From NCBI GenBank assembly GCA_037447655.1, contig JBBHKE010001770.1, positions 62,001 to 126,000 of the forward strand: a DNA stretch of 64,000 nt, given 5' to 3'. This stretch comes from Zygnema cylindricum (lineage: Eukaryota; Streptophyta; Zygnematophyceae; Zygnematales; Zygnemataceae). The position numbers and the translations under genes are program-made. The notes beneath the pieces were generated by a model, which ran no database searches, was not told the origin of the DNA, and worked only from the letters and a program-made list of their open reading frames with translations. Positions 1-64,000 of the stretch are shown here, one piece after another; positions within the stretch are counted from its first letter, which is position 1; each line of letters begins with the position of its first letter.

Positions 1-655
1 TTTCTCAAAAGACAATACTGAAAAAGCAACGTGTCTCCTTCCGACTTTAATGCCTTATACATCAAAGTTTTGTCCAATTTTAAGTTAACAAGGTCAACGC
101 TATGCAATTAACCAATGAGCGGAGAGCAAGTGCTATTGAACTGACATAAGAAAAAATAATCCGTACCACACCTGGGCCAAAAAGTTATACTTCTAAGTGC
201 AGCTAGATCCTCGACCGAAAGTCAAAATTGGTTCCATTATTAGAAGACAAAGTATTGAAAATGACACAAAAACGCCAAGCTTTGACCTAATGTAATTAAT
301 GGACCGAAAATCAATAGGACCTTAAATGAATAGGACCTTAAATGAATCCCCACTGACATTTATCAGCATAATCTAGATGAAAATGCGGAAATTTCCGTGG
401 AGTTCCACAATCTAACCCCCACCAGGGCTAGTGGCACCTGGTCTTATGCAATGAAATTGCAATTTTGAGGCGCAATAACTTTGTTGCCCGACCTCCGTTA
501 GACGCGAAATAAAGTGCGTCGTGCACAGTTTAGGAAATATAAGGGTATTTTTCGGTTTGGTATTCTCCCTTTTTTGTACACAGGTGACCGTACAGGATAG
601 AAAAGGTCCCGAAAATCTTCGGTATAAGAATGTGTGCCAACAACGCGCACGGGTT
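1..655. other. Unassigned AT-rich non-coding DNA
   Basis: I see no protein similarity and no match to the LTR types found elsewhere in the window. A 16-bp unit (taggaccttaaatgaa) is repeated in tandem near 315-348. The copia RT fragment E1 begins abruptly at about 656, so this is either flanking host DNA or another, unrecognised repeat. Confidence 0.4.
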
Positions 656-2314
656 TGACATCCTTCTGGTTGTTGCGTGAAGATCTCTTTTTCTAATTCT
701 CTGTGTAAGAAACCGGTTTTGATGTCCACCTGGTGCATTTCCATGTTCTGTGCTGCCGCTAGACTTAGTAGAATCCGGACGGATGGAAATCTAACAACCA
801 TAGCGAAGGTCTCCTCATAATTGATTCCCTTCTTCTATGTGAATCCCTTTACCACTAATCTGGCCTTGTATCTCTTGATAGTGTTATCCAGATTGAGTTT
901 CAACTTAAATTCCAACTTGCATCCAATCGATTTTTTTTCTGGACGACAATCCACCAACTTCCATGTGTTTGCTTCCATAATGAAGCCATCTCATCATTAA
1001 TGGTTGTCATCCACCTATTATGTTCCGGCCTATTAATTCAATACGAGTAAGTCTAGGTTTCTCTTAAATGTGAGAGCTTTTTACCTTGTTGTTCACTTTT
1101 CTCTCTTGATTTCTCTTGCAACTTCTCCTTCCTCTTTCAAAATCTGATGCTCGAATGGAGGGTTATCTCAGATTTCTCTAGATGCCTTCATCTTCTCCCC
1201 TATCCTTGGGATCTTTGGACTTTCCTTGTCCATGACTACCAAGTGTTTTACTAGAATGATATCTTCTCTTTCGAGATCATAAAATCTATATCTTTTTTCA
1301 TTTTCATCATATCCAAGTAGGTATCCTGGCTTTCCCCTTGCATCTAAATTCCAATCAGATTTTCTGTGTTAAGACTAAACAGTTTGCTTCGAACACCTTT
1401 AAGTGTAAAATATCAAGTTTTCTCCCGGTCCATCTTTCATAAGGTGTTTGTCTTTTTAGTACAGAGGTATGGACTCTATTTTTAAGATAGTTAGCACAAT
1501 TCATAGCTTTTGCCCAATTTTTTTTTTTTTTTTTTTTTTTTTTATCTAATAACATACTACGGGTACTATCACTTAATGTCCAATTTAGTCTCTTGGCTAC
1601 ACCGTTTTGTTCTGGGTTCTTTGGATTAGTCTTTTTGGGTTGAACCCCTTCCTCTTTCAAAAAATCCTCAAACTCATTAGAGGTGTATTCCCCCCCATTA
1701 TCACTCCTCACTCTCTTTATAGGTGTCTCATGAAGCTTCTCACTCCATGTTTTATACTATTTAAAATAAGCCGAAGCCTTAGATATTTTTTTCAAGAAAA
1801 AGACTATAAAGTATCGAGACGAATTATCAATGATAGCAAGCATAAATATTTTCCCTCCAACTAATGGTACTTTGAACGGTCCGTATATGTCAATATGAAC
1901 TAGATCGATGACCTATTCACCTTTATATGTTGCGATTTTAGTAAAGGCAATCTGTGGGCCTTACCTTAAGCACATCCACTATAGTCATCCAAGGTCTCCT
2001 TATCTCCAAAATATATTCCCTCAACTACACCCATTTTCTTCATTTCTTTCAATCTTTTTATATGCACATGTCCAAATCTTTTATACCACATCATCTAATC
2101 ACTTACACCGTCATAGTAAACTCCTATCTTTCCATTACTCAAATTCAGCGTAAACATTCCTTGGCTACCATTTTCAGATGTGAAATACACTTTATTCTCA
2201 TAGCAAGCAACAAAGACTCCTATCTTAGTACTAGTCTCAAAACTTTTATCATTTAAGACCAACATAGAGATAAGGATTTTGTTCAACTATGGAATAAAAA
2301 AAACATCACGGAGT
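656..2314 (-). pseudogene. Copia element E1: truncated pol (protease end, integrase, RT start)
   Basis: Read on the minus strand from 2314 downward, the translation gives the end of a copia protease, a GAG-pre-integrase region (2095-2286) and integrase. The integrase keeps the second catalytic Asp as [10 protein letters not shown] (about 1690-1711) and the region of the catalytic Glu as EQNGVAKRLNWTL. The start of RT follows ([16 protein letters not shown], about 750-801) and breaks off after QPEGC near 656. Gag, the protease active site, the RT catalytic core and RNase H are missing. A T-run of about 27 at 1519-1545 expands an AAA/Lys tract inside integrase. It is a dead fragment whose copia identity is secure. 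Confidence 0.85.
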
Positions 2315-2759
2315 TGAAATTTTGTGGGCTCCGTTGCCCCATAGAATACACAGTTCACAAGTAGCCACTAGGATAGCATCAACCCACTTTGAATTCCCCA
2401 ATAATAACTGCCACCATAGCACATAATGACGCTGAACAACCTCATTTCAACGAGTAAAATACTCCTCTGAGTCTAACGCAAAAAGAATCACTGAATTTTC
2501 TCCCTTGAGCAATTAGTTATGGCTGGCCAAAGACAGTCTATTTATACAAATGGTCAAATATTACTAAGTCTTAGTCTGCCTAATCTCAGCTACCTATTAC
2601 TAAACCATAGTCCAATAGGAACACTATATGGTACAAAAATCTACAATGGTGGATGTATTTATTGTACTACCATTATACAACATTGCCTTCAAAGTGACGC
2701 TTGTAAAATCGGGAGTTATGGTTCCTCCTCCTATCTTCTCTAGTATCCAATAATGTGAC
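2315..2759 (-). repeat. Type C LTR of E1, U5-side part (interrupted by E2)
   Basis: This stretch is the reverse complement of the downstream half of the E5 LTRs (14671-15561), starting at tgaaattttgtgg. The LTR resumes at 9125 on the far side of E2. It directly abuts the E1 protease region with no primer site or gag between, so E1 has an internal deletion. Confidence 0.8.
2755..2759. repeat. Target-site duplication of E2 (GTGAC), left
   Basis: GTGAC here and at 9120-9124 flank the two LTRs of E2. Removing E2 plus one copy rejoins the E1 LTR in register. Confidence 0.85.
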
Positions 2760-3793
2760 TGCATTTCTGTGTCTTCCATTGGACTACAAAATACAAGAAG
2801 CCTCTAGATAATTACTAACTAACCCATTTTTAATGGCAACCACTGCTACCCAAGCAGACAAGAAAACAATCTGATTGCTTCCGTGTGCAATCTAGATTGC
2901 CTTGAGTCTGTAGAAAAAAGAATCTCTGAAAATACCCAACTAGGCGATAAGTTATGGGTGGCAAAGATGCCTATTTTATATAAACCCTCAAGGGGAGAGG
3001 TGACTGTACCAAAAAACACTAAGTCCTGATTCCCTCTAATAACTCCTATCTATTGAAGTACAGACTAATTATATTGTTGTACCGTACCAGAAAGTACTAT
3101 TGTCGGTGTACCTTTTGTACGACAAATGTACGACAAAGCTATAATGTCGACGCGTGCCCTCTTTTTACTCGTCCGTAGGTTCCTCGGAATTCCCGCGACC
3201 AAATGTTATCTCTCCACGTGGCGCTAGGTCATGCCATGTCACCAAAAGCCAAAGTGACCACTTCGAGATTTCGGCGATGATGTGTGCCGTTGGAGTTGAA
3301 TCGAAATGCAATCTGAGCAGTTATAAATACTTGCGCGACATTTGTTTCGTCGTCCAAACAAAATGCGCGGTATCCGTTTCGCAATACTATCGTACTTCGT
3401 ACTTTATAAAATTGTATCTATGCATGCCGTATACAATTTTAGTTAAATGAATTTATTCCTTCCTAAATAAATATATACCTAACATATACTATATCATTTA
3501 GCATCGATCCTAGTCTAATAAGATAAAGCTGACTGCTATCGCCAACTTGACGAACGGCAGGCAACGGGATCAAATCCTTGGTTCGTCAGATATATTTTTA
3601 GTAACCTACTAAAAATAACTACCTGTTGATTTAAGGCAGCCATGGATCAACCTTCCTCTCTATTCTTCAGTGACTACAACAAGTATGGGGGCTAGAGAGA
3701 GGAGGAGGAGGCAGGCTATCCGTCCTTTTTTTTTCCTTTTATACTAACATATATAAACCTACAAAATACTCTAGAAATCTATTGATTTCAAAA
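2760..3793 (-). repeat. E2 3' LTR (type B, 1034 bp)
   Basis: It matches 8086-9119 along its whole length. In element sense it begins near TGTTGAAAT, with the terminal bases degenerate, and ends TGCA. Confidence 0.9.
3512..3599 (+). other. Antisense tRNA-like unit in E2 3' LTR
   Basis: An A-box-like stretch (ctaataagataaagc) is followed by a B-box-like ggatcaaatcc at 3567-3577 and a T5 run at 3595-3599. It lies antisense to the element. Confidence 0.55.
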
Positions 3794-3934
3794 CTCCCTT
3801 ATTTTCTAGTCTTATTTTACGTTTAGTTTTAGTCCACATTTTTCTCTACAATATTTCAATTTAAGAGAGGGCACTGGTTTTGTAATCACTTCAGCCACCA
3901 TTTCCTCATCATATCTATATACAAGATTCACAAT

Positions 3935-5191
3935 CTAATTCTCAACTTTTTCCCTCACAAAACTCAATCTTAGTTCCATATGCTTAGATTTAAAATGATA
4001 TTTTAGATTAGCTGCAATTGCAATGGCAGCTTGATTATCACAAAACACTTCATGTACTCCCTTCTTCATATACCCCAGTTGTTGCAGCAAGGATTTGACC
4101 CACATCAACTCTTTCACAGCAGAACAAAAGGCCATGTACTCAGCCTCCATAGTAGATTGAGCAACCACCTTTTGTTGCTTACTTCTCCAATAGCATGCAC
4201 ATTCCCCAATGTACAACACATACCCAGAAGTGCATCTTCTCATAGGTGCGTCCCAATAACTGGCATCACTCCAAGTAGTGATGTCAGTATGCTCCCCTCC
4301 CAAATGCAACTATAAATCTCTAGTTCCCACGAGATATCTCATGACTCTCTTGGCTGCCTCCCAGTCTCTCTTCTTAGGATCATTAAGACTCCTACTTAGT
4401 ACACCAACTGCTGCCGCTATGTGTGGCCTGGTATAGTATATAAAATAAATTAGACTTCCTACGACATGTCTATAAGGGAAAGATTTCATAAACTCTCTTT
4501 CTTCTGGACTCATCTGATCATCTAATATCATCACTCGTTCTACACTCCCATCAATTACATTTTTCAAGTCCATGGGAGTGGTATTACTGTTAGCATTTTC
4601 CATCTGGAATTTCTCAAGCATATTACCTATTGCTTCTTTTTGATTAAGTCTGACAATCTTCTTCCCCCTATCTCTCTCCATTTGAATCCCCAAAATATAT
4701 CTTGCCTCCCCTAAATCCTTCATATCAAATCTGCTTTTAAGATCTTGTTTTAACTTATTGATTTTTTCCAGAGATTTACTCAACACAAGCAGATCATCCA
4801 CATGAATTGCAATAAAAATGACACCATTCTCATCTTGAAACATATAGATAGAATGGTTAGAGCTGATACGGATATATCCTAGACCGGTAAGAAACTCATC
4901 TAGTTTGTTATTCCACTGTTGGGGAGCCTGCTTCAGTCCATATAAAGACTTTATGAGTTTGCAGACTTTGCTCTCTTCTCCTTCTTCCATGAACCCCTCG
5001 GATTGCCTCATGAAAATTTCTTCCTCTAACTCACCATTAAAAAAAGCAGTGTTAATGTCCATCAGGTGTATTTCCATATCATCCGCTGCTGTCAGAATGA
5101 GGAGAATCCTTATTGATGGGAACCTAACAACTAGAGCAAAGGTCTCCTCATAGTCAATCCCCTCCTTTTGGGTGAACCCTTTTGCTACCAA
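3935..5191 (-). pseudogene. E2 RT and RNase H
   Basis: Two minus-strand open stretches (4310-5191, then 3935-4309) are separated by a stop. The RT part starts [19 protein letters not shown] and has [14 protein letters not shown] and the catalytic HVDDLLVLSKS, where the usual YVDD reads HVDD. The RNase H part has TTWSDASYWDAPMRRCTSGY, the STMEAEYMAFCSAVKELMW block and FCDNQAAIAIA. These are typical Ty1/copia sequences. The enzyme would copy element RNA into cDNA inside virus-like particles. With internal stops and an altered active-site Tyr, it is inactive as it stands. Confidence 0.9.
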
Positions 5192-5435
5192 TCAAACCTT
5201 ATATCTCTCAATGGTATTATCTAAGATCATTTTTAGTTTAAATACCCATTTACACCCAATAGGTTATTTGTCTTGAGGACAATCCGCTAGTTCCCAAGTA
5301 TTTGCTTCCATGATGGAGACTATCTCATCATTTATGGCTTTAATCCATCTTTCTTTCTCATGACTATTCACTGCTTTGAGTAAGACTAAGGCTCATCTGG
5401 GTGAGATAGCTTAGTTACCTTATGAGCGACCTACT

Positions 5436-6188
5436 TTACTTGTATCGTTTTCTGATCCTTCTCCCTCCCTCAAACTCTAAAGCTAGAATGGATGGAAGTC
5501 TTGGATTTCTCCTCAGTGTCTCATCGGCTCCCCTGTCAATAGAAGCCAGTTCAGGTCCCACGTCTCCTATCTTTTCGAAGTCAATAGGGTTATGTGAGGT
5601 TTCCAGTGAGTCCCTTGTATCTCGGTTCTCCCTTGAATTTGCAATCACGGTTTCACTCATGTCCCTTTCGGGAACAAGGGAGTTTTCCTCACTTTCGGAC
5701 TCAAATCTTATTCTTATCTTCTTTGTATATTTGAAGGGGTCAAATGACTTCCCTTCATCCATGACAACTAGGTGTTTCACCAAAATGATATCTTTCTTTG
5801 CTAAGTCATAGACTCTATATCTCTTAACATCCTCATCATATCCCACAAAGTATCTAGGTTTCCCCTTAGCATGTAGTTTCCAGTTTTTCCTATCCGAGTC
5901 AAGACAGTAAACTTGGCCACTGAATACTTTAAGTTGTGAGATATCTGGTTTCCATCCAGCCCATCTCTCATAAGGTGTCACTCCCTTTACAGTTGAGGTA
6001 AGGACTCTATTCTTAATGTAGTTTGAGTTATATTCCCCCCCATTATCACTCCTTATCTTCTTAATGGGGGTTTCATGCAACTTCTCACTCCAGGCTTTAA
6101 ATTTTTTGAAGTAAGTTGATGCTTCAGAATTTGTTTTTAGAAAGTAGAATCTAGAGTATCTAGACGAGTCATCGGTTATTCTCATCAT
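5436..6188 (-). pseudogene. E2 integrase with core deletion
   Basis: The open stretch of 250 codons has FMMRITDDSSRYSRFYFLK, then [11 protein letters not shown] with the second catalytic Asp. It jumps straight to YIKNRVLTSTVKGVTPYERW. About 65 residues present in E10 and E11 between these points are missing, including the catalytic Glu of [10 protein letters not shown]. The C-terminal part ([23 protein letters not shown]) is retained. The deletion removes part of the DDE triad, so this integrase cannot be functional. Confidence 0.88.
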
Positions 6189-6197
6189 GAACCTCTT

Positions 6198-7040
6198 TCA
6201 TCTTACCGAAGGTACTTTTGCCAGTCCCCAAATATCTGTGTGGACCAAATCTAATACTTTGTCACCTCTATATGTGGCATCTTTGGGAAAAGGAAGTCTG
6301 TGAGCCTTACCTTTAGCACAACCATTACAATCATCTATCATTTCATTATATTCAAATTGAATGCCTTCTACTTCCCCAAGTTTTTTCATTTCCCTCAAAC
6401 TATCAAAATGCACATGCCCCAACCGCTTATGTCAAATCATCAACTTAGGAACACCAATATAGTAAGCATTCTTATTTTTATTACTCAGGTTGAGCCTAAA
6501 CATTCGTTGTCTACCCTTGTTTGCCATGAAGTTAACTTCATCCCTATACTTAGCTGTAAAGACTCCCTTTCTAGTGAAGGTTCCAAACTCTTTGTCATCT
6601 AACACAGACGTAGAGACAAGATTTTTACTCAGGTGAGGAATGTAGAGTACATCTGAGAATGTAAGTATAGAAGTCTTACCCTCCACTAAGACTTTTAGAT
6701 CTACTGATCCCACTAGATCTGTAGTAACCACTCTCTCATCCCTATACTCTATCTCTACAAAAGGGATCTTTCTTAGCTTAATGAACTGTTTCTTATCACG
6801 ACACGTATGCATGGATGCACTTGAGTCGATGATCCATCCTTCATGTGGAGCTTCTCGAGATGCTCTAAGGGCCCTCTTCTGTCTCCAAAGGATCTCATTC
6901 TCCTCTAGACTCTCGTTAAGAAGAAGCTCCCCATCCTCTTCAGAAGACTCATCCTCGGTTTCTCCTGTCACTTTTGTTACCTTAAGTGCATTTTTCTTCC
7001 CTCCGGAAGAACCCCCTCCACGGTTCTTTTGGAGCCTCAA
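6198..7040 (-). pseudogene. E2 protease and GAG-pre-integrase domain
   Basis: 6432-7040 translates to the protease with active-site region GWIIDSSASMHTC, so the usual DSGA reads DSSA. The conserved [20 protein letters not shown] follows. 6198-6422 carries the zinc-binding GAG-pre-integrase part (GHVHFDSLREMKK and [16 protein letters not shown]) and the HTDIWG first catalytic Asp of integrase. A stop lies between them at about 6430. Confidence 0.88.
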
Positions 7041-7678
7041 CTATGATAGCTTGACACAATCTGTGATGAAGTGTTGTGGCTTTTTGCAAAAATGACAAAG
7101 ACCCTTGGGGGGCCTCGGTCCTCCAAAATGATCTCTTTCCCCTTTGTAAGGTTTCTTTAGGTCCTTCCCCCATCGGTCCCCTTCTGCTGCTAGAGCTTGA
7201 ATCCTCTTTCCTCCTCTCATAATCTCGATTGTGTTTTCCTGCAAAAGTATCATCCTAACCACTGTGTTCTATTTCCATGAACTATCATGCATTTCTTGTA
7301 CTCCGTACACTATGTTCTCGAACTCATCTGGTAACTTCATGATAGGGGTGTTAACTTTCATTTTAATTGTACTTGTCCACTGGGCACTTTTCATTTCTAT
7401 ATACAAAGAAGAAAGATCATTATAGTAATCTAACATCTTTCCTCCTTCGTAAGTGTAACTCACTAGCTTTTGCTCAACCAACTGGAGCTCCTCAATAGTT
7501 CCAGCTCTATAAATCTCCACCAAACTCACCCACAACTCCTCGGCCTTCTAAATGTGAAGATCAGGGGTGGCAAAGCTTGAGTGAGGTGCCTTAGATTGAA
7601 GTTATTGGCAACCATGTTTACATCCTTCAACATTTGAGTATCGTTCTCCGCGGTCTTCACCGTCGCTTCTCCCTGTAC

Positions 7679-7949
7679 TGTGGCAATAAGAGTGAGGGGG
7701 TGTCTCCTTCCCTTTTCCCATTTCGGACACACTGTAGTCCCCATCATTTGCCTCCTCCACTGAGGCAGCCGTTGTTGAAGGAAACCTCACTCCTCCAAAT
7801 TGTGGTGGAGTTATTGTGGCAATAGGAGTGAGGGGTGTCTCCTTCCCTTTCCCCATTTCGGACACACTGTTGTCCCTATCATTTGCCTCCTCCACTGAGG
7901 CAGCCGTTGTTGCAGGAAACCTCACTCCTCCAAATCCTGGTGGAGTTCG
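7679..7949 (-). repeat. 136-bp tandem duplication within E2 gag
   Basis: Two adjacent copies of about 136 bp (7679-7814 and 7815-7949) differ by a few bases and small indels. No other gag in the window has this duplication. Confidence 0.85.
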
Positions 7950-8070
7950 CGAAAGTGGGCGTTTCACTTGTCCACTAACGATACCTCAGTATCGTTTTTC
8001 GCACAAAGCTCCAATCATCATGGCTTCCCAATAGATGAACCTAGATCCATTAAAGGTGGGCACCCTAGAG

Positions 8071-8084
8071 GGTGGGCCCATAAC
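8071..8084 (-). other. E2 primer-binding site (half-tRNA iMet type)
   Basis: The minus strand reads GTTATGGGCCCACC next to the 5' LTR end. It is complementary to the anticodon arm of plant initiator tRNA-Met (GGTGGGCCCATAAC), not to the tRNA 3' end. Confidence 0.8.
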
Positions 8085-8085
8085 T

Positions 8086-9119
8086 TGGGATTCTGTGTTT
8101 TCCATTGGACTACAAAATTCAGGAAGCCTCCAGATAATTACTAACTAACCCATTTTAATGGCAACCACTGTTACCCAAGCACACAAGCAGACAATCTGAT
8201 TGCTTCTTTGTGCATCCTAGAGTGCCTTGAGTCCGTAGAAAGATAAATCTCAGAAAACTCCCAACCAGGTGAAAAGTTATGGGGTGGCAAAGATGCCTAT
8301 TTTATATAAACCCTCTAGGGGAGAGGTGACTGTACCAAAAAACATTAAGTCTTGATTCCCTCTAATAACTCCTATCTATTGAAGAACGGACCAATTATAT
8401 TATTCTACCGTTCCTGAAAGTATTATTGCCAGTGTACCTTTGGTACGACAAATGTACAACAAGGCTATTACGTGGACGCTTGCCCTCTTTTTACTCGTCT
8501 GTAGGTTCCTCGGAATTCCCGCGACCAAATATGATCTCTCCACGTGGCGCTAGGTCATGCCATGTCACAAAAAGCCAAAGTGACCACTCCGAGATTTCGG
8601 CAATGATGTGCGCTGTTGGAGCTGAATCGAATTGCAATCTGAGTTGTTATAAATACTTGCGCGACATTTGTTTCGTTGTCGAAAAAAAATGCGCGATATC
8701 TGTTTCGCAATAGTATCGTACTTCGTACTTTATAAAACTGTATCTATACATGCTGTATGGAGTTTTAGTTAAATAAAATTGCTCTTTCCTAAATAAACAT
8801 ATATCTAACACATTCTATAGCATTTAGCATCGATCCAGGCTAATAGGATACAGTTGACCGTTATCGGCCAAATTGACGAACGGCAGGTACCGAGATCAGA
8901 TCCCTGGTTCGTCATAGTTATTTTTAGTAACCTACTAAAAATAACTACCTGTTGAACTAAGGCAGCCATGGATCAACCTTCCTCTCTATCCTTCAGTGAC
9001 TAGAACAAGTATGGGGGCTAGAGAGACGAGGTGGAGGCAAGCTGTCCGTCCTTATCTTTTCCTTTAATACTAACATATTTAAACCTATAATATACTCTTA
9101 AAATCTATTAATTTCAATT
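8086..9119 (-). repeat. E2 5' LTR (type B, 1034 bp)
   Basis: It pairs with 2760-3793. It contains a good TATA box on the minus strand (TTTATATAAAATAG, about 8297-8310), the conserved GTAC-rich block and the antisense tRNA-like unit. The gag ATG (8105-8103) is inside it. Confidence 0.9.
8839..8925 (+). other. Antisense tRNA-like unit in E2 5' LTR
   Basis: A gctaatagg A-box-like stretch is followed by the B-box-like gagatcagatccctgg and T5 at 8921-8925. Confidence 0.5.
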
Positions 9120-9124
9120 GTGAC

Positions 9125-9399
9125 GCCACATGGCATTGCGTGACACTATCTTTAAAGGCAGCCAAAAAAACCATTCCGGGTGGCGCTACAATGATGACCG
9201 TCCGATCAATTAATTTTACACGGTTCAGATTCGTGTTCGTGTATAAATTGTTTTATATGCGTCTCGTAGTGAGTTTGGTGTGAATTTGCCCTTCTATCAT
9301 TGTTTAAGTACGTATCAAAACTAGTGACTTGTACATTTTGTAGCGCCTTAATGGTTAAGAAGTCTCGTTATATATAATCCGTAGGACCCACGTTCAAAT
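9125..9399 (-). repeat. Type C LTR of E1, continuation with tRNA-like unit
   Basis: It continues the E1 LTR after E2. A plus-strand tRNA-like stretch at 9342-9399 runs from gcgccttaatggttaag to the B-box core cgttcaaat, where E3 begins. Confidence 0.75.
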
Positions 9400-10434
9400 T
9401 GTAACTATAAGACCTCCATATGTTCTCAGAGTAGGTAGCTCACACGAAACCTCTAGGATAATCCATACCCCTTTGTGTTTTAGCAAGTATAACTGCCACC
9501 TTGTCAAACTAAAGATTTCAACACCATCTTTCTTGTGAAGGTATGACTCCATTGAGTCTATAGCAAAAAGAATCTCTGAATTTGCTCCCCTGAGCAGTAA
9601 GTTATGAAGGGTCAAAATTGACCTTTGGTATAGAAACTCTCTAGGAGAGAGGGTCCAATCTATCAAATTTTTCTAAGTCCTATCTCTCTCTAAAACACTA
9701 TCTATTGAAGTACGACACCAATCATAATATTGTATCGTACATAAAGGTATAAGTGATTGTGTACTTTTTGTACGACCATTGTACGATATGGCAAACAAGT
9801 CAACACATGTCACTTTTGGATTCGTTTCTGTAATCCGCGGAGATGCCGTAATTTAATGTGATTCTGCCACGTGGCAATTGATGTGACGTCAACCGCAAAC
9901 CGCCGAAAACCTATTGCGCAATCTCGGCATGCTTCGTGGCCGTCTGATTAAGCTGGATTACAATCGTGGCTGTCATAAATACTTGCGCAATATTTGCTAG
10001 GTCTTCAAAACAAGATGCGCGGTATCCGTTTCGGATGTTTCGTAAGCCATACATTACAAACTATATCTATGTCTAAATATCTTGTTAAATGAAATAGCCT
10101 ACGTGTTACATTTATATAGCTACCAAACCTTATATCCTCTAACCTTGATGTTACACTAATTGGCTAAGGCTACTGGCTACGGGCTAACTAGACGGAGGGC
10201 ACGTACTAGGTTCAAATCTTGGGTTCGTCAAGATCTATTTTGGTAAAATCTACCAAACGAATGTCTGTCCCCATCGGGATAGCATAGGAGGCCATGGCTC
10301 TATCTCCCTCTCCAACTTTCAGTGACAACGACAAGTGTGGGAGTTGGAGTGAGGAGTTAGAGACAAACTGCCTCTGCTTTTTTTCTGTATTTTACAAAAC
10401 CTAGAAAATACTAGAATAAAATTTAATTTCTACA
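9400..10434 (-). repeat. E3 3' LTR (type A)
   Basis: It starts tgtaactataagacctcc and ends aatttctaca, followed by ctcccctaattttctag, the complement of a polypurine tract. A plus-strand tRNA-like unit lies at 10157-10241 (ggctaaggc, then aggttcaaatctt, then TTTT). Confidence 0.88.
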
Positions 10435-11118
10435 CTCCCCTAATTTTCTAGTCACTCATTATTTCAAGACCACACTTCTAGCGACAAAAAAATAGTTTAG
10501 GGGAAGGTGCACGTTTGGTCATCAAATCTGCTACCATTTCACAATATGGTTTATACTCTAAACTCATTATCTTTTTTTCTACTTTCTCCGTAAAAGAGCT
10601 AAGTCTAATGTCCATGTGTTTGGCTTTAAAGTGATCTTTAGGATTGGCAGAAATGGCAATGGCAGCGTGATTATCACAAAACACTTTTTGGACACCACTC
10701 TTAAGATGACTAAGCTCACCAAGCAAAGACTTGACCCACATTAATTCTTTTACAGCAAAGCAAAAAGCCATATAGTCAGCCTCCATGGTGGATTGAGCAA
10801 TGACCTTTTTCAGCTTGCTGCTCCATCACCAAGCCCCATCACCCACATACGATACATATCCAGATGTGCATCTCCTCATAAGAGCATCCCCATACCTGGA
10901 ATCACACTAAGTGGTGATGTCAATATTTTTCCAACCTCAATGTAACCATGGATCCCTAGTCCCTATGATATATCTAGGGACTCTCTTAGCTGCCTCCCAA
11001 TCATTCTAGTGGGAGCATTCAAATTTCTACTTAGTTTTCTTACAATTGCGGTTATGTCCAAACGCGTACAATTCATGAAATATATTAGGTTGCCCACTAC
11101 TTGTCTTTTAGGGATGGT
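10435..11118 (-). pseudogene. E3 RNase H and RT C-terminus
   Basis: 10478-10786 gives the RNase H block MEADYMAFCFAVKELMW, VFCDNHAAIAISANP and MVADLMTKRAPSPK. 10963-11118 gives VVGNLIYFMNCTRLDI and the following RT end. The frame is broken several times. The gene continues at 21495 on the other side of E4. Confidence 0.85.
11114..11118. repeat. TSD of E4 (ATGGT), left
   Basis: ATGGT here and at 21495-21499 flank E4. Removing E4 restores the RT reading of E3. Confidence 0.88.
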
Positions 11119-12187
11119 TGAAACTGTGAGACCTCCATAAGTCCTTAGAGTGGATAGCTTCCAAGAAGCCTCTAGGATAACCCTGACCCCTTTGTGTTTC
11201 AGCAAGAACAACTCCCACCCTGGCAGACAAAAACTGTGCTCAACTTCACCCCTGTGAAGGTAAGACTCCCTTGAGTCGATAGCAAAAAGAATCTCTGAAT
11301 TTTCTCCCCTGAGCAGTAAGTTATAGAGGGTCAAAGTTGACCTTTTGTACAGAAGCTCTCAAGGAGAGAGGGTCCTATCTCCTAATTTTTCTAAGTTGTA
11401 TCTCTCTCACCGACTCTATCTACTGATGTACGGAGCCAATCAGATTACTCCTCCGTACACAAAAGTATAGCTGCCGGTGTACTTTCTGTACGAACATTGT
11501 ACGACATGGCCTAAATGTCGACACGTGGTATATCCGAATTCCCTCCTTTAATCCTCGGAGATGCCGTGATCGAATGTCATTCCGCAACATGTCATCCAAT
11601 GTGGCGATGACCAAAATCCGGCAAAATCATCTTCCGTGATCGCGACGTTTAATTCCGACCGTCCGATTAAATTCACATTTAATCGTAGCCGTAATAAATA
11701 CATACGAGGTATTCGTTTCGCTAAAGAAATAAATGCGCAGTATTCGTTTTTTATCCGTACTGTAATCCGTACTTTAACATTAATGGATCTATGCCTCTAG
11801 TAAACAGTTTCAGTAAAATAAATAATCCTACGTGTTAATGTTTAACTAAATATCAAACCCTATATTATGTAACACTAGGTCTAGACTTAACGGATAAGGC
11901 TACCTGCTACCGGCAGCTTAGCGGCCGGTAGGTATCAGGATCAAATCCTGGAGGCAACACATATCCTTTTAGTAAATAAACCCCTTATGGTAAATAAACT
12001 AATAATTATATCCCGTAAACCTCTAGATAGCCTAGGTAGCCATGGCTCTAGCTTCCTCTCCAATTTCTAAGTGACTGCAACAAGTTTAAGAGTTAGAGAG
12101 AGAAGTTAGAGGTAGACTTCTTCAGCTTCTTTCTATATTTATATTTAGACCTAGAAAATACTTTAAACAGGACCATTAAATTCTACA
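11119..12187 (-). repeat. E4 3' LTR (type A, 1069 bp)
   Basis: It runs from tgaaactgtgagacctcc to ttctaca. A plus-strand tRNA-like unit lies at 11886-11970 (cttaacggataaggc, aggatcaaatcctgg, TTTT). Confidence 0.88.
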
Positions 12188-12200
12188 CTCCCCTTATTTT

Positions 12201-13833
12201 CTAGTCAATCTTTAATTTCAGACCACACTTCTCCCTGCAAAAAATTAGCTTAGGGGAAGGCACAAGTTTGGTCATCATATCTGCTACCATCTCACTATCA
12301 AGTCCGTACTCTAAACTGATTATTTTGTTTTCTACTTTCTCTCTAACAAAGCTAAGTCTAATGTCCATGTGTTTGGCTTTAAAATGATGTTTAGGATTGG
12401 CAGAAATAGCGATTGCTGCGTGATTATCACAAAAAAGATTTTGCACACCACTCTTAAGGTGACCAAGCTCACCAAGCAAAGACTTGACCCACATCAAGTA
12501 ATTTACAGCAGAGCAAAAGGCCATATACTTAGCCTCCATGGTGGACTGAGCAATAATTTTTTGCTGTTTGCTACTCAATAGCAAGCCCCATCACCCACAT
12601 ATAATACATATCCAGAAGTGCATCTCCTTATCAGAGCATCACCATAACTGGCATCACTCCAACTAGTGGTGTCAGTATTCTCCCCACCCAAATGCAACCA
12701 TAGATCCCTAGTTCCTATCAAATATCTAAGGACTCTCTTAGCTGCCTCCGAATCCCTCTTAGTGGGAGCATTAAGACTTCTACTCAGCTCTTCTACAGTT
12801 GCAACTAAATCCGGCCGGGTACAATTCATAAAATAGATTACACTTCCCACTACTTGCCTGTAAGGAATAGTCTGCATGAACTTCTGTTCTTCAGAAGATA
12901 ATTCCTTGTCTAAGACTATGACTCCTTCTTCCTCACTCTCTTTAATTCCCTTCTTCAACTCCATTGGAGTTGTACAACTATTAGCTTTATCCATCTGAAA
13001 TATTTCAAGCATGTTCCCTATTGCTTCTTTTTTAGTCAATCTTATAATCTTTCTTTTTGGGTCTCTTTCTACTTGAATTCCCAAAATATATTTTGCTTCC
13101 CCCATATCTTTCATTTCAAATCTCCTTTTAAGATCGGTTTTATGTTTATTAATTTTTTCAATTGATTTACTTAAAACAAGCAAATCATCAACATAAATTG
13201 CAATAAATATAATACCTTCCTCATCTTCAAAAACATAGATTGAGTGATCTAAGCTGATCCGGATATATCCGAGACCAGTAAGAAACTCATCAAGCTTCTT
13301 ATTCCACTGTTGAGGCGCTTGTTTAAAACCATAAAGAGATTTAATTAGTCGGCATACCTTACTCTCCTCTCCTTCCTCCACAAACCCTTCGGGTTATCGC
13401 ATGAAGATCTCCTCTTCTAATTCTCCATGCAAAAAGGTTGTCTTGATGTCCATCTGGTGCACTTCTATGTCTTCTGCTGCTGCCAGACTGAGAAGTATGG
13501 GGACAGAGGGAAATCTGACGAGCGGGGCAAAGATTTCCTCGTAGTCAATTCCCTACTTTTGTGTAAATCCCTTTGCCACTAATTTGGCCTTGTAGTGCTC
13601 GATTGTGTTATCTGGGTTCAGTTTAATATTAAAACCCACTTACAACCGATTGGTTTTCGGTTAGGTGGACAATCCACCAGCTCCCAAGTATTGGATGACA
13701 TTATTGAGGCCATCTCCTCATTGATGGCTGTCTTCCACCGGATTCTTTTTGGACAAGTCATCGCCTCTCCATAAGTCTGAGGTTCGTCTTGATGAGATAG
13801 TTTTGTTATCTTGTTATTAACCTATTTTTCTTG
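12201..13833 (-). pseudogene. E4 RT and RNase H
   Basis: 12575-13381 (268 codons) covers RT from KVCRLIKSLYGFKQAPQQWN through the intact catalytic YVDDLLVLSKS to the start of RNase H (TTSWSDASYGDALIRR). 12201-12584 continues RNase H (QKIIAQSTMEAKYMAFCSAV, FCDNHAAIAIS, DMMTKLVPSPK). 13382-13833 holds the RT start with stops. A frameshift of a few bases separates the two main frames near 12580. Confidence 0.88.
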
Positions 13834-14227
13834 CTATCTTTTGCTACTTCTCCTTCCTCCCTCAAAATCTGAGGTCGGAATAGATGGTTCTCGTGGATTC
13901 TTTCGAACAATCTTGGCTTCTCCCATATCTTTTGATTCCGAATCAATTTCCACCACGTCTTCCGCTTTGGGTAGAGTTGTCACTGGAGTTTCCACAGCCG
14001 AGTCTTTTTCATTCTGATTATTTACTGCAAAAATGTCATATTCTCTAAAACTTGGATAGTTAGGAAGCTCAAAGTCATCAGAATTTTCTGACTCAGAGCT
14101 GATTTTTACTGACTTTGTATATTTGAAAGGATCCACAGATTTTCCTTCATCCATAACTACTAGATGCTTTACTAAGATTATATCTTCCTTTTTGAGATCA
14201 TAAATTCTATATCCTTTAACATCCTCA
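13834..14227 (-). pseudogene. E4 integrase C-terminal tail
   Basis: It translates to EDVKGYRIYDLKKEDIILVK followed by the acidic linker and [17 protein letters not shown], the normal junction between integrase and RT in this family. It starts abruptly at the LTR boundary (14228). Confidence 0.85.
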
Positions 14228-14670
14228 TGAAACACTGAGACCTCCATAAGTCCTCCGAGTGGACAGCTTCCAAGAAGCCTCTAGGATAACCCTGACCCCT
14301 TTGTGTTTCAGCAAGAACAACTGCCACCGTGGCAGACAAAAACTCTGACCAACTTCACCCTTGTGAAAGTAAGACTCCCCTGAGTCGATAGGAAAAAGAA
14401 TCTATAAATTTTCTCCCCTGAGCAAGAAGATATGGAGGGTCAAAGTTGACCTTTTGTACAGAAGCTCTTTGAGATAGAGGGTCCTATCTCCTATTTTTTC
14501 TAAGTCCTATCTCTCTCACGGACATTATCTACTGATGTACGGAGCCAATGAGATTACTCTGTACACAAAAATACAGCTGCCGGTGTACTTTCTGTACAAA
14601 CATTGTACGACATGGCCTAAATGTCGACACGTGGTATATCCGGATTCGCTTCCGTAATCCTCGGAGATGC
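14228..14670 (-). repeat. E4 5' LTR, part 1
   Basis: Type A LTR sequence interrupted at 14671 by E5. It resumes at 20879. Confidence 0.88.
14666..14670. repeat. TSD of E5 (GATGC), left
   Basis: GATGC here and at 20874-20878. The E4 LTR is continuous across one copy (cggagatgccgtgatccaatg). Confidence 0.9.
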
Positions 14671-15561
14671 TGTTGGAAAGAGGTAATTAATAGTTCACTT
14701 CCCTATTTTAGTTTTGTTTTAAAGAAAGAGAGTAAGGATCAAAGGCGCGCCATAGCTGCCGCCATATTTAGAAAGTGGCAGCTTTTGCAGTTAATGGTAT
14801 TTTGGCTATAATGATGATTAGGTCTAGATTTGAACCTGTGACCTTTAGATTCTTTATAGCCTAACCCCTTAACCATTAAGGCGTTACGAAACGATACACG
14901 TGACGGGTTTCATAAATATATAAATATTAACGAAACAGCTAATTAACAGCAGACTAACCAAAATGAGCAATTTCTGCATGTACGCGAATCTGAACCGTGT
15001 AAAATATGTTTTGATCGGACGGCCGGCATTATAGCCGCCACGCGAAGTGAGCTTTTCGGCGGCTTACGGATATAGCGTCACGCGGTGCCACGTGGCGCCA
15101 CATTATTTGATACCGGAGAAGATGGGAGGAGGAACCATGGCTTCCGATATGACAGGTGTCACCTTGTAGACCTTGTCGTACAATAGTTGTACAATAAGTA
15201 CATCGCCCATTGTACCTTCTTGTACTTTATAGTGTTCCTATTGGACTAGGGTTTAATAGTAGGTAGTCGTGAGTAGGCAGACCGAGACTTAGTAATATCT
15301 AGGTACCTCTCTCTCTAAGAGAGCTTGTAACTATAAAGGTCATCTTTGACCAGCCATAACTTACTGCTCGGGTGAGCAAATTCAGTGATTTTTTTTGCGT
15401 TTGACTCAGGGGAGTCTTATCCTTACAAGGGTGGGAGTGGTTAGAATATTTGTGTGCCTGGGCGGCGCTTATACAGCGGGAAAGTAGAAGGGGCAAATAT
15501 TATCCTAGAGGCTTTACATAGGCTGCTCATTCTGTGGGTCAATGGAGACCACAAAATTTCA
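14671..15561 (+). repeat. E5 5' LTR (type C, 891 bp)
   Basis: It starts TGTTGGAAAG and ends aatttCA. A TATA-like actataaagg lies at 15330-15339 and the W-box-like inverted pair ggtcatctttgacc just after it. The antisense tRNA-like unit is at 14820-14888 on the minus strand, with the B box seen as gatttgaacc. Confidence 0.92.
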
Positions 15562-15919
15562 GGTTATGGGCCCACCCTCTAGGGTGCCCATATTTGATGG
15601 ATCAGACTTTCTTTATTTTGAAATGATGATGGAGGGAGAACTATTTGAGAAGAATTTAGGGGGCATAGTGTCTAGACAAATTCGATGCCCATCTCCACCT
15701 GGGTTTGGAGGGACACATTTTTCTGGCACCTCCGCCTCTACAGTTGGTAGAACAGCTGCCACCATCACCGAGGATGAAGATGAGGAAGGAGAAGAGATTG
15801 TCATGGAAGGAGAAAAGGAAGGAGTTGCAACTCAAGTAACACCATTGCCGAAGGCGATATCGGCAGCAGCACCACCAGCAACAACGACAAGGGTTTCAGA
15901 CCGAAAGATCAGAGTATGA
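15542..15919 (+). pseudogene. E5 gag N-terminus (starts in the LTR)
   Basis: The open frame begins METTKFQVMGPPSRVPIFDG. The ATG is 20 bp inside the 5' LTR and codons QVMGPPS are encoded by the primer site. An acidic low-complexity stretch (TEDEDEEGEEIVMEGEKEG) follows. It stops at 15917-15919. Gag would form the particle shell. E10 and E11 encode the same start, which supports it as the true one. Confidence 0.85.
15562..15576 (+). other. E5 primer-binding site (half-tRNA iMet type)
   Basis: ggttatgggcccacc lies immediately after the LTR terminal CA and is a perfect complement of the 15-base anticodon-arm stretch of plant tRNA-iMet. Confidence 0.85.
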
Positions 15920-15995
15920 AAAGTGGAACTACAAAGACAAGGTTGCTAAGCTCTTAATTCTTAAAAGTGTAGCAAAGGGCATTGCCATTCCCCTT

Positions 15996-17258
15996 ATGCA
16001 TGTCAAATCTTCATCTCAGATTTGGATATCACTAGTTAACAAATATAAGAGTGGATCATTGCAGCAGCAACATTTGGCAAAAAATATGATTGCAGCTTAT
16101 ACTTATAAGGGAGGAAGTTTGGATAATTATTGCAATGATTTAGGAGCATTGTTTGGAGAGTTAGAGAGTGCAGGTAACTCATGGTCTGAGAGACAAAGAG
16201 TGAACACATTAATGATGAAACTACCTGAAGAGTATGAGAATATCATTAACCGATTGCAGGACATAGGAGATAGCAATTGGAATTCGGATGACACTGTGGG
16301 AATGATTTTAGTGAAAGAAAGCACCATAGAGCTTAGGAGAGGGAGTCCAAGTGTCCAAGCATTGTCTGCAGGAGGTGATTGGCGGAAGCGTGATGAGGAG
16401 AGAGGGAAAGATCCTTATCGAAACTTTAGTGGAAGAGGAGAAGGAGGTGGCAGATTTGATAGACAGGGGAGAGGAACTTCTCGAGGAGGATTATGTCACT
16501 TCTGCAAGAAACCGGGACACTATATGGCAGATTGTGTCAGACTTGCAGATCTTCGACTGAAAGATGGCCAAGGAACCTCAAAGGACAGAGGAAAGAAAAA
16601 GGCTTTCCTGACTCAAGTTCTTGATGAGGAAGTGGAAGAAAAAACTGAACCTGAAGAGGAGCTTGAGGAGCTTCTCCTTAATCCGAAAAACACTGAAAAG
16701 CATGTCGACATTCCACGGAGACAAAAGTGTGCTTTCGGAGGTAAGAGGGATCCACCCGAGGATGGGTGGATCATAGACTCAGGGGCTTCAATGCATATGT
16801 GCAAAGATAAGCGGTGGTTCACTAAACTGAGAAAGATCCCAACAGTTGAGATAGAGTACGGAGATGGTAGAGTAGAAACCACAAGTCTTGTTGGAACTGT
16901 TGACTTGAAGGTTCTAGTTGATGGAAAGGCCTCAATTGTAACACTCTCAGACGTTCTTTACATTCCACAACTTAGCAAGAACCTAGTCTCAACAACTGTC
17001 CTAGATGAAAAGGAGTTTGAAACAGGAACTAGGAAAGGAATCTTCACAGCAAGCTTTGATAATGAGGTTTATTTCATAGCTGAGAAGGGCAGTCAAGGAA
17101 TGTTCAGAATTGTACTTTGCAATGAAAAGAGTGTTCTCTACTCGTGTGCAAGTGAGATGATGCTTTGGCATAAAAGGTTGGGGCATGTGCATCTAGATAG
17201 ATTAAAGAAAATGAAGAAAAATGGAATAGTGGAGGGTATTACTTTTGAAGATGATTAG
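15996..17258 (+). pseudogene. E5 gag, zinc knuckle, protease and GAG-pre-integrase
   Basis: This 420-codon open stretch is the best preserved part of E5. The gag middle has YTYKGGSLDNYCNDLGALF and LMMKLPEEYENIINRLQD. A CCHC zinc knuckle [14 protein letters not shown] follows (about 16495-16535). The protease active site is [12 protein letters not shown] (about 16767-16802), then the [12 protein letters not shown] and LSDVLYIPQLSKNLVST blocks. It ends in the GAG-pre-integrase start [21 protein letters not shown] at 17256-17258 interrupts it before the Cys pair CSGCAQGK. Confidence 0.92.
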
Positions 17259-18536
17259 ACCTTTGATGATTGTAGTGGATGTGCCCAAGGGAAGATTCAT
17301 AGACTTCCATTTCCAAAGGCAACCACATTTAGGAGAGAGAAAGTATTAGATCTAGTTCACACTGATGTTTGGGGACCTGCTAGGTATGCCTTACATGGGG
17401 GGAAATGATGGATGTTAACTATCACAGATGATTGGTCTAGATACACGAAGGTATACTTTCTCAGACATAAGTCAGAGGTATTAAGATGTTTCAAAGAGTA
17501 TAAAGTATGGAGTTAAAAGCTACATGAAACCTCAATAAAAGAGATAAGAAGTGATAATGGGAAAGAATACACCTCAAGGGATTTTGAAGAATATCTTAAA
17601 GAAGAAGGAATTCATCATGAGAAAACTGTTCCCTATAATCCGGAACAAAATGAAGTAGCAGAAAGAGTGAATAGAAATTTAGGAGATATGTCCAGAAGTA
17701 TGTTAAGTGATAAGAGGATAGGGCTACAGTTTTGGGCTGAGTCTATGAACTATGCTAATTTCATCAAAAATAGAGTCCTAACTTCAGCAAATAAGGAGGA
17801 AACTCTGTATGAGAGGTGGACAGGAAGAAAGCCTGATTTGTCTAGTTTGAGAGTGTTCGGAAGTCAAGTCTACAGTTTGGATTCCAATAAGACTAAATGG
17901 AAGTTAGAGGGAAGAGGGAAACCAGGATATCTTGTAGGATATGATGAGAGCACAAAAGGATACCGAGTGTATGACTTGAAAAAGAGAGATATAATTTTGG
18001 TAAAACACATAATGGTGATGAATGAAGAGAAGTCCATTGATCCATTCAAATATTATAAGGAAGTCAAAATCAGATTTGAAACGGATCAGTTTTCTGACTT
18101 TGACTTTGAAAATGAAGAGAAGGAAGAGGGAGAAAAAGAAAAATCTGTAGATTTACCAAAGGAGAAGGAGGAAACGACAACATCCGAGGCAACGCCACAA
18201 TACGAAGTGGAAACCGATGAGGAACTTGATGAGACACCGGAATTGGAATATAGGGAAGGTGAAAATTTCCCAAAACGAAACCCAAGGATGCCTTCCATAC
18301 CGGCGTCCAATTTTGAAGGGGGAAGAAGAAGTAGTAAACGACATCAAGAAAGACATTTAAATAACCAACTCACAAAGATGTCTCACCCAGATGAACCTCA
18401 AACATACTTAGAGGCCATAAACACTCCAGAAAGTAGCCGGTGGATCACAGCTATAAATGAAGAAATGGCCTCTATCATGGAAGCCAATACATGGGAGTTG
18501 GTAGATTGTCCACCGGACCGAAAACGGATCGGATGA
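17259..18536 (+). pseudogene. E5 integrase
   Basis: The domain opens with [16 protein letters not shown] and HTDVWGPA (first Asp, about 17360). It has an in-frame TGA near 17405 and a TAA near 17514. IRSDNGKEYTSRDF gives the second Asp. EQNEVAERVNRNL (about 17645-17680) holds the Glu. 17667-18536 is open for 289 codons through VFGSQVYSLDSNKTKWKL and the acidic linker to the integrase-RT junction. It ends at a TGA replacing the Cys of [13 protein letters not shown]. Confidence 0.88.
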
Positions 18537-18542
18537 AAGTGG

Positions 18543-19969
18543 GTGTTTAAACTTAAATTAAACCCGGATAATACCATTGAGAGGTACAAAGCTAGGTTAG
18601 TTGCAAAAGGTTATACACAGAAAGAGGGGATAGACTACGAAGAAACCTTTGCACTTGTAGTCAGATTTCCTTCTGTTAGAATCCTTTTAAGTATAGCCGC
18701 AGCGGAGGATATGGAAATCCACCAGATGGATATTAAAACTGCCTTTTTGCACGGAGAGTTGGAAGAAGAAATTTACATGAGGCAACCGGAAGGATTCGTG
18801 GAAAGTGGGGAAGAAAACAAAGTTTGCAAACTGATAAAATCACTCTATGGGCTTAAGCAAGCCCCGCGATAGTGGAATATAAAGCTCGACAAATTTCTGA
18901 CCAATTTGGGGTATATCAGAATTAGTTCAGATCACTCTATATATTTATTTGAGGATGAGAATTGAGTGATATTTATGTGGATGATTTGTTGGTCTTAAGC
19001 AAGTCCTTAGATAAAATTAACAAACTAAAACGGGATCTTAGAAGCAGTTTTGATATGAAAGATCTTGGCGAAGCAAAGTACATTTTGGGAATTCAGATGG
19101 AGAGAGATAGAGGGAATAGAATTATAAGACTCACTCAAAAAGAAGCAATCGGTAATATGCTAGAAAAATTTCAAATGGAGAAAGCAAACGGATGTACTAC
19201 TCCCATGGATTTGAAGAAAGTGAGTGAGGGGAGTGAAGAGGGAGAAATATTCATCATTAATGATGAGATGGACGAGATACAAAGAAAATTTATGGAAAAT
19301 ATCCCTTATCGGCAGATTGTAGGCAGTTTAATTTATTTTATAAACTGTACCCGTCCGGATATAGCTGCAACTGTAGGTGTCCTTAGTAGAAATCTAAATG
19401 AACCAAGAAAGAGAGATTGGGAGGCTGCCAAAAGGGTGATGAGGTATTTGGTGGGGACAAGGGAATTATGGTTGCATTTGGGAGGGGAGCACACTGACAT
19501 CACCACTTGGAGTGATGCCAGTTATGAAGATGTGCCTTTAAGGAGGTGTACGACTGGATATGTGTTGCAAATTGGATCCGGTGCATGTTGTTAGAGTAGC
19601 AAGCAACAAAAAGTAGTTGCTCAGTCCACTATGGAGGCTGAATACATGGCTTCCTGTGCTGCCACCAAAGAATTAATGTGGGTTAAATCTCTTCTTGAAG
19701 AACTTCGGTTCATAAAGTCTGGAACTCAAAATGTTTTTTGTGATAATCAAGCTGTTATCTCGATTGCAGCTAATCCGAAACATCACTTCAAAGCTAAGCA
19801 TATGGATATTAGACTAAGCTTTGTCAGAGAGAAGGTAGAAAATAAAATTATTAAACTGGTTCATAAAACTGATAGAGAAATGATTGCAGACATGATGATA
19901 AAAGCAGTGCCTTCCCCTAAGTTGATTTATTGCATAGAAAACTGTGGATTAAAATTGAAAAGTGACTAG
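18543..19969 (+). pseudogene. E5 RT and RNase H
   Basis: 18543-18872 is RT fingers and palm ([43 protein letters not shown]). It stops at a TAG in place of the Gln of PRQW. A small deletion near 18960 breaks the frame just before the intact YVDDLLVLSKS. 18962-19594 continues through RT to RNase H (WSDASYEDVPLRRC). A TAG in place of Trp lies at 19592-19594, then 19631-19969 finishes RNase H (MEAEYMASCAATKELMW, FCDNQAVISIAANP). Most lesions are single-base nonsense changes. Confidence 0.9.
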
Positions 19970-19982
19970 TAATTAAGGGGAG

Positions 19983-20873
19983 TGTTGAAAAGAGGTTATT
20001 AATAGTTCACTTCTCTATTTTACTTTTGTTTTAAAGAAAGAGAGTAAGGATTAAAGGCGCGCCATGGCTGCCGCCATATTTAGAAAGTGGCAGCTTTTGC
20101 AGTTAAGGGTATTTTGGCTATAATGATGCCTAGGTCTAGATTTGAACCTGTGACCTCTAGATTCTTTAAAGCCTGCCGCCTTAACCATTAAGGCGTTACA
20201 AAACGATACACGTGACGGGTTTCATAAAAATATAAATATTAACGAAACAGCTAATTAACAGCAGACTTACCAAAATGAGCAATTTCTGCATGTACGCGAA
20301 TCTGAACCGTGTAAAATATGTTTTGATCGGACGGTCGGCATTATAGCCGCCACCCGAAGTGAGCTTTTCGGCGGCATACGGATATAGCGTCACGCGGTGC
20401 CACGTGGCGCCACATTATTTGATACCGGAGAAGATGGGAGGAGGAACCATGGCTTCCAATATGACAGGTGTCACCTTGTAGACCTTGTCGTACAATAGTT
20501 GTACAATAAGTACATCGCCCATTGTACCTTCTTGTACTTTATAGTGTTCCTATTGGACTAGGGTTTAATAGTAGGTAGTCGTGAGTAGGCAGACCGAGAC
20601 TTAGTAATATCTAGGTACCTCTCTCTCTAAGAGAGCTTGTAACTATAAAGGTCATCTTTGACCAGCCATAACTTACTGCTCGAGTGAGCAAATTCAGTGA
20701 TTTTTTTTGCGTTTCACTCAGGGGAGTCTTGTCCTCACAAGGGTGAGAGTTTTCAGAATATTTGTGTGCCTGGGCGGCGCTTATTCAGCGGGAAAGTAGA
20801 AGGGGCAAATATTATCCTAGAGGCTTTACATAGGCTGCTCATTCTGTGGGTCAATGGAGACCACAGAATTTCA
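19983..20873 (+). repeat. E5 3' LTR (type C, 891 bp)
   Basis: It pairs with 14671-15561. The antisense tRNA-like unit is at 20132-20199 on the minus strand. Confidence 0.92.
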
Positions 20874-20878
20874 GATGC
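20874..20878. repeat. TSD of E5 (GATGC), right
   Basis: It repeats 14666-14670. Confidence 0.9.
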
Positions 20879-21494
20879 CGTGATCCAATGTCATTCCGCC
20901 ACGTGTCATTCGATGTGGCGATGACCAAAAACCGTCGAAATCCTCTTTCGCGATCTCGACGTTTAATTCCGGCCGTCCGATTAAATTCATATTTAATTGT
21001 AGCGGTAATAAATACATACGCGGTATTCGTTTCGCTAAAGAAATAAATGCGCGGTATTCGTTTTTTATCCGTAACGTAATCCGTACTTTTACATTAATGG
21101 ATCTATGCCTCCCGTAAACAGTTTTAGTTAAATGAATAATCCTACATGTTAATGTTTAACTTAATATCAAACCCTATGGTATGTAACACTAGGTCTAGAC
21201 TTAACGGATAAGGCTACCGGCAGCTTACTAGTCAACAAGTACCAGGATCAAATCCTGGAGGCAACACATATCCTTTGAGTAAATAAACCCATAATGGTAA
21301 ATAAACTAATAATTATATCCCGTAAACCTCTAGATAACCTAGGTAGCCATGGCTCTAGTATCCTCTCCAATTTCTCAGTGACTGCGACAAGTTTGAGAAT
21401 TTGAGAGAGAAGTTAGAGGTAAACTGCCTCGGCTACTTTCTATATTTATATTTAGACCTAGAAAATACTTTAAAAAGGACCATTAATTTCTACA
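20879..21494 (-). repeat. E4 5' LTR, part 2
   Basis: It continues the type A LTR after E5 and ends aatttctaca. A tRNA-like unit lies at 21188-21274 on the plus strand, but its T-run is only T3. Confidence 0.88.
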
Positions 21495-22832
21495 ATGGTC
21501 AGCATAAATCTTTTCTCTTCCGGGCCTACCTTATCATTTAATATTTAAACTCCCTCTTCCAGAATTCCTTCACTTACCTTCTTTAATTCCATAAGAGTGG
21601 TACAACTATTAGCTTTATCTATTTGGGAGTTTTCTAACATATTTCCAATAGTCTCTTTTTGAGTTAATCTTATTATCTTTTTATCTCTGTCTCTCTCTAC
21701 CTGAATTCTAAAAATATACCTTGCTTCTCCCATATCATTCATCTCAAATCTTCTTTTTAGATCATTTTTCAACTTGTTTATTTTATCCATAGATTTACTT
21801 AAAACAAGCAAATCACCAATATAAATTGCAATAAAAATAATTCCTTCCTCATCTTCAAACAAAAAAATTGAGTGATCTAGGCTGATCCCAATATATCCCA
21901 AACCTATAAGAAACTCATCGAGCTTGTTCTTCCATTGCCGAAGAGCTTATTTCAGCCCATACAAAGATTTGATCAATTGACATACCTTGTTTTCCTCCTC
22001 TTGCTCCACAAATCCTTCAAGTTGTCGCATAAAAATTTCCTCCCCCAACTCTTATGTAGAAAGGCCGTTTTGATGTCCATCTCATGCACTTCCATATCTT
22101 CTACTGCCGCCATATAGAGAAGTATCCGAACCGAAGGGAATTTGACGACCGGAGCAAAATTCTCCTCGTAGCCAATTCCCTCTTTCTAGGTAAATCCCTT
22201 CGCTACTAACCTAGCCTTGTAGCGGTCAATGATGTTATCCGGGTTGAGTTTCAGCTTAAATACTCACTTACACCCAATTGGCTTCATGTCAGGAGGACAA
22301 TCCAACAATTTCCATATATCGGCCACCATAATTAATTCCATCTCCTCATTAATGGTTGTTTCCCACCAGTTTCTCTTAGGACAAGTCATTGCCTCATTAT
22401 AAGTTTTATGTTCATCAAGGTGAGACTGTTCGGTTACCTTATTGTTAACTTGTCTCTCTTGCATTCTTTTGCTGCTTCTTCTTCCTCTATCAAACTCGGT
22501 TGGTGGAATAGATGGCTCCCTTGGATTTTTCCAAACAGTTTTTACTTCTCCCCTATCCTTTGATTTTGGGTCGATTTCCACCACCTCTTCCGTTTTGGTT
22601 GGAGTTAATAATAGGGGTTTCACATTTGGGTACTTCTCGATCTGATCTATATTTGCAAGATCATCATCTCTTTGAAATCCTAGATAGTAAGGAAGCTCAA
22701 AGTCATCTGAATTTTCTACCTCAAATATTATTCTGACAATCTTTCTATGCTTAAAAGGATCGATTTTTCTTTATCCATAACCACCAGATGCTTCACTAGG
22801 ATTATATCCTCTCTTTTGAGATCATAGACTCT
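21495..22832 (-). pseudogene. E3 RT
   Basis: 21545-21901 reads RT from GYIGISLDHSIFLFEDEEGI through the active-site region YIGDLLVLSKS (YVDD changed to YIGD) to the RT connection. 22264-22623 covers the linker and RT start (TEFDRGRRSSKRMQERQVNN). Several stops and indels break the frame, so RT is inactive. Confidence 0.86.
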
Positions 22833-23518
22833 TTATCCTTTTTTATCTTTATCATATCCTAGTAGATATCTTGGTTTTCCTTTTGGGTCGAACTTCCAGT
22901 TTGACCAATCTGTGTCTATATTGAAAACTTGACTACCGAAAACTTTTAACTGTGAAACATTTGGTTTTCGGCCTGTCCATCTCTCATACGGTGATTGGTC
23001 TTTTAATGCTGAAGTAAGAACTCTATTCTTGAGATATTTTGCAGAGTTCATTTTTTCGATCCAAAACTTGTATCCTATCTTCTTATGCGACAATATACTC
23101 GTAGCACTATCACTCGTTGTTCTATTTAATCTTTCAGCTACACCATTCTGCTTAGGATTTTCAAGAACTATCTTTTGATGTTGCAATCAATCTTCTCTCA
23201 TAAAATCCTCAAAGTGGTTAGAGGTATACTCTCCAACATTGTCACTCCTTACTCTCTTGATTGAGGTTTCATGGATTTTTTCACTCCCTGCTTTATATTG
23301 CTTAAAACATTCCTGAGCCTCTGACATATTTTTCAAAAAATACACCCTAAAATACCGAGACCAATCATCGGTGATAGTCATCATAAATATCTTCCCCCCA
23401 GGTGATGACACTCTGGCTGGCCCCCAAATATCTGTGTGTACTAAATCTAGAATTTCTTCTCCCTTATAGGTGGTTGTTTTGGGAAAGGGTAATCTTTGTG
23501 CTTTACCTTAAGCACATA
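22833..23518 (-). pseudogene. E3 integrase
   Basis: 23187-23411 has [19 protein letters not shown] and VRSDNVGEYTSNHF, with DNGG changed to DNVG. 22833-23186 has [19 protein letters not shown] (Glu kept), the [15 protein letters not shown]-like block and YERWTGRKPNVSQLKVFGS. Solo LTR E6 interrupts the GAG-pre-integrase Cys region at 23518/24570. Confidence 0.86.
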
Positions 23519-24569
23519 TGTAGAAATTGATGGTTCTTTTAGTATTTTCTAGGTCTAAAATAAAGTGCAGAAAAAAAAGCCAAGGCGGTCTGTATCTAAC
23601 TTCTCTCTCTAACTCCCACACTTGTTGCAGTCACTGAGAAGTTGGAGAGAGAGCTAGTGCCATGGCTGCCTATGCTATCCAGAGATTTACGGGGTAGTAA
23701 AGTAGTCAATTTACTAAAAGGAAAGTTGTCTCCTACAGCATTTGATCGTGGTACCTACGGATAGATAATGCCGCCGATAGTCGGTAGCCTCATCCATTTA
23801 GCCTATGATTAGTGATTAACAATATAGGGTATAAAAAATATATAAACGTTAACATATAGGCTAATTCATTTAACGACAACTATATACGAGATACATAGAG
23901 TCAGTTATGAAAAGTACGGATTAGAAGTACGCACAATAAACAAGTACTGAGCATTTGTTTCGATAGTGAAATAAATACATTGCAAATATTTATGACGGCT
24001 ATGATTGAAATCGACATTCAATCGGACGTTCGAAAATAATGACGAGATCGCGGAAGAAGATTTCGGCGGTTTATGGTCGCCACCATGTCGGATGACACGT
24101 GGCACCACGACATTGGATTTCACCATCTCCGGGGATTACGGAAACGAATCCAAAAAAGACACGTGTCGACATTTTGGTCATATCGTACAATGTTCGTATA
24201 TAAAATACACCGGCAGCTGTACCATTCTCTACGGTAGAGTAATATGATTGGTGTTGTACATCAGTAGATAGAGTTTTAAAGAGAGATAGGACTTCGAAAA
24301 TTTTGGTAGATAGGACCCTCTCCCCCAGAGAGCTTCAGTACAAAAGGTCAAAATTGACCCTCCATAACTTACTGCTCTGGGGAGCAAATTCAAAGATTCT
24401 TTTTGCTATCGACTCATGGGAGTCTTCCCTTCACACAGGTGAAGGTAGTCAAAGTTTTTGTTTGCTAGGGTGGCAGTTATTCGTGATGAAAAACAAAAGG
24501 GTCAAGGTTATCCTAGAGGCTTCGTGTGAGCTGCCTACTTTGAGGTCATATGGAGGACTCACAGTTGCA
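23519..24569 (+). repeat. Solo type A LTR E6, plus strand (1051 bp)
   Basis: A complete LTR from TGTAGAAATTG to cagttgCA with no internal region. It is flanked by acata (23514-23518) and acatc (24570-24574), a near-perfect 5-bp duplication. It lies inside E3 in opposite orientation and is probably the product of LTR-LTR recombination. A minus-strand tRNA-like unit with TTTT lies at 23717-23812. Confidence 0.88.
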
Positions 24570-25225
24570 ACATCCACTACAATCACGTAGATTCTCACTT
24601 TTATTGAGCTATATCCCTTCACCTACTCTCACCTTTTCATCTCTCTTAACAATTCTAGATTCACATGCCCAAGCCTGTTATGCCATAACATTATATCATA
24701 AATACCTGTATAATTAAGTTTCTTCTTTTCATTACTTAAAATCAGCCTAAACATCCCTTGGCTACCTTTTTCAGCAATAAAATAAACTTCTCCCTCAAAC
24801 TAGTGGTAAAGACTCCTTTCCTAGTGCTAGTATCAAAACCCTTGTCATCTAATAGAGATGTAGAGTTAAGGTTTTTTTTTCAGCTCCGGAATAAATAATA
24901 CATCGGAGAATGTAACTATAGATATCTTTCCTTCTACTAACACTTTCAGATCTACTGATCCTACAAGAGTATTAATGACTATCCCCCCATCCCCGTACTC
25001 TATCTCTATGGTGGGAATCTTTCTTATCTTAGTGAACAATTGTTTATCCTTACATATGTGCATGGATGCACGTGAATCTACAATACAGCTTGCTTCACCT
25101 TTCAATTCAGCGAAAGCACATTTATGATTTCGTGGAATTTCGACCTCATTTTTCACTTCCAGCTCCTCATCCAATAGGAGTTCATCGTTCTCGTCCTCGG
25201 ATTCCGCCTCATGTGCGCGTGTCAC
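24570..25225 (-). pseudogene. E3 protease and GAG-pre-integrase
   Basis: 24866-25225 shows the acidic linker and the protease region CIVDSRASMHICKD, so DSGA reads DSRA. IEIEYGDGGIVINTLVGSVD and [19 protein letters not shown] follow. The catalytic loop is damaged and the frame downstream is lost. Confidence 0.85.
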
Positions 25226-26235
25226 AAGGGCTTTTTTCTTTCATCTGGGGGGTCCATCGGTTTGCCCCTCCTTTAACGGCAGCTTGGTTAACCTAGTGCA
25301 TTCAACCATATAACGCCGTGGTTTCCAACAAAAATTGCACAAACCCTTGGGAGTCCTTGGTCCGAACTCTTGAAGCTGATTTTTCTGCCTCTTCCCTTGA
25401 TAATATCCAACCACGATCTTATAATCATTGTTCCTCCAATCAGTCTCAGCTACGAAGGCTTGCCCACTCTTTCCTCCCTTTCGGATCTCAAATGTATTCT
25501 CCCGAACAAGAATCATCCCTACCACTGAATTCCAAATCCACCTTGAGTCCGCCAAGTTCTGCACACGGTTGATTATATCCTCGAACTCATCGAGTAACTT
25601 CATCAATAAACACTTTATCTTCTCCTTTTCTCTAAATACTTTTCCAGCACTTTCTAGTTCCATGAAAAATGTAGTAAGTTTATTGCAAAAATCCAACATC
25701 TTTCCCCCTTTGTATACATATTCCTTAATTTTTTGATTAGCCAACTGTTGTGGCTGAATCGTACCACTTCTGTTCATCTCTATGAGAGCCACCCAAAGAT
25801 CGGATGCCCTCTTTTTTGCAAATGAGGAGATGCAAGCCCTTGAGTAAAATGGCGGAGGATGAAGTGCTTTGCCCCCATATTGTTGAAGTCCCATGCATCA
25901 GTATCATTCTCCTTGTTCCTCGGAATAGGTGACATGAATGTCGAGCCAGTTGCTATTAGTGTGATCGTCTTCTTCTCTTTTCTCTTGTCCACCACCTCCC
26001 ATTTCTTTGTCTCCTCCGTTAAAGATAGATCTGCATCTTTGGTGAATATGCTTTCTCCCAACCCTGGAGGGATCCCAAGACTTGATGGACGCCTCACTTG
26101 TCCACTCACTATTCCCTAAAACTATTTCTCACATAGAGCTCTTGTCATCATACTTTCGTAGTATATGAAGCCAACTCCATTGAAGATGGGCATTGTACAG
26201 GGTGGGCCCATAACCAGTAACTTTGAGACCTCCAT
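25226..26235 (-). pseudogene. E3 gag
   Basis: The ATG (26235-26233) lies in the 5' LTR. 25780-26109 reads MSGQVRRPSSLGIPPGLGES through HFILRHFTQGLASPHLQ. 25241-25894 reads RASDLWVALIEMNRSGTIQPQQ, the middle gag block, and a zinc-knuckle remnant CNFCWKPRRYMVEC in which the His is replaced. Confidence 0.85.
26201..26215 (-). other. E3 primer-binding site (half-tRNA iMet type)
   Basis: The minus strand reads ggttatgggcccacc directly next to the LTR end, a perfect 15-base match to the plant tRNA-iMet anticodon arm. Confidence 0.85.
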
Positions 26236-27249
26236 AGGTCCTCAGAGTTGGCAGCTCACACGAAGACCCAAGGATAATTGTGACCCCTTTGTGTTTGAGC
26301 AAGTATAACTTCCACCCTGACAAACAAAAGATTTGACCATCTTCTTTTTTGTGAAGGTAAGACTACCTTGAGTCTATAGGAAATAGAATCTATGAATTTA
26401 CCCCCATGAGCAGTAAGTTATGAAGGGTCAAAGTTGACCTTTTGTACAGAAGCTCTCTAGGAGAGAGGGTCCAATCAATCAAATTTTTCTAAGTCTTATC
26501 TCTCTCTAAAACTCTATCTACTGAACTACAGCACCAATCCCAATAGTGTATCGTACATAAAAGTACAGGTGCCGTTGTACTTTTTGTACAGTCATTGTAC
26601 AACATGGCCAAATAGTCGACACATGTCAATTTCTGATTCGTTCATAGAATCCGTGGAGATGCTGTAATCCAATGTGATTGTGCCACGTGGCGATTGATGT
26701 GACATCGACCGCAAACCGCCAAAAACCTATTGCGCGATCTCGGCATGCTTTGTGGCCGTCTGATTAAGCCGGATTATAATCGTGGCCGTCATAAATACTT
26801 GCACAATATTTGTTTCGCGTTCGAAACAAAATGCGCGGTATCCGTTTCGGATGTGCCGTACGCCCTACACTACAAACTGTATTTATGCCTAATATCCCCT
26901 TGAATGAAGATAGCCGACGTGTTAACATTTAACTAACTATCAAACCCTATATCATATATCTCTGGTTTAGACTAGTTCGCTAAGGGTACCGGCTACCGTC
27001 TGCTTTGGCGGACGGTAGGTATCAGGTTCAAATCTTGTGCCCGTCAAGTTTATTTTGTAAAAATCTACTAACCTAATATTTGTCCCCGTCGGGATAGCAT
27101 AGGCGGCCATGGCTCTATCTCCCTTTTCAACTTTGAGTGACTGCGACAAGTGTGGGAGCTAGAGAGTGGAGTTTGAGGCAGACTGCCTTTGCTTCTTTTC
27201 TGCATTTTACAAAACCTAGAAAATACTAAAATAACCTTTAATTCCTACA
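26216..27249 (-). repeat. E3 5' LTR (type A, 1034 bp)
   Basis: It pairs with 9400-10434. A tRNA-like unit lies at 26969-27056 on the plus strand (ttcgctaaggg, then aggttcaaatctt, then TTTT). Confidence 0.88.
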
Positions 27250-27852
27250 AATAATGCTTATTATGTTGGTGTTCCTAAGTTGATGATTTGGCATAAACGA
27301 TTAGGGCAAGTGCATTTTGATAGATTGAGGGAAATGAAAAAGCTTGGGGTAGTAGAAGTCATTCAGTTGCGGGATAATGAAATGATGAATGATTGTAGTG
27401 GCTGTTCTCAAGGTAAGGCTCACAGCCTTCCATTTCCCAAAGCCGCCACATATAGAGGTAAGAAAGTACAAGATCTAGTCCACACTGATACCTGGGGAAA
27501 TGCGAAAGTGCCTTCGGTTGGAGGAAAGAGGTTTATGTTGACAATAACTGATGACTGGTCTACATACTATAGAGTGTACTTCCTAAAAACAAAGTTTGAA
27601 ACATCAACTTACTTCAAAGAATATAAAGCTTGGAGTGAGAAGTTTTATAAGAACCCCTATTAAGAGGATAATGAGTGATAATGGGGGGGAATATACCTCT
27701 AACTAGTTTGAGTAATACTTGAGAGATGAGGGAGTTCAGCACCAGAAAACCGTACCATATAACCCGGAACAAAATGGGGTAGTTGAGAGGTTGAACCGAA
27801 CACTAGGAGATAGTGCATGTAGTATGTTGGCCGACAAAAATATAGGAAAGAG
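27250..27852 (+). pseudogene. Copia integrase fragment E7, plus strand
   Basis: It starts abruptly after the E3 LTR with the GAG-pre-integrase block MIWHKRLGQVHFDRLREMKK and CSGCSQGKAHSLPFPK. HTDTWG (first Asp), [27 protein letters not shown] (second Asp, after a TAA at 27661) and EQNGVVERLNRTL (Glu) follow. It ends at about 27852, where type B LTR sequence in the opposite orientation begins. Both junctions look like rearrangement breakpoints. Confidence 0.85.
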
Positions 27853-28000
27853 ACAACCTCTCTCTCTTACCTTCAGTGACTACAACAAGTATGGGGGCTA
27901 GAGAGCGGAGGTGGAGGCAGGCTGTCCGTCCTTTTTCTTTTCCTTTTATAAAAACATATTTAAACCTAGAAAATACTCTAAAAATCTATAAATTTCAACT
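27853..28000 (-). repeat. Type B LTR start, truncated
   Basis: It matches the U3 end of the E2 LTRs (cttcagtgactacaacaag to aatttcaac). Confidence 0.75.
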
Positions 28001-28479
28001 GTTCCTCCTCCCATCTTCTCTGGTATCCAATAGTATGGTGCAACGTGACGTCGCGTGACGCTATTCCCAAAGGCCGCTGAAAGTTTATTGCGAATGGCGG
28101 CTGCAATTGTGGCCATTCGATCATTTGTATTTATGCGGCTTTGATTCGCTTCCATGCATGAATTGATTAATGAGTGTTTTTGTTAGTCTGCTGCAAATTA
28201 GTCCGTTTAATAAATAGACGAATATGCGTGAAACGTAATACGAATATCGTTTCGCTAGTGCCTTAATGGATAAGGCTTGGGTCTAGATAGTTAACCGTAG
28301 ACCTTGGTTCAAATCCAGCCAGAGGCAATATTTTGCTACAAATAGTAAAATACCTTCTATTTCATTCTGCCTCCTTCTAAGTGGCGCGGCAGCCATGGCG
28401 TGCCTTTCGTTCTCTCTTTCTCTCTCTTTACATTCTAACTACAATATAGAAGTGAACTATTAATTACCTCTTTTCAACA
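28001..28479 (-). repeat. Type C LTR, U3 half, truncated
   Basis: It matches the first half of the E5 LTRs in reverse complement, ending ttaattacctcttttcaaca. Confidence 0.8.
28258..28334 (+). other. tRNA-like unit in type C LTR, best preserved
   Basis: tgccttaatggataaggc gives an Arg-tRNA-like D arm. A T arm with B box ggttcaaatcc follows, then a 3' arm aggca that pairs with the 5' tgcct as an acceptor-like stem. TTTT at 28331-28334 follows. It is antisense to the LTR. No convincing anticodon arm is visible. Confidence 0.6.
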
Positions 28480-29300
28480 GTATGTTTCCAAAAATGAATG
28501 TTGACAAAGCCAAGAGTTGATCCTGGTACCTACAATCCGTCAAGGAATGCAATAACTAGTAGCAATATCTATTTACTCTAGAGCTAGTACTAGAACATGT
28601 AGGGTTTGATAAATATTTAAATAGTTAAATGTGGACTAGTTCATTTAACGGAAAATATTAACGTAGTGCATAGATACAGTTATACATACTATAGAGCATA
28701 GTTTAAGGTATTGTATGAAACGGATACCGCGCGTTTATTTCGACCGCGAAACAAATACTGCGCGTCTATTTTCAACGGTTAGAAATATAGCCGGATTTGA
28801 TCGGACGGCCACGATAAGCGCTGCGATCGCGAAATATGTACTTTTGGCGTTTTATGGTCATCGCCACGTCAAATGACACGTGGCATCTCAACATTGGATT
28901 GCACCGAATCTGGAGATTACGGGAACAAATACGGATATGACATGTGTCGTCATTTCGGCCATATCTTACGATGGTCGTACAAAAAGTACACCAACACATG
29001 TACTTTTATGTAAAGCACAGTAAAGTGATTAGTGCCGTACGTCAGTAGATAGAGTCTTAGAGAGAGATATGACTTGGAATATTTCTGGTAGGTAGCCTCC
29101 TCTCCCAGGGGGCATCTTGTATAAAAGACATACTTTGGCTAGCTATAACTATCAATTTACTTGAACATTTTCAGTGATTCATTTTGCTGCGGACTCAAAG
29201 GAGTCCATGCTACGCAAGGGGGTAATTGGTCAGAGTTTTTGCCTGCCAGGGTGGCTGCATTTCTAAGGGGAATTCAAAGTGGGTGAATATGTTCAAAACT
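28480..29300 (+). repeat. Type A LTR fragment, plus strand, head missing
   Basis: It runs from the tRNA-like zone (ttgatcctggtacctac on plus) through the GTAC cluster (about 28970-29045) to the gtttttgcctgccagggtgg block. After that similarity fades, and the terminal CA is not recognisable. Confidence 0.7.
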
Positions 29301-29475
29301 CATATTCTAACTTTGCATTCTGTGGTGGAACTGAGCACAGAGAAAGTCTTAATTCACACGGGTGAAGCTCTATTGGGGTTCTGATTATCAAAGGGTCAAA
29401 CATTTGGGTTTTTTATTAACTTCGAGTCGACACTATCTAGATAAGCTTCCTTGGACTTGCGAATTATATGGGGGG
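29301..29475. other. Unassigned DNA between LTR fragment and RT fragment
   Basis: No protein or LTR similarity is visible. Confidence 0.3.
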
Positions 29476-29890
29476 AATGGACCCCCTAGAATTAAATATT
29501 CCTCTCTCTTCACTCCCCTCAAACACTTTCTTTAGATCCATGGGAGTAGAACATCTGTTTGCTTTTTCCATCTGAATTTTTTTTAGCATATTACCGATTG
29601 CTTCTTTCTGAGTGAGTCTTTAAATCTTATTCCCTCTATCTCTCTCCATCTGAATTCCCAAAATGTACTTTGCTTCGCCGAGATCTTTTATATCAATACA
29701 GCTTCTAAGATCCCGTTTTAGTTGTCTAATCTTAGCTAACGACTTGCTTAAGACTAACAAATCATCCCTATAAATAGCAATAAATATCACGTTATTCTCA
29801 TCCTCAAATAAATGTATGGAGTGATCTGCACTAATTCTGGTATACCCCAAACAGGTCATAAATTCGTCTAGCTTTATATTCTATTGTCGT
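29476..29890 (-). pseudogene. Copia RT fragment E8
   Basis: The minus strand translates to MTCLGYTRISADHSIHLFED, the active-site region YRDDLLVLSKS (YVDD changed to YRDD) and EAKYILGIQMERDRGNKI. It is closest to E5 (CIDIKDLGEAK). Both ends are truncated. Confidence 0.82.
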
Positions 29891-29904
29891 GGGTGTCATG
29901 CCGC

Positions 29905-30165
29905 ATTTTGTTGGTTGCACGCGCAAACGATATCATGCCCGCACGCGCGATATTCGGCGTTCGCGCACTATATAATGCACGCAAGCGAGGTATTTCGGAT
30001 GCACTCACGGTATATCGCACGCACGCGCGGTATTTTGCCTGCACGCGCGGTATTTTGCATGCACGCGCGTTTTAAGCCATGCTTGCGCGATTTTATGCAT
30101 GCACACGCGATTTCATGCATGCACGCACGATTTTATACACGCACGCCTAGCTTTTTCGTTCGCAC
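29905..30165. repeat. Degenerate 20-bp CpG-rich minisatellite
   Basis: The tandem unit approximates tgcacgcgcggtattttgca. It is clear from about 30020 to 30140 and more diverged to the left. It is rich in alternating purine-pyrimidine steps (gcatgcacgcgcg). Open frames across it are only a by-product of the repeat. Confidence 0.75.
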
Positions 30166-31090
30166 GTGCGAAATTTCGCGTCACTTTATTTATTTATATG
30201 TTTTTTAAACCGTACTAATTTCGTGTGATACTTTTCATTTTGTGCGCACGTATTTCGATTTCGAGTATTTCGTGCGGTATTCTTTGTTTCGTGCATATGC
30301 TTGTGATTTTGATATATGGACGCGGAGTATCGTTTGCCGCCGAATCGCGATTTCCGGGAGTATTGGTGATGCTTCGATTCCTTCTATTTATTTAAGTCGG
30401 GAACCCATGTAGGTTTGCGCATACATGTAGTTAGGAAGGGTTTTTACCCTTGGACAGTGGATTTTGTCAGGCGTACGGCAGATGATGTTGGCCGTCTATT
30501 GGCCAACATCTTATGTAGTGTCATGCATGTAAAGTAGGCTAAACGTAGGCTAGTTTTGCTTAGGCCTAGTGTAGCTCCTACTTAGGCTAATTCTCACACT
30601 TAGGGAATTTTAGCTTTTGGACAAGAATTTTCTCATGGCGGTTAAGCTTCTCTCTTGCTCTCTCTCACAGATTGCTCACGTTTTCTCTCTCTTATTGCTA
30701 GCTAGTTGTAGAGGCTAGATAGGTTAAGAACATTTACCTTTGTTTTCTGCCCGCGCTTTATAATCCACACGGCTCAAAGCCAAGTCCGGAAGGTTTCCCT
30801 CCAACTTGCGTCATTTTTGGGAAGTGGTGGAGTGAAGTTCGTGTGGAGAGGCATCCAGATCTAGCTGCGCCTTCTACGGGCAGCAGAACATTTTGGAGTG
30901 TTTGTGTTTGTTTTGTTTGCATTTCGGTTGGGAGTGGGGAAGTGAATTTTGACCGGTTTTGGGAATTTTCTTTGTTTGGTTGAAATTGTTTATTTGCTTT
31001 GCTGCCTCTTCGAGATAACTCTTGTAGAGAATACGATAGAGACCCGAGAGCCTAGTGGCTACCTCGTGGCTTAGTATTCTTGTCTCCAAG
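30166..31090. other. Unassigned low-coding DNA, possibly an LTR or leader of a gypsy element
   Basis: There is no open frame of note. CT-rich tracts lie at 30640-30700. It precedes a plus-strand gag region after inserted LTR fragments, so it could be the 5' LTR or leader of that element. That is inference from position only. Confidence 0.3.
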
Positions 31091-31527
31091 GATTAAAGAA
31101 GCGAATTTAGATATAACACGTGTCGACATTTAGGCCATGTCGTACAATATCTGTACATAATGTACACCGACAGCTGTACTTTTGTGTATGGAAGTGCAAT
31201 ATAATTGGTGCCGTACATCAGTAGATAGAGTTTTAGAGAGAGATAGGACTTAGAAAAATTTGTTAGATAGGACCCTCTCTCCCACAGAGCTTTTGTATAA
31301 AAAGGTCAACTTTGACTCTCCATAACTAACTGCTTAGGGGAGCAAATTCAGAGATTCTTTTTGCTATCGACTCAGGGGAGTCTTGCCTTCACAGAGGTGG
31401 AGGTGGTCATAGTTTTTGTCTGCTAGGCTGGTAGTTATTTTTGCTAAAACACAAAGGGGTCAGGGTTATCGTAGAGGCTTTTTGGAAGCCGTCCATTCTG
31501 AAAACCTATAGAGGTCTCAGAGTTGCA
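31091..31527 (+). repeat. Type A LTR, downstream part, plus strand
   Basis: It begins within the G-box/GTAC block and ends ggtctcagagttgCA. It carries a good TATA-like ttgtataaaaagg at about 31290. Confidence 0.82.
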
Positions 31528-32206
31528 TGTATACTATAGAAAGGTACTAGGGTCGATGTACTTTTTGTACGGGCTATGTACGACAAAGCCATGGAGTGGA
31601 CGTCTGTCTCCTTCACACTTATCCTCGCGCCCCCCAGGATTCGCGCTTTTCAATGATATCTTGACACGTATTGACAAGTCCTGTCATGTTTGAAACCCCC
31701 AAGGCGGTCATTCTGAGATCTCGGCGATGATGAGGGCCGTCGGATCCAAATCGGCTTCTAATGCTTTCCGTTCAAAATAACAAATGTCCGATACATTTGT
31801 TTCGTGCATACTAAAACTCAACTAGTTTCTATGTCCTCAATGTGTTATTCCGTTAATCGAATAAATGATCTAGCTAGTGTTTAAATAGGTATCAAACCAT
31901 ATGTTTCCTAACGGACTACTACGACAGACCAGTAAGAGCTGACGGCTACGCCTCGCTTTGTCGGTCGGACGTTTGAGTCCTGTCGAACTCAACCTTTTTG
32001 TTGAGAGTGACTTAGGTCACTCTTTAGCCCTACCTAAAGAGCTAAGGCAGCCATGGCTCCACCGCCCTCTCTCTCCTTCAATGACTACAACAAGTATGGG
32101 GGCTAGAGAGAGAAGATGGAGGCAGGCTGCGTACGCTTTTTCTTTTAGCTTATTCTAATCAATTAAGACCTAGAAAATATCTCCGGTAAATCTAGTGATT
32201 TCAACA
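31528..32206 (-). repeat. Type B LTR, truncated, minus strand
   Basis: It matches the solo LTR 44376-45179 over its U3/middle part and ends gatttcaaca. A tRNA-like unit with B-box-like gtttgagtcctg and T5 lies at 31917-31998. Confidence 0.8.
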
Positions 32207-32279
32207 AGATCTACCAGGTAACATGACAGCCGCATCCAGTGAGCGTCCTACCTTTGTCTTGGTGGCGTGATATTTCACT

Positions 32280-34490
32280 ATGGAGGCCGTGGTGCAACAA
32301 CAACTTGATCGGAGACTACACATTTCCCTCGGACTGTCCACTCCTCAACCATCACCACCTCAGGCCTCCTCTCCTTCACCATCATTTTCTCTAGCTGCAG
32401 CAGTCCGTGGGTCACCGGACCCTCCTGTCTTACCCTACAAATACGACGTCCCCGCCTAAACACCTCCTCACAGGCACTCCCCATCTTCTTGCTCAGGAAC
32501 TCCTCCTCCCGAGACCTCCAAGGGGCGGCCATGGAGATAAACACCTTTTCTTCAAAGCCCCCAATCGTCTCTGTCTCAGCCACAATCCATTCCCCAACAT
32601 CCTTTGAACAGACCTCATCCCTCCATCCCATCGGCGGAGATGATTCTCAGGGAGGAACAAGCCTCTCTTAGATATAAAGGAGCAGACTATCAAACATTTC
32701 CTTCAAGAGCAAGACCTTCTTCAGCGAGGAACTTCTGTTGTAGCTAGCGCCCTTCCTTTTGGAGGAGGGTCCACTTCAAATCTCAAGACTTCAGATCCCG
32801 TAGCAATCTCACCGTCGTACTGCGTCAGTCCCACGTGATAGGCCTCACCATGGTTTACCAGTCGTATCGAGGAAGAAAGGAGTATGGGGGACATCTGGAT
32901 CTTCACAGGGGAAACCTCGAGAATTACTTTTTCTGATTTTGAATTGCTGTGGAAATCTTTCACGCAGTCCAAAATTAAAAAATACAGGGGAGGGGCCATC
33001 CCAAGGGATTTTGAGACAACCTTTTTTCATATGATGGTCACCTATCTAGCCGGAGGCGCTTTGGCCAACTATAATGAGCGTCAACCCTTGCTGATGGCTC
33101 CTAACATCAAAATATCAAATCTGGCTCTTGACGCTAAAGCCCTTCTGGCCTCAGCCGACCTGCCTACCGCCGCAGCAGTTCGTGTCACCTCTACTTTCAT
33201 TATAGACATGAAACTGCAAGCCTAAGGTAGGGCCTATGGCAACCATCTATAGGTCGTGCAAGCAGCCGAGGTAGCCACCCGAATGGATTACAACCCAATT
33301 TCTTAAACTACTCTTCTGGACGCTTGGAGACTCTTTTATACAGAAAGAAACGAAATTGCAATCAAGGAGTTCACAAAATTTCGATGTTTGAAAAATGAAA
33401 CTCCGTAAACGTTGTTCAACCGCCTCTCAACCTCGGTCAGAAGACCAAGCTATCTACAATTGATACCCAAGCCATGGCAACCAAATACTATGTCGTTGTT
33501 CGACATTCATTCAGGCCAATAGGACAAGGAACTCTAGATAATTGAATCGCCAATTAGGCTATCCACCACAAGAATCCCATGGCTCAAGAAATTTCATTGA
33601 CTTCAATGAAGTTATATGATCATTAAGTACATAGCAAGGCAAGGGAAAAGGTTGTTACTAGCAAAGTGCGAGCCAACTTTGCAGGTTTTAAGGGGGAATC
33701 CTCTCTTAACCAAGAGGAACAAACATAACTTTAAGCTTTGCGGAAGCTTAAAAGAAAACATGAAGTTGAGGCCAAAACCGAGTGCGCAATGGGTGCTGAT
33801 GAAAAATTTTATCTATACAATTGCCTGAACTGGAACTAAACCGGTCACGGGTGGAAACGATGCCTTGGAAGCTCAATGCAGAACTGGCTATTAAGTAAAA
33901 GGAATTTGAGAAAAAACGAGCAGAAAGAACCCGGAAGCAGCAAGAACCGAGGCAGAGAGGCAGAGAAGGGGCCGACCGTTCACCAAAGAAACTTATAAAC
34001 CTACCCCGCGCTCCGAATCTGCTAAGATGTCTCAATCCTAGAAACGACAAATCAGACTTCCTAAATATGACGATGCTCGAATCTCAAATGAGCTAAGGGG
34101 GAAATATACAACTGCGCGTTCAAAACGTGAGGCTTATGGGTTCATGGGCCTTAAAGAACGGCAATGTTTTTATAAGAATGGGGTCCCAAAAAAAATGATG
34201 CAATATGCCTTGTTCACGTGCGAAAGGGAAACAACCGTTAATCCTCTGCCATTGCAACTTTTGTATCATTGGGGACATTGATCTCCCGATAAACCGGGAC
34301 CAAATAGACTGACGCCGGAACATATTATTCAGCAACAGAGTACTCAATTGGCCGCCATGGCAACAAAATTGGCCGCTCTCCGCTTGGGATCCAATGCCGG
34401 CGAACCTCAACCTCTGACGCCTACTCAAAAATTCCAAAAGCAAAAACAAGAACTCTTGTTTTTAGAAAGCTTTAGTCCTCTCTCTTTCTA
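32280..34490 (+). pseudogene. Degenerate gypsy-like gag
   Basis: The ATG at 32280 opens MEAVVQQQLDRRLHISLGLS and a Pro/Ser-rich region, followed by many stops and frameshifts. 32884-33225 is open (GDIWIFTGETSRITFSDFEL, LASADLPTAAAV). A capsid-like LLDAWRLFYTERNEIAIKEF lies at about 33310. At 33822-33863 the spacing C-x2-[W]-x4-H-x4-C is a CCHC knuckle with the second Cys changed to Trp and one stop. A basic tail and the repeat-free region ISNELRGKYTTARSKREAYG (about 34080) follow. Gypsy assignment rests on the knuckle and layout. It may be gag of the same family as the pol at 46.8-52.5 kb. Confidence 0.5.
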
Positions 34491-34687
34491 GGTTGTGAGA
34501 GAGAAACAGAGCTGTTCATGACTCAGTTTATTTTTGGGAAAGTCCGGTTTAGTATTTGATGGAATTAGTGTGACAATGAAATTGGGAGCTCACTATTCAG
34601 TCACACTAGGGACACGCGTCGTCTGCTGCGAGGGAATGTTAGAGTATGTCCTCCGTGGACATTCATACATTCGGTTAAGACCACATC
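34491..34687. other. Non-coding tail after gag, split by E9
   Basis: Nothing is recognised except tgttagagtatg at 34636, which could be an LTR start. It is interrupted by E9 at 34688. Confidence 0.25.
34683..34687. repeat. TSD of E9 (ACATC), left
   Basis: It matches acatg at 44196-44200 in four of five bases. Confidence 0.65.
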
Positions 34688-35762
34688 TGCAACTCTGAGA
34701 CCTCCATAGGACCTCAGAGTATGCAACTCATACGAAGCCTCTAGAATAACCCTGACCCCTTTGTCTTTCAGCACGAATAACTCCCACCCTGGCAAACAAA
34801 AACTCTAAAAACCTTCACCCTTGTGAAGGCAAGACTCCCCTGAGTTGATAGCTTAAAGAATCTCTGAATTTGCTCCCCTAAACATTACATTATGGAGGGT
34901 CAAAGTTGATCTTTTGTACGGAAGCTCTTTGGAAGAGAGGGTCCTATCTACCATTTTTTCTAAGTCTTATCTCTCTCACTAACTCTATCTACTGATATAT
35001 GGAACCAATCATATTACTCTTTCGTACAGAGAAGTACAGCTGCCGGTGTACTTTCTGTAGGGATACTGTACGACATGGCCTAAATGTCAACACGTGGTAT
35101 ATCGAGATTTGCTCCCTTAATCCCGGAGATGCTGCGATCGAATGTCATTCTGCCACATGTCATCCGATGTGGCGATGACTGAAAACCGCCAAAATCCTCT
35201 ACCGTGATCTCCACATTCATTCCGACGGTCCGATTTAAATGCAAATTAAATCGTAGCCGTAATAAATACTTGCGCGGTATTCGTTTCACTATCGAAACAA
35301 ATGCGCTGTATTTGTTTCTTGTCTAAACATTAATTTGTACTTTAACATAACCGAATCTATGTATCCTGTAAATAGTTTCCGATAAATGAATTTGTTAGCG
35401 TAGAAATGTTCATAAAATCATCATACCACATGTAATTTAACTTTGTCACAGACTAAATGGAAATAGCTACCGGCTACCGGCAGCTTTGACGGCCGGTAGG
35501 TACCAGGATCAAATCCTGGTTCCGACAGCTCTACTTTTAGTAAATTTGTAAATCAACTAATTTACTATTGTATGTCACCTAATCTACTACCCGTAAATCT
35601 CACGATACCATAGGCAGCCATGGCTCTAGCTTCATCTCCGCCTTTTAGTGACTGCAACGGTTGTCGGAGTTGAACAAAGAAGTTAGAGGCAGACTACCTT
35701 TGCTTCTTTTCTGTATTTTATTTTAGACCTAAAAAATACTAAATTTACCATCAATTTCTACA
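34688..35762 (-). repeat. E9 3' LTR (type A, 1075 bp)
   Basis: It runs from tgcaactctgagacc to aatttctaca. Confidence 0.9.
35453..35538 (+). other. Antisense tRNA-like unit in E9 3' LTR
   Basis: The T arm ccagg-atcaaat-cctgg (35503-35519) is a perfect 5-bp stem with a 7-base loop. TTTT follows at 35535-35538. The A-box-like part (actaaatggaaatagc) is weaker. The 5' LTR copy is at 43886-43972. Confidence 0.6.
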
Positions 35763-36094
35763 CTCCTCTTATTTTCTAGTCAATCTTCAATTTCAGACCA
35801 CACTTCTCCGTGCAGAAAATTAGCTTAGGGGAAGGCACAAGTTTGGTCATCATATCTGCTACCATCTCGCTATCTAGACAATACTCTAAACTGATTATTT
35901 TTTTTTCTACTTTCTCTCTAACAAAGCTGAGTCTAATGTCCATGTGTTTGGCTTAAAAATGATGTTTAGGATTGACAAAAATAGCAATTGCTGCCCGATT
36001 ATCACCAAAAATTATGCACACCACTTTTAAGGTGACGAAGCTCACCAAGCAAAGACTTGACCCACATCAATTCTTTTACAGCAGAGCAAGAGGC
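35763..36094 (-). pseudogene. E9 RNase H, C-terminal part
   Basis: It reads the RNase H tail (KELMWVKSLLGELRHLKSGV backwards to the MVADMMTKLVPSPK end) with stops. It is cut at 36094 by E10 and continues at 42551. Confidence 0.82.
36090..36094. repeat. TSD of E10 (GAGGC), left
   Basis: GAGGC here and at 42546-42550. The E9 RNase H sequence rejoins exactly (gcagagcaagaggccatatactcag). Confidence 0.95.
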
Positions 36095-37143
36095 TGAAAC
36101 TCTGAGACCTCCATAAGTCCTCAGAGTGGACAGCTTCCAAAAAGCCTCTAGGATAATCCTGACCCCTTTGTGTTTAAGCAAAAATAACTGCCACCTTGGC
36201 AGACAAAAACTTTGACCAACTTCACCCCTGTGAAGACAAGACTCCCCTGAGTCGATAGCAAAAAGAATCTCTGAATTTGCTCCCCTGAGCAGTAAGTTAT
36301 GGAGGGTCAAAGTTGACCTTTTGTACAGAAGCTCTCTGGGAGAGTGGGTCCTATCTTCTAATTTTTCTAAGTCCTATCTCTCTCACAGACTCTATCTACT
36401 GATGTACGGAACCAATCAGAATTGAGTTCCGTACGCAAAAGTACAGCTGCTGGTATACTTTATGTACGGACATTGTACGACATGGCCAAAATGTCGACAC
36501 ATGTCAAATCCGGATTCGGTGCCATAATCTCCGGAGTTTCCACAATCCAACGGAATTTTGCCACGCGTCATCCGATGTGGCGATGGCCACAAACCGCCGA
36601 AATCTTCCTCCGCGATCTCGGCGCTAATCTCGGCCTTCCGATTAAATTCGGCTTTAATCGTAGCCGTAATAAATACATGCGCGGTATTTGTTTCATTTAC
36701 GAAACAAATGCGCGGTACTGATTTTTGTCCGTACCGTAAGTCGTACATTATATATTACTGGATCTATGTATCCCGTAATTCATTTCAGTTAAATGATTTA
36801 TCGCACTTATACATATTTAAATAAATATCAAACTATATGCTATGTAACACTACTGCTAGACTTAACGGCTAAGGCTACCGGCTATTTCCTATCAGCCGGC
36901 CGGTAGGTACATGGATCAAATCCTGCCGCCGGCACATACCTTTTAATTAAATAAATAAACCCTAACATAAAATTCCCGTAAACCTCAGGATAGCCAAGGT
37001 AGCCATGGCTCTAGCTTCCTCTCCAATTTCTCAGTGACTGCGACAAGTTTGAGAGTTGGAGAGAGAAGTTAGAGATAGACTGCCTCGACTTCTATATTTC
37101 TTTTCAGACCTAGAAAATACTAATTAAACCATTAGTTTCTACA
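36095..37143 (-). repeat. E10 3' LTR (type A, 1049 bp)
   Basis: It pairs with 41497-42545 base for base apart from scattered substitutions. Confidence 0.95.
36858..36944 (+). other. Antisense tRNA-like unit in E10 3' LTR
   Basis: The A box lies in cttaacggctaaggc. An anticodon-arm-like hairpin has stems ccggct and agccgg. The B box is ggatcaaatcc and TTTT is at 36941-36944. Confidence 0.6.
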
Positions 37144-37156
37144 CTCCCCTTATTTT

Positions 37157-38425
37157 CTAGTCAATCTTTAATTTCAGACCACACTTCTCCCTGCAAAAAA
37201 TTTGCTTAGGGGAAGGCACAAGTTTGGTCATCATATCTGCTACCATCTCACTATCTGGTCTGTACTCTAAACTGATTATTTTGTTTTCTACTTTCTCTCT
37301 AACAAAGCTGAGTCTGATGTCCATGTGTTTGGCTTTAAAATGGTGTTTAGGATTGGCAGAAATAGCGATTGCTGCCTGATTATCACAAAATATTTTCTGC
37401 ACACCACTCTTAAGGTGACCAAGCTCACCAAGCAAAGACTTGACCCACATCAATTCTTTTACAGCAGAGCAAGAGGCCATATACTCAGCCTCCATGGTGG
37501 ACTGAGCAATAACCTTTTGCTGTTTGCTACTTCAACAGCAAGCCCCATCACCCACATATAATACATATCCAGAAGTACATCTCCTCATTGGAGCATCACC
37601 ATAACTGGCATCACTCCAAGTAGTGATGTCAGTATTCTCCCCACCCAAATGCAACCATAGATCTCTAGTTCCTACCAAGTATCTAAGGACTCTCTTAGCT
37701 GCCTCCCAATCCTTCTTAGTGGGAGCATTTAGACTTCTACTCAGCACTCCTACAGCTGCAGCTAAATCCGGCCGGGTACAATTCATAAAATAGATTAGAC
37801 TTCCCACTACTTGCCTGTAAGGAATAGTCTGCATGAACTTCTGTTCTTCAGGAGATAATTCCTCGTCTAAGACTATGACTCCTTCTTCCTCACTCCCCTC
37901 ACTTCCCTTCTTCAATTCCATTGGAGTTGTACAACTATTAGCTTTATCCATTTGAAATTTTTCAAGCATGTTCCCTATTGCTTCCTTTTGAGTCAATCTT
38001 ATAATTTTTCTTTTTCGGTCTCTCTCTACTTGAATTCCCAAAATATATTTTGCTTCCCCCATATCCATCATTTCAAATCTCCCCCTAAGATCGGTTTTCA
38101 GTTTATTAATTTTTTCCATTGATTTACTTAAAACAAGCAAATCATCAACATAAATTGCAATAAATATAAAACCTTCCTCATCTTCGAAAACATAGATTGA
38201 GTGATCTGAGCTGATCCGAATATATCCTAGACCGGTAAGAAACTCATCAAGCTTCTTATTCCACTGTCGGGGCGCCTGTTTCAAACCATAAAGAGATTTA
38301 ATCAGCCGGCATACCTTAATCTCCTCTCCTTCTTCCACAAACCCTTCGGGTTGTCGCATGAAGATCTCCTCTTCTAATTCTCCATGCAAAAAGGCTGTTT
38401 TGATGTCCATCTGGTGCACTTCCAT
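37157..38425 (-). pseudogene. E10 RT (palm onward) and RNase H
   Basis: 37532-38425 is open for 297 codons from [20 protein letters not shown] through [14 protein letters not shown] and the intact catalytic YVDDLLVLSKS (about 38133-38156) to TTWSDASYGDAPMRRCTSGY. A TGA in place of Trp then stops it. 37157-37495 completes RNase H (MEAEYMASCSAVKELMWVK, FCDNQAAIAISANPKHHF, MVADMMTKLVPSPK). It is joined to the upstream gag-pol by one frameshift near 38430. Confidence 0.93.
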
Positions 38426-41276
38426 GTCTTTCCGCCGCTGCTAAACTGAGAAGTATGCGGACGGAGGGAAATCTGACCACCGGGGCAAAGGTTTCCTCGT
38501 AGTCAATTCCTTCCTTTTGTGTAAATCCCTTTGCCACTAATCTGGCCTTGTAGCGCTCGATTGTGTTATCTGGGTTCAGTTTTAGTTTGAAAACCCACTT
38601 ACAACCGATTGGTTTTCGGTTAGGTGGACAGTCCACCAGCTCCCAAGTATCGGTTGCCATGATTGAAGCCATCTCCTCATTGATGGCTGTCTTCCACCGG
38701 TTTCTTTCTGGACAAGTCATCGCCTCTCCATAAGTTTGAGGTTCATCTTGATGAGATAGTTTAGTTACCTTGTTATTAACCTGTTTTTCTTGCAGTCTTT
38801 TGCTACTTCTCCTTCCTCCCTCAAAATCTGAGGCCGGAATAGATGGTTCTCGTGGATTCTTTCGAACAAACTCGGCTTCTCCCCTATCCCTTGATTCCGA
38901 ATCAATTTCCACCACGTCTTCCGCTTCGAGTAGAGTTGTCACTGGAGTTTCCACAGCCGAGTCCTTTTCGGTCTGATTTGTTCCTGCAAGAATGTCATCG
39001 TCTCTAAAACCTGGATAGTTAGGAAGCTCAAAGTCATCAGAATTTTCTGACTCAAATCTGATTTTTACTGACTTTGTATATTTGAAGGGATCCACAGACT
39101 TTCCTTCATCCATAACTACTAGATGCTTTACTAAGATTATATCTTCTCTTTTTAGATCATAAACTCTATATCTTTTAACATCTTCATCATATCCTAATAA
39201 GTATCCCGGTTTTCCTTTAGGATCTAGCTTCCAATTGGACCGATCAGTATCTAGACTGAATACTTGACTGCCGAAAACCTTTAAATGAGATAAGTCTGGT
39301 TTCTGGCCTGTCCATCTCTCATAAGGTGTTTGATCTTTTATAGCTGAAGTAAGAACTCTATTTTTGAGGTAATTAGCACAGTTCATTGCTTCTGCCCAAA
39401 ACCTTTTTCCTATCTTCTTATCCGACAACATACTTCTAGCACTATCACTTAGTGTTCTATTTAACCTTTCAGCTACCCCATTCTGTTCAGGATTTTCTGG
39501 CACTGTCTTTTGGTGTTGAACCCCATCTTCCCTCAAAAAATCCTCAAACTGGTTAGAAGTATACTCTCCACCATTGTCACTCCTTACTCTCTTGATTGGA
39601 GTTTCATGGAGTTTTTCGCTCCATGCTTTATATTGTCTAAAACAGTCCTCAGCCTCTGACTTGTTTTTCAAAAAATATACTCGGGAATACCGAGACCAAT
39701 CATCAGTTATAGTCATCATAAATCTCTTCCCCCCCGGTGAGGGCACTCTAGCCGGTCCCCAAATATCTGTGTGTACTAGATCTAGAAGTTTTTCTCCCTT
39801 GTAGGTGGCTGTTTTTGGAAAGGGTAATCTGTGTGCTTTACCTTGAGCACACCCACTACAATCACTTATATCATCACTCTCACTGAACTGAATCCCTTCC
39901 ACCACTCCCATCTTTTTCATCTCTCTTAACTTATCTAGATTCACATGCCCAAGCCTCTTATGCCACATCATAATATCATGAACACCAGCATAATAAAGTT
40001 TCTTCGTTTCATTACTTAAGATCAGCCTAAACATCCCATGGCTACCTTTCTCAGCAATGAAATAGACATCCTCCTCAAAACTAGCAGTAAAGACTCCTTC
40101 CCTAGTGCTAGTGAAAAAACCCTTATCATCTAATACTGATGTAGAGATAAGGTTTTTGTTCAGCTCCGGAATAAACAATACATCGGAGAATGTTAATATG
40201 GATGTCTTTCCTTCTACTAACACTTTCAGATCTACCGATCCTACAAGAGTAGTGGTGACTATCCTCCCATCCCCGTACTCTATCTCTACGGTGGGAATCT
40301 TTCTTATCTTAGTGAACAGGTGTCTATCCTTACACATGTGCATTGAGGCACCTGAATCTATAATCCAGCCTGCTTCACATTTCAATCCACCGTAAGCACA
40401 TTTCTGCCTTCGTGGAATTTCAACCTCAGTTTTCGCCTCCAACTCCTCATCCAAAAGGAGCTCATCGTCCTCGTCCTCGGATTCCGTCTCAAGTACCTGT
40501 GTGACAAGGGCCTTTTTCTTTCCTCTCGGGGTACCACCGGTCTGCCCCTCCTTTAACCGAAGCTCGGTTAGCTTGGTGCACTCTGCCATATAGTGCCCCG
40601 GTTTCTTACAAAAATGACATAAACCTTTGGGAGCCCTTGGTTCGAACTCGCCAACCTGTTTTTTCTGCTCCCTACCCCCATAGTTTCCGACTGGTTTCCG
40701 GGAATCCTTGTTCCTCCAATCGGTCGCTGTTGCCAAGGCTTGGCCACTCTTTCCTCCCCTTCGGATCTCAATCGTATTCTCTCGAACGAGAATCATCCCT
40801 ACCACTGAGTTCCATATCCACCTTGAGTTCGGCAAGTCCTGCACACGGTTGACTATGTTCTCGAACTCATCAGGTAACTTCATTAGTAAACAGTTAACTT
40901 TTTCTTTTTCACTAAAAACTTTACCCGCACTCTCTAGCTCCATGAAGAGTGTAGCAAGCTCATTGCAAAAATCCAACATATTTCCCCCTTTGTATACATA
41001 CTCCTTAACTTTCTGATCAGCCAACTGTTGTTGCTGAATCGTACCACTTCGGTACATCTCTATGAGAGCCATCCAAAGATCGGATGCCCTCTCTACCTGC
41101 AAATGAGGACATGCAAGTCCTTGAGTGAGATGGCGTAGGATGAAGTGCTTTGCCCCCATATTGTTGAAGTCCCAGGTTTCAGTATCATTCTCCTCGTTCC
41201 TCGGAATAGGTGACATGAATGCTAAACCAGTTGCTATTGGTGTGGTCGCCTCCTTCTCCTTTCCTTTGTCCACCAC
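38316..41276 (-). pseudogene. E10 gag-protease-integrase-RT start (986 codons open)
   Basis: This is the longest open frame of the window. Gag blocks [20 protein letters not shown] and [20 protein letters not shown] come first. The zinc knuckle [14 protein letters not shown] is at about 40578-40621. The protease [12 protein letters not shown] is at about 40341-40370. Then come GAG-pre-integrase [20 protein letters not shown] with [16 protein letters not shown], integrase Asp in HTDIWGPA (about 39760), Asp in [10 protein letters not shown] (about 39560-39580) and Glu in [10 protein letters not shown] (about 39460-39480). RT starts [25 protein letters not shown] and is lost at an indel near 38430, after which about 30 out-of-frame residues follow. 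All visible catalytic residues are intact. Confidence 0.95.
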
Positions 41277-41336
41277 CTCTCCTTCCTTTTTTTCCTCCGT
41301 TGAAGGTGAATCCTCTTTCCTGGTGAATCTGCTTCC

Positions 41337-41516
41337 TTAAAACCCTGGAGGAATTCCAAGACTTGATGGACGCCCCAATCGTCCACTCACTATCCCCCAA
41401 AACCTTTTTTCGCATAGAGCTCCTATCATCATACTTTCCCAGTATATGAAGCCAGTTCCATTAAAGATTGGTACCCTAGAGGGTGGGCCCTTTATGTGTA
41501 ACTCTGAGACCTCCAT
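41337..41516 (-). pseudogene. E10 gag N-terminus (60 codons, starts in LTR)
   Basis: From ATG 41516 it reads MEVSELHIKGPPSRVPIFNG and continues to IPPGF, then TAA. It is in the same frame as the 986-codon ORF, so a single nonsense change separates them. The first codons lie in the LTR. Confidence 0.88.
41482..41496 (-). other. E10 primer-binding site, mutated
   Basis: The minus strand reads cataaagggcccacc. The gggcccacc half matches the tRNA-iMet site while the ggttat half has changed. Confidence 0.6.
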
Positions 41517-42545
41517 AAGTCCTCAGAGTGGACAGCTTCTAAGAAGCCTCTAGGATAATCCTGACCCCTTTGTGTTTAAGCAAAAATAACTGCCACCCTG
41601 GCAGACAAAAACACTGACCAACTTCACCCCTGTGAAGAGAAGACTCCCCTGAGTCGATAGCAAAAAGAATCTCTGAATTTGCTCCCCTGAGCAGTAAGTT
41701 ATGGAGGGTCAAAGTTGACCTTTTGTACAGAAGCTCTCTGGGAGAGGGGGTCCTATCTTCTAATTTTTCTAAGTCCTATCTCTCTCACAGACTCTATCTA
41801 CTGATGTACGGAACCAATCAGAATTGAGTTCTGTACGCAAAAGTACAGCTGCCGGTGTACTTTATGTACGGACATTGTACGACATGGCCAAAATGTCGAC
41901 ACATGTCAAATCCGGATTCGGTGCCATAATCTCCGGAGTTTCCACAATCCAACGGAATTTTGCCACGCGTCATCCGATGTGGCGATGGCCACAAACCGCC
42001 GAAATCTTCCTCCGCGATCTCGGCGCTAATCCCGGCCGTCCGATTAAATTCGGCTTTAATCGTAGCCGTAATAAATACATGCGCGGTATTTGTTTCATTT
42101 ACGAAACAAATGCGCGGTACTGATTTTTGTCCGTACCGTAAGTCGTACATTATATATTACTGGATCTATGTATCCCGTAATTCATTTCAGTTAAATGATT
42201 TATCGCACTTATACATATTTAAATAAATATCAAACTATATGCTATGTAACACTACTGCTAGACTTAACGGCTAAGGCTACCGGCTATTTCCTATCAGCCG
42301 GCCGGTAGGTACATGGATCAAATCCTGCCGCCGGCACATACCTTTTAATTAAATAAATAAACCCTAACATAAAATTCCCGTAAACCTCAGGATAGCCAAG
42401 GTAGCCATGGCTCTAGCTTCCTCTCCAATTTCTCAGTGACTGCGACAAGTTTGAGAGTTGGAGAGAGAAGTTAGAGATAGACTGCCTCGACTTCTATATT
42501 TCTTTTCATACCTAGAAAATACTAATAAAACCATTAGTTTCTACA
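41497..42545 (-). repeat. E10 5' LTR (type A, 1049 bp)
   Basis: It holds six GTAC cores in about 80 bp (41807-41883), a CCAAT-type motif, G-box-related motifs, and an inverted repeat (atttgtttc / gaaacaaat, about 42088-42112). A tRNA-like unit lies at 42260-42346 on the plus strand, ending in TTTT. Confidence 0.95.
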
Positions 42546-43133
42546 GAGGCCATATACTCAGCCTCCATGGTGGAATGAGCAATAACCTTTTGATGTTTGC
42601 TACTACAACAACAAGCCCCATCTCTCACATATAATACATATCCAGAAGTACATCTCCTCATCAAAGCATCACCATAACTGCATCACTCCAAGTAGTGATG
42701 TCCGTATTCTCCCCTTTTCTACCTGCAAATAAGGACAGGCAAGTCCTTGAGTAAGATGGCGGAGGATGAAGTGTTTTGCGGCCATACTATTGAAGTCCCA
42801 GATACCAGTATCATTCTCCTTATTCCTTGGAATAGGTGACATGAACGCCGAACCAGTAGCTATTGGTGTGGTCGTCTCCTTCTCCTTTCTTTTGTCCACC
42901 ACCTCTCCTACCTTTGTCTCCTCCGTTGAAGATTGATCTGCTTCTCGAGTGAATCTGCCTATGTAAACCCTGGAGGTATTCTAAGACTGGATGGACGCCT
43001 CACCCGTCCACTCACTATTCCCCAAAACCGTTTCTCACATAGAGCTTCTGTCATCATACTTTCCCAGTATATGAAGCCAGCTCCATTGAATATGGGCACC
43101 CTAGATGGTGGGCCCATAACATGCAACTCTGAG
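42546..43133 (-). pseudogene. E9 RNase H fragment fused to gag N-terminus
   Basis: 42551-42714 is RNase H/RT end (ACC.SSKHQKVIAHSTMEAEYM and TTWSDAVMVML-like sequence). From 42715 it becomes gag ([37 protein letters not shown]). The ATG lies in the LTR at about 43133. About 3.5 kb of gag-pol is missing at the junction. Confidence 0.85.
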
Positions 43134-44195
43134 ACCTCCATAGGACCTGAGAGTAAGCAGCTCACAAGAAGCCTCTAAGATAACCCTGACCCTTTTCTCT
43201 TTCAGCAGGAATAACTACCACCCTGACAAAAATAAACTCTTAGCACCTTCACCCTGTGAAGGCAAGACTCCCCTAAGTCGATAGCAAAAAGAATCTATGA
43301 GTTTGCTCCCCTAAGCTGTAAGTTATGGAGGGTCAAAGTTGACCTTTTGTATAGAAGCTCTGTGGGAGAGAGGGTCCTATCTACCAATTTTTCTAAGTCA
43401 TATCTCTCTCACAAACTCTATCTACTGATGTACGGAACCAATCATATTACTCTTCCGTACATAGAAGTACAGCTGCCGGTGTACTTTTTGTACAGATAAT
43501 GTACGACAAAGCCTAAATGTCGACACGTGGTATGTCCGCATTTGCTCCCTTAATCCCCAGAGACGTCGTGATCCAATGTCATTCTGCCACGTGTCATCCG
43601 ATGTGGCGATGACCGAAAACCGCCGAAATCCTCTACCGTGATCTCGGCATTCATTCCGACCGTCCGATTTAAATGCAGATTAAATCGTAGCCGTAATAAA
43701 TACTTGCGCGGTATTCGTTTCACTATCGAAACAAATGCGCGGTATTTGTTTCTTGTCCAAACATTAATCCGTACTTTTACATAACCAAATCTATGTATCT
43801 TGTAAATAGTTTCCGTTAAATGAATTTGTTAGCGTAGAAATGTTTATATAATTATCAAACCATATATAATTTAACTTTGTCATAGACTAAATGGATAGAG
43901 CTACCGGCTACTAGCAGCTCTGATGGCCGGTAGGTACCAGAATCAAATTTTGGTTCTGACAACTCAACTTTTAGTAAATTAGTAAATCAACTAATTTACT
44001 ACTGTAAGTCAACTAATCTACTACCCGTAAATCTCACGATAGCATAGGCAGCCATGGCTCTAGCTTCATATCTGACTTTCAGTGACTGCAACAAGGGTGG
44101 GAGTTGAAGAGAGAAGTTAGAGGCAGACTGCCTTGGCTTCTTTTTGTATTTTTTTTTAGACGTAGAAAATACTAAACTAACCATCAATTTCTACA
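43122..44195 (-). repeat. E9 5' LTR (type A, 1074 bp)
   Basis: It pairs with 34688-35762. Confidence 0.9.
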
Positions 44196-44200
44196 ACATG

Positions 44201-44370
44201 ATTCTTGAAAGCACATCCACGGTGCCGAATATTGTGATTGGACGGCTAACATCTGCCGCCGACAACTGTTGACGAGGCATGACTAGATCACAATAACTTT
44301 TCTCTATTTTCGTGATCAGATTGTCGGTTTAAATATTTGTTAGAACAGAATTTTATTTGTAGTGAATTAG
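44201..44370. other. Diverged sequence upstream of solo B LTR
   Basis: It is related at its right end to about 46205-46262 (taaatattt, then ttagtgtaga). It is part of the diverged repeat described at 45185-45480. Confidence 0.35.
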
Positions 44371-44375
44371 TTGAT

Positions 44376-45179
44376 TGCAATTCTGTGTCCCCCATTGGAT
44401 CACAAAATTCAGGAAGCCTATAGATAGATTTTGGCTAGCCCTATTTCAATTAAGATCACTACTACCCAAGCACGCAACTAGACAATCTGACTACACCCTT
44501 GTGCAGTCTATACTCCCTTGAGTCCACAGCAAAAAGAATCTCTGAAAATGCCCAACGAGGCAATTAGTTTTGAAGTGGCAAAGATGACAATATTTATACA
44601 AGCTTGTTGGGAGAGAGGCGACTACCTCCTCAATCCTCTAAGTCGTAATCCCCTCTCACAACCCATATCTACTGTTGTACGAACCAATCAGAGGATTTAA
44701 CAATGCAAAAAGGTACTAAGGCCGATGTATTTTTTGTATAGCCTGTGTATGACAAGGCCATGGAGTACACATTTGTCTTCTTCGACTCGTTCTCATGTTC
44801 TCCAGGATTTCCTCTTCTTAATATTAACCTTGCCACGTGTCTCCAGGTCATGTCACGTCAAAAAACCGCCAAGATGCCATTACGAGATCTCAGCAATGAT
44901 GTGGGCCGTCGGATTTAAACCGGCTTTAAACGCTCGCCGTTCAAAAACAAATGTCCTGCCGAACTCAACCTTTTTGTTGAGAGTGACTTAGGTCACTCTT
45001 AAGTCCTGCCTATGGAGCTGAGGCAGCCATGGCTCCACCACCCTCTCTCTCCTTCAGTGACTACAACAAGTATTGGGGCTAGAGAGAGAAGGTGGAGGCA
45101 CGCTGCCTATGCTTCCTTTTAGCTATTTTAACTAATTAAGACCTAGAAAATACCTACCCTAACGCTAGTGATTTTAACA
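44376..45179 (-). repeat. Solo type B LTR (804 bp, internally deleted)
   Basis: It runs from tgcaattctgtg to gattttaaca. TTGAT lies on both sides (44371-44375 and 45180-45184). It is shorter than the 1034-bp E2 LTRs because the zone around the tRNA-like unit is missing near 44950. Confidence 0.9.
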
Positions 45180-45184
45180 TTGAT

Positions 45185-45561
45185 TAGTGTAGAATGCGTG
45201 ATTTATGACATGCCTTGTGTACAAAGGTATACTCATAGTATTTTTGTTAGACATACGGTTGGAATGCCTCCGAACAGTTTAGTGTAGCTTCAGGGTAAAA
45301 GTAGGACTTTGTAAATTTTGGAGTTTATGAACAAATGATATGAAAACTGGACACTCAATTTTATGTAATTTCATCTCTGAATATCTGATTGATCTGTGAG
45401 CAGAATTAAGTGAAATTTTGTGTGTATGATCATTTGTATGTTATCTACATCGTGGTAGATTTGTTAGACTATTGTGTTTGTGGATTCCAAGGTATTATTT
45501 GTCAAAGTTGATGTTCTGTCATAGGTCTTTGTGCAAGCTTCCTCTCTTGATTTGTTCTACA
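45185..45561 (+). repeat. Diverged repeat copy S1 (possible gypsy LTR/leader)
   Basis: It shares order and wording with 46262-46570: ttagtgtaga, acggttggaatgcctccgaacag, taggactt, tttcatctctgaatatctg, gaaattttgtgtgt. It is followed at 45562 by an ATG with a gag-like N-terminus. Confidence 0.5.
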
Positions 45562-45780
45562 ATGACTACTACTGCCTCTTCTTCGTATTCAATACTAGCA
45601 GTTGTGTCACAACAACAATAACTGCTACAAAAGCTAGTGGAGCTAGAACAACAGACCACAATGGGTGGAGATGAGGATGATCCCATGGGTTGGGAAATGG
45701 AGCCTCTAAAGGCTCATCATGCTCGGACATTTCTGTCCGGAGCCTGGAACGTCGAAATAGGGGATGTTGTTTTGAAAAGT
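45562..45780 (+). pseudogene. Gag-like N-terminal fragment after S1
   Basis: The frame MTTTASSSYSILAVVSQQQ has a stop, then LLQKLVELEQQTTMGGDEDD and AHHARTFLSGAWNVEIGD. The Gln-rich helix and Asp/Glu stretch resemble retroelement gag starts, but there is no named domain. It ends where new non-coding sequence begins. Confidence 0.35.
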
Positions 45781-46785
45781 TAGTTTCGTGCGTGCGTGTT
45801 GTTTTGTGCGTACAAAATATTTCTTAGGCACAGTACGCTTCTCTAATATTATCTTGATTTATTGTGGAGCTTCGAATTGTTTTGGGAATTGGGGGAGTAA
45901 TGGTACTAATTGTTTTGGGATGTACATTATTATTTGAGTGGCGCGAACAAAACGTAAGGAAAGGTACGGAATATGTAAATGTACGACGGATCGCGAAGCG
46001 ATCCGATCTGGAATGTTTTTGAAGAAGTAAGCCGCCGGTACGGACTAATTTGGATGGAGTGATGTCATTTCGCCAAGTGGATTTTGGTGATTATGCTTCG
46101 CGACATCAAGGGTGCCGAAGAAGAGCTACGGAAGGCGGCGTCGTCATTTTGGTGAGGGACGCGAAATCGCGTCCATCACATGATATTTATTTTGGAAGGT
46201 CTAGATTTATTTGACGGAATTCGTAAGACTTTTAAATATTTACCAATGTTTTGTCCTGTGTATTATTTATTAGTGTAGATTTTAAGTACACTCACATTAA
46301 TTGAGGTAGTTTATTGATTACGTACGGCTGGTATGCCTTCGTACAGTAAGTAGTAAGCTGTAGTGTATATTTGTAGGACTTAGTCATTTTTAGACTAAGG
46401 AACTTTTTGACAAAAACTGTTTCAGCTCCTTTTTGGGAATTTCATCTGAGAATTGCTCTCACTTATATTGGCAGAATTTTCTGAAATTTTGCATGTGTGT
46501 TTCTCCTTGTATTCGAACATTTTTGGCATTTTTGCACGCCTATTGTGTGTCAGGTTTGCTTGGGGATTCATTGTGAAGTTGGTCAGATTTATCAAAGTTC
46601 TGGCAGGCTGTTTTTCTCCAACTTTGACTGGGTGATGTGGGAATTATGGCTGGTATATTTATATGAAAATTTGTGGGAATACTTAGTGGCATAGAACCTA
46701 TCTGCTTGTGTAGTTTTATCTTGGTTTGGTAATTTTGTAGAATTCTGAGTGGAATCAAAGTAGGCTGTTTTGGGGTAGTAGGTGG
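45781..46785 (+). repeat. Non-coding stretch with diverged repeat copy S2
   Basis: 46262-46570 is the second copy of S1. A short inverted repeat, ggatcgcgaagcgatcc, lies near 45990. It is followed directly by coding sequence of the gypsy pol, so it may contain that element's LTR end or leader. The primer site is not identified. Confidence 0.4.
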
Positions 46786-47540
46786 TGCTTCCGAGGGTAC
46801 ATTCATGGCTGAAAATGGCTATGAACAACAAGGGACAGTCGCAGGCAACTGCTCTCTACTACGTTCTAACAGAGAAAGGACAAAAAGTCGATGGAACCAA
46901 AGGACCACAGCCGCAAAGCCACCGGTCCTTTATACTTCACACTGCGAGTCGTCCTTTTGAATAGTGACATTGGGCTGGGCCTAAAACCGACCCATCCGCC
47001 TCCTCCGGCTCCAAAGAAAATTCCTCCCGGTTTCAAAAATTACAAGAAACCACAGCCGAAAAAGGGTGCTTTGACCACTGAAACAGATAAGGAATGGTTC
47101 GACCGATACTTGGCAAAAAAACCACCAACAGATCCACCAGTTACACCTCCAATAGGAAATTCTGACGCAGAGAGTGAGGAAGAAGGGGGTGGGAACAAGA
47201 GAAATCGAAAGACGACGACTCACCCATTTCATCGCCAAAGCTCACCCTCCTTCCTCTTAACTAGCAGTCATGCTGGTACGACACCTGATGCCCTACGCAC
47301 TGACTCACGTCAAAACGCTAGCTTCCTCCCACAATTTGCCCCAAAAAATCCTCATTCAGGCACTAGGGGAAGAGATTCATACCAGGAGGGAAAAGGTCGC
47401 GTTGGCAGAACCAACCAAGACAGTATTTATGTCTGCGAAACTGAAAACTTCTATGGCGGATAGAGATTATAAGGCCTTGTTAGTGGCTCTTATTCTTAAC
47501 AGGACAGGTAATTTTAAACTTCATGGATACGGCATGTATT
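46786..47540 (+). pseudogene. Gypsy element: region upstream of protease
   Basis: It opens MAMNNKGQSQATALYYVLTE. Overlapping frames follow, including 46891-47463 with a Pro/Lys-rich linker (KPTHPPPPAPKKIPPGFKNY), KEWFDRYLAKKPPTDPPVTP and an acidic ESEEEGGGNK. It ends with EEIHTRREKVALAEPTKTVF, which commonly precedes gypsy proteases. The frame changes at least once near 47270-47300. Confidence 0.5.
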
Positions 47541-47960
47541 AAGATGCAGTGGTGGATATTGGAGCTCTCCCAGACCTTATAACAACATGAGCATTACAGC
47601 AAATGCGTGAGGAACTCAAGCCAAAAATCAGTCCAAGTGACATATGCTTGAGTACGGTCAACAATGGGAGTCAACTAGTATATGGCATCATTAAAGCAAT
47701 GGAAATCGAATTTGCGAATGACGCACGCCAACAAGTACAAATTCAATTTCCCTTCTTCGTGGTGGAAGGTAAGCAATTTGAAATTATGTTGGGCATGGCT
47801 ACGTGGACAAGGTTGAACATGGAGTTGACCATATGGAAGGACCAATTTACAATTTCAGACCCGGAGGATCCTGAGGCCACCAAAGTGGTGGTCCCCTTAG
47901 ATTTATGGAACCGGAGAAAAACAATTGTTCCAGTGTCTGGATGCTATCCTGTGTACTAAG
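47541..47960 (+). pseudogene. Gypsy aspartic protease
   Basis: DAVVDIGALPDLITT at 47543-47587 is the active-site loop, with the canonical D-T/S-G-A reading D-I-G-A (47555-47566). 47603-47959 is open with MREELKPKISPSDICLSTVN, GIIKAMEIEFAND and FFVVEGKQFEIMLGMATWTR, the usual Ile-Leu-Gly flap region of retropepsins. Two stops precede the open part. Confidence 0.75.
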
Positions 47961-48120
47961 CATCAACCCCTTCAAAGGTGTTCGAAGACTCCACCGATAT
48001 CGTTGTTTCCATCTAGCGATTCCCCATTTCCAAGCGGTGGGATAGGGAGTATCAGAACAGATTGGTACATTGGCCACACTTTGGCGGAAAGTGGACAAGA
48101 GACTTGCCGCCATATCACCT

Positions 48121-49069
48121 AGGACAGCAAAGTTCATCCGGTCAGAACTTCCAGCGGTCCCTAACAAAGGGAAGGACTTCAACCGACAGGTGGTGTCACT
48201 AGAAATCCCGCCCTCACGACTCTGAATTTTATCGCTATTCTCCGACATTAATGCCGCCCTGGAAGCCATTTTCAAGCAACCTGGATACCAAGTAGAAACG
48301 CACTCGAAAGTCAAGATTGACCTGGACACCCGTGCAGTCAGTGGGTATCGACTGCAACAGCTGCACCAACTTTACTCGCAGCAACTCCCGGTGTCTACCA
48401 TGTCTAACTCTCAACGCACGCTTCCCCAGAATGTGGACAACATCATGGATTCAAATTTGCAGAAGCTTAGAAAGGTAGATCTGGTGGTCGCTCGATGGCC
48501 TTGCCAGGGGTATTCGTTAGCAAGACACGGCACGGGACACCAAGATGACTGTAGTAGAACATTCTTTCAGATGATTCGACTGATAACACGGTTACAGAAA
48601 CGCCAGGACACGCCAGTGGGGTATGTCTTGGAAAATGTTCACCCCACAAATGATAAAAGGAAACAGGTGGTCAACAGTTAGAACCAAGTGACAAAGGTCT
48701 TGGGGACTCCCATAGTGTTTTATGTAGCTCAGGTTGTATCAAGAGCCCAGAGAGTTTGGGCTTATTGGACCAACTTGGTTCTTATTCCCATCTTCAACAA
48801 CTATTAAATACGCATGTTCCGAATCCCAACATCACACTTCAACAGATCCTCTGTAAAGGACAAATGCCACCCGTGTGACCACAGCCGACCGAGCACCCTT
48901 TTTCTGTTGCAATAAACCCGAAAATCCACGGAGGGCCCTACCGACCCTGATATATTCCCCAAACTGCCATGCTTACCGGAAAGGCGCATCAGGGATGATC
49001 TTTGACAGTACAGCTCCTACGTCAACAGCACCGAGTATTGGGGAACGGGAACAAGCAATGGGATTTTAA
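48121..49069 (+). pseudogene. C5-cytosine DNA methyltransferase domain inside gypsy pol
   Basis: Conserved C5-methyltransferase motifs appear in canonical order. Motif I is ILSLFSDINAALEAIF (from 48226), with the usual G-x-G changed to D-I-N. Motif II-III like KIDLDTRAVSGYRLQQLH follows. Motif IV is DLVVARWPCQGYSLARHG, catalytic Cys at 48502-48504. Motif VI is YVLENV (ENV 48631-48639). Motif VIII is VVSRAQRVWAYWTNL (48733-48777). Motif IX is RALPTLIYSPNCHAYRKG (48932-48985). Motif X is PSIGEREQAMGF (49031-49066). Stops at 48223, 48679 and 48805 and two frameshifts around 48790-48875 break it. The order is not the permuted one of plant DRM enzymes, and the spacing recalls DNMT3. It lies between protease and RT and decays at the same rate as they do, so it was part of the element. 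Ancestrally it would have methylated cytosine in DNA. Confidence 0.87.
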
Positions 49070-49489
49070 GCGAAAACCACAGCAACACCAAGGGTCTCAA
49101 CCTCAAAAGGGTGTAGTTAAATCGGGCAAAGTATGGATTTGAAAGCAATTTCAAGGGTGCTGAAACATTCTCTTGCATTCTCCAGCCTCCATTCTCCAAA
49201 ATCACGGGCAACATACCTTCAAGCTCCAAAATTGTTGGTCGTGCAAGCTACTCTACAGCTTGAAGGGGAGAGAGAGGAAAGAAGGGGAAAATTCACCAAA
49301 TTACACTTAGATAGCACACTGAACCCCTCAGTGGGGGGGAGCGGAGGCTCACAACAGGGCAGCTTAGGGGAAGTTGTCAACACCAACGTTAGCAGTCGAG
49401 CAAGGGATAGATCCATAGGTAGAGGTGGAATTCGACTACTCCCTCTAAGGTAGGCCACCGGAAGCATTAGCGGCAGTGGAACCCGGGAA
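49070..49489 (+). other. Low-complexity linker between methyltransferase and RT
   Basis: Frames are Ser/Gly/Arg-rich (LQLEGEREERRGKFTK, GGSGGSQQGSLGE). No domain is recognised. Confidence 0.4.
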
Positions 49490-50441
49490 GATCGATTGGA
49501 CTCTAGGGGAACAGCTAGACCCACACCAGAAAGCCCCACTCTCCAAGTTGTTAAGGGGAGAAAGGGCAGGTGTTCTCCTGGTCTGACACAGATGTAGGGA
49601 TCTATAACGGGACCCTTTTTTAGATTGACTTGACCGACAAGACGACAACTGTTTGGTAGAAACAATACCCTCTCAGTTTCAAGGAGAAGGAGTTCATCAC
49701 CACAAAGGTGCATACTTTGGTGAGCGTCGGGCGGGTGCAAGAGAGTACAAGGCTAAATGGGTTTTCCTCTCCAACAATGTTCCCGCCAAAGAAAGACTCC
49801 TTCGAGAAAACTGTAGATTTCCGGATGTGTGGGGACTATCATATGCTCAACGCGGCAACTGTCTCCGACCGTTATCCAATGCCCACCCCGGAAGAGATCT
49901 TTGACTCTCTTGCTAAGGATACCATTTATTCTACGTTGGATATGAAGAATGGATTCCACCAGATTGCAATGGAGCCAAAGCACCGAGAGAGTACTGTTTT
50001 TGGGCAGGATCCAGGTTGTATGAATGGATGTACATGCCATTTGGCCTCATAAATGCACCAGCCAAATTCCAACGGGCAATGGACGAGGCCCTCCGGGGAA
50101 TCGATTGCATACGATGTTTCATCCACGATGTGATCATTTTCTCCAAGACCTTCCACGAACACTTAGAGCATATATAGATTGTCCTCTTGGCTTTCCAAGC
50201 AGCGGGATGGAGCTGTCACCCAGAGAAGGGCATTTTTTGGGTGCACATAATCAATTATCTGGGTCATGAGGTGACATCTGGGACAGTGTGTCCCCACATG
50301 ATTAAGGTGGCAGCTCTTGACGCCCTTCCACCCCCGCAGGACATTTCGGCTCATCGCACTTTCCTGGGCCTGGCCAACTATTACCGGAGGTTTATTCCCG
50401 AATTTAGTAGCCACGCCCAGCCATTGAATCACTTATTATGA
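49490..50441 (+). pseudogene. Gypsy reverse transcriptase
   Basis: Across several frames it reads WTLGEQLDPHQKAPLSKLL, SDTDVGIYNGT, then 49708-50040 FSSPTMFPPKKDSFEKTVDF, CGDYHMLNAATVSDRYPMPT and YSTLDMKNGFHQIAMEPKHR (first Asp). MPFGLINAPAKFQRAMDEAL follows. The catalytic Y-x-D-D reads FIHD (50118-50129). 50187-50441 gives CHPEKGIFWVHIINYLGHEV and FLGLANYYRRFIPEFSSHAQ. The domain order and the YYRRFIP block are diagnostic of Ty3/gypsy. It is not functional. Confidence 0.88.
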
Positions 50442-50559
50442 AAGGACCAGGAGTGACGGTGGGCAAAAAAACAGCAAACTGCTTTCCAATTCCTGAAAGA
50501 TTCTCTTAAGCAACATCTTGTGCTCTAGATGCCCAATCACCAGCGGCCTTTCCTCTATT

Positions 50560-50960
50560 ATACTGATTGAAGCAGGTTCCGATTGAAGCAGTTTTGGCTC
50601 AATTGGACAATGCATGGGCTTAGTACATAGTGGCCTAGGCAAACTGGAGTAATAACAAGGCCGTGGGGAATTACAGCAGTTACCATGTGGAATTACTCGC
50701 CGCAGTGTGGGCCATCCACCATTTCAGGCCTTACCTCTATGGAGTACACTTCACCCTTATTACAGATCACCAACCTCTCAAATGGATAACGGAGAATAGT
50801 AAGTTGACCTGCAAGCTAGCCAGATGGGTTCTCATCTTGCAGGAATATCATTTCAGTACATCCAAAGAGCCGGAGAGATCCATGGGAATGCAGACGGACT
50901 CAACAAGAATCCGGACCCTTCCACCCGAGATGATGAGGACCTTGAGCTCAGCTTAGGACT
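50560..50960 (+). pseudogene. Gypsy RNase H
   Basis: 50663-50956 has NYSSYHVELLAAVWAIHHFR with the catalytic Glu, LYGVHFTLITDHQPLKWITE with the Asp-His, and LARWVLILQEYHFSTSKEP. The first Asp region is scrambled by stops. It follows RT as in all gypsy elements. Confidence 0.85.
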
Positions 50961-51149
50961 TATCCTGGCTTTCTCTACCTTTATTTGGCTGCCTCGAACT
51001 GGAGAAGAACATTTAAAATTTTGCAGCGGACGTGGAGGGGCAGGCTCCCATTCGAGCCGGCCGCAAGGATATTTGGAATGACCCCAATTCCCTTCACTCC
51101 ATCCAAAAAGGTTCCCCTTTTCCCCACTTGGTCAGAATTCACTTGTCCC

Positions 51150-52060
51150 GTATTCAGACTGTGATGGCGCCGTATGAATGAGACTAAGGCATTCTTCTCA
51201 GGAAATGGGCCGACGGGACGTGGAATGTGGTTCCTCTTCTGGCAAATCTTGAAACCCTCATTATTCGTCTTCACCAGAAAAGCAGGCACTTCGGACAAAA
51301 GCGACCACCTCATTGGTCACAAGGTCGTACTGGTGGCATGGGTTGTGGGCCCAGGTTAATCGTGTGGTGCAGACGTGCCCTTCTTCTGATCGGGTGAAAG
51401 TGACTTTTGCCTGAAAGGGTGGAACTTCACTCACTCCCCATCCGAGGGATGTTTTAGAGATGGTCACTGGATCTTCTGAGACAACTTCTAACAAGCCAAA
51501 GGGGAAACCGTTTTGTCTTGGTAATGATTGAACACTTCCCCAAATGGATCAAATTGGTGGTTCTTCTCGAAAAGAGTCCAAAGCAATCACGGAGGCATTC
51601 TTGTAGAGAGTGTTGTCTGAATTTGAAGCACCGCCAAGTTTTGACTGATCAGGGGTCCGATTTTGCCGCAGAATTTTCTAACCTTCTTGAGAAGTGCCAC
51701 ATTGACCAATGGTTGACGAGCAGAGACCACCCCCAAGCCGACGGCTTGGCGGAGAGGTTCGTAGATACATTGAAACGGTCAGTACACAAATATACAGTGA
51801 AATATGATTTGGGGGAAAAGGAAATACGGGTGCCTTCGATTTCCATGGGATACAAATTCAGTGGGCACGCCTCCCTCCATTTCTATAACCGTTACTTCAT
51901 TCTCTTTGGCCGACATCCCATCCTACCTAGAGTTGCATTGGCTCAGGCGGCTATATTTCTGGAAATAAACAACCGGGGGACTGTGGAGAAGCTGATTGCC
52001 GACAAGGCCAAGGTATTTCACTGGGAAATACCTCTAGCTATGGACAATTTTTAGGCTGCT
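51150..52060 (+). pseudogene. Gypsy integrase
   Basis: The zinc-binding N-terminus survives as WHGLWAQVNRVVQTCPSSDR (51337-51396), with the second Cys changed to Ser. The core begins VMIEHFPKWIKLVVL, with the first catalytic Asp changed to Glu. It continues RQVLTDQGSDFAAEFSNLLE (second Asp, about 51640-51690) and HPQADGLAERFVDTLKRSVH (Glu, about 51735-51790). 51518-52054 is open for 178 codons. I see no chromodomain after it. A PHD-like module follows instead. Confidence 0.87.
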
Positions 52061-52194
52061 CAGCACAGGGATCACCTTTGGTATTCTCAACGCCAAAGCG
52101 GCAACTATGTCCCTTGGCAACGACGACCATGCCCGAGGATTTTGTGTATCGTATGCAACAGAAAAAGGACACTTTGGACATTTCGGCCTGACGG

Positions 52195-52517
52195 GTGTGT
52201 TTAAAAGTAGAGGAGGTCTTTAACAAAGGGGTTCAGACCTTGGAAGGGAAAGATGGCTGCAAAATTAAGGAGAAACAGATCAATGTGGCTCCTTGCCATC
52301 TACAAAGACTAGAGGACAAACCCACTTTCCACCTAACTAACATTGTTGATCTGCCCTCCAGTTCCTCTTCCTGCAATGCACCCTCCCACCTTGCCTCATG
52401 TTGGTGTGTGAACAGTGTCACCACGGGTGGCATGACTAATGTCAACCGCTAACTTGTGAGCCTCGCTCTCAACCTGCAAATCCGTGGTTCTGTGGGGACT
52501 GCAAACTTGGCGGCTAA
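52195..52517 (+). pseudogene. PHD-finger-like module at the gypsy pol C-terminus
   Basis: In the frame containing 52398-52517 the translation is MLVCEQCHHGWHD, a stop, CQPLTCEPRSQPANPWFCGDCKLGG, then TAA. C-x2-C (52407-52418), x4-H (52431-52433), x2-C (52440-52442), and W-x-C-x2-C (52485-52502) are the third to eighth ligands and conserved Trp of a C4HC3 PHD finger. The first Cys pair is not clear and probably lies across a frameshift in the preceding Ser-rich stretch. PHD fingers read histone H3 tails, so this could replace a chromodomain as a targeting module. Confidence 0.65.
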
Positions 52518-52529
52518 TTTGTCTTATCC

Positions 52530-52958
52530 TCTTAGTCACGCGAGACTATAAGGGGAGGTGAATTTGGGGGGGATGGGGTACTTTTCTTTTTCACTTGCTC
52601 CCTCATTATTACCCATGAATATCCGAGGGGGGGGGGAGGGACAAAGAAGGGCATGGTCATGCATCCGGGGAGTGCATCATCATTTGGGGTGGATTGTAAG
52701 TTTCTCATGCACACCTCCTCAGACATCTCACTTAAACCTCTCGGTTCCTAGGCACGCTCGAAACCTCTCGAGCTCGTGAGCATTCTCGGTACATTTCAAC
52801 TCACAAGATTTTCGGGGCCTCATTTCACCATGTACAAACCCCACCGTACAGGAAAATGGAGGACAACCAACTGGATCTGATCCTTCTATTGTCACCAAGG
52901 AGCACAACACACTTTAGTTCACCTCAAACAATGGTCGAACGGCGGAGTTAGTTCGTTA
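52530..52958 (+). repeat. Post-pol region with repeat R1 (candidate gypsy 3' LTR start)
   Basis: ataaggggagg (about 52548-52558) looks like a polypurine tract, followed by tgaatttgggggg. The block 52556-52756 recurs at 55021-55228. The rest is non-coding. Confidence 0.5.
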
Positions 52959-52963
52959 CAACG

Positions 52964-54011
52964 TGAAACTCTGAGACCTCCATAAGCCCTCAGAGTGGAC
53001 TGCTTCCAAGAATCCTCTAGGATGACCCTGACCCTTTTGTGTTTCAGCAAAAATAACTGCCACCCTGATAGACAAAAACTCTGACCAACTTCAACCCTAT
53101 GAAGACAAGACTCCCCTGAGTCGATAGCAAAAAGAATCTCTGAATTTGCTCCCCTGAGCAGTAAGTTATGGAGGGTCAAAGTTGACCTTTTGTACAGAAG
53201 CTCTCTGGGAGAGAGGGTCCTATCTCCTAATTTTTCTAAGTCCTATCTCTCTCACAGACTCTATCTACTGATGTACGGAACCAATCAGAATACAGTTCCG
53301 TACGCAAAAGTACAGCTGCCGGTATACTTTATGTACATTGTACGACATGGCCTAAATGTCCACACGTGGAATATCCGGATTCGCTCCTTTAATCCTCGGA
53401 GATGCCGCGCTCCAATGTTACATCGCCACGTGTCATCCGATGTGGCGATGCCCACAAACCGCGGAATTCTCCTTCCGCGATCTCGGCGCTAATTCCGGCT
53501 GTCCGATTAAACTCGTATTTGATCGTAGCCGTAATAAATACATGCGCGCTATTTGTTTCGCTTACGAAATCTATGCGCGGTATTGATTCTTTATCTGTAC
53601 CGCAATTCGTACTTTTACATACCAGATCTATGTATCCCGTTAACAATTATAGTTAAATGATTTATCCTACGAATTAATGTGTAATTAATTATCGTACTAT
53701 ATAATACGTAAGACTACTTCTAGACTTAATGGCTAAGGCTACCGGCTATCTACTATCTGTCGGTCGGCAAGTACTAGGATCAAATCCTGTGGCCGGCATA
53801 TACCTTTTAGTAAATAATCTCCTCTCTAACGATTATAAATTTCCCGTAATCCTCAGGATAGCCTAGGTAGCCATGGCTCTAGCTACCTCTCCAATTTCTC
53901 AGTGACTGCGACAAGTTTGAGAGTTTGGAGAGAGAAGTTAGAGGTAGACTTCATCGGCTTCTTTATTTCTATTCAGACCTAAAAAATACTTTAAAACCAT
54001 TAATTTCTACA
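52964..54011 (-). repeat. Solo type A LTR (1048 bp), minus strand
   Basis: It runs from tgaaactctgagacc to taatttctaca, flanked by CAACG at 52959-52963 and 54012-54016. A tRNA-like unit lies at 53727-53807 (cttaatggctaaggc, aggatcaaatcctg, TTTT). It interrupts the region downstream of the gypsy pol. Confidence 0.94.
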
Positions 54012-54016
54012 CAACG

Positions 54017-55017
54017 GTGGCAGCTCCATGATAGGGCTTTTGTTTAATATAGCTCTAGCATAGGGTATATTTTGGAAATTCATGTAACCTTTGAGATGGT
54101 CATGTAGATTATGTTGTTAGCCGTCAATAGGATGTTAAATTCAAGACCAACAGACGGATAGAGCATTTATGACGTTGATTAGAATTTAGGCGGTTTCATA
54201 TCAATTCAAGACTTTGTTGCCCTTTAGTGTACCATAAAAAGACCTCTGGCTGCAAATCCAGCTAGAACTAGTCGCCAAACTTTTTGCCCTGAGAGTTTTG
54301 TCTTATGTCAGTACGATAACAATTGTTGGCCGCTGATTCGCTTCATGGATTGCTTTGACTTTGGCACCTGCAGTAGGAAAACTTTGGTTGTATAAGGCAC
54401 TTGGGGTCGAAGGTTGTATAAGGCACTTGGGGTCGAAGGAGACAGGTTGCATTTTTGGTACTGTCTCCTAAGGAAATCCCCAAAGAATCTTATCAATCTT
54501 TCTATTGACGAATTGTTGTATTGTTTCGTGGACTCTATTGCCATTTTTGTTTTGGATTGTCTTTAATGGAAATCGTAGCCCAGGTGGGTGGTTGGCACTA
54601 TCATCTCTTTCGGCGGTTTGGACTTTAGCTATTTGAAACTGTGAAGAGTCGAGTCGGATTCGTACAGCGGAACCGAGGAGTGAGGGAGAATCATATCTAT
54701 CTTTGGGGCAATTTGGAGAGGTTTTCATCTTTTAAGTTTTGTCATCGTTGCACTCTGGGTTATGTGAGCTTCCTTCACCATTTTCATTGATTTCTATCTT
54801 TATTTCTATTCTTTGAGGCAAGGCGATATTGTTTAATCTGAAAGAGCCAATTTTTATTGTTTCTATATTTCTACGTGAGAGGTATTTGCACACTGTTGTG
54901 GTTGTCTTTGGTTTCTGTCCGGAGTTCTTGTGGGTCGGATTTGACGACCCGCATTCCCTTTTCTATTCGGTGGAGAGTGCTCAGGGGTGTAGCATTTAGT
55001 GGGCTTGCGGTAGATCA
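54017..55017. other. Non-coding DNA downstream of gypsy pol
   Basis: There is no convincing coding sequence. A 26-bp unit (ggttgtataaggcacttggg plus gtcgaa) is tandemly duplicated at 54386-54411 and 54412-54437. If R1 and R2 mark LTR starts, this is the rest of one gypsy LTR. Confidence 0.4.
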
Positions 55018-55020
55018 CTA

Positions 55021-55228
55021 CAAAATTTGGGGGGGTACGTGGTACTTTTCTTTTTCACTTGCTCCCTCGTTATTACCCATAAATATCCGAGGGGGGGAGG
55101 GACAGAGAAGGGCATGGTCACGCATCTGGCGGGCATCAACATTTCGGGTGGATTGCAGGTCTCTCATACACAGCTCCTCGGACATCTCACCTAAACCTCC
55201 CGGTTCCCAAGCACGCTCGACACTACGT
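55021..55228 (+). repeat. Repeat R2 (second copy of R1)
   Basis: It shares ggtacttttctttttcactt, tatccgaggggggg, ggcatggtca, ctcggacatctcac and caagcacgctcga with 52556-52756. It is cut at about 55228 by a copia LTR fragment. Confidence 0.75.
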
Positions 55229-55921
55229 ATCTATTTCTCGTTAAACGAATTAGTCTACGTGTAATTGTTTAAGTACTTCTCAAACGCTATGTATATAACA
55301 CTAATCTTAGGCTTAACGAACAAGGCTAATGGCTACGGGTGAATTTTGTAGAAATAAAAGGTTATTTTAGTATTTTCTAGGTTTGCAAAATGCAGAAAAG
55401 AAGCCGAGGCAGTCTGCCTCTAACTTCTCTCTTCAGCTCCCACACTTGTCGTAGTCACTGAAGGTTGAAGAGGGAGCTAGAGCCATGGCTGCCTATGCTG
55501 ATTAGAGATAGAGTTACGGGTTGTAGATTTTGGTAGATTTACTAAAATGTAAATTGAACCTCCCGGTTCCCAAGCACGCTCGACACTACGTATCTATTTC
55601 TCGTTAAACGAATTAGTCTACGTGTAATTGTTTAAGTACTTCTCAAACGCTATGTATATAACACTAATCTTCGGCTTAACGAACAAGGCTAATGGCTACG
55701 GGTGAATTTTGTAGAAATAAAAGGTTATTTTAGTATTTTCTAGGTTTGCAAAATGCAGAAAAGAAGCCGAGGCAGTCTGCCTCTAACTTCTCTCTTCAGC
55801 TCCCACACTTGTCGTAGTCACTGAAGGTTGAAGAGGGAGCTAGAGCCATGGCTGCCTATGCTGATTAGAGATAGAGTTACGGGTTGTAGATTTTGGTAGA
55901 TTTACTAAAATGTAAATTGAC
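55196..55921. repeat. 363-bp tandem duplication spanning a copia LTR start
   Basis: 55196-55558 and 55559-55921 are nearly identical. I see one difference, cttagg versus cttcgg. The unit holds the end of R2, a fragment of a minus-strand type A LTR, and the first ~211 bp of a plus-strand LTR starting TGTAGAAATAAAAGG at 55347 and 55710. Confidence 0.9.
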
Positions 55922-56263
55922 AGACCTAGGGTTTGAACCTGGTACCTACCGCCTGTAAACTTAGCCTATAGCCTTAGCCATTTAGTCTACCATCATGCTT
56001 GAAGATATATAGTTTGATAGGTATTTAAATGTTAACACGTAGTCTATTTCATTTAACGGATCTTTAAACATAGACACACTTTGTAAAGTACGGCGTACGA
56101 AACATCCGAAACGAATACTGCGCATTTTGTTTAGAAAGCGAAACAAATACTGCGGAAGTATTTATGACGGTCACGATTGTAATCCGGCTTAATCGGACGG
56201 CCACGAAGCATGCCGAGATCGTGGAATAGGTTTTCGGCGGTTTGCGGTTTACGTCACGTCAAT

Positions 56264-56275
56264 TGCCACGTGGCA
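56264..56275. promoter_or_regulatory. Palindromic G-box in E11 5' LTR
   Basis: tgccacgtggca is a perfect 12-bp palindrome around CACGTG. bZIP/bHLH factors of plants bind this core. Related CACGTG motifs occur at similar places in the other LTRs. Function is inferred. Confidence 0.5.
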
Positions 56276-56351
56276 AAATCACATTGGATTGCGACATCTC
56301 TTGGGATTCCAAAAACGAATCCAAAAATGGCATGTGTCGACTTGTTGGCCA

Positions 56352-56428
56352 TGTTGTACAATATCCGTACATAAAGTACATCGGCACTTGTACCTTATGT
56401 ACAATACACTATTATGATTGGTGCCGTA
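56352..56428. promoter_or_regulatory. GTAC cluster and CCAAT motif in E11 5' LTR
   Basis: There are six GTAC cores in under 80 bp, followed by attgg (reverse CCAAT) about 90-100 bp upstream of the presumed TATA-like position. GTAC is the core bound by SBP/SPL-type factors. The same cluster is kept in LTR types A and B and partly in C. Confidence 0.45.
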
Positions 56429-56716
56429 CTTCAGTAGATAGAGTTTAGAGAGAGATAGGACTTAGAAAAATTTGATAGATTGGACCCTCTCTCCCAGAGA
56501 GCTTCTGTACAAAAGGTCAACTTTGACCCTTCATAACTTACTGCTCAGGGGAGCAAATTCAGAGATTCTTTTTGCTATAGACTCAGGGGAGTCTTGCCTT
56601 TATAGGGGTGAAGGTGGTCTGAGTTTTTATTGGCTAGGGTGGCAGTTGTCTTGCTGAAACACAAAAGGGTCAGGGTTATCCAGAGGCTTCGTGTGAGCTG
56701 CCTACTTTGAGGTCCT

Positions 56717-57516
56717 ATGGAGGTCTCAGAGTTTCAGGTTATGGGCCCACCATCTAGGGTGCCTATATTCAATGGAGTTGGCTTCATATACTTGGAAAGT
56801 ATGATGACAGGAGCTCTATGTGAGAAACGGTTTTGGGGAATAGTGAGTGGACGGGTGAGGCGTACATCCAGTCTTGGGATACCTCCAGGGTTTACAGGAG
56901 GCAAATTCACTAGAGATACAGATTCATCTTCAACGGAGGAGACAAAGGAAAGAGAGGTGGTGGACAAAGGAAAAGAGAAGGAGACAATCACACCAATAGC
57001 AATCGATTCGGCATTCATGCCACCAATTCCGAGGAACGAGGAGAATGATATCGATACGTGGGACTACAACAACATGGCGGCTAAGCACTTCATCTTCCGC
57101 CATATTACTCAAGAGCTTGCATCTCCCCATTTGCAGGTAGAGAGAGCATCCGATCTTTGGATGGCTCTCATAGAGATGTACCGAAGTGGTACGATTCAGC
57201 AACAACAGTTAGCTGATTAGAAAATTAAGGAGTATGTATACAAAGGGGGGAAGATGTTGGATTTTTGCAATGTGCTTGCTACACTTTTCATGGAACTAGA
57301 AAGTGTTGGAAAAGTATTTAGTGAAAAGGAAAAGGTTAACTGTTTACTGATGAAGTTACCTGAGGAGTTCGAAAACATAGTAAACCGTGTATAGGACTTG
57401 GCGGACTCAAGGTGGATTTGGAATTCAGTGGTAGGGATGATTCTCGTTCGGGAGAATATAATTGAGATCCGAAGGGGAGGAAAGAGTGGGCAAGCTTTGG
57501 CAGCCGGGACTGATTG
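56717..57516 (+). pseudogene. E11 gag
   Basis: It starts MEVSEFQVMGPPSRVPIFNG 20 bp inside the LTR. It is open to TAG 57218-57220 (Gln to stop in LADQKIKEY). It continues YVYKGGKMLDFCNVLATLFM, with TAG replacing the Gln of VQDLA at about 57392, and [20 protein letters not shown]. It loses frame at about 57516. The same gag class as E10. Confidence 0.9.
56737..56751 (+). other. E11 primer-binding site (half-tRNA iMet type)
   Basis: ggttatgggcccacc directly follows the LTR. It is a 15/15 complement to the plant tRNA-iMet anticodon arm. Confidence 0.85.
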
Positions 57517-58259
57517 AGAAACAATGATTCCAGAAAACAGGTTGGAAATTATCGAAGGGAGGTGCAGAAAAATCAGACCGACGAGTTCGGACCAAGGACT
57601 CCCAAGGGATTGTGCCATTTTTGTAAGAAATCCGGGCACTATATGGCTGAATGCACTAAGCTAACCGAGCTGCGGTTAAAGGAGGGGCAGACTGGTGGAC
57701 CCCCGAGAGGAAAGAAAAAGGCCTTTGTGACACAGGTACATGAGGCGGAATCCGAGGACGAGGACGATGAACTCCTATTGGATGAGGAGTTGGAAGCGAA
57801 AAACGAGGTCGAAATTCCACGAAAGCAGAATTGTGCTTTCGGTGGATTGAAAGGTGAAGCCGGCTGGATTGTAGATTCAGGTGCATCCATGCACATGTGT
57901 AAAGATAAACACCTGTTCACTAAGATAAGAAAGATTCCCACCGTAGAGATATAGTACGGGGATGGGAGGATAGTCACTACTACTCTTGTACGACCGGTAG
58001 ATCTAAAAGTGTTAGTAGAAGGAAAGACATCTATAGTTACATTCTCCGATGTGTTGTGTATTCTGGAGCTGAAAAAAAACCTCATCTCTACGTCTGTATT
58101 AGATGATAAGGGTTTTGATAATAACACTAAGAAATGAGTCTTTACTGCTAGTTTTGAGAAGGAAATTTATTTCACTGCTGAAAAAGGTAGCCAAGGGATG
58201 TTAGGCTGAATTTAAGCAATGAAAAGAAGAAACTTTACTATGCTGGTATTCATGATATA
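57514..58259 (+). pseudogene. E11 zinc knuckle and protease
   Basis: 57514-57954 has [16 protein letters not shown] (CCHC knuckle, about 57609-57655), the acidic [19 protein letters not shown] linker and the protease active site [13 protein letters not shown] (about 57861-57900). It ends at a TAG in EIEYGDG. The rest to 58259 ([27 protein letters not shown]) has a TGA near 58136 and a frameshift near 58200. Confidence 0.9.
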
Positions 58260-59138
58260 ATGTTGTGGCATAAGAGGCTTGGGCATGTGAATCTAGATAA
58301 ATTAAGAGAGATGAAAAAGATGGGAGTAGTGGAAGGGATTCAGTTCGGTGAAGTTGAGAATCTAAGTGATTGTAGTGGATGTGCTCAAGGTAAAGCACAC
58401 ACGTTACCCTTCCCAAAAACTGCCACCTATAAGGGAGAAAAGATTCTAGATTTAGTACACACAGATATTTGGGGGCCGGCCAGAGTGCCATCACCCGAGG
58501 GGAAGAGATTTATGATGACTATCACCGATGATTGGTCTCGGTATTCCAGAGTGTATTTTTTGAAAAATAAGTCAGAGGCTCAGGAATGTTTTAAACAATA
58601 TAAAGCATGGAGTGAAAAACTCCATGAAACCTCAATCAAGAGAGTAAGGAGTGACAATGGTGGCGAGTATACCTCTAACCAGTTTGAGGATTTTTTGAGA
58701 GAAGATGGAGTGCAACACCATAAGACAGTTCCTGAAAATCCTGAGCAGAATGGTGTAGCTGAAAGATTAAATAGAACACTGAGTGATAGTGCTAGGAGTA
58801 TGCTGTCCGATAAGAAGATAGGAAAGAAGTTTTGGGCCGAAGCAATGAACTGTGCAAATTATCTCAAAACTAGAGTTCTTACTCAAGCAGTAAAAGGCCA
58901 AACACCTTATGAGAGATGGACAGGCCGAAAACCAGATGTTTCACACTTAAAGGTTTTCGGTAGTCAAGTGTTCAGTTTAGACACAGATCGGTCAAACTGG
59001 AAGTTAGACCCAAAAGGAAAACCAGGATATCTACTAGGATATGATGAAGATGTAAAACGATATAGAGTCTATGATCTCAAAAGAGAGGATATTATTCTAG
59101 TGAAGCATCTAGTGGTATGGATGAAGGAAAATCTATAG
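58260..59138 (+). pseudogene. E11 GAG-pre-integrase and integrase
   Basis: This 292-codon open stretch has [20 protein letters not shown] with [16 protein letters not shown] (zinc site), HTDIWGPA (first Asp, about 58460), [14 protein letters not shown] (second Asp, about 58650), and [15 protein letters not shown] (Glu, about 58745-58785). [20 protein letters not shown] and [16 protein letters not shown] follow. One indel at about 59115 ends the frame before MDEGKS. The catalytic triad is intact. Confidence 0.93.
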
Positions 59139-59470
59139 ATCCGTTTAAGCATACAAAGACAGTCAAAATCAGATTTGAGTCAAAATATTCTGATGACTTT
59201 GAGCTTCCTTACTATCCAAGATTTTAAGAAGATGATGATCTTGCAGGTACGGATCAGATCGAGAAGGACCCAAATGTGGAACCCCTAGTATTAACTCCAA
59301 CCGAAGCGGAAGACGTGGTGGAAATCGGACCGGAATCAAGGGATACGTGAGAAGTAGAAACTGTTCGGAAGAATCCAAGATAGCCATCTATTCCGGCAAC
59401 CGAGTTTGAGGGAGGAAGAAGAAGCAGCAAAAGACTACAAGAGAGACAAGTTAACAATAAGGTAACCAAA
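59139..59470 (+). pseudogene. E11 integrase-RT linker
   Basis: The acidic linker and [20 protein letters not shown] are recognisable in shifted frames with stops (near 59226, 59348 and 59381). Confidence 0.75.
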
Positions 59471-61072
59471 TTGTCTCACCCCGATGAACCTCAAACTTAT
59501 AATGAGGCAATGACTTGTCCTAAAAGAAACTGGTGGAAGACAGCCATTAATGAGGAGATGGCCTCAATTATGGCGGCCGATACATGGGAATTGGTGGATT
59601 GTCCTGCTGACAAAAAACTAATTGGGTGTAAGTGGGTATTTAAGCTGAAACTCAACCCGGATAACACTATTGAGCGCTACAAGGCTCGGTTAGTGGCGAA
59701 GGGATTTACCCAGAAAGAGGGAATTGACTACGAGGAGAGTTTTGCTCCGGTCGTCAGGATTCCTCCGGTTTGGATACTTCTTAGTATGGCTGCAGCAGAA
59801 GACATGGAAGTGCATCAGATGGACATCAAGACGGCCTTCCTACATAGAGAGTTGGAAGTGGAAATTTTTATGCGACAGCCCGAAAGATTTGTGCAGCAAG
59901 GGGAGGAAAGCAAGGTATGCCGATTGATCAAATCTTTGTATGGGCTGAAACAGGCGCCTCGGCAATGGAACAAGAAACTCGATAAGTTTCTTACAGGTTT
60001 GGGATATATTCGGATCAGCTCAGATCACTCAATTTATTTGTTTGAAGATGAGGAAGGAATTATTTTTATTGCAATTTATGTTGATGATTTGCTTATTTTA
60101 AATAAATTTATGGATAAAATAAATAAGTTAAAAAATGATTTAAAAGGAAGATTTGAGATGAAACATATGGGAGAAGCAAGGTATATTTTAGGAATTCAAG
60201 TACAGAGAGACAGAGATAGAAAGATAATAAGATTAACTCAAAAAAAAGCCATTTGAAACATGTTAGAAAAATTCCAAATGGACAAGGCTAATAGTTGTAC
60301 CACTCTTATGGAATTAAAGAAGGGAAGTGAGGGGAGTGAGGAAGAGGGAGTTATAATCTTAGATGATGAGGTAGGCCCGGAAAAAAAAAGATTTATGCAG
60401 ACCATCCCTTATACACAAGTAGTGGGCAGCCTAATATTTTCCATGAATTGTACCCGTCCTGACATAGCCGCTGCTGTAGGAGTACTAAGTAGGAGTCTGA
60501 ATGCTCCCACTAAGAAAGATTGGGAGGCAGCTAAGAGAGTCGTTAGATATCTCATATGAACTAGGGATCTATGGTTGCATTCAGGTGGGAACAATACTGA
60601 CATCACCACTTGGAGTGATGCCAACTATGGGGATGCTCCTATGAGGAGATGCACATCTGGATATGTATTGTATGTGGGTGACGGGGCTTCCCGCTGGAGT
60701 AGCAAGCAGCAAAAGGTCATTGCTGAGTCCACCATGGAGGCTGAGTACATGGCTTCTTGCTCTGCTGTAAAAGAATTAATGTGGGTCAAGTCTTTCCTAG
60801 GTGAGCTTGGTCAACTTAAGAGTGGTGTCCAAAAAGTGTTTTGTGATAATCAGGCTGCCATTGCCATTTCTGCCAATCCTAAACATCACTTTAAAGCCAA
60901 ACACATGGACATTAGGCTTAGCTTTGTTAGGGAGAAAGTAGAAAACAAGATAATCAGTTTAGAGTATAAACCAGATAGTGAAATGGTAGCTGATATGATG
61001 ACCAAACCTGTTCCTTCCCCTAAATTAATTTTCTGCCGGGAGAAGTGTGGTCTTAAAATAAAGAGTGACTAG
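59471..61072 (+). pseudogene. E11 RT and RNase H
   Basis: 59471-60256 (261 codons) has [54 protein letters not shown] and the catalytic YVDDLLILNKF. It stops at a TGA replacing Gly at 60254-60256. 60260-60559 continues to RAVGVLSRSLNAPTKKDWEA-like sequence, then another Gly to TGA. 60575-61072 is RNase H (TTWSDANYGDAPMRRC, STMEAEYMASCSAVKELMWV, FCDNQAAIAISANPKHHF, MVADMMTKPVPSPK). Apart from point nonsense changes the domain is complete. Confidence 0.93.
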
Positions 61073-61085
61073 AAAATAAGGGGAG

Positions 61086-62115
61086 TGTAGAAATAAAAGG
61101 TTATTTTAGTATTTTCTAGGTTTTGCAAAATGCAGAAAAGAAGCCGAGGCAGTCTGCCTCTAACTTCTCTCTTCAGCTCCCACACTTGTCGTAGTCATTG
61201 AAGGTTGAAGAGGGAGCTAGAGCCATGGCTGCCTATGCTGATTAGAGATAGAGTTACGGGTTGTAGATTTTGGTAGATTTACTAAAATGTAAATTGACGG
61301 ACCTAGGGTTTGAACCTGGTACTTACCGCCCGTCAACTTAGCCTGTAGCCTTAGCCATTTAGTCTGCCATCATGCTTGAAGATATATAGTTTGATAGGTA
61401 TTTAAATGTTAACACGTAGTCTATTTCATTTAACGGATCTTTAAACATAGACACACTTTGTAAAGTACGGCGTACGAAACATCCGAAACGAATACTGCGC
61501 ATTTTGTTTAGAAAGCGAAACAAATACTGCGGAAGTATTTATGACGGTCACGATTGTAATCCGGCTTAATCGGACGGCCACGAAGCATGCCGAGATCGTG
61601 GAATAGGTTTTTGGCGGTTTGCGGTTTACGTCACGTCAATTGCCACGTGGCAAAATCACATTGGATTGCGACATCTCTTGGGATTCCAAAAACGAATCCA
61701 AAAATGGCATGTGTCGACTTGTTGGCCATGTTGTACAATATCCGTACATAAAATACATCGGCACTTGTACCTTATGTACGATACACTATTATGATTGGTG
61801 CCGTACTTCAGTAGATAGAGTTTAGAGAGAGATAGGACTTAGAAAAATTTGATAGATTGGACCCTCTCTCCCAGAGAGCTTCTGTACAAAAGGTCAACTT
61901 TGACCCTTCATAACTTACTGCTCAGGGGAGCAAATTCAGAGATTCTTTTTGCTATAGACTCAAAGGAGTCTTGCCTTTACAGGGGTGAAGGTGGTCTGAG
62001 TTTTTGTTTGCCAGGGTGGCAGTTATTCTTGCTGAAACACAAAGGGGTCAGGGTTATCCTAGAGGCTTCGTGTGAGCTGCCTACTCTGAGGTCCTATGGA
62101 GGTCTCAGAGTTACA
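61086..62115 (+). repeat. Shared LTR: 3' LTR of E11 and 5' LTR of the next unit
   Basis: It runs from TGTAGAAATAAAAGG to gagttaCA. It is preceded by a polypurine tract and followed by a primer site, so it serves both units. An antisense tRNA-like unit lies at 61284-61370. Confidence 0.95.
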
Positions 62116-62877
62116 GGTTATGGGCCCACCATCTAGGGTGCCCATATTCAATGGAGCTGGCTTCATATACTGGGAAAGTATGATGACAGGAGCTCTATGT
62201 GAGAAACGGTTTTGGGGAATAGTGAGTGGACGGGTGAGGCGTCCATCCAATCTTGGGATACCTCCAGGGTTTACAGGAGGAAAATTCACTAGAGATGCAG
62301 ATTCATCTTCAACGGAGGAGACAAAGGAAGGAGAGGTGGTGGACAAAGGCAAGGAGAAGGAGACGGTCACACCAATAGCAGCCGGTTCGGCATTCATGTC
62401 ACCTATTCCGAGGAACGAGGAGAATGATATCGTACGTGGGACTACAACAATATGGCGGCTAAGCACTTCATCCTCCGCCATCTTACTCAAGGGCTTGCAT
62501 CTCCCCATTTGCAAGTAGAGAGGGCATCCGATCTTTCGATGGCCCTCATAGAGATGTATCGAAGTGGTACGATTCAGCAACAACAGTTGGTTGATCGGAA
62601 AATTAAGGAGTATGTATACAAAGGGGGGAAGATGTTGGATTTTTGCAATGAGCTTGCTACACTTTTCATGGAACTACAAAGTGTTGGAAAAGTATTTAGT
62701 GAAAAGGAAAAGGTTAATTGTTTACTGATGAAGTTACCCGAGGAGTTCGAGAACATAGTCAACCGTGTGCAGGACTTGGCGCACTCAAGGTGGATTTGGA
62801 ATTCAGTAGTAGGGATGATTCTCGTTCGCGAGAATACAATTGAGATCCAAAAGGAGGAAAGAGTGGGCAAGCTTTAG
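62096..62877 (+). pseudogene. E11b gag (second unit)
   Basis: It starts MEVSELQVMGPPSRVPIFNG in the shared LTR. 62096-62518 is open, and a small deletion near 62433 (NDIDTWDYNN lost) shifts the frame. 62452-62877 continues [20 protein letters not shown] and [20 protein letters not shown]. Another indel near 62855 precedes a stop. Confidence 0.9.
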
Positions 62878-62901
62878 CAGCTGGGACCGATTGGCGAAAC
62901 A

Positions 62902-63696
62902 ATGATTCCAGAAAAAAAGGTTGGAAATTATCGAGGGGAGGGGCAAAAAAATCTGACAAAGGAGTTCGGACCAAGGACTCCTAAGGGACTGTGCCATTTT
63001 TGTAAGAAACCCGGGCACTATATGGCGGAATGCACTAAGTTAACCGAGCTGCGGTTAAAGGAGGGGCAGACTGGTGGACCCGCGAGAGGAAAGAAAAAGG
63101 CCCTTGTGAAGCAAGTACATGAGGCGGAATCCGAGGATGAGGACGATGAACTCCTATTAGATGAGGAGTTGGAAACGAAAAACGAGGTCGAAATTCCACG
63201 AAAACAGAAATGTGCTTTCGGTGGATTGAAAGGTGAAGCAGGCAGGATTGTAGATTCAGGAGCATCCATGCACATGTGTAAAGATAAACACCTGCTCACT
63301 AAGATACGAAAGATTCCCACTGTAGAGATAGAGTACGGGGATGGGAGGATAGTCAATACTACTCTTGTAGGATCGGTAGATTTAAAAGTGTTAGTAGAAG
63401 GAAAGACATCTATAGTTACATTTTCCGATGTGTTGTTAATTCCAAAGCTGAACAAAAACCTCATCTCTACGTTTATTTTAGATGATAAGGGTTTTGATAC
63501 TAGCACTAGGAAAGGAGTCTTTACTGCTAGCTTTGAGGAGGAAGTTTATTTCACTGCTGAAAAAGGTAGCCAAGGGATGTTTAGGCTGATTTTAAGTAAT
63601 GAAAAGAAGAAACTTTATTATGCTGGTATTCATGATATAATGTTGTGGCATAAGAGGCTTGGACATGTGAATCTAGATAAGCTAAGAGAGATGTAA
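62902..63696 (+). pseudogene. E11b zinc knuckle, protease and GAG-pre-integrase start
   Basis: 264 codons: [16 protein letters not shown] knuckle, the acidic linker, protease [13 protein letters not shown] (Trp to Arg before IVDSGA), [20 protein letters not shown] and [18 protein letters not shown]. It ends [18 protein letters not shown] with TAA replacing the following Lys. Confidence 0.92.
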
Positions 63697-64000
63697 AAGA
63701 TGGGAGTAGTGGAAGGAATTCAGTTCGGTGAAAGTGAGAATCTAAGTGATTGTAGTGGATGTGCTCAAGGTAAAGCACACAGGTTACCCTTCCCAAAAAA
63801 TGCCACCTATAAGGGAGAAAAGATCTAGATTTAGTACACACAGATATTTGGGGGCCGGCCAGAGTGCCATCACCCGGGGGGAAGAGATTTATGATGACTA
63901 TCACCGATGATTGGTTTCGGTATTCCAGAGTGTATTTTTTGAAAAATAAGTCAGAGGCTCAGGAATGTTTTAAACAATATAAAGCATGGAGTGAAAAACT
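63697..64000 (+). pseudogene. E11b integrase start, incomplete
   Basis: [36 protein letters not shown] and [20 protein letters not shown] are readable, with one single-base deletion near 63824. The sequence ends at the window edge before the second catalytic Asp. Confidence 0.9.

Follow-up and report, generated by a model that had tools for sequence, protein, structure and literature searches.

A decayed Ty3/gypsy element in Zygnema cylindricum and its family, which carries a DNMT3-type methyltransferase and a PHD finger in Pol

Introduction

Retroelements are normally targets of DNA methylation. DIRS elements are characterized by split direct repeats and a tyrosine recombinase, and chromodomain-bearing gypsy elements (chromoviruses) carry a histone-reader module behind the integrase.

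The closest described system is KnitGypsy-Dnmt3 of Klebsormidium nitens, in which a DNMT3 lies in the Pol of an LTR Gypsy element and has a Ka/Ks < 0.2 (de Mendoza et al. 2018, PMC5890265). According to the text of the same paper, retrotransposon DNMTs methylate CGs de novo, and SymbioLINE-Dnmt gave no DNA methylation in yeast; RNA methylation is raised there as a possibility. SymbioDIRS-Dnmt3 of Symbiodinium is described there with a DNMT3-type methyltransferase (MTase) in Pol, an A-coding-B-A-B repeat plan and two domain orders; it is given as an independent capture and has a tyrosine recombinase, not a DDE integrase. DNMT3 in retrotransposons is cited for streptophytes and dinoflagellates in a 2025 survey (PMC12344493), and, according to a passage of PMC6338049, land plants such as tracheophytes have no methylase-encoding transposons.

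Here, a 64,000-nucleotide stretch of the Zygnema cylindricum genome (contig JBBHKE010001770.1; hereafter the window) was analyzed. It almost certainly contains a dead member of a large Ty3/gypsy family with a DNMT3-type MTase captured into Pol and a PHD finger behind the integrase. The core idea, a DNMT3 MTase in a gypsy Pol, is already published as KnitGypsy-Dnmt3 (2018), and the Zygnema family resembles that element, as described in PMC5890265, in its intron-less DNMT3-type MTase in gypsy Pol and in purifying selection. Beyond the published core are the PHD finger, a conserved in-frame UAG, two positions of the MTase in Pol, homologues in Marchantia and Closterium, a mismatch between reverse transcriptase (RT) and MTase, and the integration anatomy. 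The first-pass annotation of this DNA had no PHD finger, in-frame UAG or split repeats. Titles and abstract openings of open-licence PMC papers contained none on a PHD finger with gypsy or MTase, on split repeats with a gypsy integrase or on a Marchantia gypsy MTase; the PHD finger, the split-repeat integration anatomy and the Marchantia homologues cannot on that account be called unpublished.

Results

The window copy

The first-pass annotation had a cytosine MTase flanked by a retropepsin and a gypsy RT, all on one strand. This order was correct, both by Pfam profile search and by alignment to L013, an open-frame relative from the same genome. The profile PF00145 matched the window frame 48226-48681 above its cut-off (E 1e-8; 35.4 bits against a Pfam cut-off of 22; 151-aa piece). 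The range first given for the MTase, 48121-49069, was right as to place; the enzyme extends over 48196-49201, past that end. The other window frames matched RNase H (8e-21), RT (2e-6, slightly under cut-off) and rve (E 0.0065, under cut-off).

Positions 46837-52761 aligned to L013 with 80.9% identity over 6002 columns. When aligned to L013, the window MTase contained four in-frame stops and three indels, two of them frame-shifting. The element, a retrotransposon of plant or algal type, is present as a decayed copy. It is split by a Copia-rich block (34455-45608) and by a 1084-bp insert, and its right end reaches 55223 (Table 1). No match to its left repeat (A1) was found within the 64-kb window. 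The 716-aa frame of L013 that matches the gag-side part contained no Pfam family, and an Rfam search of the window gave no match. Two 363-bp tandem copies, approximately 99% identical, lie at 55194-55920 and overlap the right end of the element. A 20-bp unit with GCGCG forms a tandem array at window positions 29976-30146.

C-to-T decay of the window copy was 0.21 in CG, 0.16 in CHG and 0.10 in CHH contexts. As the Copia controls were mixed, this bias shows no element-specific methylation.

Table 1. Features of the element and of its insertions, in window positions.
Feature	Position	Strand	Basis
Gag-side part, 5'	32247-32548 + 32884-34454	+	Matches L013 contig 23258-23559 (76% DNA identity) and 23972-25545 (78%)
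Later block splitting the element	34455-45608		Holds Copia frames and Copia LTR-like repeats; element similarity returns at 45609
Short element piece	45609-45752	+	86% to L013 contig 25531-25673
1084-bp insert	45753-46836		Unlike the L013 element; no second copy within the window
Pol region	46837-52761	+	Alignment to L013
Protease frame, decayed	47178-48013	+	Maps to L013 frame 3477-4313 (Asp_protease_2 E 2e-4, below cut-off)
In-frame TAG, protease/MTase boundary	48014-48016	+	TAG in 24/25 aligned copies
DNMT3-type C5-cytosine methyltransferase, decayed	48196-49201	+	PF00145 match and L013 mapping
Reverse transcriptase core, decayed	49771-50294	+	Pfam and L013 mapping
RNase H, decayed	50460-50851	+	RT_RNaseH 8e-21 on 50639-50956 and L013 mapping
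Integrase zinc-binding and core, decayed	51221-51742	+	Sub-cut-off rve and L013 mapping
PHD finger, decayed	52372-52505	+	Maps to L013 pol residues 1473-1517
Pol stop TAA	52515-52517	+	
Repeat B1	52561-52764	+	86% to 55024-55223
Repeat A2, two pieces	52768-52965 + 54017-55010	+	Matches L013 contig 20614-20812 (74%) and 20810-21788 (76%)
Copia solo LTR inside A2	52966-54016		Full-length copies at 75-87% elsewhere in the window; flanked by CAACG duplication
Repeat B2 (right terminus of element)	55024-55223	+	Similarity to B1

Class and motifs of the methyltransferase

Judged by profile and predicted-fold rankings, the MTase is of the DNMT3 class and unpermuted. The family profile matched DNMT3A (3e-29), DRM2 (2.6e-14), HhaI (1e-11) and DNMT2 (1e-6); DNMT1 was not matched at 1e-5. 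Against solved structures, the L013 MTase matched DNMT3A best (E 1.5e-14). The fold of P0047, a homologue 49% identical to L013 over 87%, was predicted with a pLDDT of 91, and all 50 of the listed PDB matches to this predicted fold were DNMT3A, 3B or 3C, making DNMT3A/DNMT3B the best matches by sequence and by fold. The motif order is canonical, unlike that of the permuted DRM. Pfam scans of the L009, L010, L012 and L013 frames contained no ADD or PWWP domain; these domains of DNMT3A/DNMT3B are missing from the four frames, and a PHD finger is present instead, far off at the C-terminus of Pol. Algal DNMT3s likewise lack companion domains, as stated in part of the 2025 survey (PMC12344493).

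The catalytic Cys, the Glu of ENV and the Arg of motif VIII were invariant in an alignment of 19 family sequences. In the window copy, the Cys and ENV can still be read and the Arg is gone: the motif VIII first reported as QRVWAYW is present, with W at the position of the family-invariant Arg (HRVRAYW). The stretch GEREQAMGF, initially called motif X, is motif IX by the present reading; motif X is IGQSMDLKAISRVL, which starts at 49121, outside the range first annotated. Motif IV reads WPCQG or WECQG in the family and SPCND in DNMT3A. Group B reads GWECQG where other copies read GWPCQG, with Glu in place of the Pro that usually precedes the catalytic Cys. The form GWECQG was found in L009, L010, L011, L014-L018, L022 and L026; the Pro is also lost in P0027, P0036 and P0064.

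The loss of this Pro from group B would fit a domain that is kept without methylating element DNA, acting instead on RNA (such as the transcript of the element itself) or binding nucleic acid within Pol, as would the yeast result for SymbioLINE-Dnmt in the text of PMC5890265. Such a role is unlikely, given the invariance of Cys, Glu and Arg in the 19 sequences and an MTase closest to DNMT3, not to DNMT2.

Copy number, domain plan and selection

The 353-Mb assembly (2689 contigs) was searched with profile, protein and DNA queries. PF00145 matched in at least 123 places covering both subfamilies, all over cut-off (123 scored of 782 candidates). With 120 of 1875 candidates scored, the L013 MTase protein gave at least 121 matches at 64 to 100% identity; the L013 RT gave at least 150, with 150 of 3029 scored. 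The DNA of 47560-49100 had at least 39 other genomic places at 79 to 83% identity; of its 629 candidates, 40 were scored, counting the window copy.

Relative to Ty3/gypsy elements, the order of protease, RT, RNase H and DDE integrase is kept (the protease being sub-cut-off), and the MTase is added between protease and RT. L009, of group B, has a single 2395-aa frame reading CCHC-protease-MTase-RT-RNase H-integrase-PHD, in which the MTase, RT, RNase H, integrase and PHD (E 1.5e-9) exceeded their Pfam cut-offs and the CCHC and protease matches fell under theirs. In group A, the group of the window copy, the frames of L012 (1525 aa) and L013 (1520 aa) extend from the MTase to the PHD and are preceded by a protease frame closed by TAG. 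The first-pass annotation had raised the possibility of protease, MTase and RT in one ORF. This arrangement was found in L009; in the window's subfamily, a UAG lies in frame between protease and MTase. The PHD match was above the Pfam cut-off in L009 and L017 and below it in L012 and L013, the group-A PHD finger being degenerate and sub-cut-off.

In seven younger group-A copies, the median dN/dS was 0.25 for the MTase and 0.23 for RT; RNase H, integrase and the PHD-bearing C-terminal part gave 0.20, 0.18 and 0.17, and the protease and the spacer 0.36 each. Pairs with dS <=0.01 or with too few sites were left out. All 25 group-A copies gave 0.24 for the MTase and 0.48 for the spacer, and the window MTase against that of L013 gave 0.17. 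Since the MTase value is close to that of RT, the enzyme has been kept as the replication enzymes are.

MTase was found upstream in 27 of the best 40 of 150 scored RT copies, among the matches listed, and the spacing from MTase to RT was 547 to 625 nt in 22 of the 27; against shorter match lists, the same count was 15/40. The other 13 RT copies had no MTase among the matches listed, and relatives lacking the domain, named earlier as a point against the element's own enzyme, may be among them. In contig C961 (71851-72375, minus strand), an RT 96% identical to that of L013 lies in a 5743-aa open frame with no MTase nearby among the matches listed.

A host DNMT3 gene could in principle have landed by chance in a gypsy element and decayed along with it, and the window copy itself, taken singly, is dead. 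This explanation can scarcely be credited: it is refuted by many selected copies, with at least 120 places, open pol frames and dN/dS like that of RT, and it does not account for the constant MTase-RT spacing or for homologues that occupy the corresponding position in other species. Given the many copies, open frames and selection, the domain is not a lone host-gene accident. The earlier proposal of an enzyme belonging to the element is borne out by the copy number, by open-frame relatives with MTase-RT-RNase H-integrase and by purifying selection as on RT, and the unique host-gene insertion considered alongside it is contradicted by the places, at least 120, that score as MTase in the same genome.

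RTs 94 to 98% identical to that of L013 were paired with MTases that were 89 to 96% identical (13 copies) or just 72 to 75% identical (10 copies); this set of 27 copies includes L013 itself and three without scored identity. Near-identical RTs with diverged MTases are read as a sign that elements have exchanged their MTase parts; faster change of the MTase may be an alternative reading.

Relatives in other organisms and two domain orders

A search of 5.8 billion proteins returned 43 relatives in polyprotein-sized proteins. Those named were from K. nitens (one, KFL_009030040), Closterium (two, NIES-53 and NIES-54), Marchantia polymorpha (four) and EukProt (one), and many of the 43 came from metagenome contigs. 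Together with three from the Zygnema genome, 46 proteins were compared. The MTase (MT) follows RT or RNase H in the orders RT-RH-MT-IN-PHD (13 proteins), RH-MT-IN-PHD (2) and RT-RH-MT-IN (1), where RH is RNase H and IN integrase; it precedes RT in MT-RT-RH-IN-PHD (5), MT-RT-RH-IN (4), MT-RT-RH (1) and MT-RT (2). The remainder were MT-IN-PHD (6) and MT alone (12). A PHD match was present in 26 of the 31 proteins reaching the integrase and was very weak in P0002 and P0045. For P0002, no relative in viral contigs was confirmed; an alignment-based search gave 12 loci at 27 to 61% identity over short stretches.

For the trees, proteins with short MTase matches were dropped, and the six MT-IN-PHD fragments, in which RT was not seen, were labeled as having the MTase after RT. 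In the MTase tree (44 rows, 33 labeled), each domain order forms one side of a branch with 99/99 support. With each order a single clade, there was either one move of the MTase or two captures from the same source. The two orders are not clades in the integrase tree, which requires three changes and leaves 13 of 27 inner branches open.

The K. nitens protein P0038 (KFL_009030040; 42% identity over 68%) has the order MT-RT-RH-IN and groups with the rows in which the MTase precedes RT. It is a partial protein with no PHD match in it, and the main text of PMC5890265 contains no word beginning with PHD. The UAG, 4-bp target duplications, palindromic joint and second gypsy domain order found in the Zygnema family are not among the KnitGypsy-Dnmt3 features in the passages of PMC5890265 compared.

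Chromoviruses carry a chromodomain where this family has a PHD finger; P0036 has both, with RT-RH-MTase-IN followed by a PHD finger and a chromodomain (PF00385). In the four Marchantia polymorpha proteins (P0006, P0008, P0016, P0020), the MTase lies close to the C-terminus and RT was not matched, and in P0006 a protease-like stretch and CCHC knuckles can be seen by eye. To judge from these protein sequences, Pol may break after the MTase in Marchantia.

A conserved UAG before the methyltransferase

For the UAG alignment, 34 loci were given and 27 matched; L006 and L008 were dropped as duplicates of L013 and L028, leaving 25 group-A copies. TAG was found at the same place in 24 of the 25, the window included, usually in the context ATC TAG CAA TTC; the next commonest in-frame stop was shared by 4/25. 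Conservation of the UAG codon is unexceptional, 16% of 714 codons being equally or better conserved. Purifying selection persists past the UAG, which means that either ribosomes get beyond this codon or the frame is accessed in another way. Of these sequences, readthrough is the simplest explanation. CARYYA is a readthrough motif, from which the context CAATTC departs in its final base. RNA folding of five stretches around the UAG gave none that was significant (z -0.1 to -1.1); four of these cover the stop and that of L030 does not.

In the window's subfamily, the MTase and later Pol domains would probably be made only by ribosomal readthrough of the UAG past the protease, which would hold them scarce relative to the protease product.

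Split repeats and integration

Complete copies were read for two loci, both of group B. L009 has the plan A1 (931 bp)-coding-B1 (242 bp)-A2-B2, with A1/A2 100% and B1/B2 99.6% identical and TTGG flanks. L015 has the same plan, with A of 1475 bp, 99.5% identical, followed by B1, A2 and B2, and CCCT flanks. No blastn match was found between the A and B repeats of L015 and those of L009. Both copies, the sole complete ones read, have TG...CA outer ends and 4-bp target duplications. The ordinary gypsy plan has a full LTR at both ends; here, A stands at the left and B-A-B at the right. A tRNA-type primer site (TGG start) directly after A1 is absent in L009 and L015. Group A was seen in pieces, as B1-A2-B2 in the window and A-coding-B in L013. 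In L012, L013 and L023, the first B runs directly into unrelated sequence, and L018 also ends after the first B; no clear target duplication was found for the incomplete copies L013 and L018. In L026, inverted arms (1-889 and 8245-9134, 97% identical) flank an MTase-bearing copy and match the L009 repeat A in opposite orientations.

At the B1/A2 joint, the perfect palindrome GACA-GC-TGTC was found in L009, L010 and L015 and, in group A, in L025; L028 is one base off. The split direct repeats are common to this family and DIRS elements; in the frames scanned, no tyrosine recombinase family was matched, and rve and Integrase_H2C2 were. The pairing of split repeats with a DDE integrase, together with the palindromic joint and the target duplications, suggests an unusual integration route.

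The A-coding-B-A-B plan might instead be a leftover of tandem or nested elements with ordinary LTRs, with no mechanism behind it, and the group-A copies, seen only in pieces, are compatible with this. We regard it as quite improbable, since two complete copies with different repeat sequences share the same plan, 4-bp flanks and the same GC joint, and the plan is shown for K. nitens in a figure legend of PMC5890265, where KnitGypsy-Dnmt3 combines DIRS-like repeats with gypsy domains.

For an unusual integration route, the following model is proposed. The G-run directly before B1 would serve as the usual plus-strand primer, in which case reverse transcription would yield a B-A terminal repeat. 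The integrase would cut the inner palindromic B-GC-A joint, perhaps in a circular molecule, giving A-coding-B-A-B. Cutting of both strands after CA would leave exactly the shared bases GC, and a two-repeat circle cut at one B-A joint would give A-coding-B-A-B. Cutting at the inner joint is possible, if rather unlikely as stated, and the model does not account for L012, L013, L018 and L023, in which the element stops at the first B.

The near identity of the repeats (99.5 to 100%) indicates recent insertions. A family this numerous, with recent insertions, speaks against an enzyme that methylates new copies to limit expansion of the element, or invading DNA to protect the host. Roles of that kind are proposed in general terms in parts of PMC5890265 and PMC6338049; for this family, such a role is improbable.

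Discussion

The explanation that best covers the observations combines a captured MTase and PHD finger, methylation of self or target DNA, UAG readthrough and inner-joint integration, and as a whole it is probable. For the functional part, a tentative proposal, less likely to hold than the whole, is that the MTase would accompany RT and integrase within the particle and would methylate new element DNA, or the chromatin of the insertion site, de novo. By analogy, the PHD finger would read a histone tail and guide the integrase-MTase complex, somewhat as ADD does for DNMT3. Concealment of the element through methylation of its DNA copies, or adjustment of host silencing, had been suggested with reserve in the first-pass annotation as what the enzyme may serve. 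It is doubtful, more so than either the functional proposal or the inner-joint cut, that these parts make up a retrotransposition route of the family's own, with palindromic inner-joint insertion from circular or tandem-repeat DNA, a DNMT3 writer with a PHD reader, and a dose set by the UAG.

A whole retroelement family here keeps a methylation writer under selection, together with a chromatin reader. The combination of split repeats with a DDE integrase makes an unexplained insertion mechanism testable. The Marchantia MTase proteins bear on the absence from land plants claimed in the passage of PMC6338049. The two domain orders and the mismatch between RT and MTase point to modular evolution, and the homologues in a liverwort, in charophytes and in metagenomes suggest an old, successful lineage, not the curiosity of one alga.
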